From the NCBI RefSeq assembly GCF_038725785.1, contig NZ_CP109796.1, positions 7,688,501-7,752,500 of the forward strand: a stretch of DNA of 64,000 nt. Direction: 5' to 3'. The translations under genes and the position numbers were made by a program. This document shows positions 1 to 64,000 of this stretch, piece after piece. The notes beneath the pieces are model-generated. The model saw nothing but the letters and a program-made list of their open reading frames with translations. It had not been told where the DNA came from and searched no databases. Each line of letters begins with the position of its first letter. The first letter of the stretch is position 1. Origin of the DNA: Termitidicoccus mucosus. GTDB lineage: Bacteria; Verrucomicrobiota; Verrucomicrobiia; Opitutales; Opitutaceae.

Positions 1-709
1 TCCATTCGATGCCGTCGTTGGTGGCATAGTGAAGGCCGGCGTGGAGCAGTGCCTTGTCGTTGAGTCGATACGGGAGCGTGAGGTTGGCGCCGTAGTAGTT
101 GTAGGACTCCTTTGCTTTATAGCTGCCAGCCATGCGGTTGGCGCCGGTGTCCCAGACCACCCGGTTGTCATCGGGCGTCCAGTCGCGGGCGGAAACAGTG
201 CCGGCAAAGACATTGAAATCGAGTGATGCACCAAAGCGTCCGAATTTAATCGGGAGGCTATATCCGGCAGAAGCCTGAACCGTGGCCGACTCAAGGCGAA
301 AATCATAATAGCCATAAATGCTAATGGAGAAACCGCCAATTCCGTAACTCAGGCCCAGACCCAGTTCGTAAGAGTCCTTTGTCTGCCCGCCGCCGGCCTC
401 GGGATACCAGTAATACGTGCCAAGCAGATCGACCGCCAGGTGGTCGGTGAGCTGTTTCTTGCAGCCGACATAGATATCAATCTCGTCGTTTTCCTCCTTG
501 GTGACCGGCAGGTTCGTCCAGAAGCCCGCATAGATATTCTCGACCGTGACTTCAATCGAGGGCTGGAGACTATTGCCAGCCTGTTCGAGTCCGCGGAACA
601 CATGGTCGTTGGCATACATGAAATCATACGACACTTTGAACGGATTGTCCTGCGCGAAAAGCGAGGACACACCGAGAAGGGCTGATAACAGAAGGGCGGT
701 TTTCTTCAT
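1..709 (-). CDS. outer-membrane porin, TorF/Gcw_chp-like, 3' end off window
   Basis: The frame opens at an ATG (complement of 707-709) and stays open for 236 codons to the left edge, so the gene is partial. It begins with a clean Sec signal peptide (MKKTALLLSALLGVSSLFA, cleaved before QDNPF). The mature part shows alternating beta-strand sequence with many Tyr/Gly, and an early FRGLEQ segment like the FRG motif of Gcw_chp/TorF-type putative porins. It is probably a beta-barrel in the outer membrane that admits small solutes. An upstream TTACGTAA palindrome about 90 bp from the start places it in the same putative regulon as the neighbouring glycan enzymes, so a role in oligosaccharide entry is inferred. 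The exact family is uncertain because the C-terminus is missing. Confidence 0.72.
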   Translation of the reverse strand, partial: MKKTALLLSALLGVSSLFAQDNPFKVSYDFMYANDHVFRGLEQAGNSLQPSIEVTVENIYAGFWTNLPVTKEENDEIDIYVGCKKQLTDHLAVDLLGTYYWYPEAGGGQTKDSYELGLGLSYGIGGFSISIYGYYDFRLESATVQASAGYSLPIKFGRFGASLDFNVFAGTVSARDWTPDDNRVVWDTGANRMAGSYKAKESYNYYGANLTLPYRLNDKALLHAGLHYATNDGIEW

Positions 710-799
710 GGGAGTGGAGTTCTTTGAGGTTGTGCGCGGGGCGGGTGCCGAGGGTCTTGTGATATGGGGTCGGGGCAGGGTTGAAATAAGAAATCATTT

Positions 800-807
800 T
801 TACGTAA
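800..807 (-). promoter_or_regulatory. putative LacI-family operator, TTACGTAA
   Basis: Perfect 8-bp palindrome with central CG, 91 bp upstream of the porin start. It is one of nine such intergenic sites in the window. The assignment to the LacI-type regulator at 39601 is inference from distribution, not from binding data. Confidence 0.6.
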
Positions 808-837
808 CATTCCTGCCCCGGACAGGCGGCGGGCGGG

Positions 838-2679
838 TCATTCCCCGGCCTTTTTCTCGTAATAATCGCGCAGGACGAACCAAGCCTTTTTCTTCGCGCC
901 GGATTCGCCGATCAGGCCTTTGCGGTTCCAGCCATCCTTGATGCCGGGAAGCGGACGGCGCGGGGAGCGGAAATCGGCCAGTATCCACGGCGTGGCGCCG
1001 CGCCAGGCGGGGATGCGCTCCAGCATGGGCAGGGTGCGGCGGTAGAGTTCCTCCTGAAATTCCTCGCTGTAGCGCACGTCGGGCGCGGCATGAAAACCCT
1101 CAAGCGCGCCGCCGCCAAATTCGCTGATAAAAACGGGCTTGTCGTAGCGGATGTCCCAGCGGATGCGGTCGCACTTTTCGGGCAGCCCGTCATACCAGCC
1201 GATGTATTGGTTGAAGGAAATGATGTCAGTCAGCGCCCCGAGCGGGTCGTCGATGATGCGGGTGTCGGGGGCGTGCTCCTCGTGGTGCGGTTCCATGGCG
1301 GCGGAAACGAGCCGGGTGGGATCAAGCGCGCGGACGTCGGCGACGAGCGTGCCGAGGAAACGCGTGCGGGCATCGTTGACCGGAGTCTCGTTGGCGACCG
1401 ACCAGATGATGACGCTGGCGCGGTTGCGGTCGCGGTGAACGAGCTCGGCGAGCTGGCGGCGGGCGTTGGCGAGCGTATCCGGATTTTCCCACTGGATCGT
1501 CCAGTAAACGGGAATCTCCTCCCATAGCATGATGCCGAGTTCGTCGGCCACGCGGGCCATATGCTCGTTGTGCGGGTAATGGGCGAGGCGGGCGAAATTG
1601 CAGCCGAGCTCGCGCGCCCAACCGAGCAGCAGTCGCGCGTCCTCCTCCGACCAGGCGCGGCCGCCGCGCAAGGGATTTTCCTCGTGAATGCTGATGCCGC
1701 GCAAAAACACGGGCTCCCCGTTCAACAGAATGTCGGGGCCGCGCGTCTCGACGGTGCGGAAGCCGATGCGCTCGGTGACGAGCGCGTCGCCGGCGGCGAT
1801 GGTCACGTCGTAGAGTTTCGGCGACTCGGGCGACCAGCGCCGGAGCTTGCCGGCGGCGACGGGAAACTCGCCGCGCGCCGCGCCGTCCGCGCCAGGCGTG
1901 AGCCGCGCTTCGAAGGCGAGCCCGGGGATGGAAACGGTGACGGGCGTGGAGGAGGCGGCGGAGCCGTCGAGGCGGATGCTGATGGCGATGCGGTCGGGCA
2001 CACCGCGGGCGAGTTGGATGTCGTGGGTCGCGACGTAGGTCGCCGGCATTTCCACGACAAACACGTCGCGCGTGAGGCCGCCGTAGTTCCACCAGTCGGT
2101 GGAGTCGGTGGGCACGCCCTCCTTGAGCCGGGTGTTGTTGACGCGAACGACAAGCGAATTGGGGCCGTCCTTGAGCCGGCCGGTGATTTCGAAATTAAAG
2201 GGGGTGAAGCCGCCGATGTGCGTGCCGAGCCGACGTCCGTTCAGATACACATCGGCCCGATAATTCGCGGCGCCGAAATAGACAAACAAACGCGAATCCG
2301 GAGAGGTGGGCCGGTATGAAAACTCGCGCTGATACCACACACTGCCTTCGTAATAAAAAAGCTTGTCGTCCTGCGTGTTCCAGTCGCGCGGAACGAGGAG
2401 TGTCTGGCTGGTGGAAAAATTATACTCGACGAGGTCGGAGGGCGTGCGCGCCTTCAGGTCGAGGGCGTAGCCGCCCTTGATGGGGTCGCTCTGGTCGTAG
2501 GGAATGCGGCGGTAGTTGTAGAAACCGGTGTCGTAGGGATCGACGATGACGCGCCATTTCCCGTTCAGGCTCAGGCGGGTTTGGGCGTAAACATTCGGGA
2601 TGGCGTCGGACATGGCAGTGGCGGAGGCGGTGCCAGTTAGAAAAACGAGGGAGAACCACACGAAACGAAAGGAAATCAT
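838..2679 (-). CDS. secreted glycoside hydrolase family 2 (beta-glucuronidase/beta-galactosidase-like)
   Basis: 613 aa with a signal peptide (MISFRFVWFSLVFLTGTASATA). The GH2 order is visible: jelly-roll sugar-binding domain (about 40-200, VYLNGRRLG), Ig-like domain (about 200-290), then a TIM barrel beginning at VFLRGISIHEENP. The acid/base Glu is in WSVANETP (about residue 430) and the nucleophile Glu in FISEFGGG (about 518). The NFARLAHYPH block is the usual GH2 barrel signature. The ISEFGGGA form and the hexuronide-type transporter in the same operon favour a beta-glucuronidase-like specificity, but galactosidase cannot be excluded. It is the last gene of a four-gene operon starting at 10095, 15 bp after the FAD oxidoreductase gene. 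Confidence 0.88.
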   Translation of the reverse strand: MISFRFVWFSLVFLTGTASATAMSDAIPNVYAQTRLSLNGKWRVIVDPYDTGFYNYRRIPYDQSDPIKGGYALDLKARTPSDLVEYNFSTSQTLLVPRDWNTQDDKLFYYEGSVWYQREFSYRPTSPDSRLFVYFGAANYRADVYLNGRRLGTHIGGFTPFNFEITGRLKDGPNSLVVRVNNTRLKEGVPTDSTDWWNYGGLTRDVFVVEMPATYVATHDIQLARGVPDRIAISIRLDGSAASSTPVTVSIPGLAFEARLTPGADGAARGEFPVAAGKLRRWSPESPKLYDVTIAAGDALVTERIGFRTVETRGPDILLNGEPVFLRGISIHEENPLRGGRAWSEEDARLLLGWARELGCNFARLAHYPHNEHMARVADELGIMLWEEIPVYWTIQWENPDTLANARRQLAELVHRDRNRASVIIWSVANETPVNDARTRFLGTLVADVRALDPTRLVSAAMEPHHEEHAPDTRIIDDPLGALTDIISFNQYIGWYDGLPEKCDRIRWDIRYDKPVFISEFGGGALEGFHAAPDVRYSEEFQEELYRRTLPMLERIPAWRGATPWILADFRSPRRPLPGIKDGWNRKGLIGESGAKKKAWFVLRDYYEKKAGE

Positions 2680-2694
2680 GACAGGGAATGTATT

Positions 2695-5610
2695 TTATAC
2701 CACTGTGGTTTGCCGCGGCGCGGGAACCTGTGCCGCCGCGAATTTGTTTCCATTTATCATTCCGGCGAAGGCGCGGCGAACGATGGAGCGCTCGTCCTGG
2801 AGGAATTTTCCGGCCTCCCCGTGCGCCGGCAGGCCGAGGGCGCGGCGGGCGCGGGCGACGGCGAAGTGGAGCTGCCAGGTGTAGTCCTCGATGGCCCGGC
2901 GCAAGTCCGTGGGCTGCGGCACCGAGGGCGGCTCGACCTTGCCGAGGGGCGAGCCTTGCGGGCCGCGGATGCCGTGCGGCGCGGGGGTGGCGAGCAGGCG
3001 CGCGAGCAGCGCCGCGATGCGGGCGCATTCCCCGATGGAAAGCTCGCGCCGCGCGGCGAGCGCCTCGCAGGCGAGGGCGACGGCATTGCGGAGGTTGAGC
3101 GGCAACTCCGGATCGGCGGCGAGTTCCTCCAGCACCGGGAGGCTGGCGGGCGTGATGCAGCGTTTCAGGATGGTGAGCGCGCCATACCAGCGCGGCATGT
3201 AGAACCACTCCTGCTGCGGGCGCGTGATGTCGCGGGCGCGGTCGTCCTCGCGCGAACGGATGGCGCGCAGCAGGCGCGGCTCGGCGCGTTCGTCGCCCCA
3301 CATGGCCAGGATGGCGGCGGCGCGCCACGAGACCGTGTCATCGGCGGAATCGAGCAGCGCGGCCATGTGCGGACGCGCGAGTTTTTCGGCACGGTAAAGA
3401 TGCCAGAGCGCCTCGGTGGCCGGGCCGCCGCGCAGTTCCTCCAGCCACGACTCGACCTGGCCGGGCGTGGTCTCGAAATACTCGGCGTCGGCATGGTTGC
3501 CGAACATGCGGTCGGGCAAATCCTGCAGTTTGAGCGCACCGGTGGCGATGAGGCGCTCCCGAAGTTTTGTGAACGGCACCGCGCGGCAGTCGTCCGCGTC
3601 GGCAACGGCGGTGAGCGCGCAGGCCAGCCCGGCGGCCTCGCCGATGCGCTGCACGTCGCGCTGCATGCGGAACGAATGGTGCGCCTCCTCCGACACGCCG
3701 GCGGCGCGGCAGGCGAGCACGATGTTTTTCAAGCCGCGCGGCAATAGCATGCGGAACGGCACCTCGCACGCGAGGCGGCCATACCATTGCTGGCAGACCC
3801 AGACCCAGAAGGCGGCCTCGTCGGTCTCGAACTCGTAGTCGCGCGCGTGGTTGTCGTAGTGGCAGCCAGTGTAGCTGATCGCGTCGGGAAAACGCTGGCG
3901 GTTGATGAGATCATCGAGCGAAAGCGTGTAGTCGGTCTCGATCTGGCGCGACTGGCGGATGCCGAGCACGGGCGCGATGTAGGTCGGGCGCGTCTCGGCG
4001 TCGTAGCGCTCCTGCACGTATTGGCGGACGCCGGCGAGGCGCGCGCGCGTGAGGTCGAGCGCGTCGGTCGCGTCGCAATAACCCGCGTCGAAATTAATGA
4101 TGTGCAGCTTCACCGCGTCCTTGACCATCGCGGCGCGCCCGGAGGACTGGCCGTAGGCGTGGAGCATGCCGTCGCCGGCGCGGCCGAGCCGCGATTTTGC
4201 CCCGGCCGCCGACGCAAAATCGGCGTCGCCGGTCGCATCGACCCACGTTTTTGTCCGTGCGCGCAACGGCCCCCCGGGCGTGGCGAGCCGCGCTTCCTCC
4301 ACGATGCCGTCGCGCGTCCGCACGGAATGCAGCGCGGCGTCCTGACAGACCTCGACGCCGGCCTCGGAGAGCATGGCGTCGAGCACGAGTTTTTTGGCCT
4401 CGGGATGAAATCCGCCGATTTGCGCGGCGGTGCCGAAGAGCGGCATGATTTCGCGCACGCGGCCGTCCACCTCCTCCTGCAATCCGCCTTTCACGCCGAA
4501 ATAATAAACATGCAAACCGCCGCCCGTGCCGACGCCGCCGGGAAACGGCATCATTTCAAACGCAAACACCTTCGCACCCGCCCGCGCGGCGGCGATCGCG
4601 GCGATGGCTCCGCCCGTGCCGAGACCGGCAATGCCCACTTCCGCCACGCGCTCCTCGCCTGTGATCGCCGACTCTGGTCGCGCGCCGGAGGTTTCACCGG
4701 CCCGGCCGGGCGGAAGGTCTGCCAACCGGCGCGCGGCGCGCGCTCCGGCGTCGAATTTTTCCGCCAGAGCGCCGCCGTCGGCGCCGGCGAAGCAGACGTT
4801 GGCGGGAAGAATTTTCGCGAGCGCGCTGCCGTCGCGGCGCGGAGCGAAGGCGTTCAGCGGCATCACGCTGCCGTGCGTGAGCACCGCGCCCTTGAGATCG
4901 CCGGCCGCCGCCTCGCGGAGGGCGCGAAGCGAGGGCAGCCACGCGGTGCGCGCGCGGACGGCATCGCCGGGAAGTTTTATTGAAAGAACCTGCTCGCCCG
5001 CCCACTTCCCGGGCTGCCAGCGGAGGGTCGAGCCGGCGGGCAGCGCGTCGGGCGCGGGCAAATCCAGCGACGGCAGCGGGTGCGCGTGCGGGTGGCGGAA
5101 AAACAAATTCAACGTGCGCGACCGCGGCAGCGAACGTTTCCAATCCGCGGCGAGCAGCACCGCCAGCTCGCCGGCGTCGGTGGCATCGATCCAGCGGCGC
5201 GCGCACAGGCATCGCGGGCCGGATTTGGTCGCGACGATCACGGCGGAGACGAGCCCGCTGACGTCGCGTTCGACGGCATAGGGTGCAGCGTAATAAAGCA
5301 CCGGCATCCGCTCGTGCAGCACAAGGTCGGTGGCGAGCACCTCGGCGATGGCGCCGTCCATCGCGCCGGGCTCGCCGCCTCCGCCGTGGCGGTCGAGCAG
5401 CGCACGCCATTCGAGCCAGAGCGGATCGGACGACGAGCCGGTCTCATCCGCGAACGACCAGCCGCTCTCGGCGAGCAGCGCGGCGCGGCGGTCAACCAGC
5501 AGCGCGTCGAGTCCGGCGCGGCGGCAGGCCAGCGTCGCGGCGAAGCCGGCGTAACCGGCGCCGAAGACGACGACATCGCGGATTTTTTTGTAGTGAATTT
5601 CTTGATACAT
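2695..5610 (-). CDS. large FAD-dependent oxidoreductase with two Rossmann motifs and HEAT-like C-terminus
   Basis: 971 aa, no signal peptide, so cytoplasmic. An N-terminal dinucleotide-binding motif (VVVFGAGYAGFAAT, residues 14-27) starts a first oxidoreductase-like half. A second one (GIAGLGTGGAIAA, about residue 326) starts a FAD_oxidored-type (PF12831-like) domain with the following FPGGVGTGGG block. Residues about 760-880 look like alpha-helical HEAT-type repeats (LLDSADDTVSWRAAAILAMWGD). PF12831 proteins are frequent in polysaccharide loci and their reactions are mostly unknown. Sugar oxidation, for example to a 3-keto sugar, is only a hypothesis. It lies 41 bp after the symporter gene and 15 bp before the GH2 gene, in the same operon. 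The double FAD architecture is unusual. Confidence 0.8.
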   Translation of the reverse strand: MYQEIHYKKIRDVVVFGAGYAGFAATLACRRAGLDALLVDRRAALLAESGWSFADETGSSSDPLWLEWRALLDRHGGGGEPGAMDGAIAEVLATDLVLHERMPVLYYAAPYAVERDVSGLVSAVIVATKSGPRCLCARRWIDATDAGELAVLLAADWKRSLPRSRTLNLFFRHPHAHPLPSLDLPAPDALPAGSTLRWQPGKWAGEQVLSIKLPGDAVRARTAWLPSLRALREAAAGDLKGAVLTHGSVMPLNAFAPRRDGSALAKILPANVCFAGADGGALAEKFDAGARAARRLADLPPGRAGETSGARPESAITGEERVAEVGIAGLGTGGAIAAIAAARAGAKVFAFEMMPFPGGVGTGGGLHVYYFGVKGGLQEEVDGRVREIMPLFGTAAQIGGFHPEAKKLVLDAMLSEAGVEVCQDAALHSVRTRDGIVEEARLATPGGPLRARTKTWVDATGDADFASAAGAKSRLGRAGDGMLHAYGQSSGRAAMVKDAVKLHIINFDAGYCDATDALDLTRARLAGVRQYVQERYDAETRPTYIAPVLGIRQSRQIETDYTLSLDDLINRQRFPDAISYTGCHYDNHARDYEFETDEAAFWVWVCQQWYGRLACEVPFRMLLPRGLKNIVLACRAAGVSEEAHHSFRMQRDVQRIGEAAGLACALTAVADADDCRAVPFTKLRERLIATGALKLQDLPDRMFGNHADAEYFETTPGQVESWLEELRGGPATEALWHLYRAEKLARPHMAALLDSADDTVSWRAAAILAMWGDERAEPRLLRAIRSREDDRARDITRPQQEWFYMPRWYGALTILKRCITPASLPVLEELAADPELPLNLRNAVALACEALAARRELSIGECARIAALLARLLATPAPHGIRGPQGSPLGKVEPPSVPQPTDLRRAIEDYTWQLHFAVARARRALGLPAHGEAGKFLQDERSIVRRAFAGMINGNKFAAAQVPAPRQTTVV

Positions 5611-5651
5611 GAACGTTGGCGCGGGCGTGAATGAGGGGTGGTGACGGGGGC

Positions 5652-7214
5652 TCAGGCTTTTCCACGGCGGGCCTCAAGGGCGGAGCGGGTTTCGGCGGCG
5701 GCCCTGCGGCTTATCGGGTAGAACCAAGCGAAGACGATGGAGGTGAGCCAGAAGCCGATGGGCAGAAGCAGGTAGAGCATGAACATGCGGTGCACCACGC
5801 CGTCGCTTTGCGCGGGGAGTTTCGGATTGAAGCCGGACCACTCGAGCGCGGCGCCCTTGAAAACCACGGAGACCGTGATGGCCGCCTTCACGAACCACGA
5901 GTAGAATGAGTTCAGCGAACCCTCGCGGCGGCGCGAGGTGTGGAACTCGTCCCAGTCGGCGACGTCGGCCTTCATGGAGGGCATGAACATCCAGATGGCG
6001 GGGATGGCGATGGCCTCGGTCAGCCCCGTGTAAATTTGCCAGTAGGGATGCGCCGGGGTCATCAATATATAGTTCGCGAGATGGCCGACGACCGTAAGCG
6101 TGAGCATGGAGATGGCGACCGCGCGCTTGTCGAAACGCTCGCTGAGCTTTGTGAGCACCGGGATTGAGAGCAGCCCCGTGACGCTGACGACGACGGCTTT
6201 TATCCCCGCGATTTTGCCGCCTAAGAGGAGGTCGCCCTGGCAGGCATAATACGCGTTCACATAATAATTCAGCCCGGTGATAAACGCGGAGCCGATGAGG
6301 AGGAAAAAGGTCATGCCGATGAGCTGCCAGAGCGGCTTGCAATGGAAGGACTCTTTCAGGCTGACTAGGAAGGGCGTCTTTTTCGGGCGCTTGGCCGCGA
6401 CCTTGTGATAGCGTTCCTTGACAAAAATGGCCGGGAGCAAACCGCACACGAGCATGAGGCCGCCGACGAGCCAGCAGACCGAGCGCATGCCGACAACGAG
6501 CGGTTTCTCGCCGGGCTGCGCGTCGGACAGCCACGTGACGAGCGGCTGGATGAACTCAAGCAGCCCACGCACAAAATCGCTCCGGCCCTCCAGCACCGAA
6601 GCGTCACCCGAGGCGAGCATGCCGATGAGCAGGATGAATGCGATGGCCCAGCCAATAGCGAGGTAGCCGAACTTGGCAAAAATGGAGCACCACGCGGCCA
6701 ACCGTGTGCGTTCGTCATAGCTGGGCGTGAGCTCAAGCTGGAGCCCGTAATAGGGCATCGCCCAGAGGGTGTAGGCCACCAGAAACAGGATGCCGATGGC
6801 GACCAGCGCGACGGCTCGCGCTGCGTCGCCCCAGCCGGACGGCAGGTGCCAAAAAAGCGGGTAAACAAGCACCATTGCGATGGTGCCCAAGGCGATGAAC
6901 GGCCGGCGACGACCCCAGCGCGTGTTGGTGTTGTCGGAGATGTTGCCCATTACGGGGTCGGCAAACGCGTCGAAGAGGCGCAGCGCCACGAGAATGCCGC
7001 TGAGCAAGATCGCGTTCATGCCCATACCGATGTTGAAAATCGGCAGCCAGAGGATGCTGAACGTGAGGTTGTTCGAAAGGATGTCCATGTCCGTGCCGAG
7101 CGCGAAGACGATTTTCTGCCGAAGCGGAATGCGGTCCTCGGGCGCGATGCCGCGCAGGGGAACGGCCGTCGGAACGACGGCGGGAGGGACGGGCGTGGAG
7201 GTGGTGTCACTCAT
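5652..7214 (-). CDS. GPH-family sugar:cation symporter (MFS)
   Basis: 520 aa inner-membrane transporter with about twelve hydrophobic segments. The family signature of glycoside-pentoside-hexuronide symporters is clear early on: RLFDAFADPVMGNISDNT, then RWGRRRPFIALG in the loop after helix 2. The late DWDEFHTSRRREG block is also typical. I start at the ATG complement of 7212-7214 (MSDTTSTPVPP): the frame extends further upstream, but there it overlaps the preceding hydrolase gene and has no transporter character. The start is 28 bp after the upstream stop. It probably imports the mono- or disaccharides freed by the exported hydrolase of the same operon, for processing by the FAD enzyme. Confidence 0.9.
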   Translation of the reverse strand: MSDTTSTPVPPAVVPTAVPLRGIAPEDRIPLRQKIVFALGTDMDILSNNLTFSILWLPIFNIGMGMNAILLSGILVALRLFDAFADPVMGNISDNTNTRWGRRRPFIALGTIAMVLVYPLFWHLPSGWGDAARAVALVAIGILFLVAYTLWAMPYYGLQLELTPSYDERTRLAAWCSIFAKFGYLAIGWAIAFILLIGMLASGDASVLEGRSDFVRGLLEFIQPLVTWLSDAQPGEKPLVVGMRSVCWLVGGLMLVCGLLPAIFVKERYHKVAAKRPKKTPFLVSLKESFHCKPLWQLIGMTFFLLIGSAFITGLNYYVNAYYACQGDLLLGGKIAGIKAVVVSVTGLLSIPVLTKLSERFDKRAVAISMLTLTVVGHLANYILMTPAHPYWQIYTGLTEAIAIPAIWMFMPSMKADVADWDEFHTSRRREGSLNSFYSWFVKAAITVSVVFKGAALEWSGFNPKLPAQSDGVVHRMFMLYLLLPIGFWLTSIVFAWFYPISRRAAAETRSALEARRGKA

Positions 7215-7242
7215 GTGCGGGTGTTTTCGGGGACTGAAAAGC

Positions 7243-10095
7243 TTAGCGGGCGAGTTCGTAGGCGAGTTGCGTGCCGGCCTTGTCAATGGTGGAAACGGCG
7301 AGGGTGAGCGGGCCGCCGGCCTGCCGGGTAAGCGGAATCCCGCGGATGCGTTTGCCGGTGGCGTCAACCGCCCATGCCTTCCAGTCGCCATCGGACAGGC
7401 GCAACGTGAGCGTGGCGGAGCCGCGTTGCACGAGGTGCGGGCCGGTCCCCCAATACTTGAGGAGCTTGTAGTCGGTGTGGCTGAACTTCGCGCCTTGCGG
7501 GAGCGCGTTGGTGAGGTGCGTGACGAGGATGCGCCGGGCGTCGGCGAGCGCGGGCGGCGCGGCGTCGGCTTTTGTCGCCAGCGCGATGACGGAGATGGAG
7601 CAGCGGGTGCCGCCATTGACAACGGAGACGCACGCGCCGTCGAGGCGGCTGCCGGGCGCGAGCACGAACAGCTCGCTGCGCGGCGAGACGGCTTTCACGG
7701 TGCCGGTGTCGGCGCGGAGTTCGATTTCGCCGGTGTCGGCGGCGTAGCGCGCGCGGTCGGCGCTGATGGAGCCGGCGGGAATCACGCCGTCGCGTTCGAG
7801 CCCGGCGGCGAGGTCATCGCCCATGAGGTAAGCCTTGGGCGGAAGTTCTTGTCTCGTTTCACCGGTGACGACGGCGTCGAGGTTTTGCGCCGCGCCGAAT
7901 TTCGTGAGCACCCCGGAGGGTCGGTCAGGCAGCGAGCCGATGCGCGCGACAAGGCCGAGCGGCGAGAATTCGCCAGGAAAGAGGCGTCCGAGGCTGGTGA
8001 ACGCCTCGTCGGGATTCACCGCGTAGGCGATGGCATGTTTTGCGGGGGCGATGTCGAAGCGTTGGAAAACGAGCGAGCCGGTGCGATCGGCGATGAGGCC
8101 GACGGGGTCGGTGGCGATGGCGAAGTAGTTGTCCACGCCGCCGTGGATGGCCATCCTGTCGTCCTTCGCGTATTGGAAATTGTAGAGCGCGTCCCAATCT
8201 TGGAGGCTGGCATAGGCGGGCATGAGCACCGCGCCCTCGAAACGATATTGGTTGGGGCGGCAGAAATTGAACTCGGTGCTGACAAAGGGCCGGCCGAAAA
8301 TACGCACGGGCATGATGCGGTTGGGCATCTTGGCCCGGGCCTTGACGGAGCTGCCCTGGCCGAACGCGAAGGGCGCGGCCCAGGACTTCACGGGGAATTT
8401 CGGATGATCCCAATAGCTGTGGCAGTCAACGTAATCGTATTCGGCACGGACGGCGGCGAGTCCTTGCGCGATGGTGTAGTTTGCGCCGGTGAGGAGCGCC
8501 TTGGTGCCGAGCGAGCGCAGATAGGCGAACAGGCGCGCGTCGGATTGGCGATTAAGCTCGTGGATGAACTGGTTGAAGGCGGGATTGCTCGTGCCGGGCT
8601 TGCCGGGGAGACCCGCTTTTTCGAAGGCTTCTTTGTAGAGCGCGAAGATTTTGGGGTCGCCCTCGATATGGTTGAAGAGCGGGTTTTCGTTGACCGGACA
8701 GATGCCGATGAGCGCAGGGTCCTCGGCCCACGTGAGGCCGGTGTGGGGATTTTTGTGCGTGAGGAGGTTTTTCGCGAAACGCCGCCATGACTCGAACGCG
8801 CCGTTGTTGACCGGGAGGATGGCTTTGAAGAGGTCGCGGCTTTTGCCGCCTGGAAATCCCCAGGACGCGCATTCCTCCGCGCTGAAGCCCCGGCTGGCGT
8901 AAAGGTCGATGTTGATGTAAATGCCGCGTTTCTTCAGGGCGGCGAAAAGGTAGTCGAGCTTGTCGAGCTGCGCCGCGTCGAGTTCCCACGACAGGCCGCC
9001 CTTGCGCACCACGCCGCCGTCGAAATGATGGAAGCGGACGGTGTTGTAGCCGGAGCGCGCGAACCGTTCGGCCATCAGGTCGGCCTCCTCCTTCTCCAGA
9101 TACTGCGCCGAGAAACATAGGTTCACACCCCAGAAGCGAACGCGTTCGCCGGGGCGGCCTTCAAATTCGAAATGCCCGGCGGGCGTGGCGCGGATGGCGC
9201 CAAATTTTCCGGCAGGCGCGTGCAGCGTGGACGAAAAATCAAACACGCCGCCTTTCTCGATATCGAGCGAGTGATGGTAGGGCGCCCACTCCGGGCCCGG
9301 CTCGATGATGAAATCCTTCGGGACGACGCCGACGTTGATTGGCTGCCTGGAGGCGGAGAGCGCGACGATCATCCACGCCGCGCCGCCGGTCTGCAGAAAT
9401 TCGATCGAGGCCAACGGTTTTTCATCGACGCGGAAGCGCGATACGTAGAGGCCGATGGAGGCGGTGGCGTTTTCCGATTCCCATGCGATGCCGGCGTTTT
9501 CGGCGCTGGCGGGGTCGCGCCAGTTGCCGATGTCGGTTTTGTTTTTTATCTCGTGGCGCGTTTCCGAGCCGTCGGCGTAATGCGCGGTGAGAGTGCCGAG
9601 CACTTCGCCGGGTGTTTTGAGCGGATTGGCGGCGGCGTGCAGCAGATAAAGAAAACGATACGACGGCGGCGCGCCGTTTTCGCCGGCTGCGATTTTCACG
9701 GTGGCAGATTCGGAGATGCCGGTGCGCGTGTCGGTGCTCTCGCGCGCGGCCTCGCCGGCGTCGGACGCGACCTGCTGGCTGGCGCGACCGAGCACGATGG
9801 CGGAGCGGCCTTCATTGTCGTCGGGATTGATGATGTCGAAGGTGACGCCGGAGGCGGTAAGCACGCCGGGGCGCAGGGTGGCGAGGTCGTTGTCCGGCCC
9901 CTGATCGGTCCAGCCACCCCTGCCGTCGCCGGCGACCTGGTCACGAAACCCGCGATTGGCGGCCTCGCGGATGGAGAGGGGCGTGACCTGCGCGGACGCG
10001 CTCGCCGTGGCGTTTGCAGAGAGGGACGCACCGGGTAAAAACACGGACAGCGCAAATGCGGCGAAAGCGCGAAGGGGCAGGGTTGCGTCACTCAT
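7243..10095 (-). CDS. exported clan GH-A glycoside hydrolase, long N-terminal beta domain
   Basis: 950 aa. A signal peptide (about 1-30) is followed by an approximately 250-residue beta-rich N-terminal domain absent from its paralogue at 25342. The catalytic unit starts at EWAPYHHSLDIEKGGVFDF, with the shared block HFEFEGRPGERVRFWGVN and then a TIM barrel. The likely acid/base Glu is in ICPVNENPLFN (about 468) and the nucleophile Glu in FVSTEFNFCRPNQ (about 608), the NE / TEF spacing of clan GH-A. A C-terminal beta domain ends in a Trp-rich GDWKAWAVDATGKRIR segment also found in the paralogues. The GH family number cannot be given from sequence alone. It is the first gene of a four-gene operon, with a TTACGTAA site 49 bp upstream. 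Confidence 0.82.
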   Translation of the reverse strand: MSDATLPLRAFAAFALSVFLPGASLSANATASASAQVTPLSIREAANRGFRDQVAGDGRGGWTDQGPDNDLATLRPGVLTASGVTFDIINPDDNEGRSAIVLGRASQQVASDAGEAARESTDTRTGISESATVKIAAGENGAPPSYRFLYLLHAAANPLKTPGEVLGTLTAHYADGSETRHEIKNKTDIGNWRDPASAENAGIAWESENATASIGLYVSRFRVDEKPLASIEFLQTGGAAWMIVALSASRQPINVGVVPKDFIIEPGPEWAPYHHSLDIEKGGVFDFSSTLHAPAGKFGAIRATPAGHFEFEGRPGERVRFWGVNLCFSAQYLEKEEADLMAERFARSGYNTVRFHHFDGGVVRKGGLSWELDAAQLDKLDYLFAALKKRGIYINIDLYASRGFSAEECASWGFPGGKSRDLFKAILPVNNGAFESWRRFAKNLLTHKNPHTGLTWAEDPALIGICPVNENPLFNHIEGDPKIFALYKEAFEKAGLPGKPGTSNPAFNQFIHELNRQSDARLFAYLRSLGTKALLTGANYTIAQGLAAVRAEYDYVDCHSYWDHPKFPVKSWAAPFAFGQGSSVKARAKMPNRIMPVRIFGRPFVSTEFNFCRPNQYRFEGAVLMPAYASLQDWDALYNFQYAKDDRMAIHGGVDNYFAIATDPVGLIADRTGSLVFQRFDIAPAKHAIAYAVNPDEAFTSLGRLFPGEFSPLGLVARIGSLPDRPSGVLTKFGAAQNLDAVVTGETRQELPPKAYLMGDDLAAGLERDGVIPAGSISADRARYAADTGEIELRADTGTVKAVSPRSELFVLAPGSRLDGACVSVVNGGTRCSISVIALATKADAAPPALADARRILVTHLTNALPQGAKFSHTDYKLLKYWGTGPHLVQRGSATLTLRLSDGDWKAWAVDATGKRIRGIPLTRQAGGPLTLAVSTIDKAGTQLAYELAR

Positions 10096-10143
10096 GGGTC
10101 GATATTGCTGGCCGTGTTTGTCGCCAGACAGCCTTGGATTGTC

Positions 10144-10151
10144 TTACGTAA
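10144..10151 (-). promoter_or_regulatory. putative LacI-family operator, TTACGTAA
   Basis: Palindrome 49 bp upstream of the operon start at 10095. On the minus strand a TTGCGG hexamer ends 17 nt before the palindrome, so the operator would overlap the -10 region. The promoter reading is inference. Confidence 0.62.
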
Positions 10152-10271
10152 AATGAACCTCGCCTGTGCCGCAAGGCGGACGCGTGATTTTGGCGGGGCA
10201 TGGTGGAAATTATCACTGGGTGGCTGCGGCGCGCGGGATGAGCGGATTTTTTGGGATGCGATTCTGCCAAC

Positions 10272-10295
10272 GGGTTTCGCAAGCGAAACCCCTAC
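10272..10295. repeat. short palindromic element (GTAGGG type) overlapping the GH36 stop codon
   Basis: On the minus strand it reads GTAGGG followed by a stem GTTTCGC / GCGAAAC closing on a tiny loop. The leading GTAG plus TTGC in the loop match the elements at 14441, 57169 and 57219. The TAG of GTAG is the stop codon of the alpha-galactosidase gene. Confidence 0.7.
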
Positions 10296-12565
10296 ATCTC
10301 CCAGCGGGCGAAAAGGAAATGCTGGGCGGCCGGGATATAGGCGATGAGTTTGCCCTCCCCAATGGTCACCGCGCCTTCGCCGGCGAGTTTTTGGGCGCGT
10401 CCTGGCTTCGGCAATTCAAGCAGCACGGGGAGGTCGATGACGGCATTTTCGTCGGGCGTGAGTTCACGGAAGAGGAGCGCATACAGGCTGCGCGGGCCGT
10501 CGGCGTCAGGCTCGGCGAGCGAGACGAAGCCGGTCCACGAAAAACCGTTTGGCGCGCGGCCGACGGGGAAGACGGAGCCGTTTTGAAATGCCTCGCGGTG
10601 TTGTTTCCAGAGGACGATGAGCGGTCGCCAGCGCTCGATAACCACGGCGGGCACGCGGCTGATTTCGAACCACGCGAGCGGGGCGCCGGGCATGGTGATG
10701 GCAAACAAATACTCCGGCGGATAGGCCAAGGGGCGCAGCGGGTCGCCGACGTAGTCGGGCTCGTTGCGCGCGGGGTTGAGAAATTCGAGGCGGATGCGCT
10801 TGGGCCGGATATAGTGCGCGAGGCTCCAGAGCGCGCGCAGCGTCTGGTGCGGGTGATAGTTGCCCTCCTCGGTGAAACGGTTTTCGAGAAACAACTCGCC
10901 GCCGCCGGGGCGTCCCCAGTAAGTCGGACGGTGCTCGGCGGTGGCGTCGAAATCGAAGAAGATCGCGCCGCCGCTTTCCCCCAGCACACGGTCGCACAGG
11001 GCATGGAAACGAGTCTCGGCCAGACGCGAATGCAGCTTCACCGCGTCGAGTTTGAAAAACGTGATACGATGTTCGCGCCAGAGTTTCAGGATTTGCGCGG
11101 CGTCCTTTTCCCAGTTGGCGAGATCGCCGGTGGAATCGGGCGCATACCAGAGGCCGAGGCTCACAACGGCTTTGTCGGCGGCCTCGACGAGCGGGGCAAG
11201 ACCGCGCGGGAAACGCGAGGCGTTAACCGTCCAGAACTCGGGATCGGCAGCCCAGAATCCGTTCCACACGCCTTGGTTGCCGGCGACGGGCGTGTTGACG
11301 GTCGCGCCCTTCTGCCAGCCGTCGTCGATTTGCACGACTTCGACGCCGAGGGCGCGCGCGGCGGCGATTTCGTCGAGGATGAATTTTTCCGAGAGGCTCG
11401 CCGCGCCGCAGCGGTCGCCCCAAGTGTTGGAAAGGAGCAGCGCGGAGTGCTCCGGCGGGAAGGCGGTTCCGGACGAAGTGACATGCCTGCCATGCGGATT
11501 GCGAATCGCGAGATTTTCAGCGACGGCGCCGGCGGCGTCCGGTTTGTAACCTAATGGGTTACAAGTTTCGGGGGATCGCGCCGGTGCCGGGGGGACGGTG
11601 TAGAAGGCGCGCTGGAAGGCGTGCAGCGCGCGGGTGGCGCCGGCGCGTCCGCCGGTGTAGGCGACGCGGGCGAGCGCATAGCCGGCGGGACAGGCGGTGG
11701 CGGTGAGCGCGCCTTTTTGAAACGCGAGCAGGAAGTCGAACACCGCGCTCCAGCGCTTGCGCACGCGGTGCAGCGGGGCCATGAGCAACCAGAAAAAACC
11801 GTCGCCCTCGCGCGAGGCGGTGTCCTCGATGCAAACGAGGTTGGTCTGAAGCGGCAGGCAGCGCTCGCCGGATTGCATGAGATATTCGCGCTCGAAGACG
11901 AGGTTGCTGTGGTGGTCGGTCTGATCGACGAACTGGATGTCGCGCACGACGAGGTGCCGCGGATAAAATCCAAAAAATGGATGCGCGATGGCCGGGGGGG
12001 TGATGAAGGTTTGTCCGTTGGGTTTGACGCGGATGCGGCCGGCGAGCTGAATATTTTTTTCGGTTCCGGTGGCGGCTTCGAGTTCGCGCAGGGTGGCGTC
12101 GGTTTCGGAACCGGTGAGTTGGTGGACGGCGCCGGCAATGAGCGGGTGGAGTTTGAAGGTGTGCAGGCGGTGGAGGGGGCGGCGCGGCGCGGCGCCTGCC
12201 GGCAGGATGACGGCGTTCCCAGTCGCTGGCGCGTTTTCGGGAGCGTCGAGGCGCAGTTCGGCGGTGAGGATGAGGCCGTCGGCGCGGGTGCTGAAGGTGG
12301 CATTCCATGCGCGGGTGCCGGCGGTGGAAGAATCGGCGGGTGCGCAAATGGGTGCGTCGTCGGGGCCGGGCGCAGGCGGGGGGCGCGGCGAAATCCATTC
12401 GGGGCCGCCGGCCCGGCGGAAGGAGACGAGGCGGAGCTGCCCGCCGGGCTCAAGGCGCCAGATTTCGCGAAAGAGGGGATTCTGGAGCGTGAGCTCGTTG
12501 TTTTGCCACTGGGCGGCGGGCTGGATTTCGGGAGATACGGGCATGGCGTGACGGCGAAAATTCAT
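10292..12565 (-). CDS. GH36-type alpha-galactosidase (melibiase family)
   Basis: 757 aa from the ATG complement of 12563-12565, chosen because GAGGTGATCC lies just upstream as a strong ribosome-binding site and the previous gene stops 4 bp before; a longer frame upstream is unlikely. There is an N-terminal beta-sandwich, then a barrel. VVQIDDGWQKG (about 412) and the nucleophile motif FFKLDAVKL (Asp about 504) are clan GH-D signatures, and FDFDATAEHRPTYWG (about 540) is placed to hold the acid/base. No signal peptide is visible, so it probably acts in the cytoplasm on imported alpha-galactosides. It is coupled to the GDSL-heparinase gene. An in-frame palindrome at 11546-11566 encodes the CNPLGYK stretch. 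Confidence 0.87.
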   Translation of the reverse strand: MNFRRHAMPVSPEIQPAAQWQNNELTLQNPLFREIWRLEPGGQLRLVSFRRAGGPEWISPRPPPAPGPDDAPICAPADSSTAGTRAWNATFSTRADGLILTAELRLDAPENAPATGNAVILPAGAAPRRPLHRLHTFKLHPLIAGAVHQLTGSETDATLRELEAATGTEKNIQLAGRIRVKPNGQTFITPPAIAHPFFGFYPRHLVVRDIQFVDQTDHHSNLVFEREYLMQSGERCLPLQTNLVCIEDTASREGDGFFWLLMAPLHRVRKRWSAVFDFLLAFQKGALTATACPAGYALARVAYTGGRAGATRALHAFQRAFYTVPPAPARSPETCNPLGYKPDAAGAVAENLAIRNPHGRHVTSSGTAFPPEHSALLLSNTWGDRCGAASLSEKFILDEIAAARALGVEVVQIDDGWQKGATVNTPVAGNQGVWNGFWAADPEFWTVNASRFPRGLAPLVEAADKAVVSLGLWYAPDSTGDLANWEKDAAQILKLWREHRITFFKLDAVKLHSRLAETRFHALCDRVLGESGGAIFFDFDATAEHRPTYWGRPGGGELFLENRFTEEGNYHPHQTLRALWSLAHYIRPKRIRLEFLNPARNEPDYVGDPLRPLAYPPEYLFAITMPGAPLAWFEISRVPAVVIERWRPLIVLWKQHREAFQNGSVFPVGRAPNGFSWTGFVSLAEPDADGPRSLYALLFRELTPDENAVIDLPVLLELPKPGRAQKLAGEGAVTIGEGKLIAYIPAAQHFLFARWEM
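11546..11566. repeat. 21-bp in-frame palindrome (TTGTAACC ... GGTTACAA)
   Basis: TTGTAACC, five bases TAATG, then GGTTACAA: perfect 8-bp arms inside the GH36 gene. A copy differing by one base in the second arm occurs inside menD at 61119. The element is AT-richer than its surroundings. Confidence 0.65.
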
Positions 12566-12569
12566 TGGA

Positions 12570-15470
12570 TCACCTCGTTTCATCGAGGAAAACCTTTGTC
12601 GTAAGCGTGAGGGCTTTTGTCGGACGCTCGGTGGCAAGGACGACGGTGGCGTGGTTGGTGGTCTTGCCGGGCTTGAGCGTGGCGTCGGGCATGGGTTCGA
12701 GCGAAACGTGGAGTTTCGCGTCGGTCTCGTAGTCGAGCACGATGTCGGCAACGCGGACGCGTCCGGTGGTGGCGAGGTCGGCCACGGCATCGGAGGGCGC
12801 GCCGAGGTGCCAGCGGAAGAGCACCACGTCGGGGAAGTCTAGCTCGACCTCATCGCGAATGGTTGCGCCGGCGGCATCCCATGTGACGGAGCGCACCCAG
12901 CGTTTCAGGCCGGCGTAGCAGCCGGAGGCATCGACGGAAACGTCGCCACCTTTTTCGTCGAGGCGGCGGACGGTCATGAGTGCGGCACGGTGCGCGGGGT
13001 CGAGGATCTGGCCGGCGCCGTCGGCGAGGATTTTGGCGGTGAGCTGATCCGGCGCATAGGGGCCGACCTGAAGGACGTTGTGGCCGGCGACGCTCTTGAA
13101 ATAGCTGGCGTGCCCGGCGATGCCGTAGGAGGCAAGACCGGCCTCGATGAGCACGGGGCGGCCGCGAATTACGAGGTTCACGTGGCCCCGGTCTTGGTGA
13201 TCGTGCGCGTCGGTGGCGTGGCCGCCTCGCATCCAAAAACCGGACACACGATTCGCCGGGCCGCGCGAATAGGCGTCGATGCTTTCCACCCAATTGACGC
13301 GCGTCGCGACGGGCCAGGCGGCGAAGGCCGCGGGGGGCGCGCCCCCCGCCGGATCGAGTTGCGCGGCGCGAAAGATGGCGAGGGTGATGGCGTCTGGCGC
13401 TTCCAACGGGCGGTGTTGGAAGACCCAGAGCGCGGCGGGGTCGGCGAGGTCGGCGGCGAGTTTGGCGACGACCTCCCAGTCGAGGTCGCTGTTTTGCGAA
13501 TCGAAGGCGTTGATGACGAAGCCGGCGGGCTGGCGGTGTTGCAAATACCACGCGGGGAAGGCGCGCAGCCACGGGTGGTTGATCAGGCGGTCGTCGCCAT
13601 GCGCGCGGGCGGCGAGCGCGGCGGCGAGCAGGCTGTGGAAGGTGATGCCGGCGTATTGCATGCCCTCGACGCACTCGCCTTGCGGGCCCTGCGCGTCGAG
13701 CGAGCGGATGAGTCCGGCGACGGCAAATTCGTAGTCGTCGCGGTGTTTGTCGAGGCCGTTGAAAAGACTGGCGAGCGCGAGCGCCTCCAGCGGGAGCACC
13801 CATTGGTTCGACGACGCGGCCTCGATGCGGGTGAACCAGTTTCGTTTCAATCGCCAGTCGTCGCGGATGCCGGTGATTTCGTCCTCAAAGCGGGTGGCGA
13901 GCGCGGCGCGAAGCTCCGGGGTGAGCCCGCCGTCGGGAAGCTCGGCCGCGCATTCGACAATCGCGCGCACGGCCCAGCCGGTGCCGAGCCACGCGCTCCG
14001 GGTGTCTGAGCCGCCGCTCCAACCGGCGCGCTGGAGCGGCGACCAGGTGGCGAGTTCGGCCAGTTGATCGCGGACGTAGCCGAGCAGCTCCGGATCGCCG
14101 GACATGCGCGCGGCGGCGGCAGCGGCAGGCAAAAGGCGTCCGAGATCGCGCGCGGCCTCGGCGTCGGCGAGCGAGATGGCGAAACGCTCCCACTCAGCAT
14201 CGCTGCGTTTCGACATATGCGCGGGCTTCTCGCGATACTTCATGCGGAATTTCGGATTGGCTTTGAGCTCGGCGAGAGTTTGCGGGCGGCGGATGACGCC
14301 GCGCCCGGCAACGGTTTTGCGGACGGCGGCGATGAAATCGGCTTCCGTGACGGTGGTGGCGTTTGTTGCAGGGCTCGACCGCGTTGGGGGCGCCGCGTTC
14401 CGAGTGGCGGAGGTGTTTTGTTCGCGGGTTTCGCGCGCGCGGCCTGACACAAGGTCAGGCCCTACCTGGGAGTCAGCGATAGCGGCGGGGTCGGCGAAAC
14501 CGATACTCAGCGGCTTTTCATAGGCGGCCTCGTTGGCGGAGGGCGGGAGGCGGTCGAGGGAGACGAGGCGGGCGCGGGCGAATCTCGCGCATTCGTAGTG
14601 GCCGTGCGAGGTGGGATGTGCGTTGTCGTAGAAAAGGTGCCGGTTCGAGGCGCGGCTGGGCGTGGTGACATCGGTGAAACCATAGGCCGTGGGATCGGCC
14701 ATCACCGCGTCGAAAAAGGTGTGCGCGTCGAGCGTGACGAGGTCGATGGCGGAAAATTTGGCGCGGAGGTTCGCGACAGCATCGTCCATGCGGGTGTTGA
14801 ACGCGGCGGAGGCGTCGCGGAAACCGCGCATGAGCGAGTCGCGGTATTTCGGGCGGTCTTTCAGGCGCGCAGCGAGCGAGGGCGGGCGGCTGAGATCGGG
14901 AAGGTTGACCCAGAGGATATGCACGGCGCCGGCGCGGGCGAGGCGGGTGATTTGTTTCTCGACGCGGGCGGCGGCTTTTTTGCCGGTGGAGACGAGGCCC
15001 TTTTCGAGATTGGAGAAGACGAAGCCGAGGGGGGATTTGTCGCGGAGATAGTGGGTGAGGTCGTTGCCGCCGCTCCAAAGGGTGTAGAGGGCGAGCGGGT
15101 CGGCCTTGCCTTTGCAAATTTCAAGGTAGCGGTCGATTTGCTCCTCAAGTTCCTTCGTGTCGGTGCCGCCGACGGCGTAGTTGGCGCCGCCGCGCTCCCA
15201 TTTTTCGAGGCGGCCGAGCCCGGCCATGAGCGAGAGTTGCTGCACCCAGGTGAGGCGCGGGTAGTTGCCGTTTTCCGCCGTGGGCGCGGGGCCGGTGCTG
15301 GGAGAATTTTTGCCGCGTCCGCCCGAGCTGAGGCTGTCGCCAAACGCGATGATGCGCGAGTAGGCGACAGGGGCGGCGGTGATGGAGTCGGCAGCCGCAA
15401 ACGCAGTGAGGAGACCGGATAGAGCCCAAACAGAAAGCAGGGCGCGGAGGAGGCGGGGCGAGGCGTGCAT
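12570..15470 (-). CDS. exported GDSL/SGNH esterase fused to heparinase II/III-like lyase
   Basis: 966 aa, signal peptide about 1-27. The first catalytic module is an SGNH hydrolase: block I IIAFGDSLSSGG (Ser about 44), block III SGGNDLTH, block V DNAHPTSHGH with Asp and His. A linker at about 340-370 contains a palindromic element in frame (PDLVSGR). The second module (about 390-960) has an alpha/alpha-toroid followed by a beta-sandwich, with the heparinase II/III-like GGHATDAHDHQDRGHVNL segment. The protein could deacylate and then cleave a uronic-acid polysaccharide by beta-elimination. This is inference from the two families; substrate unknown. The stop is 4 bp before the GH36 start. An operator-like site lies 67 bp upstream. 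Its GDSL module resembles that of the giant protein at 15627. Confidence 0.85.
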   Translation of the reverse strand: MHASPRLLRALLSVWALSGLLTAFAAADSITAAPVAYSRIIAFGDSLSSGGRGKNSPSTGPAPTAENGNYPRLTWVQQLSLMAGLGRLEKWERGGANYAVGGTDTKELEEQIDRYLEICKGKADPLALYTLWSGGNDLTHYLRDKSPLGFVFSNLEKGLVSTGKKAAARVEKQITRLARAGAVHILWVNLPDLSRPPSLAARLKDRPKYRDSLMRGFRDASAAFNTRMDDAVANLRAKFSAIDLVTLDAHTFFDAVMADPTAYGFTDVTTPSRASNRHLFYDNAHPTSHGHYECARFARARLVSLDRLPPSANEAAYEKPLSIGFADPAAIADSQVGPDLVSGRARETREQNTSATRNAAPPTRSSPATNATTVTEADFIAAVRKTVAGRGVIRRPQTLAELKANPKFRMKYREKPAHMSKRSDAEWERFAISLADAEAARDLGRLLPAAAAAARMSGDPELLGYVRDQLAELATWSPLQRAGWSGGSDTRSAWLGTGWAVRAIVECAAELPDGGLTPELRAALATRFEDEITGIRDDWRLKRNWFTRIEAASSNQWVLPLEALALASLFNGLDKHRDDYEFAVAGLIRSLDAQGPQGECVEGMQYAGITFHSLLAAALAARAHGDDRLINHPWLRAFPAWYLQHRQPAGFVINAFDSQNSDLDWEVVAKLAADLADPAALWVFQHRPLEAPDAITLAIFRAAQLDPAGGAPPAAFAAWPVATRVNWVESIDAYSRGPANRVSGFWMRGGHATDAHDHQDRGHVNLVIRGRPVLIEAGLASYGIAGHASYFKSVAGHNVLQVGPYAPDQLTAKILADGAGQILDPAHRAALMTVRRLDEKGGDVSVDASGCYAGLKRWVRSVTWDAAGATIRDEVELDFPDVVLFRWHLGAPSDAVADLATTGRVRVADIVLDYETDAKLHVSLEPMPDATLKPGKTTNHATVVLATERPTKALTLTTKVFLDETR
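14441..14465. repeat. palindromic element (GTAGGG type) in frame inside the GDSL-heparinase gene
   Basis: GGCCTGAC, ACAAG, GTCAGGCC, then CTAC. It sits between the two catalytic modules and is translated as part of the linker. The same stem (GGCCTGAC/GTCAGGCC) recurs at 57219 in the autotransporter gene. Confidence 0.75.
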
Positions 15471-15536
15471 GCGTAGGAAGTTTTTCTACGAGGACGTTAA
15501 TGACCGCAATGCGGGGATTGCGGCCATAATTGGGTT

Positions 15537-15544
15537 TTACGTAA
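15537..15544 (-). promoter_or_regulatory. putative LacI-family operator, TTACGTAA
   Basis: Palindrome 67 bp upstream of the GDSL-heparinase start. It is in the gap between that gene and the end of the giant gene. Confidence 0.62.
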
Positions 15545-15558
15545 GCTGGATTGGTCCC

Positions 15559-15629
15559 TGGCGCAGGCATCGCTGCCTGCGCCACGAGGCCGCGCTTCGC
15601 GCATCAACACGGGCTGGCAACCCGTGCTA
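15559..15629. repeat. pair of palindromic elements, second one supplies a stop codon
   Basis: TGGCGCAGGCA / TGCCTGCGCCA with a 4-base loop (15559-15584), then CACGGG / CCCGTG (15608-15626) flanked by CTAC. On the minus strand the TAG of the flank is the stop codon of the 2858-residue gene. Confidence 0.6.
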
Positions 15630-18600
15630 CCGCCGCTTGCGCAAGTGGAGGGCGGCGCACACGGCGAGGGCGGCAAGGAATCCAACCGAAGGCGCGCCGC
15701 CACCGCCGCCGCCCGAACCACCGGGGGATTGACCGGGCGGAGGCGTGACAGACGAGGACGCGGGAGACTTGAGCGCGAGGGTCGTGACAGTGGCGGAGGC
15801 GTCGGGAGCGATGCGGCGGAGGGCGCCGTTGCCTGTATCCGCCACGTAGATACTGCCGTCCTCGGCGAGGGCGAGGGCGGACGGACTGGAGAAACGCGCC
15901 GCCGTGCCGCCGCCGTCCACAAAGCCGGGGGCGCCACCGACCAGCGTGCCCACGGTTCGTCCGTCGTCCGAGGTGATGAGGCGGATGCGCGAGTTGCCCG
16001 TGTCGGCCACATATACGTCGCCAGTTCCATCCACGATAAGATCGCCGGGAAAGCGGAAGGTGGACGCGCCCAGCGCGCCGCCGTCGGCGTCGCCGGCGAC
16101 GCCCATTTGCCCGGCAAAGGTGCTCACGACTCCGCCACTCAGGTCAATGAGGCGGATGACGTGATTACCGGTGTCGGCCACGTAGAGGTAGCTGCCGGTC
16201 ACATCGACGGCAACGCCTGCGGGCGAGTTGAATTGCGCCTCAAGCAAGGGACCGTTGGCAGTGCCCGACGTGGCGGATCCGGCCACGGTGCGCACCTCGC
16301 CCGAGGCGATGATTTTCTTGATCAAGTGGTTTCCAGTGTCGGCGATGTAGGTTTCGCCGGACGCCGCGTCGAATGCGGCGACGCCGGCCGCCGCCGCGAG
16401 GTCCGCGTCTGCACCGGCGGTGCCTGTGGTCGCGACCGTGCCGTCGGCGGTGGCGGAGCGCAGGAGATTGTTGCCGCTGTCTGCCACGATGAGCGCGCCG
16501 GCGTGGTTGATCGAGAGTCCGCGCGGACGGTTGAAGAGCGCGATGGTGCCGGTGCCGTCCGCCAGACCGGGCGAACCGGGATTGCCCGCGAACGTGGTGA
16601 TGGTGCCCGAGGCAATGACTTGAATCGTGTGCAGTGCGATGTCGGAAACGTAGAGTTTGTAATTGGCGCTTCCCGAGGAGGCGACCACGCCCGCCGGCGC
16701 GGGCAGCACGCCGCTGTCGCCGGCATCGGGCTTGATGATGACTTGCCGGGTCGAACTTGTCCCGCCACTGGCCGTGGTGACACTGACGAGGCCGCCGGCG
16801 GTGCCCGAGGGAATCCTGACTGTTATCGCGGTGCCGGTGTTGGCAACTATCTCCGCCGCCACGCTGCCGATGGTCACGGTCGCGCCGGCGAGATTCTGGC
16901 CGGTGATGGTGACGAGGGCGCCGGGATGCACATTGAGCGGCAGGATGTTACTTATCGTCGGCGCGGGTGGTGGCGCGCCCGTGACGGCAAGCGTCTGGCT
17001 GGCGGTGACCGTGCCGCCGCCGGTCGTCACGACGATCGCGATGTTTTCGCCGAGCACGGCCTCCGGCACGGTGACGGTCAGCGAGGTAGCGCCGTCAGCG
17101 GTCACGGTGGCGGAGATGCCGCCGATGGCGACAGACGCGCCGGCCAGGTTCGCACCGGTGATGGCAATGCTTGAGCCGGGAGCGACGGCGAGCGGGAAAA
17201 CGTCGCTGATCACCGGCTCAGGCAGCGTGACGGCAATCGTCTGCGCCGCGGTCACGGCGCCGCCCGCGGTGGAGACGACCACCGCACCGTCACCGCCGAA
17301 CGCGCCGGCGGGAACGGTGACGGCGAGCGACGTGCCGGTGCTGGCGATAACCGCCGCTGCCGCGCCGCCGATGGTGACAGTCGCGTCGAAGAGGTTTTCG
17401 CCGGTGATGGTGACGCTGTCGCCGGGATGCGCGGCGAGCGGGGAAACGCCGGTCACGACCGGCGGCGCGGCGGAGCCGGTCAACACAAGCTCGTAGGCGA
17501 ACTGCGCACCGGTTTCGGAAATGCCGGCAGTGGAGATTTCCATGCGCCAGACATTGGTGTCGCCGACACGGACGAGGGGATGCTCGCGGAGGCGGGCGCC
17601 GGTCATGTCCACGGCCCATGCGGTCCATCCGCCGGCAGGGAGCGTGAGGTCGAGGGTGGCGGAGCCGGCGCGGACGAGGTGCGGGAGCGAGCCCCAGGCG
17701 GTGAGTTGCTTGCGGTCGGCGGCGGCGAAGGTCATGCCGGTGGTGAGGGCGTCGGTGAGGTGGGTGACGAGGAGGCGGCGGGCGGCGGCGAGCGCGGGAG
17801 CGTCGGCGCCGGCGGCGATTTCGGAGGCGGTTTTCAGGGCGACGACGGAGACGGTGCCGAAGACGGAGCCGTTGGCGACGGTGACGCGGTCGCCGGCGAG
17901 GGTGGCGCCGGGGGCGAGGATGAAGTGTTCGCCGCGGGGGGTGACGGCGCGGAAGATGCCGGCGGCGGTATTGAGGGTGAGCTGGCCGGTTTCGCTGGCG
18001 GTGCCGTCGGCGCCGGCGGCGGGGAGGATGCCATCGTCACGGAGTTTGGTGACGAGACTGGTGCCGGCGACATAGGTTCTGGCAGCGGCGTTTTCGGCGA
18101 GACCGGCGGCGGAGCCGGTGACGGCGGCGGCGAGGCCGGGGTTGGCGGCGAGCACGGCGGCGGGGGCGCCGGGGAGCGAGCCGATACGGGCGACGAGGCC
18201 GACGTGGCGAAAGTTGTCGTCGAACTCGCGGCCGGGGTTGCCGCTGGAGTCGTTGGCGTAGGCTTCGGTGTCGGTGACGGCGTAGGCGACCGTGGTGGTG
18301 GCCGGGGCGATGTCGCCGCGCAGGAAGAGGAGCGCGCCGAGGCGGTCGCCGACGAGGCCGACGGGATCGTTGGCGATGGCGAAGTAGTTGTCGGCGGTGC
18401 CGGTGGTGGCGCCGGCGATGTCCTTTGCGTAGTCGAAATTATACATGGCGTCCCAGTCCTGAAGGCTGGCGTAGGCGGGCATGAGGAGGGGGCCCTCGGC
18501 GCGGTAGCGGTTGGGTCGGCAGAAGTGAAACTCGGTGCTGGTGAAGGGTTTTCCTAAAATGCGCGTGGGCATCATACGGGCGGGGTTATAGGCGCTGGTC

Positions 18601-21600
18601 GCGGTGGCGCTGGACTGGGAGAAGTTGATGGGCAGCGACCACGAGTTTACGGGGAAGCTGGGGTGGTCCCAGTAGAGGTGGCCGTCCACGTAGTCGTAGC
18701 GGGAGCGCAGGTCAACGAGCGCGGCGGCGACGGTGTTGTTGGCCGTGGTGATGAGTGCCTTGGAGCCGAGCGAGCGGATGTGGGTGGCCATGGCGTCGTT
18801 GGAGGCGCGGGCATTCTCAAAGACGAAGCGGTTCCAGTCGGCGCCTTTATAGGTGGTGCTGCCAGTCAGAGCGGTGTAGCGGGCCTTGAAGAGAGAGGAA
18901 ACCTCGGTCGGGATGGCGTCGGAAACGCTGTCGCGATGCGGCGGGTTTTCGTTGACGGGGCAGATGCCGATGAGCGCGGGGTCGGCGGCCCAAGTCAGGC
19001 CGGTGTAGGGGTTGGCGTGGGTGAGGAGGTTGGTGGCGAAGTTTTTCCAGGATTCGAGCGCGGCGTCGGAGATGGCGAAGAGGCCTTTGCAGTTGTTCTT
19101 GGCGATGCTCGTGGTGATGCCGGGGCCGAAGGAGGCTGCCTCGGTCTCGCTGAAGCCGCGCGAACCGTAGAGGTCTATGTTGATGTAGATGCCCTGCTGC
19201 TTGAGGGCGTAAAAGAGATAGTCGAGTTTTTCGAGACGGGCGGTGTCGAGGTCCCAAGAGTCGCCGCCGGCGGAGATGCTGCTGCTGACCAGATACTCGT
19301 CGAAGAGGTGGAGGCGGACGGTGTTGTAGCCGGAGCGGGCAAGGCGCGCGGCAAGCTGGTCGGCCTGCGCGTGGGTGTTGAGGAAATTGGCCATCTGGAC
19401 GATGTTGACGCCCCAGAAGCGGGCGCGCACGCCGGGGCGGTTTTCAAACTCGAAGTGGCCGGCGGCGGTGGCGTGGAGCGCGCCGTGTTTGCCGGCGGGG
19501 GCGTCGAGCAGGCCCTGTTGCGCGAAGTCGAAGACGCCACCCTCGGCGATATCGAGCGAGTGGGTGAGCGGCACCCAGCCGCCGTTTTCGGCGACGGTGG
19601 TGAAGGTGTCGTAATCGGGCGTGGGCGCGATGGTGATGGCGAGCGGAGCGGAGGTGGCGGGGTTGTGGTTTGCGTCGCCGGCCTTGGTGGCAGTGACGGT
19701 GATTTCGCCCGCGCCGGTGATGGTGACCTCGCCCTCCGCGGACACGGTGGCGACGGCGTCGGTGCCGGCGGTGCGCGCGAACGTGAGCGCGCCCGTGCCG
19801 GCGCCACCGGTGACGGCGAGCGTGAAGGGCGCGTCGGCGGCGGTTTTGCCGGTGACGGGCGTGATGACGAGCGCGGGCTGATCGGCTTTGGCGATGGTGA
19901 TGGCGAGCGGGGCGGAGGTGGCGGCGGCGTAACGGGCGTCGGCGGTTTTCGAGGCGGTGACGGTGATGTCGCCAGCGCCGGTGATGGTGACGAGGCCGGC
20001 CTCGGAAACGGTGGCGGTGGCGTCGGTGCCGGCGGTGCGGGCGAACGTGAGCGCGCCCATGCCGGCACCGCCGGTGGCGGCAAGCTGGAACGCGGCATCG
20101 CCGTATTTCTTGCCGGTGACAGCGGTGACGACGAGGGCGGGCTGGGCGGCTTTTGTGATGGCGAGGGTTTGCGCGGCGGTGGTCGTGCCGGCGTCGGTGG
20201 TGACGGCGACGGCGACGGTGTCGCCGAGGACGCCTTCCGGCACGGTGACGGTGAGCGAGGTCGCGCTGCTGGCGGTCACGGTAGCGGCGACACCGCCGAT
20301 GGTGACGGTGGTCACGGTCGCGCCGACGAGATTCGTGCCGGTGATGGTGATGCTGCCGCCGGGGTGGACGTCAGTCGGCGTGATGCCGGTAATGACCGGC
20401 GCGGGCGGCGGCACGGCCGTGATGGTCAGGGTCTGCGCGGCGGTGGTCGTGCCGCCGGCGGTGGTCACGGCGACGGCTTTGTTTTCACCGAGCACGCCCT
20501 CCGGCACAGTGACGGTGAGCGAGGTCGCGCCGGGAGCGGTGATGGTGGCGGCGACGCTGCCGATGGTCACGGTCGCGCCGTCGAGGTTCGCGCCGGTGAT
20601 GGTGATGCTGCCGCCGGGGGCGACGGAAAGCGGCGTGATGCCGGTGACGACCGGCGGGGGTGGCGTCACGGTAAGTGCCTGGCTGGCGATGACGGTGCCG
20701 CCGGCAGTGGTGACGGCGACGGCGATGCCGGTGGCGACGGCGGTCTCCACGGGCACGGTGACGGTGATGGAGGAGCCGGTGTTTTCGGTAATGACCGCCT
20801 CCTCGCCGCCGATGGTGACGGTGGCATCATCGAGATTCGAGCCGGTGATGGTGACGTTGCCGCCGGGATAGACGGTGAGTGGGTAAATGCTGGCAATCGC
20901 CGGCGCGAGCAGCGTGACGGTGAGTGTCTGGTCGGCAGTGACGGTACCACCGGCGGTGGTCACGACGACGGAGACGGCGCCGCCGACCGCGCCGGACGCG
21001 GAGGGCACGGTGACGGTGATGCTCGTGGCGGTATTGGCGGTGACGGTGGCGGTGACGCCGCCGATGGTGACGGTGGCGTCATCGAGATTCGTGCCGGTGA
21101 TGGTGATGCTGTCGCCGGGGTGGACGGCAGTCGGCGTGATGCCGGTGATGGCGGGCGCGGGCAGGCCGACGACGGAGGCCCAGGTTTTGCCGACGCGGAT
21201 GGCGTCAACGACGTGGTAGCGGCCGGTGCCCGCGTCAGGGTTTATGGCGATGAGGTTGTTGGTGCGGACACGGATGCCGGTGATGGCTGTGGAGCCGCCG
21301 GAACCGGGGGAATAAGCGCGAGTGATGGTAGTGACGGAGGAGTTTTCGTCGGTGGTCTTGGGGTTGCGCCAGACTTGGGCGGTGCGGTAGGCGGTGCCAT
21401 CCCAGCCGGTGTATTTGACGACAGCGAAGTAGGTCTGGCCGTAGGCGTGCGAGCCGACGCTGGAACCTCGGGCGTTGTTGACTTGGGGATGGAAGCCGCC
21501 ACTGTAGCCGACGGCGACAGCGGTGTCGGTGGTGGCTTTGGCGGAGTCCTTGCCGAACCAGCAGAGGAGGTTATTGCCGGAGGAGAAGGTGGTGTCGTCG

Positions 21601-24203
21601 GTTTTGGAGAGGTCTTTTATCTTGTAAATGAAGCTGACGAAAAGGTCCGCGCCTTCGGCGGGGGCGGTGGCGAAGTCGCGTTGGAGGGCGGTGTCTTGAT
21701 CGAAATTGTTGGCGGTGGCGGTGGAGGAAACGACGATGACGGAGCCGGCGGTGCCGCTGCCGAGGATGGTGCCGTTGTCGAGGGTATAGGAGATGAGGTC
21801 GGCGGGGTCGTGGGAGACGGTGACGGTAGTGGCGGCTTGGGTGGTCCAAGCGGCGACCCAGCCGGTGCCGCCGGCGGACTGGCTGGCGAGGGTGGAGCCG
21901 GGGGTATAGGAGTCGAAGTTGTCCTCGGCGATGAGGTCGGGATTGGAGGGGGTGGTTTTGATGGTGAGCTGCTGAAGGGCAACGAAGTCGCCGGCGAGGG
22001 TATCGAGGGCGATTCCGGCGGCGCCGAGAGGGGCGTCTTCGGGGACGGTGAAGGTGAGTTCGGCGTCGCTTTGGGCGGTGATGGCCGCGGGCTTGCCGCC
22101 GACGGCGAGGGTGACGATGCCGGAGAGGTTTTGGCCGGTGAGGGTGACGCTGTCGCCGGGGGCGGCGGTGGTCGTGGAGAAGCCGGTGACGGAGGGCACG
22201 GGCGGGAGCGCGGCGGCGGTCCACGCGGCGACGTGGGTGGTCTGGTTGGAGGAGGGCGCGGTGGCGGCGGTGACGGCGGCGCCGGCGGTGGCGCCGGCGG
22301 GGAAGAGGACTTTGGCGAAGGTGTTGTTGGCGCCGATGATTTCGGCGGGGATGCCGCCGATGGTGACGGCGGAGAGGCCGGCGAGGTTCGAGCCGGTGAT
22401 GCTGACGATGTCGCCGGGGACGGGCACGGCATTTTCGCAATAGACCGCGGTGATGGCGGGGGCGGGCGGCGGGACCACGAGGCCGGCGGCCTGCCAGTCG
22501 GCGAGCACTTGGTTCGCGATGAGGTTGTGGCCGTGGGCGGTGGGGTGGACGTTGTCCCAGAAGAGGTAGTTGTTGGCGGCGGCGGTGGTGACGCCGTCGG
22601 CGGCGCACGAACTGGTGACGTTGGTGAAGCCGTGGGCGGCGGGGTCGGCGATGATGGCGTTGAAGGTGTCCCACGCGCTGAAGGTGCGGATGGTGATGCC
22701 GGGATTGGCGGCAGTCAGGCGCGCGATGGCGGCGGGCATTTTGGCGTTAAAAGCCGCGGCGGCCGATTGCATGATGTCGGCCAGGGTGCCTTTTAACGAG
22801 GAGAGCCCGTATTGGGTGGCATAATTTTCGACCGCCGGGGTCGCCCCGAGGTTGGGAAGGTCAATCCAATAAAACCGGGTCGCCCCGCTCGCGGCGAGCC
22901 GCTGGATTTGCGCCTCCATCCGGTCCGCCGCGGCCTCGGCCACCGCGACGATGGTTGTCTTGGCGGACGAGGGGCTCAGCAAGATGGAGAACGCGTTGTC
23001 CTGCACGGCGTGGCCGACATCGTTTCCGCCGCACCAGAGGACGTAGAGGTTTTGCAGCGAGGCGACATTGGAGTAGTCCGCGAGAAAATCGCCAACACGG
23101 CCGACCATGTCCGCCGTGGTGTGTCCGCCCTTGGCGTAGTTGGTGCCGATGCCGTCAACCTGATGGTTGCCGAGCGCGCCGTAGCCCGCCAGCGGCGAGA
23201 GCTGGGTTATCCAGGTGAGTTTCGGATACTCGGGCGTGGAAGCGGGGCCGGTGGAGGGGTTGTTGCCGGGGCCGCCGGAGGAGAGGGAGTCGCCAAAGAC
23301 GACCACGCGCGGCACGTCGGCGGGCGCGGCGGTGACGCCCGTCGGCGCGCCGACCACATCCGCCCAACTGGTGCCGACGCGGAGCGCGTCAATGAGGAAG
23401 TGGCGCCCGCCGTTGCTGGCGAGGCCGGTGGTGCGCACGCGGATGCCGTTGAACGCGTCCGAGCCGCCGGCGGTGGCGGTTTTGGTGACGGCGACAGCGG
23501 TGCTGGCGGACGCCTCGTCGTTCGGCGTCGGGTTCAGCCAGACCTTGCACGCCTTGTAGGAAGCGCCGTCCCAGCCGGTGTATTTGACGACGAAAAGCAT
23601 GTTTTGCCCGAAGACGAGCGGCGCGCTGACGGGCGAGGAGGTGAGCGAGGAGTTGTTGACGCGGGCGGTGGCCCTGCCGTTGGCGCCGATGACGCCCATC
23701 GTGTCAACGGCGTTGTCGTCGTCGGCATCCTTCGCGACCCAGCCGGTGAGGATGTTGCCGGAGGTGGGGATCTCGGCGCCGTCCGGCTCGGCGCCGTTGG
23801 AGTTTGCGGAGTGGATGCGGAAAACGAAGGAGAGGAAGACATCGGAGCCGTCGGTGACGGGCGTGGCAAGGGCGCGGGAGAGGACGGAGTTCACGTCGGC
23901 GCCGGTGATTTTGAGGGCGTTGCCGCCGCCGAGGACGACGCCGTTTGGCAACATATAGGTGACGGGCGCGGCGTCGTCGGCGACGGTCGCGCCGGCCTGC
24001 GCGGAGTAGGCGGCGCCCCAGCCGGTGCCGGCGTTGGCCCCGGAGAGCGCGCCGGCGGCGTAGGAGTCGAAGTCGTCGGTGGCGATGAGCGCGGCGCGGG
24101 CGGGGGCGAGGGCGCTGGCGAACGCGGCGAAGGCGATCGCGAGGGTGCTGATGGGGAGCGACGGGCGCCGTATGGCGTGCATGAGGAAGCAAAAGCAGTG
24201 CAT
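15627..24203 (-). CDS. giant modular exoenzyme: GDSL esterase + clan GH-A hydrolase + IPT repeats + NHL propeller
   Basis: 2858 aa from MHCFCFLMHAIRR; the second Met (24182) is an equally good start and gives a typical signal peptide. Approximate order: beta-sandwich 1 (40-300, DDFDSYAAG), SGNH esterase (300-590: VVFGDSLSSGG, WCGGNDVGH, DNVHPTAHGH), two IPT/TIG, beta-sandwich 2 (755-1020, DNFDSYTPG), four IPT/TIG, two MBG-like repeats (1350-1530), glycoside hydrolase (1530-2245; ICPVNENPPHRD, STEFHFCRPNRY), three IPT/TIG, six NHL-type blades (2495-2815), then SGGGGGGAPS, a hydrophobic helix and LRKRR. Known families give extracellular ester and glycoside cleavage. The NHL and IPT parts are probably scaffolding or glycan binding. 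The tail suggests sorting or surface retention. A one-base variant of the operator stands 90 bp upstream. Confidence 0.85.
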   Translation of the reverse strand: MHCFCFLMHAIRRPSLPISTLAIAFAAFASALAPARAALIATDDFDSYAAGALSGANAGTGWGAAYSAQAGATVADDAAPVTYMLPNGVVLGGGNALKITGADVNSVLSRALATPVTDGSDVFLSFVFRIHSANSNGAEPDGAEIPTSGNILTGWVAKDADDDNAVDTMGVIGANGRATARVNNSSLTSSPVSAPLVFGQNMLFVVKYTGWDGASYKACKVWLNPTPNDEASASTAVAVTKTATAGGSDAFNGIRVRTTGLASNGGRHFLIDALRVGTSWADVVGAPTGVTAAPADVPRVVVFGDSLSSGGPGNNPSTGPASTPEYPKLTWITQLSPLAGYGALGNHQVDGIGTNYAKGGHTTADMVGRVGDFLADYSNVASLQNLYVLWCGGNDVGHAVQDNAFSILLSPSSAKTTIVAVAEAAADRMEAQIQRLAASGATRFYWIDLPNLGATPAVENYATQYGLSSLKGTLADIMQSAAAAFNAKMPAAIARLTAANPGITIRTFSAWDTFNAIIADPAAHGFTNVTSSCAADGVTTAAANNYLFWDNVHPTAHGHNLIANQVLADWQAAGLVVPPPAPAITAVYCENAVPVPGDIVSITGSNLAGLSAVTIGGIPAEIIGANNTFAKVLFPAGATAGAAVTAATAPSSNQTTHVAAWTAAALPPVPSVTGFSTTTAAPGDSVTLTGQNLSGIVTLAVGGKPAAITAQSDAELTFTVPEDAPLGAAGIALDTLAGDFVALQQLTIKTTPSNPDLIAEDNFDSYTPGSTLASQSAGGTGWVAAWTTQAATTVTVSHDPADLISYTLDNGTILGSGTAGSVIVVSSTATANNFDQDTALQRDFATAPAEGADLFVSFIYKIKDLSKTDDTTFSSGNNLLCWFGKDSAKATTDTAVAVGYSGGFHPQVNNARGSSVGSHAYGQTYFAVVKYTGWDGTAYRTAQVWRNPKTTDENSSVTTITRAYSPGSGGSTAITGIRVRTNNLIAINPDAGTGRYHVVDAIRVGKTWASVVGLPAPAITGITPTAVHPGDSITITGTNLDDATVTIGGVTATVTANTATSITVTVPSASGAVGGAVSVVVTTAGGTVTADQTLTVTLLAPAIASIYPLTVYPGGNVTITGSNLDDATVTIGGEEAVITENTGSSITVTVPVETAVATGIAVAVTTAGGTVIASQALTVTPPPPVVTGITPLSVAPGGSITITGANLDGATVTIGSVAATITAPGATSLTVTVPEGVLGENKAVAVTTAGGTTTAAQTLTITAVPPPAPVITGITPTDVHPGGSITITGTNLVGATVTTVTIGGVAATVTASSATSLTVTVPEGVLGDTVAVAVTTDAGTTTAAQTLAITKAAQPALVVTAVTGKKYGDAAFQLAATGGAGMGALTFARTAGTDATATVSEAGLVTITGAGDITVTASKTADARYAAATSAPLAITIAKADQPALVITPVTGKTAADAPFTLAVTGGAGTGALTFARTAGTDAVATVSAEGEVTITGAGEITVTATKAGDANHNPATSAPLAITIAPTPDYDTFTTVAENGGWVPLTHSLDIAEGGVFDFAQQGLLDAPAGKHGALHATAAGHFEFENRPGVRARFWGVNIVQMANFLNTHAQADQLAARLARSGYNTVRLHLFDEYLVSSSISAGGDSWDLDTARLEKLDYLFYALKQQGIYINIDLYGSRGFSETEAASFGPGITTSIAKNNCKGLFAISDAALESWKNFATNLLTHANPYTGLTWAADPALIGICPVNENPPHRDSVSDAIPTEVSSLFKARYTALTGSTTYKGADWNRFVFENARASNDAMATHIRSLGSKALITTANNTVAAALVDLRSRYDYVDGHLYWDHPSFPVNSWSLPINFSQSSATATSAYNPARMMPTRILGKPFTSTEFHFCRPNRYRAEGPLLMPAYASLQDWDAMYNFDYAKDIAGATTGTADNYFAIANDPVGLVGDRLGALLFLRGDIAPATTTVAYAVTDTEAYANDSSGNPGREFDDNFRHVGLVARIGSLPGAPAAVLAANPGLAAAVTGSAAGLAENAAARTYVAGTSLVTKLRDDGILPAAGADGTASETGQLTLNTAAGIFRAVTPRGEHFILAPGATLAGDRVTVANGSVFGTVSVVALKTASEIAAGADAPALAAARRLLVTHLTDALTTGMTFAAADRKQLTAWGSLPHLVRAGSATLDLTLPAGGWTAWAVDMTGARLREHPLVRVGDTNVWRMEISTAGISETGAQFAYELVLTGSAAPPVVTGVSPLAAHPGDSVTITGENLFDATVTIGGAAAAVIASTGTSLAVTVPAGAFGGDGAVVVSTAGGAVTAAQTIAVTLPEPVISDVFPLAVAPGSSIAITGANLAGASVAIGGISATVTADGATSLTVTVPEAVLGENIAIVVTTGGGTVTASQTLAVTGAPPPAPTISNILPLNVHPGALVTITGQNLAGATVTIGSVAAEIVANTGTAITVRIPSGTAGGLVSVTTASGGTSSTRQVIIKPDAGDSGVLPAPAGVVASSGSANYKLYVSDIALHTIQVIASGTITTFAGNPGSPGLADGTGTIALFNRPRGLSINHAGALIVADSGNNLLRSATADGTVATTGTAGADADLAAAAGVAAFDAASGETYIADTGNHLIKKIIASGEVRTVAGSATSGTANGPLLEAQFNSPAGVAVDVTGSYLYVADTGNHVIRLIDLSGGVVSTFAGQMGVAGDADGGALGASTFRFPGDLIVDGTGDVYVADTGNSRIRLITSDDGRTVGTLVGGAPGFVDGGGTAARFSSPSALALAEDGSIYVADTGNGALRRIAPDASATVTTLALKSPASSSVTPPPGQSPGGSGGGGGGAPSVGFLAALAVCAALHLRKRR

Positions 24204-24292
24204 GGCGGGGAAACGGTTGGGCGGGGACAATAGGAGGTTTTGACCGCCGGACATTTGCATCAAAGAATGGAGGGGGACAGAGAAACGAGTGC

Positions 24293-24300
24293 TTACATAA
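24293..24300 (-). promoter_or_regulatory. variant operator, TTACATAA (minus strand TTATGTAA)
   Basis: One mismatch from the palindrome. It keeps the extended context GC-site-GAT seen at 39085 and lies 90 bp upstream of the giant gene. The minus-strand form TTATGTAA is identical to the site before the TonB receptor. Confidence 0.5.
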
Positions 24301-24422
24301 GATTTTCAAATGCTGCGGAGTTACCGGCGGGCTGGCGGGGACAACGCCCTTGCCCGGCACCGGAAGAGATGACCGGAATCTCAGCGGATTTTGCCGGTGT
24401 TTTCGGGGTTCGCTTGCGGCGT

Positions 24423-25259
24423 TCAGCACGCGCGCGCGGCGTGCAGCGCGGCGATCTGCCCGGCGGAGAGCGCCGTGTCATACACTGCCAGGCCGCCGAT
24501 GCGGCCGACGAAATGATTGCCCATCTCGCCCGAGCGGAACACCGCGCCGACAGTGAAGTCCGAGCCGCCCGCGCCGCCGTCGTGGATCGCGCGCGGCCAG
24601 AAATACGGGCTGAGGCCGGGCCGGTAATCGAGCGCGCCGTCGAGATACACGCGCACCCAGTTGCGGTCGAACGTGAACGCCACCTGGTGCCACTCGCCGA
24701 ACGTCACCGGCCGCGCGCCGATGCCGGCCTCCATGCAGTATTTGTAGCCGGGGCTGGGCCGGCCCGTAGCCGAGACGTGCCCGCACACGGAGTCGCGGCT
24801 GTCCCAGATGCCGAGGTCGAGGAACAGGCAATACTGGCGCGTGCCGCCGGTCTCGTTCCACATGCCGGCGACGGCCTCGCACTGGCGGAAACTTTTTCTC
24901 GCGCGCCAGACCCACGCGACGATCGAGAGCGGTCGCGCGCCGTGGAGGTTGAGCGCGGGGCAGTCGGCGCGCGGCAGGTTGAACCACTGGCCCTCGCGCA
25001 ACTCCGCGCAAAAGGGGCCGCAGACGCCGTCGCCGGCGCGCGCGACCGGCCCCTCGCGTTCGGCCAGCGCGTAGGCGTGGCGCCCTTCGGAGACGCGGGC
25101 GGCGCCGGCGGGTTCCTGAAACAGCCAGCGGCAGACGGGCACAGGGGCGCCTGCGTCCGTGACCGCGGGACGGCGTTTTTCGGAGAAGGCGCGCAAGGGC
25201 AGTGCGGCGGCCCCGGCGGCAATGGCGGCGCGGGCAAGAAAATCGCGACGGAGCATCAT
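24423..25259 (-). CDS. Tat-exported LamG/concanavalin-like lectin domain protein
   Basis: 278 aa from the first of two adjacent ATGs (MMLRRDF). A twin-arginine leader (RRDFLARAAIAAGAAALPL) is followed by one LamG-type beta-sandwich with the usual blocks: LSIVAWVWRARK, EWHQVAFTFDRNWVRVYLDG and a closing IGGLAVYDTALSAGQIAAL. It probably binds a polysaccharide in the periplasm or outside the cell; no catalytic residues are evident. It lies 82 bp after the glycoside hydrolase gene at 25342 with no operator between, so the two are likely co-transcribed. Its leader is almost the same as that of the pyruvyl-transferase-like protein at 44972. Confidence 0.82.
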   Translation of the reverse strand: MMLRRDFLARAAIAAGAAALPLRAFSEKRRPAVTDAGAPVPVCRWLFQEPAGAARVSEGRHAYALAEREGPVARAGDGVCGPFCAELREGQWFNLPRADCPALNLHGARPLSIVAWVWRARKSFRQCEAVAGMWNETGGTRQYCLFLDLGIWDSRDSVCGHVSATGRPSPGYKYCMEAGIGARPVTFGEWHQVAFTFDRNWVRVYLDGALDYRPGLSPYFWPRAIHDGGAGGSDFTVGAVFRSGEMGNHFVGRIGGLAVYDTALSAGQIAALHAARAC

Positions 25260-25341
25260 GGTTGGGAGCGGTTCGTTATTCTTTCTTTCATGGTGCGCGC
25301 GGCGGAGAGCGAGGAGAAGGGCAGGGCGGGGCGCGGCGGCG

Positions 25342-27555
25342 TCAGCGCGCGAGTTCGTAGGCGAGCTGCGTGCCTTCGGGCGTGGTGGTCGCGAGGCGAA
25401 TCGCGAGGGCGGCGGTGCCGTCGCCCTCGGTTTTGGCGAGCGGGATTTCTCGGGCGCGCGCGCCGGTGGCGTCAACGGCCCACGCGCGCCAGTTGCCGTC
25501 GCCGGCCTCGGCGAGGCGGAGCGTGAGGAGGGTCTCGCCGCGGCGGACGAGGTGCGGCCCCTGGCCCCAGTTTGAGATAAGCCTGCGGTCGGACTCGGCG
25601 AAGACCGCGCCGGCGGGGAGCGCGTCGGTGAGGTGCGTGACGAGGATGCGGCGGGCTCCGGCGAGGGGAAGGCCGTCGAGCGACACGACGCCGATGGCGA
25701 CGTCGGCCGTGTTTTCCTCGATGGAAACGAGCCCGCCGGAAAGACGCGCGCCGGCGGGGACGACGAAGAGCGCGCTACGCGGGGTGACGACGCGCACCGA
25801 GCCCTCGTCGGCGCGGAGTTCGATTTCACCGGTGTCGCTGGTGAAGCGCGTGGCGTCGGCGTTGACGGAGCCGGCGGGCAGCGCGCCGTCGCGCTGGAGC
25901 AGGGCGGGGAGCGTGTCGTCGGCGAGGTAGGTTTTGGGCGGAAGCGGGTCGGGGTTTTCGAAGCGTTTGGTTTTCCAAGTGCTGTCGCCGGCGCCGATGA
26001 CGGCGGCGGCGATGGCGTGCGGTTTCAAGTCACCGGCGCCGGCGCGGGTCAGGACATCGGCGGGCTGGCCGGTAAGCGAGCCGATGCGGGTGACGAGGCC
26101 GAGTTTGGTGAACGCGGCGGGATAGCGCAGCCACTGGTCGCTGAAGGCCTCCCCGGGCCGGGCGGCCCAGACGAGCGCGCCGCGCGCGGGCGCGATGTCG
26201 GCGCGGAGAAAGAGCAGCGCGCCCACGCGGTCGGCGACGAGGCCGACGGGATCGTTGGCGATGGCGAAATAATTGTCCACGCCGCCGTCGAGCGCGGACT
26301 CGCGGCTCATGGCGTATTGGAAATTATAGAGCGCGTCCCAGTCCTGCAGCCCGGCGTAGGCGGGCATGAGCACGGCACCTTCGTGGCGGTATTGGTTGGG
26401 GCGGCAGAAATTGAACTCGGTGACGGTAAAGGGCCGTCCGAAGACGCGCGTGGCGAAAAGTTTTCTCGGCACGGAGGCGGCGTCGGCGGTGGATTTTTTC
26501 TGGTGGAACTCGAACGGCGGCTGCCACGGGCGTCCGGGGAATTTCGGGTGGTCCCAGTAGGCGTGGTTGTCCACGTAGTCGTAGTGCTCGCGCAGGAAGC
26601 TCTCGCTTTGCGTGGTCTCGGAGTTCGAGCCGGTGAGGAGCGCCTTCACGCCGAGCGAGCGCAGGAAGGCGAAGATGCGGGCGTTGGAGGCGGCTTGCGT
26701 TTCGATGATGAAACGGTTCCACGCGGCGGAGCTGCGCAGGCCGGCCTCCTTTTCCGTGCCCGCGCCGGACTCGACAAAGGCTTTTTTGTAGAGCGCGAGG
26801 ACGCCGGGATTGCTGATGCGGTTGAAAAGCTGGTCCTCGTTGACCGGGCAGATGCCGATGAGCGCGGGGTCTCCGGCCCAGGTCAGGCCGGTGTGGGGAT
26901 TTTTGTGGGTGAGAAGATTTTTCGCATAAAGCGCCCAGGACTCGTAAGCGGCCTTCGAGACGGGCACGAGGCCCTTGTAGTTGTCGGCGGTGAGCCGGCT
27001 TTTCCCGCCGCGCGGAAACCCGAACGACGCGAGCTCCGCGTCGCTGAACGTGCGGCTGCTGAAGAGGTCGATGTTGATATAAATGCCGCGCTTTTTCATC
27101 GCGGCGAAGAGGTAGTCGAGCTGGTCGAGCTTCCGCGGATCGAGCTCCCACGAGTCGCCGCCCTTGCGCACGAGGTCGCGGTCGAAATGGTGAAGGCGCA
27201 CGGTGTTGTAGCCGGAGCGGGCGAAGCGCTCCGCGAGGCGGTCGGCCTCGGTTTTAGAAAAATAATTGGCGGTGAACGTGAGGTTCGGCCCCCAGAAACG
27301 GACGCGCTCGCCGGGCCGGTTTTCGAACTCGAAATGCCCCGCGGGCGTGGCGCGCAGAGCGCCGTGTTTGCCGGCGGGGGCGTCGAGCAGGGCCGAGTAA
27401 TCGAAGACGCCGCCGGGCGCGATCTCCACTGAGTGCGCGTAGGGCGCCCAGTCGGGACCGGCGACGACGGTGAATGTCGCCGCGCGCGCGGCGGCGATGG
27501 CGAGCGCGAGGAGGACAAGCGGCAGGGCGGGACGGAGCAGGCGTTTTTTTCTCAT
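25342..27555 (-). CDS. exported clan GH-A glycoside hydrolase (paralogue of 7243 and of the giant protein)
   Basis: 737 aa from MRKKRLLRPALPLVLLALA, chosen because it gives a proper signal peptide; the frame extends 19 codons further up without one. The catalytic unit begins almost at once (DWAPYAHSVEIAPGGVFDYS) and carries HFEFENRPGERVRFWGPN, the acid/base Glu in ICPVNEDQLFN (about 237) and the nucleophile Glu in FTVTEFNFCRPNQYRHEG (about 380). The C-terminal beta domain holds the GNWRAWAVDATGARAR segment. It is about 200 residues shorter than the 7243 paralogue because the N-terminal domain is lacking. First gene of a two-gene unit, operator-like site 89 bp upstream. Confidence 0.85.
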   Translation of the reverse strand: MRKKRLLRPALPLVLLALAIAAARAATFTVVAGPDWAPYAHSVEIAPGGVFDYSALLDAPAGKHGALRATPAGHFEFENRPGERVRFWGPNLTFTANYFSKTEADRLAERFARSGYNTVRLHHFDRDLVRKGGDSWELDPRKLDQLDYLFAAMKKRGIYINIDLFSSRTFSDAELASFGFPRGGKSRLTADNYKGLVPVSKAAYESWALYAKNLLTHKNPHTGLTWAGDPALIGICPVNEDQLFNRISNPGVLALYKKAFVESGAGTEKEAGLRSSAAWNRFIIETQAASNARIFAFLRSLGVKALLTGSNSETTQSESFLREHYDYVDNHAYWDHPKFPGRPWQPPFEFHQKKSTADAASVPRKLFATRVFGRPFTVTEFNFCRPNQYRHEGAVLMPAYAGLQDWDALYNFQYAMSRESALDGGVDNYFAIANDPVGLVADRVGALLFLRADIAPARGALVWAARPGEAFSDQWLRYPAAFTKLGLVTRIGSLTGQPADVLTRAGAGDLKPHAIAAAVIGAGDSTWKTKRFENPDPLPPKTYLADDTLPALLQRDGALPAGSVNADATRFTSDTGEIELRADEGSVRVVTPRSALFVVPAGARLSGGLVSIEENTADVAIGVVSLDGLPLAGARRILVTHLTDALPAGAVFAESDRRLISNWGQGPHLVRRGETLLTLRLAEAGDGNWRAWAVDATGARAREIPLAKTEGDGTAALAIRLATTTPEGTQLAYELAR

Positions 27556-27643
27556 GGGCGGAAGGTTTGGGCTGGCGCGGGCGGGAGAACGAGAGCGAAT
27601 CCATTTGGGCATTTTTCATCCGTTTGGACAACCGGCGGTTTGC

Positions 27644-27651
27644 TTACGTAA
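27644..27651 (-). promoter_or_regulatory. putative LacI-family operator, TTACGTAA
   Basis: Palindrome in the 129-bp gap between the esterase gene and the hydrolase gene, 89 bp upstream of the latter. It shows that the two minus-strand genes are separate transcription units. Confidence 0.62.
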
Positions 27652-27684
27652 GGGCGCAGACACCGGGATTTTCCGGCGGCGGCG

Positions 27685-29241
27685 TCACCAGTCGTCGCTG
27701 CGGAAGGGGCAGGCGGGAAGTCCGTCCTGGTTGAACAGACCGGCGGCGGGCGCGTTGCGCCAGGCGTAGCGGACGGCGGCGGGGCGCGGCACGGCGGGCG
27801 AGGTCACGAGCACCGTGCCCTTCTCGATTTTCGCCTCGGCGGGATGGAATTTTTTGTCGGCGCCGGCGAGTTCAAAGCCCGACGGCGTCAGGCCGCGCGG
27901 GCTGGTGAGCGGACTGTCAGAGGGCTTGAAGGTCACGCGCATCGCGGGGCCCTCGGCGATGGCGGAGGCAAATTCGGGGCCGGTGTCAACGAGCGTTTTG
28001 AATCCGTAGGTGCGCTTGAGCGCGAGGAGTGCGAGGCGGCGGCCGACATCGTGCTTGTTGCGCGGGTGGATGTCGTTGACGTTGCCGATGTCGATGGTGA
28101 CGGCCTGGCCGGTGTTGGGGAGGGAAAGCGTCGCGGTTTGCGCGCCGCGGAGGTCGGCGTATTCGGTGTTGCCGGCGCCGGAGCCGCGGTAGTTGGCGAG
28201 CTGCACCCAGTAGAAAGGGAGGTCGCTCTGCGCGAACTGCGCGCGCCAGCCGGTGATCATGGCGCTGAAAAGCGCGTGGTATTCGTGCGCGCGGTTGGTG
28301 TTGGAGCAGCCTTGATACCAGATGAAGCCGCGCAGCGCGCAGGGCACGTGCGGCGCGATCATGCCATTGAAGAGGCCGCCGGGCGTGGCCTGGTGGCCTG
28401 GACCCCAAGCCGTGCCGGGGCGGCGTTTCGTGAAGGGTTTCCCGGCGGCAGCCGCCGCGGCGCGTTCCTTTTCCCACGCGGTGAGGTTGGCGTCGGCGCG
28501 TTTTTTCGCCTCGGGATAGGCTTGGAGCGTCTCGGCCCAGCGGGTGTGAATGCCGGCGAAGGCGGGGCCGTTTTTCGCGTCGGTGGTGCCGGGCGGCATC
28601 CACGCCTCGACGCGGGTGCCGCCCCACGAGCAATTGATGACGCCCACCGGCACGCCGAGCGCGCGATGGAGGTCCAGAGCGAAATAATGGCCGACGCCGG
28701 TGGATTCGCCGACGGTTTCCGGCGTGACGGCCTCCCATTTTCCCATCGCGCGCGCATAGGGCGCGTCGGAGACTTTTTTGCCGTTTTTCCAATGCCGTAC
28801 GAGCGGGGCGCGGGCGAAGGTGGTTTCGAATTTTCCGTAATCGGTGGCGCGGGTGACGCGCTCCATGTTGGACTGGCCGGCGGCGAGCCAGACCTCGCCG
28901 ACCACCACGTCATTCACGGTGATCGCGTCCTTCGCGCCGGCGCTGGTGACGGTGAGCGCGCGCGAAACCGCCGAGGCCTCGAACGCCGGCAGGTCGGCGC
29001 GCCATTTGCCATCCGCGCCGGCGGTGGCCGTGGCGGTTTGCCTGCCGAAGGACACGGTGATCGTTTCCCCGGCGCCCGCCGTGCCCCAGACCGGCACCGG
29101 CTTCCCGCGCTGCAACACCGCGCCGTCGCGGAAGAGCGGCGCGAGCGTGATTGGCAGGCCGGCCGCTCCGCTCGAAACGGCGCAAAGCGCGCAACTGGCA
29201 ATCACAGAGGCAAAGCGGATGAGGCGGGTTTTTATTAACAT
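27685..29241 (-). CDS. sialate O-acetylesterase-like carbohydrate esterase (SASA family)
   Basis: 518 aa with signal peptide (about 1-27). The family start VLQRGKPVPVWGTAGAGE is followed by an inserted beta domain, then the catalytic Ser block WLAAGQSNME, and the later blocks FIWYQGCSNTNRAHEYHAL and FYWVQLANYRG. The C-terminal DIHPRNKHDVGRRLAL carries the catalytic Asp-x-x-His region. The family removes acetyl groups from sugars. In plant- and gut-glycan loci it mostly acts on acetylated hemicellulose or pectin rather than sialic acid, so the trivial name should not be taken as the substrate. Divergent from the 29397 operon; one palindrome in the gap could serve both. Confidence 0.88.
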   Translation of the reverse strand: MLIKTRLIRFASVIASCALCAVSSGAAGLPITLAPLFRDGAVLQRGKPVPVWGTAGAGETITVSFGRQTATATAGADGKWRADLPAFEASAVSRALTVTSAGAKDAITVNDVVVGEVWLAAGQSNMERVTRATDYGKFETTFARAPLVRHWKNGKKVSDAPYARAMGKWEAVTPETVGESTGVGHYFALDLHRALGVPVGVINCSWGGTRVEAWMPPGTTDAKNGPAFAGIHTRWAETLQAYPEAKKRADANLTAWEKERAAAAAAGKPFTKRRPGTAWGPGHQATPGGLFNGMIAPHVPCALRGFIWYQGCSNTNRAHEYHALFSAMITGWRAQFAQSDLPFYWVQLANYRGSGAGNTEYADLRGAQTATLSLPNTGQAVTIDIGNVNDIHPRNKHDVGRRLALLALKRTYGFKTLVDTGPEFASAIAEGPAMRVTFKPSDSPLTSPRGLTPSGFELAGADKKFHPAEAKIEKGTVLVTSPAVPRPAAVRYAWRNAPAAGLFNQDGLPACPFRSDDW

Positions 29242-29331
29242 GGCTGGGCGGGCAGGGCTTTGGGTTTTTCCGATGGAGGCGGCACCCGCACCAAAACCGC
29301 AAACGGCCAGGAAACACAGCCGCGATTTCCT

Positions 29332-29339
29332 TTACGTAA
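29332..29339. promoter_or_regulatory. putative LacI-family operator in a divergent promoter region
   Basis: TTACGTAA followed by GAT. It lies 58 bp before the FAD oxidoreductase start (plus) and 91 bp before the esterase start (minus). Confidence 0.65.
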
Positions 29340-29396
29340 GATTGCGCCCTGTTTGCCGGCTGGGGAAAAAGCCGGTCTGCTCGCCCGTGCATCATC

Positions 29397-31073
29397 ATGA
29401 ACCCGCCGCCCCTCCCGCCCCGCCTCCCGAAAGAAGCCGGTCTTTTCCTCCGCGTTGCCCGGCTGTGCGGGCTGGGGTTGGTTTCAAGCCTCGCTGGCAG
29501 CGCCGTGCATGAGGCGGACGTATGCATTTACGGCGGAACCAGCGCCGGCGTCGTCGCCGCCGTGCAGACCGTGCGCATGGGCCGCTCCGTGATCCTGCTC
29601 GAACCCGGGCAGCACTTTGGCGGCATGAGCATCGAGGGGCTCGGCGGCACCGACATCGACAACCACCGTAATTTTCAAAACAGCCCCGCCGTTGGCGGTC
29701 TCGCACTGGAGTTTTACCGCCGCGTGAGCGCCCGTTACGGGCGGACGGACGAGTTTGAGGAGATGTTGCGCCATCGACGAAAACAGCGGGACCTCTGGCG
29801 GTTCGAACCACACGTCGCCGAGGCGGTCTTCGCGGAATGGATAAAAGAGTCTGGAATCAAGGCGCTGCCGACGCGCCGCCTCGCCGAAAAAAACAATATC
29901 CTCAAGGAGGGCACGCGCATCGTGGCGCTGCGCTGCGACAATGGCGACGAGTTCCGCGCCGCCGTGTTTATCGACGCCACTTACGAAGGCGACTTGCTTG
30001 CCGCCGCAGGGGTAAGCACCGTTTTGGGCCGGGAAGGAAACGCGCGCCACGGCGAAACCCAAAACGGTATCCAGACCACCTCGCCACGCAGCCACTTGGA
30101 CTGTGCGATTGACCCTTATCGGGAGCCGGGCCGGCCCTCCAGCGGACTCATCCACGGCGTGCAGGATCAGCCAATCGGACGCGAGGGCGATCCCGACGAC
30201 AGCACCCAGGCATTTTGTTTTCGTCTCTGCCTGACGAAAGATCCCGATAATCGTCTGCCCATCCCCAAGCCATCCGGCTACGATCCCGCGCGCTACGAAC
30301 TCCAACGCCGCTACCTCGCGGCAGGCGGGAAAATCACACCGCCCTTCGCCGGCCTGCCCAATGGCAAAACCGATCCGGGAAGCTGGCACCGTCTCGCGGG
30401 CAACATGCCCGGTTTCAACGACGGTTACGCCACCGCATCCCATGCCGAACGCACCCGGATGCTGCGTGAAAGCCGCGAATACATCCAGGGCCTCTATTGG
30501 TTTCTGGCCAACGATCCATCCGCCCCTCAAGAGACGCGCGCGGCGTGGAGCCCGTGGGGATTATGCAAGGACGAGTTTACCGACAACGACGGCTGGCCGC
30601 GCGCTTTCTACGTGCGCAACGGACGAAGGATGGTGAGCGATTTTGTCCTCACGCAAAATCACGGACGCAAACTCGATCCGCTGCCCGTCGAAGATCCGGT
30701 CGGGCTGGTGTGGTGGCCGCACGATTTGCACGAAGCCCGGCGGCTCGTGCGCGACGGCAAGGTATGGCTGGAAGGTATCGTTTTCGATTCGTCAACAGAC
30801 TGCGACTGGACACCCTTCGGCATCCCTTATCGCAGTCTGGTTCCGCGGCGCACCGAATGCGTAAATTTACTTACACCGACCTGCCCGTCGGCAACCTACG
30901 TGGCCTACGGCGCCTACCGTATAGAGTATCAATTTATGAACGCGGCCCAGGCTGTCGCAACCGCCGCCACTCTCGCCATCGAGAACCAAATCGCCGTCCA
31001 GAATGTTGACTATCACCGCCTGCGCAAACGCCTGCTCAAGGACGGCCAGATCTTGGCTCCGCCTTCGCCATGA
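29397..31073 (+). CDS. exported FAD-dependent oxidoreductase (PF12831-like)
   Basis: 558 aa. The N-terminus has a hydrophobic stretch (FLRVARLCGLGLVSSLAGSA) that looks like a signal peptide ending near residue 37. Immediately after comes the Rossmann motif DVCIYGGTSAGVVAAV, then the GGMSIEGLGGTD block typical of FAD_oxidored proteins, and a late FVDATYEGDLLAAAG-type motif (here FIDATYEGDLLAAAG). The substrate is unknown. Such proteins are common in Verrucomicrobiota and Bacteroidota glycan loci. First gene of a three-gene operon with a GH37-like enzyme (46 bp gap) and an alginate-lyase-like enzyme. It is the single-domain counterpart of the double enzyme at 2695. Confidence 0.82.
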   Translation: MNPPPLPPRLPKEAGLFLRVARLCGLGLVSSLAGSAVHEADVCIYGGTSAGVVAAVQTVRMGRSVILLEPGQHFGGMSIEGLGGTDIDNHRNFQNSPAVGGLALEFYRRVSARYGRTDEFEEMLRHRRKQRDLWRFEPHVAEAVFAEWIKESGIKALPTRRLAEKNNILKEGTRIVALRCDNGDEFRAAVFIDATYEGDLLAAAGVSTVLGREGNARHGETQNGIQTTSPRSHLDCAIDPYREPGRPSSGLIHGVQDQPIGREGDPDDSTQAFCFRLCLTKDPDNRLPIPKPSGYDPARYELQRRYLAAGGKITPPFAGLPNGKTDPGSWHRLAGNMPGFNDGYATASHAERTRMLRESREYIQGLYWFLANDPSAPQETRAAWSPWGLCKDEFTDNDGWPRAFYVRNGRRMVSDFVLTQNHGRKLDPLPVEDPVGLVWWPHDLHEARRLVRDGKVWLEGIVFDSSTDCDWTPFGIPYRSLVPRRTECVNLLTPTCPSATYVAYGAYRIEYQFMNAAQAVATAATLAIENQIAVQNVDYHRLRKRLLKDGQILAPPSP

Positions 31074-31119
31074 TAACTCCGAAAAATCTTCCGACTGCGC
31101 CAATCGCGCCCTCCAAAAT

Positions 31120-32466
31120 ATGAAGCCACTCCTGTCCGTATTGTGCCTGCTGCCTCTTTCCGGGTCGCTGGATGCCGCGCCCGTGGCGGCGGCATCCGAT
31201 GATATAATTGCAGTGCGCGATTTCATCAAGGGCTCATGGGAAAAGACGTTCCGGTCCAACGACAGGGACGAGGGTTCGCTGATCGGGCTGCCGAAGCCCT
31301 ACGCCGTCCCGAGCATCGCCGGGAATTTCCAGGAGATGTATTACTGGGACACCTATTTCACCGGCGAGGGGCTGCTTCTCGACGGGCATGCGGACATGGC
31401 GGCCAACAATGTCGAAAACATGGTTTATCTGGTCGGGCTTTACGGCAAGATGCCCAACGGCAACCGCACACATTTTGAAAACCGCTCCCAGCCGCCCTAT
31501 CTGGGCATGATGGTGGAAAGCGTATATAAAAAGACCGGCGACAAGGACTGGCTGCGCCGGGTTCTGCCGGGCTTGCAGGCAGAATATCATTTTTGGATGA
31601 CCCGGCGACTCACGCCGTGCGGGTTGAACCGCTATTCCAGCGAGGGCACGCTGGCCAACCGGGAGCGCATCGTGGGGATTCTGAAAAAACGGCTCGGCGA
31701 GAAATTCCAGCAGCAGACCGCCGGCTACTCGCGGGTGGACGTGTCGCGGGCGGGCGGACATTTCATCGCCGAGGCGGAGTCGGGCTGGGATTTCACTCCG
31801 CGCTTCCAGATGCGCTGCGAGGATTTCTGCCCGGTGGATTTGAACGCCAATTTATATTATTACGAAAAGAACTTTGAATACTCCCTCCGCGAACTGGGCA
31901 AGCCTGAAGAGGCCGAGGCCTGGGCGGAAAAGGCGGACCGAAGAAAAGCGCTCATGCGCAAATATCTCCGGGACGATGAGACCGGACTTTATTATGATTA
32001 TGACTTCGTGAACGACCGGCGCTCGGATGTGGTGTCGGCCGCGGTGTTCAGCCTCATGTATGCGCGCATCCTCGATGCGGACGAGGCGGCGGCGCTGCGG
32101 GAGAAGGCGCTGGCGGCGCTGGAGTATCCGCACGGCATCGCGACCTGCGCGGAGCGCGATTACGGCTTCACGTATCAGTGGTCGTTTCCCAATGCCTGGG
32201 CGCCGCTGCAATACCTAGCCATTCGCGGGCTGGATAACTATGGATTCAGCCACGATGCGCGCCGCATTGCCGGAAAATACGTCGCCATGGTTGCGAATAC
32301 CTACAAGACGACAAACAATCTCTGGGAGAAATACAATGTGGTGGAGGGCAATGTGAACGTCACGAACGAATATAAGATGCCGCCCATGATGGGCTGGACG
32401 GCTGGAATTTTCGTCTGGACGGACGAATACTTGAGGCAACAAACAGACGGCCTTGATACTCAATGA
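31120..32466 (+). CDS. exported GH37 (trehalase-family) glycoside hydrolase
   Basis: 448 aa from MKPLLSVLCLLPL, which gives a Sec signal peptide; the frame is open 39 codons further up but that part overlaps the previous gene and has no leader. Two diagnostic trehalase blocks are recognisable in altered form: GNFQEMYYWDTYF (for PGGRF.E.Y.WD.Y) and QWSFPNAWAPLQY (for QWD.P.GWAP). An (alpha/alpha)6 barrel is implied by the helical spacing. True trehalase activity is possible, but the QWS for QWD change and the context suggest another alpha-linked disaccharide. Its stop overlaps the next ATG (ATGA at 32463). Confidence 0.83.
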   Translation: MKPLLSVLCLLPLSGSLDAAPVAAASDDIIAVRDFIKGSWEKTFRSNDRDEGSLIGLPKPYAVPSIAGNFQEMYYWDTYFTGEGLLLDGHADMAANNVENMVYLVGLYGKMPNGNRTHFENRSQPPYLGMMVESVYKKTGDKDWLRRVLPGLQAEYHFWMTRRLTPCGLNRYSSEGTLANRERIVGILKKRLGEKFQQQTAGYSRVDVSRAGGHFIAEAESGWDFTPRFQMRCEDFCPVDLNANLYYYEKNFEYSLRELGKPEEAEAWAEKADRRKALMRKYLRDDETGLYYDYDFVNDRRSDVVSAAVFSLMYARILDADEAAALREKALAALEYPHGIATCAERDYGFTYQWSFPNAWAPLQYLAIRGLDNYGFSHDARRIAGKYVAMVANTYKTTNNLWEKYNVVEGNVNVTNEYKMPPMMGWTAGIFVWTDEYLRQQTDGLDTQ

Positions 32467-33698
32467 ACCCTCCATGCAAACTCATTCTGTCAGGATTGTG
32501 CGCCGTCGCCTTTCTTTTTTCCGGCCGCCCCGCGCAAGGCGTGGTCAGCCTGGTTTATCTTGACTACCGTGACATTGCAGCTATCCGCGACGAGATCAAA
32601 TCAGGGCTCCCCGGGCGTGAGGATGCATATAAAAAGCTGATTGCACAGGCGGACGGCCTGCTGGACGTTGCCCCGCTAAAAGTCGTTGACGGCCTTCAGC
32701 CTCCGACCGGTGACGCGCATGACTTTTATACCATTGGAAAATATTCGTGGCCGAATCCCGGCACGCCCGATGGACTGCCGTGGATTCGCCGCGACTGCGA
32801 CATCAATCCGGAGGCATTCGGCGACGGCTTTGACCTGACCCGCTACAACGAAACCGTCAGCCGGATAAAATTGCATTCGCTGGCCTGGTTTTATTCAGGC
32901 GATGAGAAATACGCCCGCAAGGCGGCCGAGCTGCTTCGTGTGTGGTTTATCGATCCCGAGACCAAGATGAACCCCGGCTTCGAATGCGCATCGGCCCTGC
33001 CCGGCGTGCACAAGGGGATGCGCATCGGGATCATCTTCGGCGTCACGCTTGTTGAACTGGTCGACCATGTAAAATTGCTTGGATTGTCAAAGAGCTGGAC
33101 GAAGACGGACGACGCGGCCCTCAAAAAATGGTTTTCCGACCTCACGACGTGGTTGCTGGAAAGCGAGTTTGGCCGGAAGGAGGCCGGGGCGAAGGATAAT
33201 CACGGTTCATGGTATGCGGCGCAGGTGGCGGCTTATTCGCTATACAGCGGCGAGCCGGAGCGAGTGCATGCCATGGTGGAACTGGCAAAAAAACAGATGG
33301 CCGGATTGATAGCGGAGGATGGCGGCTTGCCCGCCGAACTAAAACGCGACTGGTCGTTTCATTATTCGCTCTACGGTCTGGAGTCGCTTGTAATCATGGC
33401 GCGCTGCGCCGAGCTTGGCGGCGAGGATCTCTGGAATTACCGTGCCGCGAACGGCCGCAGCATGAAGGCGGCATGCAAATTTATGATTCCATACGTTGCC
33501 GGAGAAAGGAAATGGAAATATAAGAATACAAAGGAAGGCGAGTTTCCTGCGACACATGCGCTTCCCATGGTCCGCCTAATGGCGTCCGCGTACCGGACGC
33601 CCGACTTTGTGAGAGCTGCCGGATATCTGATGCGAGCAAGCCCCGTAGACTCTCGCGAGGCGCGGCTGACCGGCTTGAATCCTGCGACAGGGCATTGA
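32463..33698 (+). CDS. exported alginate-lyase family enzyme (PF05426-like)
   Basis: 411 aa, signal peptide about 1-25. All-helical toroid sequence with the family blocks KYSWPNPGTPDGLPWIRRDC, then YNETVSRIKLHSLAWFYSGDEKYARKA split by helices, DNHGSWYAAQ (the NHG-x-W-Y active-site region) and WSFHYSLYGLESL. The family cleaves uronic-acid polymers by beta-elimination; the substrate need not be alginate. It overlaps the GH37 gene by 4 bp and is therefore translationally coupled. The gene ends 9 bp from a convergent small gene. Confidence 0.85.
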   Translation: MNPPCKLILSGLCAVAFLFSGRPAQGVVSLVYLDYRDIAAIRDEIKSGLPGREDAYKKLIAQADGLLDVAPLKVVDGLQPPTGDAHDFYTIGKYSWPNPGTPDGLPWIRRDCDINPEAFGDGFDLTRYNETVSRIKLHSLAWFYSGDEKYARKAAELLRVWFIDPETKMNPGFECASALPGVHKGMRIGIIFGVTLVELVDHVKLLGLSKSWTKTDDAALKKWFSDLTTWLLESEFGRKEAGAKDNHGSWYAAQVAAYSLYSGEPERVHAMVELAKKQMAGLIAEDGGLPAELKRDWSFHYSLYGLESLVIMARCAELGGEDLWNYRAANGRSMKAACKFMIPYVAGERKWKYKNTKEGEFPATHALPMVRLMASAYRTPDFVRAAGYLMRASPVDSREARLTGLNPATGH

Positions 33699-33706
33699 TG
33701 AAGGCG

Positions 33707-34108
33707 CTATCGAGTCAATCTTTCCAGCCGCGCGATCAACACGCTGGTCCCTGCGCCTTCACATGATTTCCCCGCCACAGCGTATTTCTTCCAATAGGCG
33801 GTTTTACCCAGTATCTTTTTTGACTCCAAGTAATCGCAGGCTTCATCCAAAGTTTTTACCTTTTTGCTTTTTGATGCGACGCAGGCGACGATGAGTTCGC
33901 CCACCTTTCCTCCATCGCATTGCCGTCCCTTTGCGGCATTTTCGACCCAGTAGTTGACATCGGATTCGCTCATAAACCCGCGTTTTTGCAGAGCGGCCAC
34001 ATTTTCTTTCAATTTGCCGGAGGCCTCCTGGGCCGCGGCGGTTGCAGAGAATGCGAGCAGCAAGGCGAACAAACCGAGAATACGCGGGATAGCGGGCCGA
34101 TTCATCAT
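33707..34108 (-). CDS. small secreted protein with two Cys-containing repeats, function unknown
   Basis: 133 aa with signal peptide (about 1-27, ending ATAAAQ). The mature part is made of two related units of about 45 residues: the first holds DVNYWVENAAKGRQCDGG followed by VGELIVACV, the second TAYWKKYAVAGKSCEGA followed by TSVLIARLE. The YW..., G-[KR]-[QS]-C-[DE]-G and hydrophobic segments align. I do not recognise the family. A third Cys (VACVA) and a fourth (EACDY) occur only in the first unit and the hinge. It lies downstream of the IPT/NHL exoprotein on the same strand, after a hairpin. Confidence 0.68.
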   Translation of the reverse strand: MMNRPAIPRILGLFALLLAFSATAAAQEASGKLKENVAALQKRGFMSESDVNYWVENAAKGRQCDGGKVGELIVACVASKSKKVKTLDEACDYLESKKILGKTAYWKKYAVAGKSCEGAGTSVLIARLERLTR

Positions 34109-34179
34109 GATATTGCGGTTCTATTGATTTATATATGGAAAACTTCTGCCGTCGTGCTTCATGCCGGAAGTGGAAGCAT

Positions 34180-34207
34180 GGCAGGGATCCCGGAGAAGAT
34201 CCCTGCC
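34180..34207. repeat. palindromic element between exoprotein and small secreted gene
   Basis: GGCAGGGATC, eight bases, GATCCCTGCC: perfect 10-bp arms just after the stop of the 34217 gene. No T-run follows on either strand, so it fits the scattered palindromes better than a terminator. Confidence 0.55.
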
Positions 34208-34216
34208 GTAATGTTT

Positions 34217-37200
34217 CTATCTGCGGCGACGCAGGCGCAGGGCGGTGAGAACCGCAAGGGCGGTAAGGAGCCAGGCCGTGGGCGCGCCGCCGCCGCCCGC
34301 CGTATGGCCGCTTTCGGGGAAGCCGTGAGGGGACGTGTCCTTCTCGACCACCGCCGCCGGCGGGCCGAACATTTCAAGGGTTGTCACCGTCGCGGCCTCG
34401 TCGGCGGCGATGCGGCGGATGACGCCGTTGCCGGTGTCGGCCACGTAGAGAACGCCGTCTTTCAGTGTGATGGCTGCGGGGTTGCGGAACCAGGCATTGG
34501 CGCCAGAGCCATCCCGCAATCCGGCTGCATCGCCCGCGAGCGTGACCACGGTGCCGCCGGTGATGACGCGAATGCGGGAATTACCCGTGTCGGCCACATA
34601 GATGTCACCCGACTCATCCACCACGAGGTCGCGGGGGGCGTTGAAGGAGGCTTCGGTCAACGCGTCGCCATCATCGGCGCCGGCTGTTCCCGTGCCGGCG
34701 AGAGTCGAAACCACGCCGCCGGACAGGTCAATGAGGCGGATGAGGTGATTGCCGGTGTCGGCCACATACACATAGCTGCCGGACACATCGACCGCCACGC
34801 TGGCGGGCGCATTGAACTGCGCATCGAGCAGCGCGCCGTTGTTGGTGCCCGAAGCGGTGCCGCCGGCGACGATGCTCACTTCGCCCGCGGCAGTGATTTT
34901 CTTGATGAGGTGATTGCCGGTGTCGGCGATGTAGGTGACGCCGACGACGGTGTCCAGCGAAGCGAGGCCGGCGGGGGAGGCGAAGCTCGCGTCGGTGCCG
35001 GTGCCGATGGTCGTGACCACGCCGCCGGTGGAGCCGGTGAGGGTGACAGCGCGCAGGAGGTGGTTGCCGGTGTCGGCTACGAGAAGCACACCGTCGCCGT
35101 TGAGCGAGAGGCCGCGCGGGGCGGCGAAACGCGCGTCGGTGCCGGTGCCGTCCACGCCGGCGCCGCTCGCGCCGGAGAGTCCGGCCCATGTCGTGACCGA
35201 GCCGCTGGCGACGATTTCCTGGATCGTGTGCAGGGTGGTGTCGGAGACATAGATCTTGTCGCCGCCGGTGCCGGTGGCGATGGCGATACCGGAGGGAGCG
35301 GGGAGCAGGTTTTCCATGAAAAGCATGGTGGCGGTGGCGCTGTAAACGGTGGCTAGGCGCGTGGAGACCGCGCAGCGCAGGAGTCGCTCGGTGTTGGCGA
35401 GGCTGGCGGAGCCGGTCAACGAGAGCATGGAGGTGGTGCTGGTCCTGGCGACGCTGCCGGCCCAAGTGCCGCTGATGTTGCTAATCGGGAGCCAGATTTT
35501 GGTCGCGGGGTGGAGATACTGCCACTGGGTGGCCAGATCGGGGGTGCCGGTGGCAGTGACCACGAGGTTGGCGCTCCGGCCCACCGCCGTGGGCTGGATT
35601 TCAGGCGGTTGCTGGAAAATCACCGGCACCGTCGAGAAAATCCAGCCCGGATACGCACGTTCCGCCGCGCCGCCGGCGGTTTCGAGCGTGACGGTGACGC
35701 CGCCCGCGGTTTCGGAGCCGGCGGGCACGGTCACGACGATCTTCCCGTCGGACAGGCTCGCGATCTCCGCCGTCACTCCGTTGACCTTCACGCCGGCGGA
35801 GGAGATGAAGTTTTCGCCCGTGAGCGTGAGCGTGTCGCCGGGCTTGATCGTGACCGTGCTTTGCGGCGCCACGTCGAACAACACCGGCGGCGGCGCGATG
35901 GTGGTGTCAATCGTGAACACGTCCGTCACGGTGTCAGAACCGCCATCGGTGGTGACGGTGAGGCTGGCGGGGCCGGCGGGCGCGGTGTCGGGGACCTTGA
36001 CCTTGATCGTGTCGTCGGTGGACGTGAAACCTTCGATCTCCGGCGCGAGGATGCCGGCGATTTTCACGTCCAGGACGGTGGTCGTGAAATACGAGCCGGT
36101 GATGGTGATGGTCTGGTTGCGCGCGACGGTTCCGCTGACGATGCTCTGGGCACCGCCCGCGATGCCGACATCGTCGATCACCGGCGGCGTGAGGGTGACG
36201 GTCAATTTCTGCGGCGCGGTGAGCGGGCCGCTGCCGGTGACGAGCGAGACTTCCTTGTCGACACCGGCGGTGCCGGCGGGGACGCGGACGCGAATGGTGG
36301 CATAGGTGCTGTCGATGATTTCGGCGTTGATGCCGCCGATGGTTACACTTTGCAGTCCCATGAGGTAGGCACCGCGGATGGTGATGATGTCGCCTGGATG
36401 GACGGCCTCGGGCGTGATTTCGGCGACGACAGACTTGGGTGTGGAGACGACCATGCTCCACGAGGTGCCGACGCGGATGTGATCGATGTAGTGGGCGTTG
36501 CTGCTGCTGAGCGCGTTGGTGCGCACGCCGATGCCGCCGAAGCCGGTGGAGTTGCCGGTGTTGGCCTCGGCGATGACGGTCATGTTCGGATCGGTGTTGG
36601 GTTCGTCGTCAACGCCGGGGTTGAGCCAGGCCTGGCAGCGGGTGTAGCGGGTGCCGTTCCAGCCGCTGTATCTGAAAACCGCAAAGTAAACCTGTCCGAC
36701 CTTGAGTCGGTTCGCACCATCACCGCCGGCCGACACGGCTCCGACCGCCATGGTCTGCCCCGAACTGGAGGTGCCCACGCGCGCCCCGAGCCGGCCTTCG
36801 GTGCCGACGCCGAGAAGTCCCGCCGTGGTGGTGTCAAAGGTGGAATCGCCCACGCGCGCAGCGGGGATGGCCGCCCAAGAACTGAAGATTTGCGCGCCGA
36901 GGTCGTTGCCGTCCTGCGCGCCCCATGTGACTTTGAAGATGAAGCTCATGAAGACGTCGCTTCCGCCCGTCACCGGTGTTTCGACGAGGCGGGCGAGGGC
37001 ATTGTTGGCGGTGGCGGCGAGGCGGATGGCACGGCCGCCGCCGAGCACGGCGCCGTTGTCGAGCGTGTAGGTGAGACGGTGGCTGTCATCGTCGATGATG
37101 GAGAAAAGGTTGTTGGCGTTGCCTGTCCACGCGCCGCCCCAACCGCTGCCGCCATCCTGCCCATACAGGGCGCCGACGGTGTAGTTTTCGCTCTCGAAAT

Positions 37201-38917
37201 CGTCCGAGGCAATCAACGCGGCGGGAGCCCTGACGGTGAACCGGCCCGTCAGCGTTTCGGTGCCGTGGTCGTTGACGAGGACGATGGTGCCGTCGGCCGT
37301 GCCGTCGGGCACGCAGATTCGCAGGAGGGTATCGCTGCTTTCAGCCCAGATCACCGGCGCGCCGACGCCGCCGATGGTGACAGTGGCGCCGTCGAGGTAT
37401 TTGCCGGTGATCTCGATGACTTCACCGGGTGCCGCGCCATCGAGGTTGAGGTTGTTCACGGTGAGGACGGGCGCGACATTCAGCGCGCCGGCGGTGCTGT
37501 TTGCGGAGCCGCCGGCGGTGGTGACGGTGATAGTGTGGTTGCCCATCGGGATGTCCTCCGGCAGGGCGGCGACGATCGCGGTGTCGTTGCTTTGCTCCTC
37601 GTTAACTGTGAGCGTGTGGCCGCCGGCCGTGACCGACACGGGGTTGGAGAGGTATTGGCCGGTGATGGTGACATTGCCGCCGGGAGCCACGGCGGCGGGC
37701 GCGACGCCGGTGATGGCGGGCGGGGCGGTGACATGGAGGATCTGCGCGGCAGTGGTGGAGCCGCCGGCGTTGGTGACGACAAGCTCAAGGCTCTCGCCGA
37801 CAGCGCCGACGGGGAGGGTGATGGTCAGTTCGGTGTAGATTTTGTTGTGGGCGTCGAAGTCGGCCTCCGTGCCGCCCGTGGCCTTCGTCGCCACCGTCGT
37901 GCCGCCGATGGTCACGGTGGAAGTGGCGGTGAAGTTTTCGCCGGTGAGGGTAAGGGTGTCGCCGGGGTGGAGCTCGCCGTTGGTGAGGTTTTGACCGCCG
38001 GGCGCGGTGATGCTGGAGATGACCGGTGCGGGCAGCGTGGGCGTGCCGACGACAGCGTCCCACGTGGTGCCGATGCGGAGGGCGTCAAAGATATAGTAGC
38101 GGCTTGTGTTGAGGCCGTTGACGCGGAGGCGTAGGCCGTTGAAGGAGGCGGAGCCGCCGCTGGTGCCATTGTCCACGACGGAGACGGTTTGGTCGGTGGT
38201 GGTTTCGTCGTTGGTGGTGGGGTCGAGCCAGACGCGCACGGAGCGGTAGGCCGAGCCGCTCCAGCCTGTGTATTTCACGACCATGAAGTAGGTCTGGCCG
38301 TAACGGAGTGTGGCGGCAAAGCGGTTGCGCTGGGGGGAGGTGACTAGGTTGGAGTTGTTGACGCGGGCACCGATTTGGCCGGTGATGCCGGCGATGGCGG
38401 AAGCGTCGTTGGTGCTCGGGCTCCCGTCGAGAGCGAAGAGTTGGAACATCTGGTTACCGCTACTGAAAGTGCCGCCGTCGGACTGGGCGGTGTTTTTGTA
38501 TTTGAAGATGAAGCTGACAAAAACGTCGGAGCCGTCCGTCACGGCGTCGGCGATGTTGCGGGAGATGGCGGGGTTGACGTCCAAACTGGTGGCGGTGCCG
38601 GTGGAGGAAACCACGAGTGTCACGCCCGATGTGCCGCTCCCGAGCACAGTGCCATCGTCCAGCGTATAGGTGATGAGGTTCCCTGGGTCGTCCGTCAGGG
38701 TCAGAACCGCCGCCGCACCTCCCGCCACCCACCCACCGCCCCAGCCGGTGCCGCCATTTTGGTCGGTAGGGGATGAGCCCGCGGTGTAACTGTCAAAATT
38801 GTCCTCGGCGACGAGCGCGGCGCGGGCGGGGAGCGCGGCGAAGCCGATGGCGATGAGCGCAAACAACCCGCGCAGTGCGAGTCTGTGGACTGGGTGGGTT
38901 TGGGTTTTGTTTTTCAT
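34217..38917 (-). CDS. large IPT/TIG + NHL-propeller exoprotein without catalytic module
   Basis: 1566 aa from MKNKTQTHPVHRLALRG, which gives a signal peptide (cleavage near ARA-ALVAED); the frame is open 33 codons upstream without leader character. Approximate order: beta-sandwich (35-290, DNFDSYTAG), three IPT/TIG domains, second beta-sandwich (560-830, DDFESENYTVG), three IPT/TIG, an Ig-like segment (1100-1190, IFQQPPEIQPTAVG), six NHL blades (1205-1515; repeated VADTGNHLIR-type motif), then TAGGGGAPTAW, hydrophobic helix, RLRRRR. It shares every module except the enzymes with the giant protein. Probably a surface glycan-binding or scaffold protein; inference only. An operator-like site lies 168 bp upstream. 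Confidence 0.85.
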   Translation of the reverse strand: MKNKTQTHPVHRLALRGLFALIAIGFAALPARAALVAEDNFDSYTAGSSPTDQNGGTGWGGGWVAGGAAAVLTLTDDPGNLITYTLDDGTVLGSGTSGVTLVVSSTGTATSLDVNPAISRNIADAVTDGSDVFVSFIFKYKNTAQSDGGTFSSGNQMFQLFALDGSPSTNDASAIAGITGQIGARVNNSNLVTSPQRNRFAATLRYGQTYFMVVKYTGWSGSAYRSVRVWLDPTTNDETTTDQTVSVVDNGTSGGSASFNGLRLRVNGLNTSRYYIFDALRIGTTWDAVVGTPTLPAPVISSITAPGGQNLTNGELHPGDTLTLTGENFTATSTVTIGGTTVATKATGGTEADFDAHNKIYTELTITLPVGAVGESLELVVTNAGGSTTAAQILHVTAPPAITGVAPAAVAPGGNVTITGQYLSNPVSVTAGGHTLTVNEEQSNDTAIVAALPEDIPMGNHTITVTTAGGSANSTAGALNVAPVLTVNNLNLDGAAPGEVIEITGKYLDGATVTIGGVGAPVIWAESSDTLLRICVPDGTADGTIVLVNDHGTETLTGRFTVRAPAALIASDDFESENYTVGALYGQDGGSGWGGAWTGNANNLFSIIDDDSHRLTYTLDNGAVLGGGRAIRLAATANNALARLVETPVTGGSDVFMSFIFKVTWGAQDGNDLGAQIFSSWAAIPAARVGDSTFDTTTAGLLGVGTEGRLGARVGTSSSGQTMAVGAVSAGGDGANRLKVGQVYFAVFRYSGWNGTRYTRCQAWLNPGVDDEPNTDPNMTVIAEANTGNSTGFGGIGVRTNALSSSNAHYIDHIRVGTSWSMVVSTPKSVVAEITPEAVHPGDIITIRGAYLMGLQSVTIGGINAEIIDSTYATIRVRVPAGTAGVDKEVSLVTGSGPLTAPQKLTVTLTPPVIDDVGIAGGAQSIVSGTVARNQTITITGSYFTTTVLDVKIAGILAPEIEGFTSTDDTIKVKVPDTAPAGPASLTVTTDGGSDTVTDVFTIDTTIAPPPVLFDVAPQSTVTIKPGDTLTLTGENFISSAGVKVNGVTAEIASLSDGKIVVTVPAGSETAGGVTVTLETAGGAAERAYPGWIFSTVPVIFQQPPEIQPTAVGRSANLVVTATGTPDLATQWQYLHPATKIWLPISNISGTWAGSVARTSTTSMLSLTGSASLANTERLLRCAVSTRLATVYSATATMLFMENLLPAPSGIAIATGTGGDKIYVSDTTLHTIQEIVASGSVTTWAGLSGASGAGVDGTGTDARFAAPRGLSLNGDGVLLVADTGNHLLRAVTLTGSTGGVVTTIGTGTDASFASPAGLASLDTVVGVTYIADTGNHLIKKITAAGEVSIVAGGTASGTNNGALLDAQFNAPASVAVDVSGSYVYVADTGNHLIRLIDLSGGVVSTLAGTGTAGADDGDALTEASFNAPRDLVVDESGDIYVADTGNSRIRVITGGTVVTLAGDAAGLRDGSGANAWFRNPAAITLKDGVLYVADTGNGVIRRIAADEAATVTTLEMFGPPAAVVEKDTSPHGFPESGHTAGGGGAPTAWLLTALAVLTALRLRRRR

Positions 38918-39084
38918 GATCGTGACAATTTTTCGGGTGAGGTTTTTGAGGAGAATGCGACGATGGAGGGTTTGCAAAAACGGCGGGCGGGGACGAGTTG
39001 CGGGGCGGGGAGGCAAAGGAACAATGAGATGGGCGTGCGAATGGTTTGCCGGTATGCAGGAAGCATGAACAGACGCATGATTGC

Positions 39085-39092
39085 TTACGTAA
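39085..39092 (-). promoter_or_regulatory. putative LacI-family operator, TTACGTAA
   Basis: Palindrome in the extended context GC-site-GAT, 168 bp upstream of the IPT/NHL exoprotein start. Confidence 0.6.
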
Positions 39093-39229
39093 GATCAACG
39101 GTATTCCCGGCAACGGGCGCAGGCGACATGCCCGCGCTGCATGCGCCTGCCGCGCCCGCGTCCAGAGGCGCAACAACCTTTTGGCACGCGCCGTTGTTTT
39201 CCTGCCGGGTCATGGCTTTGACGGAGCGG

Positions 39230-39418
39230 TCAGCAGCGTTGCAACCACGCCCCCGGCATCAACACCGTGGAACACGAGCACAAGGGCGGATTGCGCGGAC
39301 AGAGCGGGGCCGGACCGAACCGGGCGGGGTGCAGAATCAAGCACGCACGGCCGGCGGCGGACTGGCGCATGATCGCCGCGGTGGCAAAAAACAGGCAGGC
39401 AATAAAATACAGTTTCAT
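39230..39418 (-). CDS. possible small secreted peptide, doubtful
   Basis: 62 aa from the ATG complement of 39416-39418. The first 20 residues (MKLYFIACLFFATAAIMRQS) look like a signal peptide; the rest is Pro/Cys-rich with four Cys in the last 30 residues. There is no convincing ribosome-binding site and the region is otherwise non-coding. It may be chance. Confidence 0.25.
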   Translation of the reverse strand: MKLYFIACLFFATAAIMRQSAAGRACLILHPARFGPAPLCPRNPPLCSCSTVLMPGAWLQRC

Positions 39419-39513
39419 GGGGAGACTTTTGTAAATAAAGCGGCGGAGTGCCTGATGAATACAAAGACGCGGCGGCATGCTTTGTATTATTTTGCCTTCT
39501 TACAAGGTTCCCC

Positions 39514-39546
39514 TTGACAGCGGGAACGCGAAACCATCTTACGTAA
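39514..39546 (+). promoter_or_regulatory. promoter and operator of the LacI-family gene
   Basis: A consensus -35 box TTGACA (39514-39519) is followed after about 17 bp by ATCTTAC, which merges into the palindrome TTACGTAA (39539-39546). A repressor on the palindrome would cover the -10 region. The start codon is 55 bp downstream of the palindrome. The autoregulation model is inference. Confidence 0.65.
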
Positions 39547-39600
39547 AACAGCCAGCATCGATTTTTCCATTCATTCCGTCCTCCGCCTGCCACTACTCCC

Positions 39601-40671
39601 ATGAAAACCGTGAGCCTCAAGGATATCGCCGACCGCACCGGCGTGTCGCGGATGACCGTTTCCTGCGCACTGCGCAATTCGCCACGGGTGCGGAAGGAAA
39701 CGGCGGAGCGCATTCGCGCGGTGGCGAAACAACTGGGCTACGCGCCCGATCCGAAACTCGCGGCGGCGATGACCGGCGTGCGCAACGCCAAGCGCAAGAC
39801 CCTCGAGCCGATCGCCTGGCTCAACGCCAACCAGAACGCCCGCGCCTACCACGACTACACCTGGCTCGCGCCCTACCGGCTGGGCGCGGCGGAGCGCTGT
39901 GCCGAGCTTGGCTACAAGCTCGACGAATTCTGGATGCGCGACCCCGGCATGACCGACCGGCGCATGTCGTCGATTCTTGTGGCGCGCGGCATCCGCGGTG
40001 TGGTGCTTTGCCCGGCGGTGCTGCCGGAAATCACGCATCTGCGCCTGGACTGGAAACATTTTGCCAGCGTTTCGTTTGAAACCGCCGTGCTCATCCCGCG
40101 GGTGCACCGGGTCGCGCCGGATTATCATTATAATATTCTGCTCGCCTTGAAAATGCTGCGACGCCTGGGCTACCGGAGAATCGGCTTGTTTCTGCACCGG
40201 CAGGAGGAGCGCCGCTCGCATCACACCTATCTGGCCAGTTTTCGTTATTTCCAGTCGGGGATTCCGGCAGCGGAGCATGTGACGCCGTTGGTCTACGATC
40301 CGTTTGACAAGGCCGCGTTGTTCAAATGGCTCGACGAGGTCGGCCCCGACGTCGTGCTCGGGCACCATAGCAAACTTGTCGCCTGGATGGAGGAATCCGG
40401 CCGGCGTGTGCCGGAAGATATCGGCGTGGCGCATCTCTCGCTCGACGGCGATTGCGAGGACTGGGCCGGCATCTGGCAGCACAAGCACCGCATCGGTGCG
40501 CAGACTGTGGAGCTGCTGGTCTCGATGATACAGAACAGCCGATTCGGGCTGCCCGATATTGCCTATGAAACAAACATCCCCGGTGAGTGGCGGCATGGGA
40601 AGACGCTGCGGCGCAGGGACGTTATCATTACGAAGCTGAAGCGCAAAACAGCCCGCGCGAGGGCGAGGTGA
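39601..40671 (+). CDS. LacI-family transcriptional regulator
   Basis: 356 aa. The N-terminal helix-turn-helix is canonical (LKDIADRTGVSRMTVSCALR, residues 5-24), followed by the hinge RVRKETAERIRAVAKQLGYAPD. The remainder is a periplasmic-binding-protein-like ligand domain with GYRRIGLFL (about 190), DVVLGHHSKL and the late EDIGVAHLSLD block. It probably senses a sugar derived from the local glycan and represses or activates the surrounding units. It sits at the centre of the locus, is preceded by the palindrome found before its presumed targets, and is the only LacI-type gene in the window. Confidence 0.9.
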   Translation: MKTVSLKDIADRTGVSRMTVSCALRNSPRVRKETAERIRAVAKQLGYAPDPKLAAAMTGVRNAKRKTLEPIAWLNANQNARAYHDYTWLAPYRLGAAERCAELGYKLDEFWMRDPGMTDRRMSSILVARGIRGVVLCPAVLPEITHLRLDWKHFASVSFETAVLIPRVHRVAPDYHYNILLALKMLRRLGYRRIGLFLHRQEERRSHHTYLASFRYFQSGIPAAEHVTPLVYDPFDKAALFKWLDEVGPDVVLGHHSKLVAWMEESGRRVPEDIGVAHLSLDGDCEDWAGIWQHKHRIGAQTVELLVSMIQNSRFGLPDIAYETNIPGEWRHGKTLRRRDVIITKLKRKTARARAR

Positions 40672-40780
40672 ACTTTCAAATCTCGGGATCGCTCAAAGGG
40701 GAGGAACGACTTACAGCAAGATCTCTTGCGTTGGAATGGGGACATCCACGTTTCCGGCCATCCCGGGCGCGTGAAAAATT

Positions 40781-40788
40781 TTATGTAA
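40781..40788 (+). promoter_or_regulatory. variant operator, TTATGTAA
   Basis: One mismatch from the palindrome, followed by GATAAC. It lies 126 bp upstream of the TonB receptor start and equals the minus-strand form of the site at 24293. Confidence 0.48.
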
Positions 40789-40913
40789 GATAACGTCTGG
40801 CTGTCGCCACCCGGAGAACTGCGCCAAGTATTCGTTCGTACACCCGCCCCATGCACGATCACATTGTCACGGTGGCCGCCACTTGTCTCTCCAACCCTGT
40901 ACTCCGCCCAAAC

Positions 40914-43679
40914 ATGCACCTCCAGCAACGCCTCAAGCCAGGCCGCGGCGACCGTCGCGCTCTTTTGCTCCTTACCAGCCTGTTCTTTTCGTGCGGTCTC
41001 GCGCTCACCGTCACCGCTCAACAAATGGCTGCCGGAACCGACATCGAGGAAGATGTCGTCATGATGAACCCCTTCGAAGTCGGAGGGGAAAAAGATTACG
41101 GCTATCAGGCGACCACCACGCTGGCCGGCGGGCGCATCGAGACCGACCTCAAGGACACCCCCGCCGCCATCTCGATTCTCACCCGGGATTTCATGGACGA
41201 TCTGGGACTGAACAGCCTGGAAGATTTCGCAGCCTGGTCGGTGAGCTCCGAGGCCGTCGATCCCGGCTCCAGCAACGGCTTCAGCGCCGGCTTCATGATT
41301 TCTACCCGCGGCTTCGGCAACAACGTGTTCGGCAGTCGGAATTATTTCCGCTCATATGCCGGCAGCGACAGCTACAACACCGAACGCCTCGAATTCTCCC
41401 GCGGCCCCAACGCCATGCTCTTCGGCGAGGCGAGTGTGGGCGGCGTCGCCACGACTTGGACCAAACAGGCCAAGCTGAACCGGAAAATCAGCGTGCTCTC
41501 GATGAAGGTGAACTCGTTCGGCTCCCTGCGCAGCACCCTGGACTATAATTACAGCCCAACCAGGAGATTTGCCATTCGTGTCAACGCCCTCTACGAAAAC
41601 GCGGAAGACTGGCAGAACGAGCAAAATACGTGGCAGAAGAACTTTCACATCGCGACCTCGGTCGGCATCACCAAAAACACCCAGTTCCGCGCCGAGTTTG
41701 AGCATGCCGAAAGGGAGCGCTCCATCCCGATCGAACGATTCAGGGACTATGTGAGCTCGTGGAACGGCGACCCGTCCAGCACCGCCGGCACCGGCGTCAT
41801 GTACTCCTCCGATGTCCTCGTGTGGAACGCCGCGCGCCCCGAGGACGGCCTTCTCAACTGGAACAGCTACACGAGAACCAACGGCACCGGCCTCTACATG
41901 AGCACCACTCCCAGGAGTGAAATCGCCCGCTTCCCCGTCGCTCCCTCCCGCGAGTTCAACGCCAACGCCCCTTCAAGCGTCGGCTATTGGAAAACCAACA
42001 CCGCCTCGGTCTATCTGGACCAGAAAGTCGGGAAAAACCTGTTCCTTCAGGCCGCCTACAACTACACGAAACCGGAAAAGCGCATCGAGAACAATTCGGA
42101 CAAGTGGAACGAGCTGTATATCGACACGAACCAGAGATTGCCGAACGCGGAGCTCAACCCGTATTATTTGACTCCCTACAGCGAGGTGACGATGTCGGAC
42201 CAGCTTTCCTTCAACGAACTTCACGAATTCCGGGTGATGGCTGTGTGGAAATTCGAGCGGTCATGGACCCGGCAGGCGTTCACCGTCCTCGCCAGCCACC
42301 GCATCGACGATTACGAAAGCAACACCAGAAGGCTGGTTCCGACCGGCATCAAGTCCATGAGCGGTGCCGACGCCACGTATTATTCCTCCAACAGCACCGC
42401 CGACGCGATCAGAATCCGCCGCTACTGGACCGATCTCGGCCCGGACAGCAGGCCGGCCTCGATCACCAACGATTACGGCACCTGGCCCATCGGATTCCGC
42501 GAATATGCAACCAGTAAAAGCGAAACCATAACCGACGGCATCCAGATATCGAGTGTCAGCGCGTATTTTCACGGGCGGCTCTCGGTCATCGCGGGCTATA
42601 AATATGATCGCTATGAAAAAACGGATTGGGCGACCGATACCCGCGAAACGACGGCAAGCCCAAATGCCGGGGCCTCCGCAACTCTTTCCCGAAATTCCCC
42701 CCCGGTCATACACAAGCACTCGCCCTCCATCGGCGGTGTATATTGGCTCGGCTGGGGCCTCGGGCTGGCGGTCAATTATGCGAAAAACTTCAACCCGGCG
42801 CTCGGCGGAAATCCCGACATCCGGGGCTATTCCATGGCTCCCTCGACGGGAGAGGGCCTTGATGTCGGACTACGCTTTGACTTCAAAAAACAAAATCTGA
42901 CCGGCTCCCTGAATTATTATGACAATGAAAACGATGGCGGCGCGAGCACTCCCGAGGAAAACTATAACGCCACAATGGGCAACGCCATCAATGCCATCTG
43001 GGTGCAGATGGGGCGCGACGAATCGGTCAGCACCAGCTTCCGGGAACGGGGGGCTACAAAAGGAAAGGGCTGGGAGCTTGAGATCGTTTATAATCCCACG
43101 AAAAACTGGCGCATGAGACTCGCGGGCAACCTGCCGCACAACGAGTCCATCAAGAAATGGGTTGTCGTGAAAGGCTATGTCGCGGAGCACAGGCCCGAGT
43201 GGGAGGCGTTCATCAACGACGAGACCCAGGACGCGCAGGCGCGCCACACGGCCGCCCTGAACCTGCAAAGTCTGGACAACCTGTTCGCCACCATCGGCGC
43301 CCCGGGCTCCCGCGCGACCAGCACCACTATCCAATGGAAGGCTAATTTTTTCACCTCCTATCGGTTCCCCTCGGGCCCCTTGAGAGGGTTCTCCATCAGC
43401 GGCGGCGCGAATTACACGGGAAAGCGCCTCATTGGGAGACGGTTGGAAGACCTGTCCAATATCTGGAACGAGGACATTCTTCTGTTTAACACCATGTTGA
43501 AATACGAGTTCAAACTCCTCAAGAAATCCGTCTCCGTCCAGTTGAACATCGACAACCTCCTGAATAACGATCAGCTCGATTTCCGCACCGCCGAGCTCTA
43601 CAGCGGAACATGGTATTACGACCGTTATAACTACCTCACCCCGCGCAGGTTCACCCTTACAACCACGATAAGGTTCTAG
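40914..43679 (+). CDS. TonB-dependent outer-membrane receptor
   Basis: 921 aa from MHLQQRLKPGRGDRRALLLL, which begins a signal peptide ending near TVTAQQ; an earlier in-frame Met adds 21 residues without leader character. The mature N-terminus carries VVMMNPFEVGG, the TonB-box form usual in these phyla. The plug domain follows (LKDTPAAISILTRDFMDDLG, then FSRGPNAMLFGEASVGG) and a long beta-barrel ending in TPRRFTLTTTIRF with the C-terminal Phe. It probably imports the oligosaccharides made by the exported enzymes. No SusD-like partner is seen, as is usual for Verrucomicrobiota. A strong terminator follows and an operator-like site precedes. Confidence 0.92.
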   Translation: MHLQQRLKPGRGDRRALLLLTSLFFSCGLALTVTAQQMAAGTDIEEDVVMMNPFEVGGEKDYGYQATTTLAGGRIETDLKDTPAAISILTRDFMDDLGLNSLEDFAAWSVSSEAVDPGSSNGFSAGFMISTRGFGNNVFGSRNYFRSYAGSDSYNTERLEFSRGPNAMLFGEASVGGVATTWTKQAKLNRKISVLSMKVNSFGSLRSTLDYNYSPTRRFAIRVNALYENAEDWQNEQNTWQKNFHIATSVGITKNTQFRAEFEHAERERSIPIERFRDYVSSWNGDPSSTAGTGVMYSSDVLVWNAARPEDGLLNWNSYTRTNGTGLYMSTTPRSEIARFPVAPSREFNANAPSSVGYWKTNTASVYLDQKVGKNLFLQAAYNYTKPEKRIENNSDKWNELYIDTNQRLPNAELNPYYLTPYSEVTMSDQLSFNELHEFRVMAVWKFERSWTRQAFTVLASHRIDDYESNTRRLVPTGIKSMSGADATYYSSNSTADAIRIRRYWTDLGPDSRPASITNDYGTWPIGFREYATSKSETITDGIQISSVSAYFHGRLSVIAGYKYDRYEKTDWATDTRETTASPNAGASATLSRNSPPVIHKHSPSIGGVYWLGWGLGLAVNYAKNFNPALGGNPDIRGYSMAPSTGEGLDVGLRFDFKKQNLTGSLNYYDNENDGGASTPEENYNATMGNAINAIWVQMGRDESVSTSFRERGATKGKGWELEIVYNPTKNWRMRLAGNLPHNESIKKWVVVKGYVAEHRPEWEAFINDETQDAQARHTAALNLQSLDNLFATIGAPGSRATSTTIQWKANFFTSYRFPSGPLRGFSISGGANYTGKRLIGRRLEDLSNIWNEDILLFNTMLKYEFKLLKKSVSVQLNIDNLLNNDQLDFRTAELYSGTWYYDRYNYLTPRRFTLTTTIRF

Positions 43680-43701
43680 TCAGGGCGATGCCCGGGCCTG
43701 T

Positions 43702-43731
43702 AAAAGCCAGCGCCTGCCGCTGGCTTTTTAT
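43702..43731 (+). terminator. rho-independent terminator after the TonB receptor gene
   Basis: AAAAGCCAGCG and CGCTGGCTTTTT form an 11-bp stem with a 4-5 base loop; the T-run sits at the 3' arm. It begins 23 bp after the receptor stop and isolates the following operon. Confidence 0.88.
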
Positions 43732-43781
43732 TTGGTCGGTCCAGAGTCCTTGCAAACAAGGCAAATCGAAAATCCGAAGAA

Positions 43782-44924
43782 ATGATTCCACCATATAGGC
43801 ACATGACAGTGTTGCTCGTGGCAATCCTGCTTGCCCCGCCGACCGGGGCACGGGAGGAAATCCGGCTGGAATCACTCCCGGAGGAATGCGGGCCGGTCGA
43901 GATCGGCAACAGACTGGTTTATCGCTTCCTGCGGACGGAGCGGATGAAGCTGCCGTATCGCTATGCCGAGGTATGCACTTGGTCGGGCGCCTTGAAATTT
44001 GCTCATGCATCTGGAAACCAGGATTTTCTGGCAAAACTGGAGGAGCGTTTTGTCCCGGTTTTCTCGACCGACAAGGATGCCATCCCGCCCATCGGATTTT
44101 ACCGGGATGATTTTAAACATTATGTTGATTTCAACGTATTCGGCGTCCTTCCCCTGACATTATACCAGATCACCAGAAACGATAACTACAAGGCTCTGGG
44201 ACTTTCCTATGCGGACGCCCAGTGGACCTTGCCGGAAGGAGCCACGCCCGGACATAAAGCCTATCTGGAACAGGGCTTGACCTGGCAAACCCGCTTTTGG
44301 ATCGATGATATGTATATGATAACCGCCCTGCAATCCGAAGCCTATAGGGCAACCGGCGACCGAAAATACGTGGAGCGAGCCGCCAAAGAAATGATTGCGT
44401 ATCTGGATGCCCTGCAGCGTCCCGACGGTCTTTTTTATCATGCTCCCGACGCTCCGTTTTACTGGGCGCGGGGAAACGGCTGGGTGGCGGTGGGGATGAC
44501 GGAACTGCTTCGCAACCTCCCCGCAGACAGTCCCTGCCGTCCACGCATCCTGGCTTCATATACAAAGATGATGGAATGCCTGAAGAAATATCAAAGGACG
44601 GACGGCTTGTGGGGGCAGTTGATCGACAAGGCGGACATATGGGTGGAAACGTCGGGCTCCGCTATGTTTGTCCATGCCATGATAACCGGCATCACGCACG
44701 GATGGCTCGACAAAAGCCGATATGAGGACGGCGCGGTGGAAGGCTGGATGGCGTTGATAAAACACCTTGATGCCGAAGGCAACATGACCGAAGTTTGCGT
44801 GGGAACCGGAAAGCGCAACGATGAACAATTCTACTACGATCGTCCTCGAAAAACCGGAGATTATCACGGCCAGGTGCCGATGCTGTGGTGCGCGTGTGCC
44901 TTGCTGGAATACGTAAACCGGTGA
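43782..44924 (+). CDS. exported GH105/GH88 unsaturated uronyl hydrolase
   Basis: 380 aa, short leader (hydrophobic MTVLLVAILLAPPTGA; the Met at 43803 is an alternative start). (alpha/alpha)6 barrel sequence with the family blocks FWIDDMYMITALQSEAYRAT (catalytic Asp region), FYWARGNGWVAVGMTELL and WVETSGSAMFVHAM. The family hydrolyses the unsaturated uronic acid left at the non-reducing end by polysaccharide lyases, which fits the alginate-lyase-like, heparinase-like and PL8-like genes nearby. First gene of a three-gene operon starting 50 bp after the terminator. No TTACGTAA is seen before it; a small CCTTG/CAAGG palindrome is at 43748-43761. Confidence 0.86.
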   Translation: MIPPYRHMTVLLVAILLAPPTGAREEIRLESLPEECGPVEIGNRLVYRFLRTERMKLPYRYAEVCTWSGALKFAHASGNQDFLAKLEERFVPVFSTDKDAIPPIGFYRDDFKHYVDFNVFGVLPLTLYQITRNDNYKALGLSYADAQWTLPEGATPGHKAYLEQGLTWQTRFWIDDMYMITALQSEAYRATGDRKYVERAAKEMIAYLDALQRPDGLFYHAPDAPFYWARGNGWVAVGMTELLRNLPADSPCRPRILASYTKMMECLKKYQRTDGLWGQLIDKADIWVETSGSAMFVHAMITGITHGWLDKSRYEDGAVEGWMALIKHLDAEGNMTEVCVGTGKRNDEQFYYDRPRKTGDYHGQVPMLWCACALLEYVNR

Positions 44925-44971
44925 CCGGATTGCAGGAAATCCTTTTTTATTTTAAACAACCAGTCCCAGTC

Positions 44972-46384
44972 ATGATGAACCGTCGCGACTTCCTCACCCG
45001 CGCCGCCCTCGCCGCCGGGGCCGCCGCCCTGCCCTTGCGCGCCCTGGCCGAAAAATGCTGCTCCACCGCCAAGCCCGGACGCGCTCCCTGCATCCTTTTG
45101 CGCGGCTCGTGGCAGAGCGTGAACATCGGCGACATCGGCCACACCCCCGGCGCCATCCAGATGATCCAACGCTGGTTGCCCGAAGCCCGCTTCATCCTCT
45201 GGGCCGGCGGCACCGAGCATGGCGCGAAAGAAATGCTCCAGCGATCCTTCCCCGATCTGCGCATCGTCTCACCAGTGCGCGGTTCCGATGGCCGCCTGCG
45301 CCACGCCTCCACCATGCTCGACAAGGACGGCAACCCCGTCGCCCCTGGTCTCGCCGAAGCCTGGGAGGAGGCCGACATCATGATCCATGGCTCCGGCTCC
45401 GGCTTTGCCGCCCGCGCGCAACTCGCCGCGTTTCATCGCGCCACCGGCAAACCCTACGGCGTGTTAGGCACCAGCATCGATCCCATATCCGGCTTCGGCG
45501 GGGACTGCGATCCAGAGGGCGGCACGCTGGCCGATCTTCAGACCCGCATCGAAAAACTTCCGCGCACGCATCTCGACAAACAAACCCGCGATATCATCGA
45601 CCGCGCCGCCTTCATGTTCACCCGAGAAACGATGTCGCGCGACTATCTGCGGTTCCAAGGCGCGCGCACGCCCATCCTCGAATTCGGCCCCGACACCCAA
45701 TTCGGCATGACCCTGCGAGACGACGCGCGCGGCGATGCCTACCGCGAGTCCAACAACCTCCCCGACGGCCAGTTCCTCTGTGTCATTCCCCGCCTCCGCT
45801 ACACGCCCTACTACGAAATCTACAACCGCCCGCGCAACGAAACCGACCGCCACCGCGACGCCATCAGCGACCGCTCCGTCGAGTCCGATCACGCCAAGCT
45901 CCGCGAAGTCATCACCCGCTATGTCCGAGCGACCGACAACCGCGTCATGACCTGCCCGGAAATGACCTACCAGGCCCCGCTCGCCAAGCGCGCCGTGATC
46001 GACCTCCTTCCCGACGACGTGAAAAAGAACGTCGTCTGGCGCTCCGACTACTGGCTTCCCGACGAGGCCGCCGCCATTTATGCAAAGGCGCAGGCCGTGG
46101 TCAGCTACGACTGCCACTCGCCCATAATCGCCATCACCCACGGCACCCCCGCCTTCTACGTGCGCCAGCCCACCGACACTTGCAAAGGCGAGATGTATCG
46201 CGACATCGGCGTGGCCGACTGGCTCTTTGAAATCGATGAAACCACCGGCGGCGAAATCTGGTCGCGCCTCGAAACCGTCCTGCGCGAACCGGCAAAGTCT
46301 CGCGCTTACGCCGCCGCCGCGATGAGCCGGGTCCACAAGGCCCAACGCCGCATGGTCGCCGCCCTCGAAGAAACCATCGCATGA
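44972..46384 (+). CDS. polysaccharide pyruvyl transferase-family protein with Tat leader
   Basis: 470 aa from the first of two adjacent ATGs (MMNRRDF). The twin-arginine leader RRDFLTRAALAAGAAALPL is followed by a pyruvyl-transferase-like fold (PF04230-type): GSWQSVNIGDIGHTPGAI near the N-terminus, ADIMIHGSGSGFAAR, and the late ITHGTPAFYVRQPTDT block in the position of the conserved second half. Family members usually add ketal pyruvate to sugars in the cytoplasm, so export is odd. Its place between two GH105 genes suggests a role on the same substrate, but the reaction is not predictable. The stop overlaps the next start (ATGA at 46381). Confidence 0.72.
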   Translation: MMNRRDFLTRAALAAGAAALPLRALAEKCCSTAKPGRAPCILLRGSWQSVNIGDIGHTPGAIQMIQRWLPEARFILWAGGTEHGAKEMLQRSFPDLRIVSPVRGSDGRLRHASTMLDKDGNPVAPGLAEAWEEADIMIHGSGSGFAARAQLAAFHRATGKPYGVLGTSIDPISGFGGDCDPEGGTLADLQTRIEKLPRTHLDKQTRDIIDRAAFMFTRETMSRDYLRFQGARTPILEFGPDTQFGMTLRDDARGDAYRESNNLPDGQFLCVIPRLRYTPYYEIYNRPRNETDRHRDAISDRSVESDHAKLREVITRYVRATDNRVMTCPEMTYQAPLAKRAVIDLLPDDVKKNVVWRSDYWLPDEAAAIYAKAQAVVSYDCHSPIIAITHGTPAFYVRQPTDTCKGEMYRDIGVADWLFEIDETTGGEIWSRLETVLREPAKSRAYAAAAMSRVHKAQRRMVAALEETIA

Positions 46385-47709
46385 ACAAAATACTCTGCGG
46401 TACAACGGACACTCCTTCGCCCGCATCCATCCTGTACGTGATGGAAACCGTCGCCGACTGGCAACTCGCGCACCCATGCGGTTTCGATGTTTTCTCTCAC
46501 CGCCCCGGCGACGAACACTGGGAGCTCATCCGGGTAAGCTGGGACGGCGTCATCCTCGGCCGCCGCCCCTGCCAAGTCCGCCCCGAACTCGCCGATGCGC
46601 CCATCGCGTGGCGCACACTCGCACGCCTTGAACGCGACGACGCTCCGTTCTGCGCGCTGCCCCCCGCCGCCCAATCCGCCTGGATCAGGGAAACCGGCCT
46701 GACCGCGGAGAATATCACTCGCATCCAGATGCTCGACGGCTCCACATGCGGCTGGGAAATGGGCGTGCTCTATCACGGTCTGCTTGCGCTAGACCGTGTC
46801 TCGAAAAACTCGGTCTATCGCTCCGCCCTGCGCCTCATCGGGCATGCCAATGAATGGTGCCTCGGCGCGCGCCTTTATCAAGCCGACGATCATGTCGCCG
46901 GCTACATGTATCTCGACCTCTACGAAGAACGCGTGGCGTCGGACGAGCGCGATTTTCCCATCCTCGCCGACGTGCAGGCCAAGTTCGACTGGGTGATGTG
47001 CCACCCCGCCCCGCAGCCCATGACCATCAAGGCCGGGCAGCGGCGCTGGACTTGGTGCGACGCGCTCTTCATGTCGCCGCCCGTTTGGGCTCGTCTCGCC
47101 CGCGTTACCGGTGACCGCGCCTACCTCGATTTTATGGACACCGAATGGTGGGAAGTGACGCGCCACCTCCACTCGCCCGCCGACAGGCTTTTTTTCCGCG
47201 ATGCCACCTTTTTCGACCGCCGCGAATCCAATGGGACGAAAGTCTTCTGGAGTCGCGGCAACGGCTGGGTGCTCGCCGCGCTCGCCCGCGTGCTCGACGA
47301 GATGCCCGTCGATTACGCATCACGCCCGCGTTACCTCGAACTCTTCCGCGACCTCTCTGCGCGCATCATCGAACTCCTCCCCGCCGACGCGCTCTGGCGC
47401 ACCAGTCTGCTCGATCCCGGTGCCTATCCCTCCCCCGAAGTGAGCGGCTCGGCGCTCTTCTGTTACGCGCTGGCCTGGGGCGTCAACCACGGCCACCTTG
47501 ACCGCGCTCGCCACGCGCCGCTCATCCTGCAAATCTGGTCCGCGCTCAAGAATTGCGTACAACCCGACGGCCACCTCGGCTATATCCAGCAACCCGCGGC
47601 CTCCCCCGGCGGCGCAGGCCCGGAATCCACCGCTCCCTATGGCGTCGGCGCATTCCTCCTCGCCGGCACCGAGGTGCATAAACTACTCCTTGGCACGGCT
47701 GCCAAATAA
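46381..47709 (+). CDS. cytoplasmic GH105 unsaturated rhamnogalacturonyl hydrolase-like enzyme
   Basis: 442 aa without a signal peptide. Strong GH105 blocks: GWEMGVLYHGLLAL, then RRWTWCDALFMSPPVWARLA with the catalytic Asp, FWSRGNGWVLAALARVL, and SPEVSGSALFCYALAWGVN. The extra N-terminal 120 residues before the barrel are beta-rich and not recognised. The order exported GH105, pyruvyl-transferase-like, cytoplasmic GH105 suggests sequential trimming of lyase products outside and inside the cell. Coupled to the previous gene by a 4-bp overlap. Confidence 0.87.
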   Translation: MNKILCGTTDTPSPASILYVMETVADWQLAHPCGFDVFSHRPGDEHWELIRVSWDGVILGRRPCQVRPELADAPIAWRTLARLERDDAPFCALPPAAQSAWIRETGLTAENITRIQMLDGSTCGWEMGVLYHGLLALDRVSKNSVYRSALRLIGHANEWCLGARLYQADDHVAGYMYLDLYEERVASDERDFPILADVQAKFDWVMCHPAPQPMTIKAGQRRWTWCDALFMSPPVWARLARVTGDRAYLDFMDTEWWEVTRHLHSPADRLFFRDATFFDRRESNGTKVFWSRGNGWVLAALARVLDEMPVDYASRPRYLELFRDLSARIIELLPADALWRTSLLDPGAYPSPEVSGSALFCYALAWGVNHGHLDRARHAPLILQIWSALKNCVQPDGHLGYIQQPAASPGGAGPESTAPYGVGAFLLAGTEVHKLLLGTAAK

Positions 47710-47743
47710 TCACACGCCGGCAAGGAGAGCCGCTCTGCCTGAC

Positions 47744-48392
47744 TTATCGCCCGCTATCGTGCACGCTGTTCATGTGCGAATCTCCATCTGCCGGACACAC
47801 GATGACATGGCGTTTTCCATATACACTTACTCCGCACGAATGTCCCGTGCGCAATGGATCCGAAACAAAAACACCCGGGACTGATGCGAGCACGATGCAC
47901 GGTTGCTCCGCCGCAAGAATCCGTCCGCCGGATTCGTTGATTTCGCCGGCTTCATAAAACGCCGCCATCAGCGTGCCATCGGCGAAACGCACGGCCGGCC
48001 TGGCAGACGGTGTCATTGCGGAGAACGCGCCATGCCAGATTCGCCACGAGAGCATCGGCAGCATCCGGAGCAGCGCAAGCGCGGATGGCAAAGCCGGTGG
48101 CGGTGCCTTTGGGGGCGGGTCCGTGTTCCAACACGGGCAGAAAAACGGAATCGGAGACTGGCGAGGCGGAGCGGTTTTCGTTGATGGATTTCCATGAACC
48201 GGTGACGCGGCCTGTCGTGAGCGTGAGCGACTCGTCGCGATTGAGCGGAATATAAACCAGGCCCGCGTGATGCAGCCAGCGCGCGTCGCGGAGTTCGTGG
48301 CGCCCTGGCAGGGCGGCAATGTATCCGCCGCATCAGCGAAAACCACGTCGCCGCGCAGCCGGCTTTGGTCGAGCGCGGTGCTTGTTTCCACT
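47744..48392 (-). pseudogene. broken polysaccharide lyase family 8 gene, C-terminal remnant
   Basis: Reading right to left, three frames in turn carry PL8-like sequence: VETSTALDQSRLRGDVVF (48390-48310), then RDARWLHHAGLVYIPLN through GSWKSINENRSASPVSD and VLEHGPAPKGTATGFAI (48300-48000), then VRFADGTLMAAFYEAGEI to the end. The blocks follow the PL8 order (WVHHDG-like, W-x-x-IN, HG-x-x-P, QAV, FY-x-AG). At least two frameshifts separate them: one near 48300 and one at a doubled GGCC (47993-48000); deleting one GGCC restores QAVRFADG. The N-terminal two thirds are missing. It would have been a chondroitin/hyaluronate/xanthan-type lyase; now non-functional unless the shifts are sequence errors. 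Confidence 0.7.
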
Positions 48393-48897
48393 AAAGGCGA
48401 AAATGGAAATAATAGGCATTGTTGTTTCCATCGATCACAGACAACACCAATTTTGTCACGATTCGTGTGAAATGACGACATGGAGCGAGTCGAATAAGCC
48501 GAATTGAATGAGACATTGGCAACTTTCTCATTTTCGCTCCGAGTGATGGGGTCGCTTCAGCATGTCATCGGTGCTCCCGCTTAAATCCTTTGGTTCAACT
48601 TCTGATTCTTTATCGTACCAATCCGGCTGGTGAAAAAGGGATGTGTTTGGATCCCGTGGATTCGTCCATCAGTCTCACAGCCTTGCTTCGCGCCGGCCAC
48701 CGAGGCAGGCAAGCAGTTTACCAATGCGATCCAATCGCCCTTGCGCCGAAAGGCTGGCGAAGTCGTATTTCATGAGCGGACCCAGCACGTCGGATGTGCT
48801 GGGTCGTAACGAATGACCGCCGTGGCGATCAGCGCGCCGATGTACCGAGGGCATTCTGCTTCCGATATATATCCAGGTCAAGGCCGCCAAGACTACT
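48393..48897. other. non-coding stretch with one hairpin
   Basis: About 500 bp with stops in all frames at short intervals and lower GC than the neighbours. The only clear structure is CCCAGCAC / GTGCTGGG (48781-48803), an 8-bp stem with a 7-base loop and no T-run. It probably contains decayed mobile-element sequence. Confidence 0.5.
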
Positions 48898-49140
48898 TTG
48901 GAGCAAGCACGCAAAGACTTGAAAGTTGCGAAGGAAGCTCGGAAGGCCACGAAGTCGAAAAAGCCGGGCGCAAAAACAAACCGGAGCAGAGAAGGACAAA
49001 TCCAAGCACTGAACGGGGGCATGCCTGCTGCGTCCGTTGGGTGGACTACCGGGGAATTGCGACAATCGCGTGACAAAGAGAATTTCGGGCATCCGATTGC
49101 CGGCATTGGGTATAAAATAAGAGGTCTCATATCCCCATGA
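48898..49140 (+). CDS. small Lys-rich coiled-coil ORF, doubtful
   Basis: 80 aa from a TTG; the frame is open from 48817. The first 50 residues are rich in Lys/Ala/Glu with heptad-like spacing (LEQARKDLKVAKEARKATK), the rest unstructured. The stop overlaps the ATG of the next ORF (ATGA, 49137-49140), an arrangement that suggests coupling. No known family is recognised. It may be the tail of a decayed transposon gene. Confidence 0.3.
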   Translation: MEQARKDLKVAKEARKATKSKKPGAKTNRSREGQIQALNGGMPAASVGWTTGELRQSRDKENFGHPIAGIGYKIRGLISP

Positions 49141-49724
49141 CATCCTCTTCACTTTTTGCAAACGACCTCACGAACAGCCAAGACAACGTTCTGTCATCCC
49201 CGGATACGGAGGGACGTGCCACCGAAAGCAACCCATATGACACCTGGTCGGACCAAAACCGGCCGGCATCTTTTGAAAGCCTGCCCGGCTGCTTCATCAC
49301 GAGCGCGGGAGAAATCCAGACACCTGTTGCCTTGTATGAGGAGGAAACGCCGACTCCAGACGGTGCCATGCTGCCCGGCTTCCGACGGCTTTCGCATACG
49401 GCGGCAGTCGATCTTGTGAGGGAAACCATGCGCAAGTCCGGCCAGATGCTCATTCGGTCGCCCGATGGTCAGGCTTGCCTCTGGTTTTCCGGTATCGGTG
49501 ATCCGGAACGCCTTTTCGTGGAGGTGCAGCCGCGAGCCGCCGAACCGTTCGACGTGATCAACGGAGGCGTATGCCGGTTCGAGAGTGCCGCGCGATTGGT
49601 ACAATGCATCTATGATGGGGCATCCGCCCCTGAACTCGAGTCTTGCCTTCGGCGTGAGACTTGTCTGCCGAATGCCGCGTTGGTCTGCAGCGCCGCCTCG
49701 GCCAGTCTCAATGCGTTGAAATGA
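49137..49724 (+). CDS. hypothetical protein in the mobile zone
   Basis: 195 aa, no signal peptide and no membrane segment. A possible ribosome-binding AGAGG lies about 12 bp upstream of the ATG. The sequence is acidic and low in repeats, with a central LSHTAAVDLVRETMRKSGQ helix and a CRFESAARLVQCIYDG segment; five Cys are spread over the C-terminal half. I recognise no family. It overlaps the ORFs before and after by ATGA junctions. GC is lower than in the flanking glycan genes, consistent with transfer. Confidence 0.5.
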   Translation: MTSSSLFANDLTNSQDNVLSSPDTEGRATESNPYDTWSDQNRPASFESLPGCFITSAGEIQTPVALYEEETPTPDGAMLPGFRRLSHTAAVDLVRETMRKSGQMLIRSPDGQACLWFSGIGDPERLFVEVQPRAAEPFDVINGGVCRFESAARLVQCIYDGASAPELESCLRRETCLPNAALVCSAASASLNALK

Positions 49725-49888
49725 CGACCCTGCGCTGGCGGCTGTTTTCCTGCGCCGCGGTCTTCAGCCATGCCGCTGGGAATCCCACGCTCAAACTCGT
49801 CGTCGCTTCCGACAAACGCCGCCGCTGGTGGCGCGTTCTCCTGCACCAACTTATCGCCACGAATGACTTTATGCAGTTGCCCTCCTGA
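49721..49888 (+). CDS. short ORF, possible transposase fragment
   Basis: 55 aa starting in an ATGA overlap. It contains KLVVASDKRRRWWRVLLHQLI, which could be a piece of an IS4-type transposase. It ends just before the clearer transposase remnant. Functional status doubtful. Confidence 0.3.
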   Translation: MTTLRWRLFSCAAVFSHAAGNPTLKLVVASDKRRRWWRVLLHQLIATNDFMQLPS

Positions 49889-49924
49889 CGGCCAGAGCCA
49901 GACCTATCGCCTCATCCCGATGGC

Positions 49925-50130
49925 GCGCCGGTGCGCGCGCTGCTGATGGACCGCGAGTTTGGCGGCAAACGATGGCTTTGCTGGCTGGAGCGGCACGGCC
50001 TCGGCTACGTGGTGCGGGTCAAGTCGGACCATTGGATCGGACCGCACAAGGCCGACTGGCTGGGCCGGCGGGGCCGGTGGCGCCGCCGCCACCGCGAGCG
50101 CTTCGCGGTGTACGGGCAACCAGTCTCACT
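49925..50130 (+). pseudogene. IS4-like transposase remnant, truncated at both ends
   Basis: About 70 codons reading RALLMDREFGGKRWLCWLER, then GLGYVVRVKSDHWIG and RERFAVYGQPVSL. The DREF-x-x-x-x-W block is the second catalytic Asp region of IS4-type DDE transposases, and G-Y-V-V-R-V-K is its following strand. No upstream first Asp and no downstream Glu region are found. The 3' part is replaced by the recombinase gene on the other strand at about 50130-50160. Confidence 0.55.
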
Positions 50131-51326
50131 TTGGCTGCGGCTGCCGCGCTGTGCTCTGCTCGCAGATGGCCATAAGTCTGCATGGCCAGAACGCCTCCAT
50201 CCGCATGTCCAAGCCACCGGCTAACGGTCGGAATATCCACGCCCGACTCAATACATAATGTCGCGAAAAAATGCCTCAGCGAATGATGGGTGAGTCGCTC
50301 GGCACCGACCTTTCGGCATGCCGTCTCCAAGGCCTGCCTGCATTGTTTGATCGTGAAGACTTTTCCCTTGAGTTTTCTCCCCACCTCTTCACGACGCTTG
50401 CGCATCCGCTGGAGTAGGTCGCGCAACGCCGCGATCTTTGGCACTTCCCGATCCGCGGAAGCCACGCTTTTGGTGCCGCGCAGAATGACCGAATGCCTCA
50501 TGTCGTCCTCCCAGACGAAAGCGGCAGCTTCGCGTTGTCGGGCACCGCTGTAAGCGAGAAACTCCGCAAAGTCCGCCGATTCTTGGGCTCGATCCCTCAG
50601 GTATTCGCGAAATTCCGGCCGATCATCCGGCGGCGTGTAGTCGATCACGCGCATCTGCGCGAAAACCTCCTGCATTTTGTCCGATGGCGGCAGATGAATC
50701 TTTCGCCGCCTCTCCGCCTTGCGGATCGGTCCGCCCACGGCGGGATCGAGATCGAACGGCAGAAACCCCACCGCGCCAGTGGCGACGCCCACGCGCAGCA
50801 CGTGGTGCAGCAATTCTATCGTCTTATTGACGGTAACCGCTCCGTAGCCTTTGCGCTGGCCAGGAACGTTGTGTTTACGGAACACGGCCTCGGCATGGAG
50901 ATAATTGGCGAAACGCCGAACTTTGTCCTCCGTCATTTGGGATGGGGTTAGGCGGTCAATCGCCGAACCGAAGCATTTTCCCCAATTGGTTCTCAGCCGG
51001 TCGATGTTGTTTCTCAGGCCAGTCTTCGCGCTTTGGGAAAACGAAGTGTTGGCCAGATAGTCGGCGCGATGTTTCTCCAGCAAATCGCCCATCAGTCCTC
51101 GGCCCTCCAGCAAACGGACACTCTTCTGGCGCTGCCGCTCTGCCTGCGCGAGTTTGTCGTGATGGCGTAGCTTCGCGATGCTCCACACGCGCGTCTTCAG
51201 CGACTTCATCGTGCGCTTCCCACCCACTTGAATGCGCGAGTAGTAGCGCCCCGTGACGGTGTGCTTGAGCATTCCGGGGACACCCGTGGAGGTGTCCCAC
51301 ACATGACTGGAGGACATAGGCGGCAT
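50019..51326 (-). CDS. tyrosine recombinase/integrase with an aberrant C-terminal tail
   Basis: 435 aa from ATG complement 51324-51326; an upstream GTG (51374) is possible. N-terminal SAM-like core-binding region (about 90-190) and catalytic domain with the Arg in LAYSGARQREAAAF, the HHSLRHFFATL box, and WLGHADGGVLAMQTYGHL with the nucleophilic Tyr. The last 35 or so residues (after SAAAAAKVRLV) are Arg/Gly/Pro-rich and are read from the antisense strand of the transposase remnant. The native stop was thus probably lost. The enzyme may be the integrase of the element that carried this zone; no tRNA or clear att repeats are seen. Confidence 0.82.
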   Translation of the reverse strand: MPPMSSSHVWDTSTGVPGMLKHTVTGRYYSRIQVGGKRTMKSLKTRVWSIAKLRHHDKLAQAERQRQKSVRLLEGRGLMGDLLEKHRADYLANTSFSQSAKTGLRNNIDRLRTNWGKCFGSAIDRLTPSQMTEDKVRRFANYLHAEAVFRKHNVPGQRKGYGAVTVNKTIELLHHVLRVGVATGAVGFLPFDLDPAVGGPIRKAERRRKIHLPPSDKMQEVFAQMRVIDYTPPDDRPEFREYLRDRAQESADFAEFLAYSGARQREAAAFVWEDDMRHSVILRGTKSVASADREVPKIAALRDLLQRMRKRREEVGRKLKGKVFTIKQCRQALETACRKVGAERLTHHSLRHFFATLCIESGVDIPTVSRWLGHADGGVLAMQTYGHLRAEHSAAAAAKVRLVARTPRSARGGGGATGPAGPASRPCAVRSNGPT

Positions 51327-51505
51327 AGGCTTTATTGGTAGTATAAACGTGTGGTATAAATTTTCAATTTCCACTCTAGGTTAGGATTCCCATGAAGTAG
51401 ATTTTCATATGGGCGATATCCAAGCGCGGCGGGGCGCGCAGGCGACATCGAAATATTTCGCGGTTGGCATGGTGCGGAGTCGTCGCACGATGGGACGACA
51501 CACAC

Positions 51506-52783
51506 ATGCGCGTCATCGTCACATCGCACGGCTCCACCGGGGACATTTATCCTGTAATTGCGCTTGCGGTGGCGTTGCGCAACGCGGGGCACGACACGGT
51601 GTTTGCGACGCTGCCCGTTTATCGCGAGGAAATCGAGCGCGCGGGCGTGGCGTTTTATCCGCTCTGCGCGGACAGCCACGAAATCACCATCCAGGCATGG
51701 ATGGGGCGGTTGCAGAAGCTGCATTCGCCCATCTCGCAACTGCGCGAGGTGTTCATGTGCGCGCTGCCGCTGCTGCCGGATTTGATCCAGCGCACAGACG
51801 GGGTGCTGAAGGGCGCGGATTTGCTCGTGTCGTCGTATTTGTTTCCAATGAACAAGGGTCTGGCGGACCGGCATGGCGTGCCGTTTGCCACGCTGTCGTT
51901 CGCGCACCAGGCGGTGCCGTCGCCGGATTATCCGCCGGAGAACATCATCTCGCCGCGCTGGCTGCCGAGCGGGATGCGGCGCGTGTGGAACGCGTTCCTG
52001 TGGCGCGCGGCCAACCGCATCGTCGACCGCGTGATCAATCGCGCCGTCCGCCGTCCGTTGCGCGACGCAGGGCTGCCGCTGGTGCGCAACTTTTTTTCCG
52101 CGCCGGCGGAGCGCGTGATTGTCGCCGTATCCGAAAAATTAATGCGTCCGCGCGCCGCCATCGAATCGCGTTTTCGTTTCACCGGTTATTGCCGCTGGCA
52201 GGCGCCGGAGGATGCGCGGCTGGAGGAGGAGCTGACGATGTTCTCGGGCGGGGAAAAGATGCCCGTGCTCACGTTTGGCAGCATGGTGTATCCCGACGCT
52301 GACGCGTGGATGCGGCGGCTGGCGGCGGCGTGGCCGCGCGGCAGGAAACTCGTGGTGCAGCGCGGCTGGGCGGGGTTCGAGGCGCCGGCGGGGCGCGACG
52401 AGATCAAGGTCGTCGGCAGCGTGTCGCACGACCAGCTTTTCCGGCATGCGTCGGCGGTCATCCACCACGGCGGCGCGGGGACGACGGCGAGCGCGCTCCA
52501 CGCCGGCGTGCCCCAACTCGTGGCGCCGCACATCGGCGACCAGTTTTTCTTTGGCAGGGAGGTGGAGCGGCTCGGCTGCGGCTTCCGCATCGCGAAAAAA
52601 TGCTGGCCCGAAAAACTGGCCGCCGCGCTCGCCCGGCTGGACGCCTCTCCGGAGTTCGCCGCCAGCGCCCTGCGGGCGCGCGCCACGCTCGCATCGGAAA
52701 ACGGCCCGACGCAGGCGGTGGAAGAACTGGAGCGTTTTGTGGCGGAGACGAAGGCGGGCCGCGCGGCGGCCTGTGTTAGTTGA
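51506..52783 (+). CDS. GT1-family glycosyltransferase (UGT/sterol-glucosyltransferase type)
   Basis: 425 aa from MRVIVTSHGSTGDIYP, where the GT-B fold starts with the G-S-x-G-D loop; the frame extends 14 codons up without purpose. The N-terminal domain (1-210) holds the acceptor side and has no signal peptide. The C-terminal donor domain has PVLTFGSMV, the HHGGAGTTASALHAGVPQL motif (about residue 320) and GDQFFFGREVERLG, as in nucleotide-sugar transferases acting on lipids or small molecules. The acceptor is unknown. It is separated from metG by a 130-bp gap with an inverted repeat. Confidence 0.86.
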   Translation: MRVIVTSHGSTGDIYPVIALAVALRNAGHDTVFATLPVYREEIERAGVAFYPLCADSHEITIQAWMGRLQKLHSPISQLREVFMCALPLLPDLIQRTDGVLKGADLLVSSYLFPMNKGLADRHGVPFATLSFAHQAVPSPDYPPENIISPRWLPSGMRRVWNAFLWRAANRIVDRVINRAVRRPLRDAGLPLVRNFFSAPAERVIVAVSEKLMRPRAAIESRFRFTGYCRWQAPEDARLEEELTMFSGGEKMPVLTFGSMVYPDADAWMRRLAAAWPRGRKLVVQRGWAGFEAPAGRDEIKVVGSVSHDQLFRHASAVIHHGGAGTTASALHAGVPQLVAPHIGDQFFFGREVERLGCGFRIAKKCWPEKLAAALARLDASPEFAASALRARATLASENGPTQAVEELERFVAETKAGRAAACVS

Positions 52784-52853
52784 AGTTCAAGTTTAAGTTG
52801 AGGAAAACGAGGCGGTCGGGGCGCAGGTGCGGGTTTGAACTTAAACTTAAACC
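52784..52853. repeat. AT-rich inverted repeat between glycosyltransferase and metG
   Basis: AAGTTCAAGTTTAAGTTG and GAACTTAAACTTAAACC are near-complementary arms about 30 bp apart. It begins directly at the glycosyltransferase stop. It could act as a weak terminator or protect mRNA ends; no T-run. Confidence 0.4.
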
Positions 52854-52913
52854 GGTCGCGCAGCGGCCCTCGACATTTGGCCCCGGGATCGTTTTCATTT
52901 GCCCCTTACACGC

Positions 52914-54440
52914 ATGAACACCTTCTACATCACGACCGCCATCGACTATGTGAACGGTTCGCCGCACCTCGGGCACGCCTACGAGAAAGTGCTGACGGAC
53001 GTCATTGCCCGTTTCCGGCGGCTCATGGGCGATCGGGTGTTTTTTCTCACCGGCGTGGACGAGCACGGCCAGAAAGTCCAGCAGACCGCCCGCGCCCGCG
53101 GCATCCCCCCGCAGCAGTTTTGCGACGAGATTTCGCAGGAATTCCGGGACATGTGCGCGAAGCTCGACATCTCCAACGACGACTTCATCCGCACCACCGA
53201 GCCGCGCCATAAAAAAGTCGTCCGCGACCTGCTCCAGCAACTCTTCGACCAGGGCGAAATCTACAAGGCCGAATACAAGGGTTTTTACTCCACGCGCCAG
53301 GAGCAGTTTTTGCAGGAAAAAGACCGCAACCCCGACGGCACCTGGCCCGAGATTTTCGGCGAGGTCACCGAAATCACCGAGAGCAATTATTTCTTCAAGC
53401 TTCGGCAGTATCAGGACTGGCTCATCGAGCACCTGAAGAAAAACGAGGACTTCGTCTTCCCTCGCTACCGCCAGAAACAAGTCCTCGAATTTCTCAGCGA
53501 GCCGCTCAACGACCTCTGCATCTCGCGCCCGAAGGAGCGCCTCGAATGGGGCATCCCGCTGCCCTTCGACGAGGAATTTGTCACCTACGTCTGGTTCGAC
53601 GCGCTCGTCAACTATTACACCGCCGTCGTGGACAAGCCCGGATTCTGGCCCGCCAACTTCCACGTCATCGGCAAGGACATCCTCGTGCCGCCGCACGCCG
53701 TTTACTGGCCCATCATGCTCAAGGCCGCCGGCATCGAGCCCCCGCGCTCGCTCCTCGCGCACGGCTGGTGGTCGATCAACGGCAGCAAGATGTCCAAGAG
53801 CACCGGCAACTTCGTCGAGCCCATCGCCTTCGCCGAGCAATACGGCGTGGACGCGCTCCGCTATTTCCTCATCCGCGAAATGAGCGTCGGCCAGGACAGC
53901 GACTTCTCGCTCCAGCAGTTCCTCGCCCGCTACAACGCCGAGCTCGCCAACAACCTGGGCAACCTCGTCAACCGCACGCTCAACATGACCAACCGCTTCG
54001 CCGCCGGCGTCATTCCCGCCGCGGAAGCCCCCGGCGAGGCCGAACGCGAATTACAAACCGCGTGGGAGAAAACCCGCGACGAGGTCGTCTCGCTCAACGA
54101 AGGCTTCCAGTTCCACATCGCGCTCGAGCGCACCTTTGCCTTCATCACCGCGACCAACGGCTACATCGAAAAACGCGCCCCCTGGAAACTCGGCAAGTCG
54201 GCCGCCCCCGCCGACCAGGCGCTCCTGCGCACTTCGCTGGCCACGATGGCCGAGGCGCTCCGCCTCGCCAATGCCCTCCTTGTTGCCGTCATGCCCGGCA
54301 CCTCCGGCAAAATCAACGCCGTCCTCGGCCACCGGCCCGCCGCGGTCTGGCGCGATGAACTCGTCTGGGGCGCGCGCCTCACCGGAAACAAAGTCGCCGA
54401 AACCGCCATCCTCTTCCCGCGCCCGCAGACGACGAAGTGA
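52914..54440 (+). CDS. metG: methionyl-tRNA synthetase
   Basis: 508 aa from MNTFYITTAIDYVNG. Class I synthetase: the HIGH-type motif is GSPHLGHAYEK (about 20), and the KMSKS loop is intact (NGSKMSKSTGNFV, about 295). The anticodon-binding helical domain follows with LANNLGNLVNRTLNM and GYIEKRAPWKL. The connective region reads GFYSTRQEQFLQEKD, without the Cys pairs of zinc-binding forms, and there is no C-terminal EMAPII-like domain, so it is the short zinc-less type. It charges tRNA-Met in the cytoplasm and is presumably essential. menF follows 134 bp downstream. Confidence 0.96.
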   Translation: MNTFYITTAIDYVNGSPHLGHAYEKVLTDVIARFRRLMGDRVFFLTGVDEHGQKVQQTARARGIPPQQFCDEISQEFRDMCAKLDISNDDFIRTTEPRHKKVVRDLLQQLFDQGEIYKAEYKGFYSTRQEQFLQEKDRNPDGTWPEIFGEVTEITESNYFFKLRQYQDWLIEHLKKNEDFVFPRYRQKQVLEFLSEPLNDLCISRPKERLEWGIPLPFDEEFVTYVWFDALVNYYTAVVDKPGFWPANFHVIGKDILVPPHAVYWPIMLKAAGIEPPRSLLAHGWWSINGSKMSKSTGNFVEPIAFAEQYGVDALRYFLIREMSVGQDSDFSLQQFLARYNAELANNLGNLVNRTLNMTNRFAAGVIPAAEAPGEAERELQTAWEKTRDEVVSLNEGFQFHIALERTFAFITATNGYIEKRAPWKLGKSAAPADQALLRTSLATMAEALRLANALLVAVMPGTSGKINAVLGHRPAAVWRDELVWGARLTGNKVAETAILFPRPQTTK

Positions 54441-54573
54441 GGCGCTGCGGATCAAACCATGCTCGTCCGAAAAGACACTGCTGCCGGCGAACGGGAACGG
54501 ACGGCGGCTGTTGCAAAAAATGCAACAGTTCTCCCTGACGAGCCGGTCTGAAAAGCATTTTCCGCCGGCGCCC

Positions 54574-56109
54574 ATGCTTCACCTTCCCGTCGATCCCGCC
54601 GCCCCCGCCAACGCCAATCCCGCCGCGCTGCGCGACTTCCTCGCGCAATGCCAGGCGCTCGCGGCCGCCGTCGGGCGGTCCCGGCTCGTCAGCATCACGC
54701 TCGAAGTCCCCGCGCTCGACCCGCTCGCCGTGCTCGAATCCATCTTCGAGTCCGGCGAGCGCCATTTCTACGCCGAGCGCCCTGCGGAGAATTTCGCCAT
54801 CGCCGGAGCCGAGGCCGTGCTCTCCTTTTCCGCGAGCGGCGAGACCCGTTTTGCCGACAGCCGGCGCTTCATCGACGAAACGCTCGCCGACGCCATCGGC
54901 GTCGGCGACCAAGCGGCGGCCTTCTCCGGCCCGCATTTCTTCACTGCGTATTCATTTTTTAATGACACCGAACCCGGCGAGCCTTTCGAATCCGCCGGCA
55001 TCTTCATTCCCCGCTGGCAGGTCGCCCGTGTTGGCGACCGCACCACCGCCGTTGCCAACTTCCTCGTTGCTCCCGACTCTCCCCTCGACGCGCTCGTCGA
55101 AAAAGTCTGGCGCGCGCATCAGAAATTCACGCGTTTCGAATACAACGTGGCCGGATCGGGTGGCGGCTCGAGTGGCGGGTTGTGTGGCACGGGCGACTCG
55201 CCCGTGCCACACGACCCGCATGGGCGGGACGCCCATGCCACTCAATCCGCCCATGCCGCGCCCGGCGAACTGCAAACCCGCGAACGGGCAGCCCTCGCCT
55301 CTGCCTCATCCACCTACCGCGCCGCCGTTACCCGCGCGCTCGAACTCATCGCCGACGGGGATTTCCAGAAAATAGTGCTTGCGCGCGCCAAGGACATCCG
55401 CGCCGCCGAGGCGCTGCACCCGCTGCGCGTGCTCAACGGGCTCCGCCAGCGTTTCGGGGACTGCTACAGCTTCTCCCTCGCCAACGGCCGCGGCCAGAGC
55501 TTCATCGGCGCGAGTCCCGAACGGCTCCTGCGCGTGCGTGACGGACGCCTCCTCACCGAGGCGCTTGCCGGCTCCGCCCGGCGCGGCGCGACCGCAAGCG
55601 AGGACGCCGCGCTCGGCGGCGAACTGTTGCGCAACGAAAAAGACCTGCGCGAGCATCGCCACGTGCTCGACTCCATCGTCCGCCGGCTCGCGCCGCTGGG
55701 CCTGCAACTCAGTTTTTCCGAAAAGCCCGGACTTCGCCGGCTCGCCAACGTCCAGCATCTGCACACGCCCGTCGAAGCCGCGCTTCCGCCAACCGTGCGC
55801 CTTCTCGACGCGCTTGCCCGCCTGCATCCCACGCCCGCGGTCGGCGGCACGCCGCGCGAAGCCGCGATCGCGCGCATCCGCGAACTGGAGGATTTCCCGC
55901 GCGGTCTCTACGCCGGGGCCATCGGCTGGATTGACTCGCGGGGCGGCGGCGAGTTTTTCGTCGGCCTGCGCACCGCGCTTCTCGAGGGCGACCGCGCCCG
56001 CCTCTACGCCGGCGCCGGCATCGTGGCCGGCTCCTCGCCCGAAAAAGAACTCGCCGAGACCGAGCTGAAATTCCAAGCCATGCAGACCGCGTTGCTGGGA
56101 GAAACTTAA
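54574..56109 (+). CDS. menF: isochorismate synthase (menaquinone pathway)
   Basis: 511 aa from MLHLPVDPAAPANAN; longer frames upstream run into metG. The chorismate-binding fold is clear: DFQKIVLARAKDI, FIGASPERLLRVRDG (about 312), TEALAGSARRG, EHRHVLDSIV, VGGTPREAAI (about 424), LYAGAIGWID and the late RLYAGAGIVAGSSPEKELAETE. It converts chorismate to isochorismate, the substrate of MenD. Residues about 195-230 (GTGDSPVP, GRDAHATQ) are encoded by two palindromic elements and have no counterpart in the family; they fall between the N-terminal region and the catalytic core, probably as a surface loop. Confidence 0.93.
   Translation: MLHLPVDPAAPANANPAALRDFLAQCQALAAAVGRSRLVSITLEVPALDPLAVLESIFESGERHFYAERPAENFAIAGAEAVLSFSASGETRFADSRRFIDETLADAIGVGDQAAAFSGPHFFTAYSFFNDTEPGEPFESAGIFIPRWQVARVGDRTTAVANFLVAPDSPLDALVEKVWRAHQKFTRFEYNVAGSGGGSSGGLCGTGDSPVPHDPHGRDAHATQSAHAAPGELQTRERAALASASSTYRAAVTRALELIADGDFQKIVLARAKDIRAAEALHPLRVLNGLRQRFGDCYSFSLANGRGQSFIGASPERLLRVRDGRLLTEALAGSARRGATASEDAALGGELLRNEKDLREHRHVLDSIVRRLAPLGLQLSFSEKPGLRRLANVQHLHTPVEAALPPTVRLLDALARLHPTPAVGGTPREAAIARIRELEDFPRGLYAGAIGWIDSRGGGEFFVGLRTALLEGDRARLYAGAGIVAGSSPEKELAETELKFQAMQTALLGET
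55183..55240. repeat. two palindromic elements in frame inside menF
   Basis: TGTGGCACGGGC / GCCCGTGCCACA (12-bp arms, 55183-55211) and GCATGGGC / GCCCATGC around GGGAC (55218-55238). The second stem is the same as the two copies in menD. Confidence 0.8.
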
Positions 56110-56216
56110 TTCGCCCCCAAAAGTCCCGGCGTGGCGCAGCCGCAACAAAACAAGGTTCAAACGAAGGTTCCTTGCTGTTTTGAATGGGAGCGACCGTGGC
56201 GGGTGAGGCACAGGAG

Positions 56217-56267
56217 CGCGGGCATTCTTGCCCGCGAAACATGGCATGGACGAGACACTCATGCCAT
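56217..56267. repeat. two palindromes in the menF-autotransporter gap
   Basis: CGCGGGCA / TGCCCGCG (56217-56236) and ATGGCATG / CATGCCAT (56241-56267). They lie in the 219-bp convergent gap, which shows no gene. Confidence 0.6.
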
Positions 56268-56328
56268 CCGAGCCATCGGGAAAATTGTCAGTTTCCCCTC
56301 CCGCGACTGTTTTTTCGGCGCGGCATTT

Positions 56329-59250
56329 TCACCAGAGACGCCGGCAGCCGAAATTCAGACTCCAGGGGCGCTCGTAACGGGCAGCCTTGCTGTATTCATA
56401 ATCGAAATACAACTGGCTTCTCCCGCTTACGCGATACGTCGCGCCCACCCCGGCTTCCGCCCGCCAGCCGTCGTAGTCCGGAACGAACGCCTCTCCGGCG
56501 AGGCGAACCGCCCCGCCGGCGGTGTCGGTCTTCACCACGCCGAATTTGCCGTAGGGAATCCACTTCGAGTCCGCGATGCGCCGCCCGAAACGCACCAGCG
56601 CGCGGTATTGCGCCGCGCGGGCGCAGGCCGCCTTCACCTCGAAGGTCGCGTGGCCGGAACCGGAGCGGTAGGTCGCGCCGCGCAGCCACGCCACGGCGGC
56701 TTGCGCGGTGGGTTCGACCCACCAGCCATCCGCGCGTTCGAGGCGGCGGCCCGCTTCCAGGGACACGCCTTGAGCATCGCTGCTGTAGCCGCCCTGCACG
56801 CGGCCTCCATCGGCGGTGAGGGTGTCGAAGCGGTGTTTGTAGCGGTCGGCTTTCAGCACGAGGTCGGCGTGCCAGCCCGCGTCGTGCAGCCAAGTGCCGT
56901 AGAGTCCGGCGGTCAGGCCGTTGGTGTGGCCGGTGCCGCCCGCCCGGGAGAAGTCCCGCTCGATGCGGCCCAGATCCACAAAGCCGCCGAGGAGCGTGGT
57001 GCTCCCGTCGTGGCGGAAGGCTTTGTCGCCGCCAGTGGTCAGGCCGTAAACGTATTCGTCAAAGGCGCGTCCGGTGAGGCGGTTGTCCGCATTCAGCCGG
57101 TAACCACGGGCGCGCATCCAGATGTTGCCGGCGGGTTGCGGGGAGCGGGCGTCCGCGCCGCGATGTAGGGCGCGACCTTGCGTCGCGCCGCCCATGGCGG
57201 ACGGATTCACGTATTCGCGGCCTGACGCAAGGTCAGGCCCTACGGCGGCGGGCAGCAGTTCGGCGCGCACATCTCCCATGCGCAGGTAGAGCGCGTCGAG
57301 CGAGTAGTGCCAGTCGCGGCCCAGCATTGCGGCGGTGCCAATGATGGCGTCGGCGGTGGCGGAGAGGCCGGCGCGGTATAAATACCAGTTGGTCGCGGGC
57401 AGGCCGGTGATGCCGTCCGCGTCGAATTGCGCGCCGTTTTGCACGCTGTAGTCGTAGAGGCCGATGGTGGTCGTGCCGGAGAAAGCGGCCGTGCCGGCGG
57501 CGGTTTGCACCAACAGCAACGGAGGCTCGCCGCCCGTGGGCCTCGCGCCGGTGTCATTGATGATAATGCGGTGCGCGCCGCCGGCGGTGCCTCCGACAGT
57601 GAGCTGGTCGCCGGTATTGGCGGCGATGTCGGTGTTCATCACAAACGTGCCGCTGCCGGTCAAGTCGGCCACGATGTCCAGGGTGCGGAAGGCGCCGCCT
57701 TGGGCAAAGCGCACCGTGCTGTTGCCAAGCGTCAGGCGGGTCACCGCCGAGTCGGAGGTCATCGTCCAGTCGGTCGCGTCTAGCGTGACGTTGGCCACGT
57801 CGGCGGCGCGGTCGCCCAGCGTCATCGCACCAGTCAAATGCAGGCTGCTGCCGCTGAAGTTGACCGTGCCGTGGTTGTAAACACGGATGATGTTGCCGCC
57901 GTTGACGGTCGCCACGCGGTCGAGGGCGGCATCCAGCGCCGTGTTGAAATTTCCGCCGTTCAGGGCGCCGTCCACATTCACCAAATCCCGGCCCGCGCCG
58001 AGCGAGCCGCCGCGGACCGTGACCGTCGAATGGTCGTCCGGCGTGGTGGAACCCGTGGTGCGGGCATAAATGCCGTGGGATTGCGCGGAGGAAAGCACGG
58101 CGTCGGTGGCGATGACGTTGCCGTTGTCCAGCACCTCGAAAACCGCGGCGTCCGCGCCCCCGGTGGCAATGACGCCCCGGACGATCTCGACGGTGACGCC
58201 GGCATCCTTGACCCAGGCCCCGGCGGAATTCCGCCCGGTGGTGACAATCTCCGTGTCGGTGCTGACAATCCGCGTCGCAAACGTGCCGGCAAAATCCTGG
58301 TTGCCGTAAAGGTAGGTGCTGTTGCGCCGGGCATACAGGCCGTAATTCGCGCTGCCGGAGGCCGCGATGCGGCAGGCGTCCAGCGTCAACTCCGCGTAGC
58401 CGGCGACGTATCCGCCCGCCACCCCGTCGCCATGCAGCGTGAACGTGATGCCGCGCATGTGCGCTTCCGTGAACAAGCCGGGATTGGCGGAAGTGTTAAA
58501 CGCGCTGACCACGGCCACGCCATGCGACGCGCCGCCAAAGGTCTCCACCGTGCCGCCGTCCGCCTCCAGGTAACCGCCGTATTCCGACTGGTAGCCGCAA
58601 TTCATCGCGTCGGCGCGGGTGTTCAGGCCGTGAATGGTCAGGTTTCTGGCATAGACGTAACCCCGGAGATTGGTCTGGTTGCCAAAAGCCGTCACGCCCT
58701 TGCCCCAATAACCGTGGATGGTAATGTCACTGTCGGCGAGGTGCAGGGTGCCGCCGTTTCCGCCCAGCGCGCCGGTGCCGTTCGCGGAGCTGGAGGCAGA
58801 GGTGACAATGACCAGATTGCCCAGCCACGCCACGCTGCCCTCGTCCTGCACCCGGATGCCGTAATTGTTTCCGGTGGTCTTCTGGTTGTCGATGGTGCCG
58901 CTGCCGGCTGTCAGTTCGCCGCCATGCGCCACCATCAGGCCGTTGCTGCGCGCGGCGGTGGTCGCCCCTGCCGGTTTGTCCTTCACCACCACGTCAATCG
59001 TATCCAGGACCAGCTTCGTGCCGGTGCCGGTCACCTTGAGACCATAAGTCGCGTTCTCCGCGTTGCCGCCGCCGTTCACCGTGGCGGTCACGGCCAGCGA
59101 GGGCAAATGCGTCGTTCCCGAGTTGAACAAATAGGAGCCGTTTGCATCCGGCGACGCCTGTGCCTGCAAAAACGATGGCAAGAGCAGGCAGACGGGAAAA
59201 ACGGCCCGAACAAGCCGCCGGGTCTTTTTTGGTTTTATTGGATTTTGCAT
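56329..59250 (-). CDS. autotransporter with beta-helix passenger and outer-membrane barrel
   Basis: 973 aa from MQNPIKPKKTRRLVRAVFPV, giving a signal peptide ending near LQAQA; the frame extends upstream into the regulatory gap. The passenger (about 30-640) is a repetitive Gly/Asn/Thr/Val-rich right-handed beta-helix (for example GGTLHLADSDITIHGYWGKG). The barrel domain (about 715-973) starts around NIWMRARGYRLNAD and contains RWGRRIADS-like strands (RFGRRIADSKWIPYG) and a YFDYEYSKAARYERPW end. The junction (about 670-710) is encoded by two palindromic elements. An adhesin or surface structural role is likely, with no enzymatic motif seen. Divergent from the XRE regulator, which may control it. 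Confidence 0.85.
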   Translation of the reverse strand: MQNPIKPKKTRRLVRAVFPVCLLLPSFLQAQASPDANGSYLFNSGTTHLPSLAVTATVNGGGNAENATYGLKVTGTGTKLVLDTIDVVVKDKPAGATTAARSNGLMVAHGGELTAGSGTIDNQKTTGNNYGIRVQDEGSVAWLGNLVIVTSASSSANGTGALGGNGGTLHLADSDITIHGYWGKGVTAFGNQTNLRGYVYARNLTIHGLNTRADAMNCGYQSEYGGYLEADGGTVETFGGASHGVAVVSAFNTSANPGLFTEAHMRGITFTLHGDGVAGGYVAGYAELTLDACRIAASGSANYGLYARRNSTYLYGNQDFAGTFATRIVSTDTEIVTTGRNSAGAWVKDAGVTVEIVRGVIATGGADAAVFEVLDNGNVIATDAVLSSAQSHGIYARTTGSTTPDDHSTVTVRGGSLGAGRDLVNVDGALNGGNFNTALDAALDRVATVNGGNIIRVYNHGTVNFSGSSLHLTGAMTLGDRAADVANVTLDATDWTMTSDSAVTRLTLGNSTVRFAQGGAFRTLDIVADLTGSGTFVMNTDIAANTGDQLTVGGTAGGAHRIIINDTGARPTGGEPPLLLVQTAAGTAAFSGTTTIGLYDYSVQNGAQFDADGITGLPATNWYLYRAGLSATADAIIGTAAMLGRDWHYSLDALYLRMGDVRAELLPAAVGPDLASGREYVNPSAMGGATQGRALHRGADARSPQPAGNIWMRARGYRLNADNRLTGRAFDEYVYGLTTGGDKAFRHDGSTTLLGGFVDLGRIERDFSRAGGTGHTNGLTAGLYGTWLHDAGWHADLVLKADRYKHRFDTLTADGGRVQGGYSSDAQGVSLEAGRRLERADGWWVEPTAQAAVAWLRGATYRSGSGHATFEVKAACARAAQYRALVRFGRRIADSKWIPYGKFGVVKTDTAGGAVRLAGEAFVPDYDGWRAEAGVGATYRVSGRSQLYFDYEYSKAARYERPWSLNFGCRRLW
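57166..57189. repeat. palindromic element (GTAGGG type) in frame in the autotransporter gene
   Basis: GTAGGGCGCGAC, CTTGC, GTCGCGCC: the same layout as the elements at 10272, 14441 and 57219 with a different stem sequence, which shows compensating arm changes. Confidence 0.7.
57219..57243. repeat. palindromic element (GTAGGG type), second copy in the autotransporter gene
   Basis: GGCCTGAC, GCAAG, GTCAGGCC, CTAC; differs from the element in the GDSL-heparinase gene by one loop base. It is in the opposite orientation to the copy at 57166, 30 bp away. Confidence 0.75.
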
Positions 59251-59341
59251 GGTGGATGAGCGATTCGAAAAAAGACTGTTGTCGCCCGGGGTGCCGGGCG
59301 GAACGGCAGTGAAACGGAGAACTGCGCGGAACCCCGTTATC

Positions 59342-59353
59342 GCGTTACAACGC
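59342..59353. promoter_or_regulatory. putative XRE operator 1, GCGTTACAACGC
   Basis: Imperfect 12-bp palindrome preceded by TTATC, 92 bp upstream of the autotransporter start. Confidence 0.55.
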
Positions 59354-59395
59354 AAATCAATCCGCCGGATCCGCAAATCGATCAAGAAAAAAGTA

Positions 59396-59407
59396 GCGTT
59401 ATAACGC
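59396..59407. promoter_or_regulatory. putative XRE operator 2, GCGTTATAACGC
   Basis: Perfect 12-bp palindrome followed by GATAA, i.e. operator 1 in inverted orientation. The centres are 54 bp apart, close to five helical turns. It is 53 bp upstream of the XRE gene start. Confidence 0.6.
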
Positions 59408-59459
59408 GATAAACCGGGCGCGAAACCCTCTATGCTGCGTATCCATTTTTACATCATCC

Positions 59460-59771
59460 GTGACCACCCGCAAAAAACGCCCGTCCAAGTATGCCCGGCG
59501 GGCCTATCAGCCCGGCGCGGAGTTGAACGCGGTGGGCAAGGTGGTGCGGCAGGTGCGCAAGGCGCATGGCTGGACGCAGGACAATCTGGTCGGGCAATGC
59601 GCGCAGCGCGGGTGGGATGTCGATCATTTGCTGATCTCCAAAATCGAGACCGGCGTGCGCGTCGTCAGCGATTGGGAGCTCAAGTTGCTTTGCGAGGTGC
59701 TCGGGGTATTTCCGGATGAGTTGCTGGGGTTCCGTTCGCTGCCGGCGCGGTTGCTCAAAAAAGATCGCTGA
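59460..59771 (+). CDS. XRE-family helix-turn-helix regulator
   Basis: 103 aa from a GTG (MTTRKKRPSKYARR); no better ATG lies upstream in frame. The HTH spans about residues 27-80: VVRQVRKAHGWTQDNLVGQC, LLISKIETGVRVVSDWELKL, LCEVLGVFPDELLG. The basic N-terminal arm may contact DNA. The gene is divergent from the autotransporter, and the gap holds two matching palindromes. Local control of the autotransporter and itself is a reasonable inference. Small single-domain XRE proteins can also be phage or toxin-antitoxin derived, but no partner toxin is seen. Confidence 0.85.
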   Translation: MTTRKKRPSKYARRAYQPGAELNAVGKVVRQVRKAHGWTQDNLVGQCAQRGWDVDHLLISKIETGVRVVSDWELKLLCEVLGVFPDELLGFRSLPARLLKKDR

Positions 59772-59912
59772 TTGGCGTCCCTGTCGGGGCGGGAAAACGA
59801 ATCTTCTCCACTGCGCCGTTTTCGAGGCTTTGCACGTGAGACGGGCGGCGCTGTTGTTTTTCCGTGTCTTTCGCGGGCAATCTGCTGAACTTCCCGCCAG
59901 ATTTTTTGCCTG

Positions 59913-61835
59913 ATGCCCACTGCTCCCGCCCTCGATTTTCGCAACACAAACGCTCTCTGGTGCTCCGTGCTCGCCGAGACCTTGCATCGTTGCGGCGTGC
60001 GGCACGCCGTGGTATCGCCCGGCTCGCGCTCGACGCCGCTCACGTTTGCCTTCGCGCGGCATGAGGGCATCGAGGCCATTCCCGTGCTCGACGAACGGTC
60101 GGCGGGATTTTTCGCGCTCGGTCTCGCCAAACAGCACGCGCGCCCCGTCGCGCTCGTCTGCACCTCGGGCACGGCGGCGGCGAATTATTTCCCGGCGGTC
60201 ATCGAGGCGCGCGAGAGCGGCGCGCCGCTTGTCGTCATCACCGCCGACCGTCCGCCCGAGATGCGCGAATGCGCCTCCGGCCAGACCATCGACCAGCAAA
60301 AGCTCTACGGCGCGCATGTGGTTTGGTATCACGAACTCGCCACCCCGGAGGCCACGCTCGAACGTCTCCGTTACCTGCGCCAGACTATCGCGCATGCCTG
60401 CGAACGCGCGCTCCATCCCGAGCCTGGTCCCGTGCACCTCAACGCGCCCTTTCGCGATCCGCTGCCACCGGTCGAGGACGGCAAAGTGTGCGCCGACGAA
60501 TGGCGTGAAAAAATCGGCGAGGAGTTTTTCGCGCATCTGGGTATGTTGCCTGGCATCGTGCGGAGTGGTTCCGGACCAAGTGACACGGGCGGCTCGCCCG
60601 TGTTGGATCGGGTGGCACGGGCGTCCCGTTCGTGCTTCGCGGAGCCGCCTTCCGAAAGCATGGGCGGGACGCCCATGCCACTCGCCCCGCATGGGCGGGA
60701 CGCCCATGCCACACAACCCACCCATACCCCCACGTCCACGCAACGCGGGCTCATCATCGCGGGCCCATTCACAGGCTGCGATCCCGCGGTCCATGCCGGC
60801 GCGCTCGCACGCCTCGCCGCGCAAACCGGCTGGCCCTTGCTTGCCGACGCGCTTTCTCCCGCCCGCCATCACGCGATGCCGCCGGAGGTCGTGCGCGTCT
60901 CCGCCTACGATGAAATCCTGCGCAATAAAAACCGCGCCCGCGAACTCACGCCGAAGTTCGTGCTCTGCGTCGGAGGCTGGCCGGTAAGCAAAATCCTCCG
61001 CTCCTGGCTGGACCAAACCCAGCCCGAAATCCTGCTTGCCGCCCCCACCGTCCGCAATCGCGATGCCCTCCACGGACGCACCCGCCACCTCGCCAGCGCG
61101 CTCGGCGCGGAGCTGGATTGTAACCTAATGGGTTATAATGACACCTCTGCCTCCGTCGCCACGACCGCCGCGTATCGCGACGCATGGCGACGCGCCGAGA
61201 CTGACGCCCGGGCCGTCCTCGACGCGGAACTCGACGCCATCGCTCCCGGCGACCTTTTCGAACCCGGGGCCGTCTGGCTGCTCGCGCGCCATCTGCCTGA
61301 ATCGACGCCGCTGTTCGTCGCCAATTCGATGCCCGTGCGCGACGCGGACTGTTTCTGGCCCGCGAACGACCGCCGTGCGCGTTTTTATTTCAACCGCGGC
61401 GCCAACGGCATCGACGGCACGCTCTCGACCGCGCTCGGCATCGCGCACGGGAACTCCCGCCCGGCGGTGCTGCTCACCGGAGATCTTTCGCTGCTCCACG
61501 ATACCAACGGGTTTCTCATCGGCGGAAACGCGCGCTTCCGCGGCAGCCTGACCATCGTGCTCATCAACAATCAGGGCGGAGGCATTTTCGAGCATCTTCC
61601 CGTCGCGTCGTTCGAGCCGCCTTTCGAGGATTATTTCGCCACGCCGCAACAAGTCGATTTCGCCCGCCTTTGCGAGGCGCACGGCGCCGGGCACATTCTC
61701 ATCCGCGACTGGGCGCAATTCGCGCAACTGATCGCGGCGCTTCCGCCCGCCGGTGTGCGTGTGCTGGAAATTCGCACCAACCGCAAAGCCGACACCGCCC
61801 GCCGCAAGGCGCTGCTCGCCCGGGCCGGCGGATGA
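59913..61835 (+). CDS. menD: 2-succinyl-5-enolpyruvyl-6-hydroxy-3-cyclohexene-1-carboxylate synthase
   Basis: 640 aa, longer than the usual 550-580 because of in-frame inserts. ThDP-enzyme fold: VVSPGSRSTPLTFAFA (about 38), IPVLDERSAGFFALGLAK with the ThDP Glu, TSGTAAANYFPAVIEA, then in the C-terminal domain FNRGANGIDGTLSTALGIA, the cofactor motif GDLSLLHDTNGFL (about 522) and INNQGGGIFEHLP. It joins isochorismate and 2-oxoglutarate in menaquinone synthesis. Residues about 222-275 (TGGSPVL, MGGTPMP, HGRDAHATQ) come from palindromic elements, and about 403-410 (CNLMGYN) from another palindrome. The core motifs are intact, so the enzyme should work. Confidence 0.94.
   Translation: MPTAPALDFRNTNALWCSVLAETLHRCGVRHAVVSPGSRSTPLTFAFARHEGIEAIPVLDERSAGFFALGLAKQHARPVALVCTSGTAAANYFPAVIEARESGAPLVVITADRPPEMRECASGQTIDQQKLYGAHVVWYHELATPEATLERLRYLRQTIAHACERALHPEPGPVHLNAPFRDPLPPVEDGKVCADEWREKIGEEFFAHLGMLPGIVRSGSGPSDTGGSPVLDRVARASRSCFAEPPSESMGGTPMPLAPHGRDAHATQPTHTPTSTQRGLIIAGPFTGCDPAVHAGALARLAAQTGWPLLADALSPARHHAMPPEVVRVSAYDEILRNKNRARELTPKFVLCVGGWPVSKILRSWLDQTQPEILLAAPTVRNRDALHGRTRHLASALGAELDCNLMGYNDTSASVATTAAYRDAWRRAETDARAVLDAELDAIAPGDLFEPGAVWLLARHLPESTPLFVANSMPVRDADCFWPANDRRARFYFNRGANGIDGTLSTALGIAHGNSRPAVLLTGDLSLLHDTNGFLIGGNARFRGSLTIVLINNQGGGIFEHLPVASFEPPFEDYFATPQQVDFARLCEAHGAGHILIRDWAQFAQLIAALPPAGVRVLEIRTNRKADTARRKALLARAGG
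60582..60712. repeat. cluster of palindromic elements in frame inside menD
   Basis: ACACGGGC / GCCCGTGT (60584-60604) and two copies of CATGGGC-GGGAC-GCCCATG (60659-60678 and 60689-60708). The same units occur in menF. The encoded inserts lie between the first and second domains. Confidence 0.8.
61119..61139. repeat. 21-bp in-frame palindrome, menD copy
   Basis: TTGTAACC, TAATG, GGTTATAA: matches the GH36 copy at 11546 in all but one base. Translated in different frames in the two genes. Confidence 0.65.
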
Positions 61836-61849
61836 AGTGACGCGCAAAA

Positions 61850-62064
61850 TAGCACGGGCATTCCTGTCTGTGCCGGTCTGCGACGACGGCAAAGCCGCAC
61901 ATTATAGTATTTTCTTTCAACATTGGCCCAAATGGTAGGGCGAGGCGTCCCTGCCGAGCCGCGGCTCAGCCGGAGGCTTCGCCCTACCGGCGCTGCCGCG
62001 CCAATATTAAATGAAAAAATTATATCAAACCGTATAAACCGAACAGACAGGAATGCCTGTGCTA
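61850..62064. repeat. composite palindromic (REPIN/MITE-like) element
   Basis: 22-bp terminal inverted repeats with one mismatch (61850-61871 and 62043-62064, starting TAGCAC and containing GGCATTCCTGTCTG) enclose a second palindrome GGTAGGGCGA / TCGCCCTACC (61934-61988) and AT-rich arms around ATTGGC / GCCAAT. It fills almost the whole gap between menD and the GH106-like gene. No ORF lies inside. Confidence 0.7.
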
Positions 62065-62076
62065 CCTGGTCGCGCG

Positions 62077-64000
62077 TCAGCGTGTTTCGCTGGCGATTTT
62101 TGTATAAACGAGCCGCATTTCTCCAATCAGCCCGGATGGCAGCGGGCCGTATTTCCACGGGAAATAATCTCCGGGCTTGATCGTGGCCGGATCGGGATAA
62201 TGCGTCTGCATCGAGTTGGCCCACGTGAGGCGCCCGCCCTCGGGGAGCGTGGCATCGTAAAGGCAGCGGTTCACCCACGTGTTGGCCACCGTGATGGCGA
62301 GCGTGTTTTTGCCCTTTTTTATATAATCGGTAACATCGAGCTTGTAGGGCGGACGCCAGAGCGTGCCGACGGATTTGCCGTTGACCGACACTTCGGCGAC
62401 TTCGCAGACCTGGTCGATTTCGAGATAAACACGGATGCCGGCGGCGAGGTCTGACGCGGGGATGTCGAGATCCTTTGTATAAACCGCCGCGCCGGAATAA
62501 TGCTTCACTCCGGGCTCGGAGTTTTCCGTCCACGAGACGAGCTTTCCGAATTGCCGCGGTCCGGCCGGCGCGCCCCATTTGGCGTCGAAGGTGACCGTGA
62601 AGGGACCGGGGATGGATTTCGGCGCGGGAACGGCGTCTGCCGCCAAAACAACTTTCGAGCCGCCCGCCTTTTCGATTTCCAGTTTTCCGGGCGATGTGAA
62701 TTCGGCGGCGAGCCTGCCGTCGCGCGTCACAAAAAGGCGCGGCCCGGCGGATTTTGTCCGGGCTCCGGCGGTTTCTGCGGGGTTGGCCCGCAAAACAAGC
62801 CCGCCGGCGGGCTTGTCCGCAAGCGCGGCGATTTCGGGCGCGGACAGCGCGGATTTTTCGAGCACAAAATTCTCCGCGCGCCCTTTGTATTCGGAGCGGA
62901 TGACGGCGGGCGGGTGCACGATGCGACCGGAAGATTTCGCGGCGACGGCGACCTGTTTTCCGTTTATATACAAAGCAGGCGTGTTGTTTTTATAGACCAC
63001 GGCAACCTGCGTGTTGTCCGCCACGGGCCGGTCCCAGACGATGATGCTGTTGAGGTAGCCCGAGCCGTGCTCGAAGACGGCCACGGAGTTGCGCCCGACG
63101 CTCAGGCCGGCGCAGGCGTGCCGGTGGTCGTTTATCTTCAAGTGCATCTGTTCGGGATAGAGCACGAAATTTTCGTTGCCGCCTCCTCCGGGGGCGATGC
63201 CGGCCGCGGCGGCCTGCGTGAGCTTGCGGTCGCCCGCCGGGGAAACCGTGACGGCGAAGGTGAAGTCGCCCGATATTTTGGTGTTGTCGATCGGACCGGC
63301 GGAGGGCGTTTCGAGGATGTAGCCCGAGGACTTGCCCTTGTAGGAGGGGCGGATGGCGGCGGGCGGATGCACGATGCGGCCCGAGGGTTTCGCGGCGGCG
63401 GCGACTTGTTTTCCGTTTATATATAAAGTGGGAGTGTTGTTTTTATAGACCACGGCGACCTGTGTGTCTTCCGCCACGGGCCGGTCCCAGACGATGATGC
63501 TGTTGAAGTAGCCGGCGCCGTGCTCGAAGACGGCGATGGAATTTTTGCCCACGCTCAGGCCCGCGGCGGCGTGCCGGCCGTCTTTCAGTTTCTCGTGAAT
63601 GGGCTCCGGGTAGAGGACAAAGTTCTCGTTGCCGCCCATGCCCGGGCAGATGCCGGACGACGCGGCCTGCGTGATCTTGCGGTCGCCCGCCGGGGAAACC
63701 GTGACGGCGAAGGTGAAATCGCCGGTGATTTTTGCGTTGTCGACGACGCCTTCAACGGAGGGCTTCGGGAAAACCTCGCCGCCATCGGAAATGATTTTCA
63801 CGGCGGCGGGCGGCGGCGTTTTGTTTTCAATATTATTTTGAAATACCACAAAAACGCCTTCGAGTTTCCCAAGCGAGAGCGGGATGCGGGTGCAGCCGTC
63901 TTCCTCGACGGCGGCGGGGACGGGCTCGGTCTTTCCGCTTTCGGGATGCCAGAGGGAGGCGGCCTTGCCGGTGACGCGGAAGGACATGATGCCGGAGCGG
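62077..64000 (-). CDS. GH106-like alpha-L-rhamnosidase, C-terminal part, with two LamG-like inserts
   Basis: The frame is open through the right edge (RSGIMSFRVTGK), so the Met at 63987 is internal and the N-terminal catalytic part is outside. The visible start, SFRVTGKAASLWHPESGK, and the end (GPFTVTFDAKWGAPAG, LVSWTENSEPGVKHYSGAAV, VCEVAEVSVNGKSVGTLWRPP) are the C-terminal region of GH106-type rhamnosidases. Between them are two consecutive LamG-like units of about 140 residues (DFTFAVTVSPAGDRK, GLSVGKNSIAVFEHG, VAVVYKNNTPTLYINGKQV) that are nearly identical to each other even at DNA level. It probably removes rhamnose from pectin-like glycans; the inserts may bind carbohydrate. Confidence 0.8.
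   Translation of the reverse strand, partial: RSGIMSFRVTGKAASLWHPESGKTEPVPAAVEEDGCTRIPLSLGKLEGVFVVFQNNIENKTPPPAAVKIISDGGEVFPKPSVEGVVDNAKITGDFTFAVTVSPAGDRKITQAASSGICPGMGGNENFVLYPEPIHEKLKDGRHAAAGLSVGKNSIAVFEHGAGYFNSIIVWDRPVAEDTQVAVVYKNNTPTLYINGKQVAAAAKPSGRIVHPPAAIRPSYKGKSSGYILETPSAGPIDNTKISGDFTFAVTVSPAGDRKLTQAAAAGIAPGGGGNENFVLYPEQMHLKINDHRHACAGLSVGRNSVAVFEHGSGYLNSIIVWDRPVADNTQVAVVYKNNTPALYINGKQVAVAAKSSGRIVHPPAVIRSEYKGRAENFVLEKSALSAPEIAALADKPAGGLVLRANPAETAGARTKSAGPRLFVTRDGRLAAEFTSPGKLEIEKAGGSKVVLAADAVPAPKSIPGPFTVTFDAKWGAPAGPRQFGKLVSWTENSEPGVKHYSGAAVYTKDLDIPASDLAAGIRVYLEIDQVCEVAEVSVNGKSVGTLWRPPYKLDVTDYIKKGKNTLAITVANTWVNRCLYDATLPEGGRLTWANSMQTHYPDPATIKPGDYFPWKYGPLPSGLIGEMRLVYTKIASETR

Follow-up and report, generated by a model that had tools for sequence, protein, structure and literature searches.

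Introduction

The surface association of GlyGly-CTERM proteins has been shown by experiment in Vibrio cholerae to depend on rhombosortase (PMC6219818, PMC13393428), and no genome had more than 13 GlyGly-CTERM proteins in a survey of 2011 (for the system, see PMC3237569, PMC6219818, PMC13393428). One such protein is attributed to Opitutus terrae in PMC3237569, the only paper that our search found to name rhombosortase together with Verrucomicrobia; a literature search on NHL propellers in Opitutus-type bacteria found none. With respect to enzymes, fused esterases of Bacteroidetes display intramolecular synergy (PMC7110780). In GH148 an insertion splits the catalytic domain, E239 and E581 of EngU being 342 residues apart (PMC5725463), and many GH148 genes have been reported in strain TAV5 (PMC8233224).

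Here we describe a gene of Termitidicoccus mucosus in a window of 64,000 nucleotides (the whole stretch of DNA analysed). On balance, we consider its 2858-residue product to be a surface-displayed esterase and glycosidase that is sorted by a GlyGly-CTERM-like, rhombosortase-dependent tag.

The gene and its surroundings

The initial annotation described a 2858-residue exoprotein, and this is borne out: positions 15627-24203 hold one uninterrupted minus-strand open reading frame (ORF), which begins at the ATG at 24203 and encodes a secretion signal. Two other starts are possible, a TTG at 24263, which gives 2878 residues, and an ATG eight codons inside the ORF (MHAIRR...), which preserves the signal peptide. 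Third-position GC is 0.79-0.94 across all 240-codon windows of the ORF, and therefore it reads as a single coding gene throughout. The contig is 7.82 Mb long in an assembly of 2 contigs. An orthologue in a MAG from the genus is assembled only at its C-terminus; this part is 77% identical, has the same ending and adjoins an orthologue of the gene at 7243-10095. A scan for promoters and terminators immediately downstream of the gene found none. The surrounding locus contains a PF05426 lyase, two GH88 enzymes, a heparinase-like enzyme, a GH2 enzyme, a SASA esterase, a transporter and a TonB receptor. The no-enzyme paralogue (table 1) is 58% identical to the 2858-residue protein over the NHL propeller and tail.

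Table 1. Features of the 2858-residue protein and related neighbouring genes (positions in the window).
Feature	Position	Strand	Basis or remark
Whole gene	15627..24203	-	2858 aa; possible earlier start TTG 24263
Predicted signal peptide, residues 1-38 (...ALAPARA/AL)	24090..24203	-	sequence
Sandwich 1, ConA-like lectin fold, residues 39-292	23328..24089	-	alignment; fold of homologue sandwich 2
SGNH/GDSL hydrolase, residues 298-566; S306, N394, D550, H553	22506..23312	-	GDSL lipase PF00657 at residues 300-566, 67.6 bits (cut-off 23.6); PlaA/ChoE matches
TIG/IPT domains, residues 580-740	21984..22466	-	Pfam; matches P0003 scaffold
Sandwich 2, ConA-like lectin domain, residues 748-1014	21162..21962	-	AlphaFold2 model, pLDDT 92.2; fold match
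TIG/IPT domains, residues 1017-1360	20124..21155	-	Pfam
Two MBG-like/Big_3_5 repeats, residues 1362-1525 (weak)	19629..20120	-	Pfam Big_3_5, 18.3 bits, below cut-off of 35.5; sequence
Clan GH-A hydrolase and C-terminal beta domains, residues 1533-2240; E1752 acid/base, E1891 nucleophile	17484..19607	-	
TIG/IPT domains, residues 2245-2500	16704..17471	-	Pfam
Six-bladed NHL propeller, residues 2512-2815	15759..16670	-	Pfam PF01436, 80.3 bits (cut-off 20); structure-database match; YVAD-type blades at 2517, 2571, 2618, 2673, 2730, 2785
GlyGly-CTERM-like tail GGGGGGAPSVGFLAALAVCAALHLRKRR, residues 2831-2858	15630..15713	-	tail comparison; rhombosortase link
Adjacent gene: heparinase II/III-like domain with a fused SGNH domain, 40% identical to that of the 2858-aa protein	12570..15470	-	
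Upstream gene: stand-alone GH-A-domain relative, 49% identity	25342..27612	-	
Stand-alone GH-A-domain relative, 51%, with N-terminal extension	7243..10095	-	
No-enzyme paralogue, sandwich-TIG-sandwich-TIG-NHL-tail	34217..39016	-	collinear with scaffold of the 2858-aa protein

Domain architecture and the two enzymes

From the N-terminus the order is sandwich, SGNH esterase, TIG, sandwich, TIG, MBG-like repeats, clan GH-A hydrolase, TIG, NHL propeller and tail, the TIG domains giving nine Pfam matches (205 bits). This order, the secretion signal and the anchoring-type tail had been proposed initially and are supported. The accompanying claim that no described protein has the same order is also upheld, as our searches found no relative with it; they found no relative joining the two enzymes in one chain and none joining the GH-A hydrolase to an NHL propeller. 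Fusion of enzymes in one chain does not require a common substrate.

SGNH blocks I (GDS), II (G), III (GxN) and V (DxxH) are all present in the esterase. Its best sequence matches among solved structures are PlaA (8a24) and ChoE (6uqv), and the only close relative found is in the adjacent gene, where that relative is fused to a heparinase-like enzyme.

The mid-chain hydrolase matches Cellulase (GH5, PF00150) weakly at residues 1606-1680 (13.8 bits against a cut-off of 23.5), and it is therefore not filed as GH5. By fold, its AlphaFold2 model (pLDDT 93.9, pTM 0.94) matches GH5 mannosidases, with Z 31.6 to 1uuq (rmsd 3.0, 329 aligned) and Z 26.2 to Op5Man5 (7bob). N1751-E1752 are located after a strand of the model and E1891 within a strand, in agreement with clan GH-A, where the acid/base Glu comes after an Asn at beta-4 and the nucleophile is a Glu at beta-7; both glutamates are invariant across 39 relatives. 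Both enzymes keep their catalytic motifs, as had been claimed; the hydrolase, weak in the domain search, is confirmed by its structure model and fold matches.

GH148 was considered for the hydrolase because of the many GH148 genes reported in strain TAV5 (PMC8233224), and was rejected: E1752 and E1891 are 139 residues apart, as against the 342 of EngU, which has the insertion. Op5Man5 was likewise rejected as a member of the hydrolase's own family, since the hydrolase profile (A4) misses 7bob by sequence and the match is by fold alone. Nor is the hydrolase a copy of the neighbouring stand-alone genes (P0004, P0005), from which the tree separates it, pairing it with L037, a sandwich-hydrolase protein from another Verrucomicrobiota (support 100/100). 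The hydrolase belongs to a family of its own, with members across PVC phyla and in Armatimonadota.

The C-terminal module and rhombosortase

The tail (GGGGGGAPSVGFLAALAVCAALHLRKRR) has the GlyGly-CTERM layout, with a Gly-rich motif, a transmembrane stretch and a basic end at the extreme C-terminus; a Cys is located in the hydrophobic stretch, and the motif itself is free of Cys. TIGR03501 gave no listed match to this tail, its model cut-off not being reached, and hence we use only the term GlyGly-CTERM-like; one of six tails tested from the genome passes (18.2 against 15.5). The MYXO-CTERM model TIGR03901 scores 11.9 bits, below its cut-off of 20, and the invariant motif Cys is missing.

At least 42 ORFs of the genome share the NHL propeller with a GGGAPSxW-TM-R ending. 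An ending composed of G3+(A/S), a hydrophobic stretch and basic residues is found in 42 of 50 NHL ORFs, a count that is restricted to NHL-bearing loci and biased towards tail-bearing matches by a search model containing two tails. Of the 293 other long ORFs, 2 have it. The cargoes comprise pectinesterase with pectate lyase (joined in one other chain), rhamnogalacturonan lyase, GH98, GH5, SASA esterase, BNR propellers, or no recognised enzyme; most of the module-bearing proteins scanned have one enzyme or none. The ending is probably a sorting tag that places many different glycan-cutting enzymes at the cell surface.

The genome encodes two rhombosortases (TIGR03902; 103.8 and 100.4 bits against a cut-off of 84), neither gene adjoining a tail gene, whereas none of 14 control genomes exceeds the cut-off. 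Among 100 Opitutaceae, rhombosortase is present in 19 of 20 genomes with an NHL propeller and tail among the best-scoring matches listed, compared with 35 of the 80 others (Fisher p = 2e-5, a value that is too small because the genomes share kinship). The single exception is a genome that is 68% complete. In other genomes the genes are linked: in G027, G047, G086 and G099 a tail-bearing gene is followed by a rhombosortase gene some 90-390 bp on, and in G015 the distance is about 2 kb. These five genomes belong to different genera, and their tails were re-read in the DNA. In the phylum sample outside Opitutaceae, searched at E <= 1e-60, two more genomes had NHL matches and the tail was reached in neither, which is no proof of absence because this cut-off is stricter than that of the family search. 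Eight secretins in the genome offer a possible outer-membrane route for the tail proteins.

Alternative explanations

The initial annotation suggested that the protein could be a single-chain alternative to a cellulosome. Of this, the two intact enzymes in one chain stand, but the chain has only one glycosidase, and no dockerin or cohesin was matched in Pfam at E <= 1. An explanation in which the enzymes were fused to attack the same glycan, the fusion being the point and the C-terminal module incidental, is conceivable and in our opinion doubtful. The complete catalytic sets, the synergy of the Bacteroidetes esterases (PMC7110780) and the pectinesterase and pectate lyase elsewhere in the genome, a textbook one-substrate pair, argue for it; against it, the two enzymes have separate histories with single-enzyme relatives adjacent, the SGNH domain is nearest among solved structures to the lysophospholipase PlaA and not to a carbohydrate esterase, and two enzymes in one chain are atypical of the module-bearing proteins scanned. 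The claimed pairing for one glycan fits poorly with the difference in origin, which leads to L037 for the hydrolase and to the adjacent heparinase-like fusion for the esterase. The cellulosome-like logic resides in the NHL and tail module common to at least 42 proteins of differing cargo. That the protein is instead an adhesin or glycan-binding protein anchored by this module, its catalytic domains serving attachment or the trimming of host or food glycans and not nutrition, is improbable: the lectin-fold and Ig-like stalk and the recurrence of the layout in no-enzyme versions (34217-39016 and L110) suit it, whereas the gene is located in a degradative locus (lyases, GH88, transporter, TonB receptor) and the Glu pair of the hydrolase is invariant.

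The tail could also be a plain C-terminal membrane anchor, or be processed by an exosortase-type system, with the rhombosortase link due to shared ancestry only. We find this rather unlikely. MYXO-CTERM and PEP-CTERM models do score weakly on the tails, and 35 of 80 genomes carry rhombosortase with no listed tail match; on the other hand, the rhombosortase gene is linked to a tail gene in five genomes from different genera, and the near-complete co-occurrence, with its incomplete exception, is also against it. An artefact of assembly or read-through that fuses separate genes has next to nothing in its favour, the unassembled full orthologue in the MAG being the sole point, and the possibility of an assembly error raised at the outset was rejected given the uniform third-position GC. 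Stop codons are absent, the no-enzyme paralogue is collinear, the MAG contains the orthologous C-terminus and the assembly has only 2 contigs.

Several observations underlie the rhombosortase-dependent display that we favour: the sequence and its folds, the conservation of the catalytic residues, the recurrent use of the module and its association with rhombosortase genes. A long stalk would be formed by the two lectin-fold sandwiches together with some nine TIG domains of Ig-like type. It would bear the SGNH ester hydrolase towards the N-terminal end of the chain and, mid-chain, a retaining clan GH-A beta-glycosidase structurally closest to GH5 beta-mannosidases and mannanases, with the NHL propeller and tail as a stock C-terminal module. 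After Sec export, the hydrophobic stretch of the tail would hold the protein in the inner membrane until rhombosortase cuts the tail, and the protein would then be transferred to the outer surface and kept there; both cleavage and surface retention are inferred. The propeller presumably participates in display or binding, and both enzymes may act on one acylated, uronate-containing polysaccharide processed by the surrounding locus. More speculatively, and with little probability, the similar propellers might dock on a common surface partner, giving a rhombosortase-delivered, cell-bound array of dozens of unrelated glycan-cutting enzymes without dockerins.

If rhombosortase-dependent display is right, some Verrucomicrobiota have made a little-known sorting system a general route of surface display for more than 40 large proteins, many of them glycan-degrading, and the loss of one or two rhombosortase genes should alter the set of enzymes on the cell surface. 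The protein is also a natural esterase-glycosidase fusion available for study.

Comparison with known systems

Bacteroides proteins with IPT/TIG and NHL domains (PDB 3hrp, 3tc9, 4hw6), which we take to be lipid-anchored and from glycan loci, match the propeller in sequence, and 4hw6, judging by its title, is TIG plus NHL as here; they lack catalytic domains and a C-terminal tail of the sort described here. PlaA-type GDSL lysophospholipases and ChoE (8a24, 6uqv) share the SGNH blocks, whereas the SGNH domain described here is located in a glycan locus. The GH5 beta-mannosidases and mannanases (1uuq, 1rh9, 8gf3, and 7bob from Opitutaceae TAV5, PMC8233224) share with the hydrolase a (beta/alpha)8 barrel in which the acid/base is the Glu of an NE pair and a second Glu is the nucleophile; the hydrolase is only 13-20% identical to them, falls below the Pfam GH5 cut-off and has additional C-terminal beta domains like those of GH42 and GH164 enzymes. 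Two catalytic domains per exported chain are also known from multicatalytic CAZymes such as the fused CE6-CE1 esterases (PMC7110780); here an esterase is combined with a glycosidase, a TIG/NHL stalk and a sorting tail.

With regard to sorting, the MYXO-CTERM/myxosortase system (TIGR03901; PMC11980579) likewise has tripartite tails in dozens per genome, but the tails here are without its invariant motif Cys. With the system of GlyGly-CTERM and rhombosortase (TIGR03501/TIGR03902) the tails share a Gly/Ser-rich motif free of Cys, a hydrophobic stretch and a basic end, as well as the presence of rhombosortases in the genome and gene adjacency in other genomes. They differ in being of GGG(A/S)P type with W in many copies, mostly below the model cut-off, and in number and context: at least 42 copies, where the 2011 survey had no more than 13 per genome, coupled to an NHL propeller and served by two rhombosortases.

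A proposed display module shared across the genome

The 2858-residue protein is real and, taken singly, is an unusual multicatalytic enzyme, but its interest lies in its membership of a proposed genome-wide display module and not, as the initial annotation proposed, in being a single-chain alternative to a cellulosome. When the genome was searched with the enzyme-free gene of the window as query, dozens of NHL-bearing ORFs were recovered, ranging from 382 to 4041 aa. As read from the fetched DNA, 42 of 50 terminate in at least three Gly followed by Ala or Ser, a hydrophobic stretch and basic residues, a proportion biased upward because the search model for these ORFs included two tails. The same pattern occurs in 2 of 293 other ORFs of at least 300 aa on the same DNA stretches, a count that this bias does not inflate; these two lie opposite or beside other genes and are probably not genes. 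One more tail (L115, GGGGGGVPSHWFF) is outside the 42 and was not caught by the pattern. Across 14 aligned NHL and tail endings, three Gly and numerous blade residues are invariant. At L152 the module is broken up into several short reading frames, and this copy has probably decayed or suffered a frameshift.

The cargo in front of the module is diverse (table), and in several proteins the upstream Pfam domains are only RCC1, Ig, CBM96 or Golvesin. Therefore, the 2858-residue protein is one instance of a general design: variable cargo, an Ig/TIG/He_PIG stalk, an NHL propeller and a tail. The pectinesterase-pectate lyase chain, which also carries approximately eleven Ig domains, NHL and a GGGAPS tail, exemplifies the combination of esterase and polysaccharide-cutting enzyme in a single chain more clearly than the 2858-residue protein does. 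Elsewhere in the genome, three giant ORFs (L193 to L195) have He_PIG/Ig/NHL regions followed by a C-terminal CarboxypepD_reg, Plug and TonB-dependent receptor barrel; at least a thousand NHL/Ig residues before a receptor plug is unusual. A comparable ORF (L196) is seemingly interrupted by a frame change.

Features in the window (bare positions) and at fetched loci (L numbers) of the genome (G000; contigs C1, C2); cargo upstream of the module was assigned by Pfam alone
Feature	Position or locus	Strand	Basis
2858-aa protein	15627-24203	minus	
SGNH-heparinase II/III-like protein	12570-15470	minus	
Enzyme-free stalk gene	34217-39016		
Stand-alone hydrolases	7243-10095; 25342-27612		
Polysaccharide pyruvyl transferase-type protein	44885-46384	plus	
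Autotransporter with pertactin domain	56329-59385	minus	
Pectinesterase and pectate lyase, one 4041-aa chain	L132 (G000:C1:98500-118000), ORF 3764-15889	minus	Pfam
Rhamnogalacturonan lyase	L141		Pfam
GH98 with CBM6 and CBM96	L121		Pfam
GH5, in four	L114, L119 (two), L115		Pfam
SASA esterase and BNR propeller	L140		Pfam
FGE-sulfatase-type domain and BNR	L125		Pfam
BNR propellers	L111, L112, L113, L134		Pfam
DUF4838	L118		Pfam
M12-like peptidase	L143		Pfam
Split NHL module	L152 (G000:C1:2721500-2731500)		
NHL/Ig-TonB receptor, 3189 aa	L193 (G000:C1:376500-384500)		
NHL/Ig-TonB receptor, 3155 aa	L194 (G000:C1:3513500-3521500)		
NHL/Ig-TonB receptor, 3858 aa	L195 (G000:C1:3390500-3398500)		
Paired secretin genes	G000:C1:436636 and 7625657		
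Paired secretin genes	G000:C2:50428 and 101623		

Domains and catalytic residues

The initial annotation described a giant exoprotein in which both enzymes keep their catalytic motifs, and this description is correct. From the N-terminus, the chain consists of signal peptide, sandwich, SGNH, TIG, sandwich, TIG, MBG-like, hydrolase, TIG, six NHL blades and a Gly-rich tail that contains a hydrophobic stretch and terminates in KRR; Pfam finds GDSL lipase, nine TIG and NHL, with weak Cellulase and Big_3_5 matches. Third-position GC is 0.79-0.94 over the full length. The catalytic residues are present in the SGNH domain (S306, N394, D550, H553) and in the hydrolase (E1752, E1891).

Since the Pfam match of the hydrolase is weak, the residues of its relatives, an AlphaFold2 model and fold comparison were also considered. 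Both Glu are common to 39 sequences (Verrucomicrobiota, Lentisphaerota, Kiritimatiellota, Planctomycetota, Armatimonadota, Sumerlaeota). The model (pLDDT 93.9) has a clan GH-A fold, its closest solved folds being GH5 beta-mannosidases/mannanases (1uuq, Z 31.6, rmsd 3.0, 329 residues), and GH42- and GH164-type enzymes match a larger share of the chain at Z 24-27. In a profile alignment its NE motif aligns with that of GH5 mannanases. The domain belongs to clan GH-A, but its score is under the Pfam cut-off for GH5, so it was not placed there, and the insertion of GH148 is absent. As a first guess, its target is a beta-mannosidic or related beta-linkage. Two Opitutaceae of one genus (g6; G005, G053) carry this enzyme family in many copies but yielded no NHL hit to the module at E <= 0.001; the family is employed there in the absence of this display module.

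The nearest solved structures to the SGNH domain are PlaA lysophospholipase and ChoE. Among 100 Opitutaceae genomes its only close relative is that of the adjoining SGNH-heparinase gene, whose orthologue in another Opitutaceae MAG (L039) is without SGNH, the heparinase part being 82% identical. One modelled sandwich (pLDDT 92.2) has a ConA-like lectin fold; the top match is the BT_1020 middle domain (Z 14.5, rmsd 3.7, 179 residues), with numerous lectins, lyases and CBM66 a few Z units off, and sugar binding is plausible.

Origin of the architecture

The enzyme-free gene is collinear with the 2858-residue protein and equals its stalk minus the enzymes; a full-length orthologue (48% identity) is present in Opitutaceae Nm470_bin120, a MAG of the same genus. 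In the tree, the hydrolase domain joins with full support L037, a sandwich-hydrolase protein without NHL from another Verrucomicrobiota, and not the neighbouring stand-alone hydrolases. The sandwich-hydrolase unit therefore occurs outside the 2858-residue protein too, and either SGNH and propeller were joined to this unit or the unit was inserted into the stalk. The hydrolase was combined with SGNH or NHL in no other protein recovered.

Locus and proposed mechanism

The locus encodes a PF05426 lyase, two GH88, a heparinase-like enzyme, GH2, a trehalase-type GH and a SASA esterase, together with an MFS sugar transporter, a TonB receptor and a LacI regulator; this content points to an acylated, uronate-containing glycan. 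The pyruvyl transferase-type gene between the two GH88 genes is odd for a degradative locus, and the autotransporter is a second surface route in the window. Around the established architecture, folds, catalytic residues, recurrent module and rhombosortase association, a mechanism may be proposed: Sec would export the protein, rhombosortase would cut its tail, the protein would be kept at the cell surface, and esterase and glycosidase might both act on the polysaccharide degraded by the locus.

Tails and rhombosortase

The tail of the 2858-residue protein is under the cut-off of all NCBI sorting-tag models. One other tail of the genome exceeds that for GlyGly-CTERM (18.2 vs 15.5), and two fall at most half a bit short of MYXO-CTERM; unlike MYXO-CTERM, these near-threshold tails lack its invariant Cys (PMC3237569, PMC11980579). 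Two rhombosortases with GLSG active-site motifs are above the TIGR03902 cut-off. Among the 100 Opitutaceae, which are related and not independent, and counting the best-scoring listed matches of a longer list, rhombosortase is over the cut-off in 19 of 20 genomes whose NHL match extends into the tail (the sole exception is 68% complete) and in 35 of the remaining 80; within these 80, it is present in 9 of the 23 whose listed NHL matches end before the tail. A rhombosortase gene follows a tail-bearing NHL gene by approximately 90-390 bp in G027, G047, G086 (two loci) and G099, and lies approximately 2 kb from two such genes in G015, all tails being read from DNA. The 2011 survey took such adjacency as support for pairing, and reported one GlyGly-CTERM protein in Opitutus terrae and a maximum of 13 in any genome (PMC3237569).

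The genome encodes eight secretins; two pairs have identical scores, which suggests recent duplications or phage-type copies. In Vibrio cholerae, tag and rhombosortase are enough for membrane association, and outer membrane crossing requires a separate signal (PMC13393428).

Follow-up and report, generated by a model that had tools for sequence, protein, structure and literature searches.

The closest described systems are the GH106 enzymes BT_0986 (5MQM) and RHA-P (6Q2F). In BT_0986, E461 and E593 are described as the catalytic acid and base and D458 and S459 as metal residues (PMC6828813). In marine Verrucomicrobiota, rhamnosidases with sulfatases around them have been described (PMC8857213). 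Among the papers of the collection searched, none was found that joins a GH106 rhamnosidase with a laminin G or concanavalin A-like domain.

Here we analysed a stretch of 64,000 nucleotides from Termitidicoccus mucosus (G000:C1:7688501-7752500, hereafter the window; G000 is its own genome), which contains the C-terminal part of a GH106 alpha-L-rhamnosidase gene (62077..63999, minus strand; 640 codons plus stop, from the ORF list and Pfam). The catalytic family, the aligned catalytic glutamates and the C-terminal jelly roll are common to this protein, BT_0986 and RHA-P. In contrast, the junction ahead of the jelly roll comprises 2 residues in 6Q2F and about 26 in 5MQM, whereas the alignments give about 390 in the window protein, where two LamG-like units are found. 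Our main reading, to which we assign a probability of roughly 0.8, holds that one LamG/ConA-like domain of a GH106 enzyme was duplicated in tandem before the species split from its congener, and that both copies were kept.

Enzyme family and insertion point

The rhamnosidase gene extends past the end of the window. The full gene (L009:1078-5925:-) encodes 1615 residues from a GTG and 1621 from stop to stop; translation probably begins further downstream, at an ATG ahead of a signal-peptide-like stretch. The rhamnosidase with the doubled LamG units is probably secreted, in an Opitutaceae-type bacterium. When the full protein was compared with Pfam, matches to Glyco_hydro_106, Laminin_G_3 and Glyco_hydro_2_N2 were obtained, and the 516 bits of Glyco_hydro_106 (cut-off 29) identified the GH106 catalytic region. 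In the alignment, with positions counted by hand, E551 and E688 of the 1615-aa ORF align with E461 and E593 of BT_0986, showing that the glutamates are kept, and D548 and S549 align with the metal residues D458 and S459. The protein is predicted to be a GH106 rhamnosidase and presumably removes rhamnose from polysaccharides. The C-terminal jelly roll (62248..62610, minus strand; residues 1439-1559), which is Glyco_hydro_2_N2 in Pfam, was recognised by the NCBIfam model rhamnoside_JR (NF045579) with 131.5 bits against a cut-off of 50. Compared with 6q2f it gave a Z score of 16.6 over 150 residues at 2.9 A.

The fold of the units was analysed with Pfam and with AF2 models. Laminin_G_3 scored 38.7 bits on the window part and 35.1 bits on the whole protein (cut-off 27.6). 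For the single unit of the one-unit relative L087, Laminin_G_3 was not listed by Pfam at E up to 0.01, which counts against LamG membership. The AF2 model of the unit pair (pLDDT 87, pTM 0.63) showed a jelly-roll fold with the same strand order in units A and B and a helix after B only. The 640-residue model had a pTM of 0.42 and was taken for the domain folds, not for the domain packing. Lectin-like folds were matched at Z 10-13, with PTX3 (pentraxin) at Z 13.0 over 147 residues and 2.9 A, domain 4 of the GH43 enzyme AbnA (5hon, listed under the title 'in complex with arabinot...') at 11.5-11.8 and CBM40 at 11.7, and the Foldseek list was headed by laminin LG4-5 pairs. AbnA domain 4 and CBM40, both LamG/ConA-like, have the jelly-roll fold in common with the units but only 10-17% identity among the matches listed. 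The LamG pair alone matched no PDB sequence at E up to 1.

The units are located between the end of the Glyco_hydro_106 domain and the C-terminal jelly roll. Residues 474-1030 of the query pair with 423-968 of 6q2f and residues 1421-1584 with 971-1129, and the approximately 390 residues between these two parts consist of both LamG units plus linkers. The Pfam domain order, the 6q2f alignment and the AF2 model all support the initial annotation in its placing of LamG-like units between the beta-sandwich parts of a GH106 rhamnosidase.

The tandem repeat

Unit A, the first in the protein (63310..63738, minus strand), was matched by the unit profile over positions 1-143 with an E value of 6.8e-80; it is a jelly roll in AF2, a Laminin_G_3 match in Pfam, and has no C-terminal helix. 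Unit B (62857..63285, minus strand; positions 1-143, E 6.6e-79) was also delimited by the one-unit alignment and AF2 and is followed by a short helix region. Between them is an 8-residue linker, defined by the unit ends (63286..63309, minus strand). The copies are arranged head-to-tail with a period of 453 bp, the sum of a 429-bp domain (143 residues) and 24 bp of linker, which corrects the figure of about 420 bp given before. The tandem direct repeat was found at the claimed place by TRF (62896-63743, period 453, 1.9 copies, 84% matches, score 1251) as well as by a repeat search (62882-63181 against 63335-63634, 82% over 300 nt, spacing 453).

Over the 143 codons, A and B have a DNA identity of 80.2% and a protein identity of 77.6%, with a dN of 0.157 and a dS of 0.517, so the units are not near-identical as had been claimed. 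The identity is patchy: within the unit, 30-nt blocks vary between about 0.63 and 0.97. The copies share exact runs of 42 and 37 nt, and the blocks with the highest identity fall on the VSPAGDRK and IVWDRPVA segments, as had been noticed. An assembly echo in the window was considered and rejected, since about 85 of the 429 positions are different between A and B and the same pair is present in a second species.

Age of the duplication

The two exact runs would be in line with a duplication that took place recently, in the lineage of the window alone, and was selected for multivalent binding, as the initial annotation had proposed. We regard this as very improbable. The congeneric ortholog in G001, a fragmented MAG, has the same two units, and a recent event would require that the G001 gene is misassembled. 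Between the window and G001, dS was 0.35 and 0.31 in the flanks, 0.32 for A-A and 0.41 for B-B, whereas A-B in the window reached 0.52. A clade of the two window units was rejected (p-AU 0.0026). The sites that separate A from B were then sorted: 19 are common to the window and G001, mostly at the unit end, and 11 are species-specific. Because the A-B dS is above the ortholog dS, the 19 sites are common and the window A+B clade is rejected, the duplication, as judged from these sequence comparisons, predates the split of the window species from its congener.

The gene tree, computed without the units, was (one-unit G125a,(window,(G001,G127 fragment))) with SH-aLRT values of 98 and 99. The unit tree rests on 143 columns, and several of its forks are weak. 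Holding B of the window and B of G001 together was also rejected (p 0.017), which in our reading reflects conversion. A clade of all four units of the window and G001 gave a p-AU of 1e-5, but this value carries no information, because the nested G127 fragment had been left outside the clade.

The one-unit relatives align with B and run on into the helix region, so B probably keeps the ancestral position and A was added. The unit of G125a shares 80.7% identity with window B and 77.4% with window A. At the 19 separating sites G125a matches A at 10 and B at 6, and the assignment therefore relies on the position, on the helix and on overall similarity, not on every site.

A run test was applied to both species. 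In G001, A and B are equal at 35 successive variable sites (codons 28-57), a run reached in 0 of 5000 permutations, and the A-B dS of 0.28 is below the ortholog value. The same test in the window gave a p of 0.09 and was not significant. In G001, gene conversion probably replaced a part of B by the sequence of A; the tract could be a repeat misassembly in the fragmented MAG. The order of events was then probably as follows. An ancestral gene had one LamG unit, placed behind the catalytic part and ahead of the C-terminal jelly roll, and gained unit A in front of this unit. The gain took place in the last ancestor that the window species shares with its congener, after the one-unit ortholog had split off. 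Both copies have since been retained by purifying selection, and in the congener A probably converted part of B.

Relatives and numbers of units

Matches were found in 9 of the 57 relatives searched (own genome included), in 28 of 252 genomes of the family survey and in 36 of 384 genomes of the class sample, where up to 10 first-look candidates were scored per genome. Within these lists, neighbouring units in a common reading frame were observed only in the genes of the window, G001 and G004. In the close subfamily, 13 genes are complete, ten with one unit, two with two units (window and G001) and one with three (G004). For the G127 gene (L093), the contig stops within unit A, and this gene was left out of the unit counts. 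Each of the 22 distant GH106-type ORFs that were examined contains a single unit, three of them ending at the locus edge; several distant matches, among them those in G090, G091, G102, G144, G148, G153, G180 and G234, stayed outside the counts. The GH106-LamG proteins L087 (G125a) and the window-genome paralogs L010 and L011 have the architecture and the LamG junction in common with the window gene but contain one unit instead of two. Otherwise, the one-, two- and three-unit genes align over most of their length.

In the window's genome, the 640-aa query gave 27 matches, mostly via the C-terminal jelly-roll part, pointing to many related glycosidases. None of the 11 candidate stretches in viral contigs was a viral relative. 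On plasmids, 49 records matched the query; the best 20 of the 49 were mostly matches of the C-terminal part or, in Priestia, other proteins, and among these 20 one plasmid GH106 of Croceibacterium carries one LamG unit (54.6 bits).

The three-unit gene of G004 (L035; presumably Ereboglobus sp. PH5-10) resembles the window gene in subfamily, junction and the presence of several units. Its period of 173-176 residues includes the C-terminal helix region, whereas the window period is 151 residues, and this indicates a different duplication. The closest gene to that of G004 is the one-unit gene G125b. In the unit tree, the G125b unit pairs with the first unit of G004 (98/96), and a clade of the three G004 units was rejected (p 0.032). 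The tripling may be older than the G004/G125b split with a loss in G125b, or the units may have been reshuffled. Judged by breakpoints and unit tree, the G004 event is separate from that of the window.

Genomic surroundings

Directly upstream of the rhamnosidase gene, outside the window, the neighbouring gene encodes a sulfatase (146 bits with the Pfam model Sulfatase). It has a CxPxR at residue 102, which we take to be a formylglycine-type motif. A sulfatase next to a rhamnosidase would fit a sulfated rhamnose-containing glycan as the putative substrate. The sulfatase was also considered as a conserved partner. This was rejected: relatives are without the same sulfatase and the association is loose, with weak sulfatase matches of 25-29% near three genes (L089/L048, L090/L047, L054) among the 21 loci searched.

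Other repeats were observed in the window. A 22-base palindrome, part of a dispersed repeat, is present in two exact copies at 60658 and 60689 (region 60560-60740), in frame within the ORF 59913-61835 (plus strand), which is presumably menD-like; the protein is roughly 40-50 residues longer there than in the five relatives compared. The palindrome resembles the in-gene palindromic elements of Rickettsia. A third exact copy is found at 55218-55239. When up to one mismatch was allowed, the 22-mer was counted 23 times in G000, 21 times in G005, twice in G004, and 0 times in G001 and G002. At 19627-21145 there is a tandem array with units of about 249-264 bp and 73-82% matches, possibly repeated domains of a large protein. 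The 1018-aa ORF at 56329-59385 (minus strand) has a putative autotransporter-like look with a repetitive passenger.

Maintenance and possible function

We then asked how the two copies have been kept. Of 35 residues that are invariant in the ten one-unit genes, 34 are kept in each window unit, and both units depart at the same place. The dN/dS ratios from the pairwise values were 0.23 for A-A and 0.32 for B-B, next to 0.29 and 0.31 for the flanks. The stretch around AGLSVGxNSxAVFEHG is strongly conserved in all units. With 34 of the 35 invariant residues present in each, both units look maintained, and purifying selection acts on them as it does on the remainder of the gene. A neutral tandem duplication that persists without functional gain is unlikely in our view: it would agree with the 10 of 13 complete close genes that manage with one unit, but the invariant residues are kept in both copies at a dS of about 0.5, and a copy without use should have decayed or have been removed by inter-repeat recombination. 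Selection for multivalent binding, as proposed at first, finds no excess of dN/dS, and the conserved residues fit a use of the units but do not single out binding.

In the maintained pair, the LamG modules would bind the substrate glycan and the second one would add avidity or reach. Extra binding avidity from the second unit is plausible as an inference. The nearest folds include glycan-binding modules, yet a common fold alone does not imply function. Many LamG-fold domains are structural. The extra unit could be a structural spacer that sets the C-terminal jelly roll further apart from the catalytic part, with glycan binding lost or never present. The location of the modules at a junction spanned by 2 residues in 6q2f and the copy number of 1 to 3 in otherwise aligned genes are consistent with a spacer. 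Against it, the conservation of the AGLSVGxNSxAVFEHG stretch seems beyond the needs of a spacer, though core packing could explain it, and glycan-binding modules are among the nearest folds. We consider a pure spacer possible but doubtful.

In conclusion, the window gene shows an ordinary domain duplication in a modular glycoside hydrolase, which corrects the reading of a recent event. As a tentative extension, LamG units at a fixed GH106 junction in Opitutaceae might have been multiplied repeatedly, in independent events in the window genus and in an Ereboglobus, and partly homogenised by conversion, with the unit number as an evolvable setting of avidity or reach. The natural series of one-, two- and three-unit forms of one enzyme type would allow the effect of extra lectin-like modules on the activity towards polymers to be tested.
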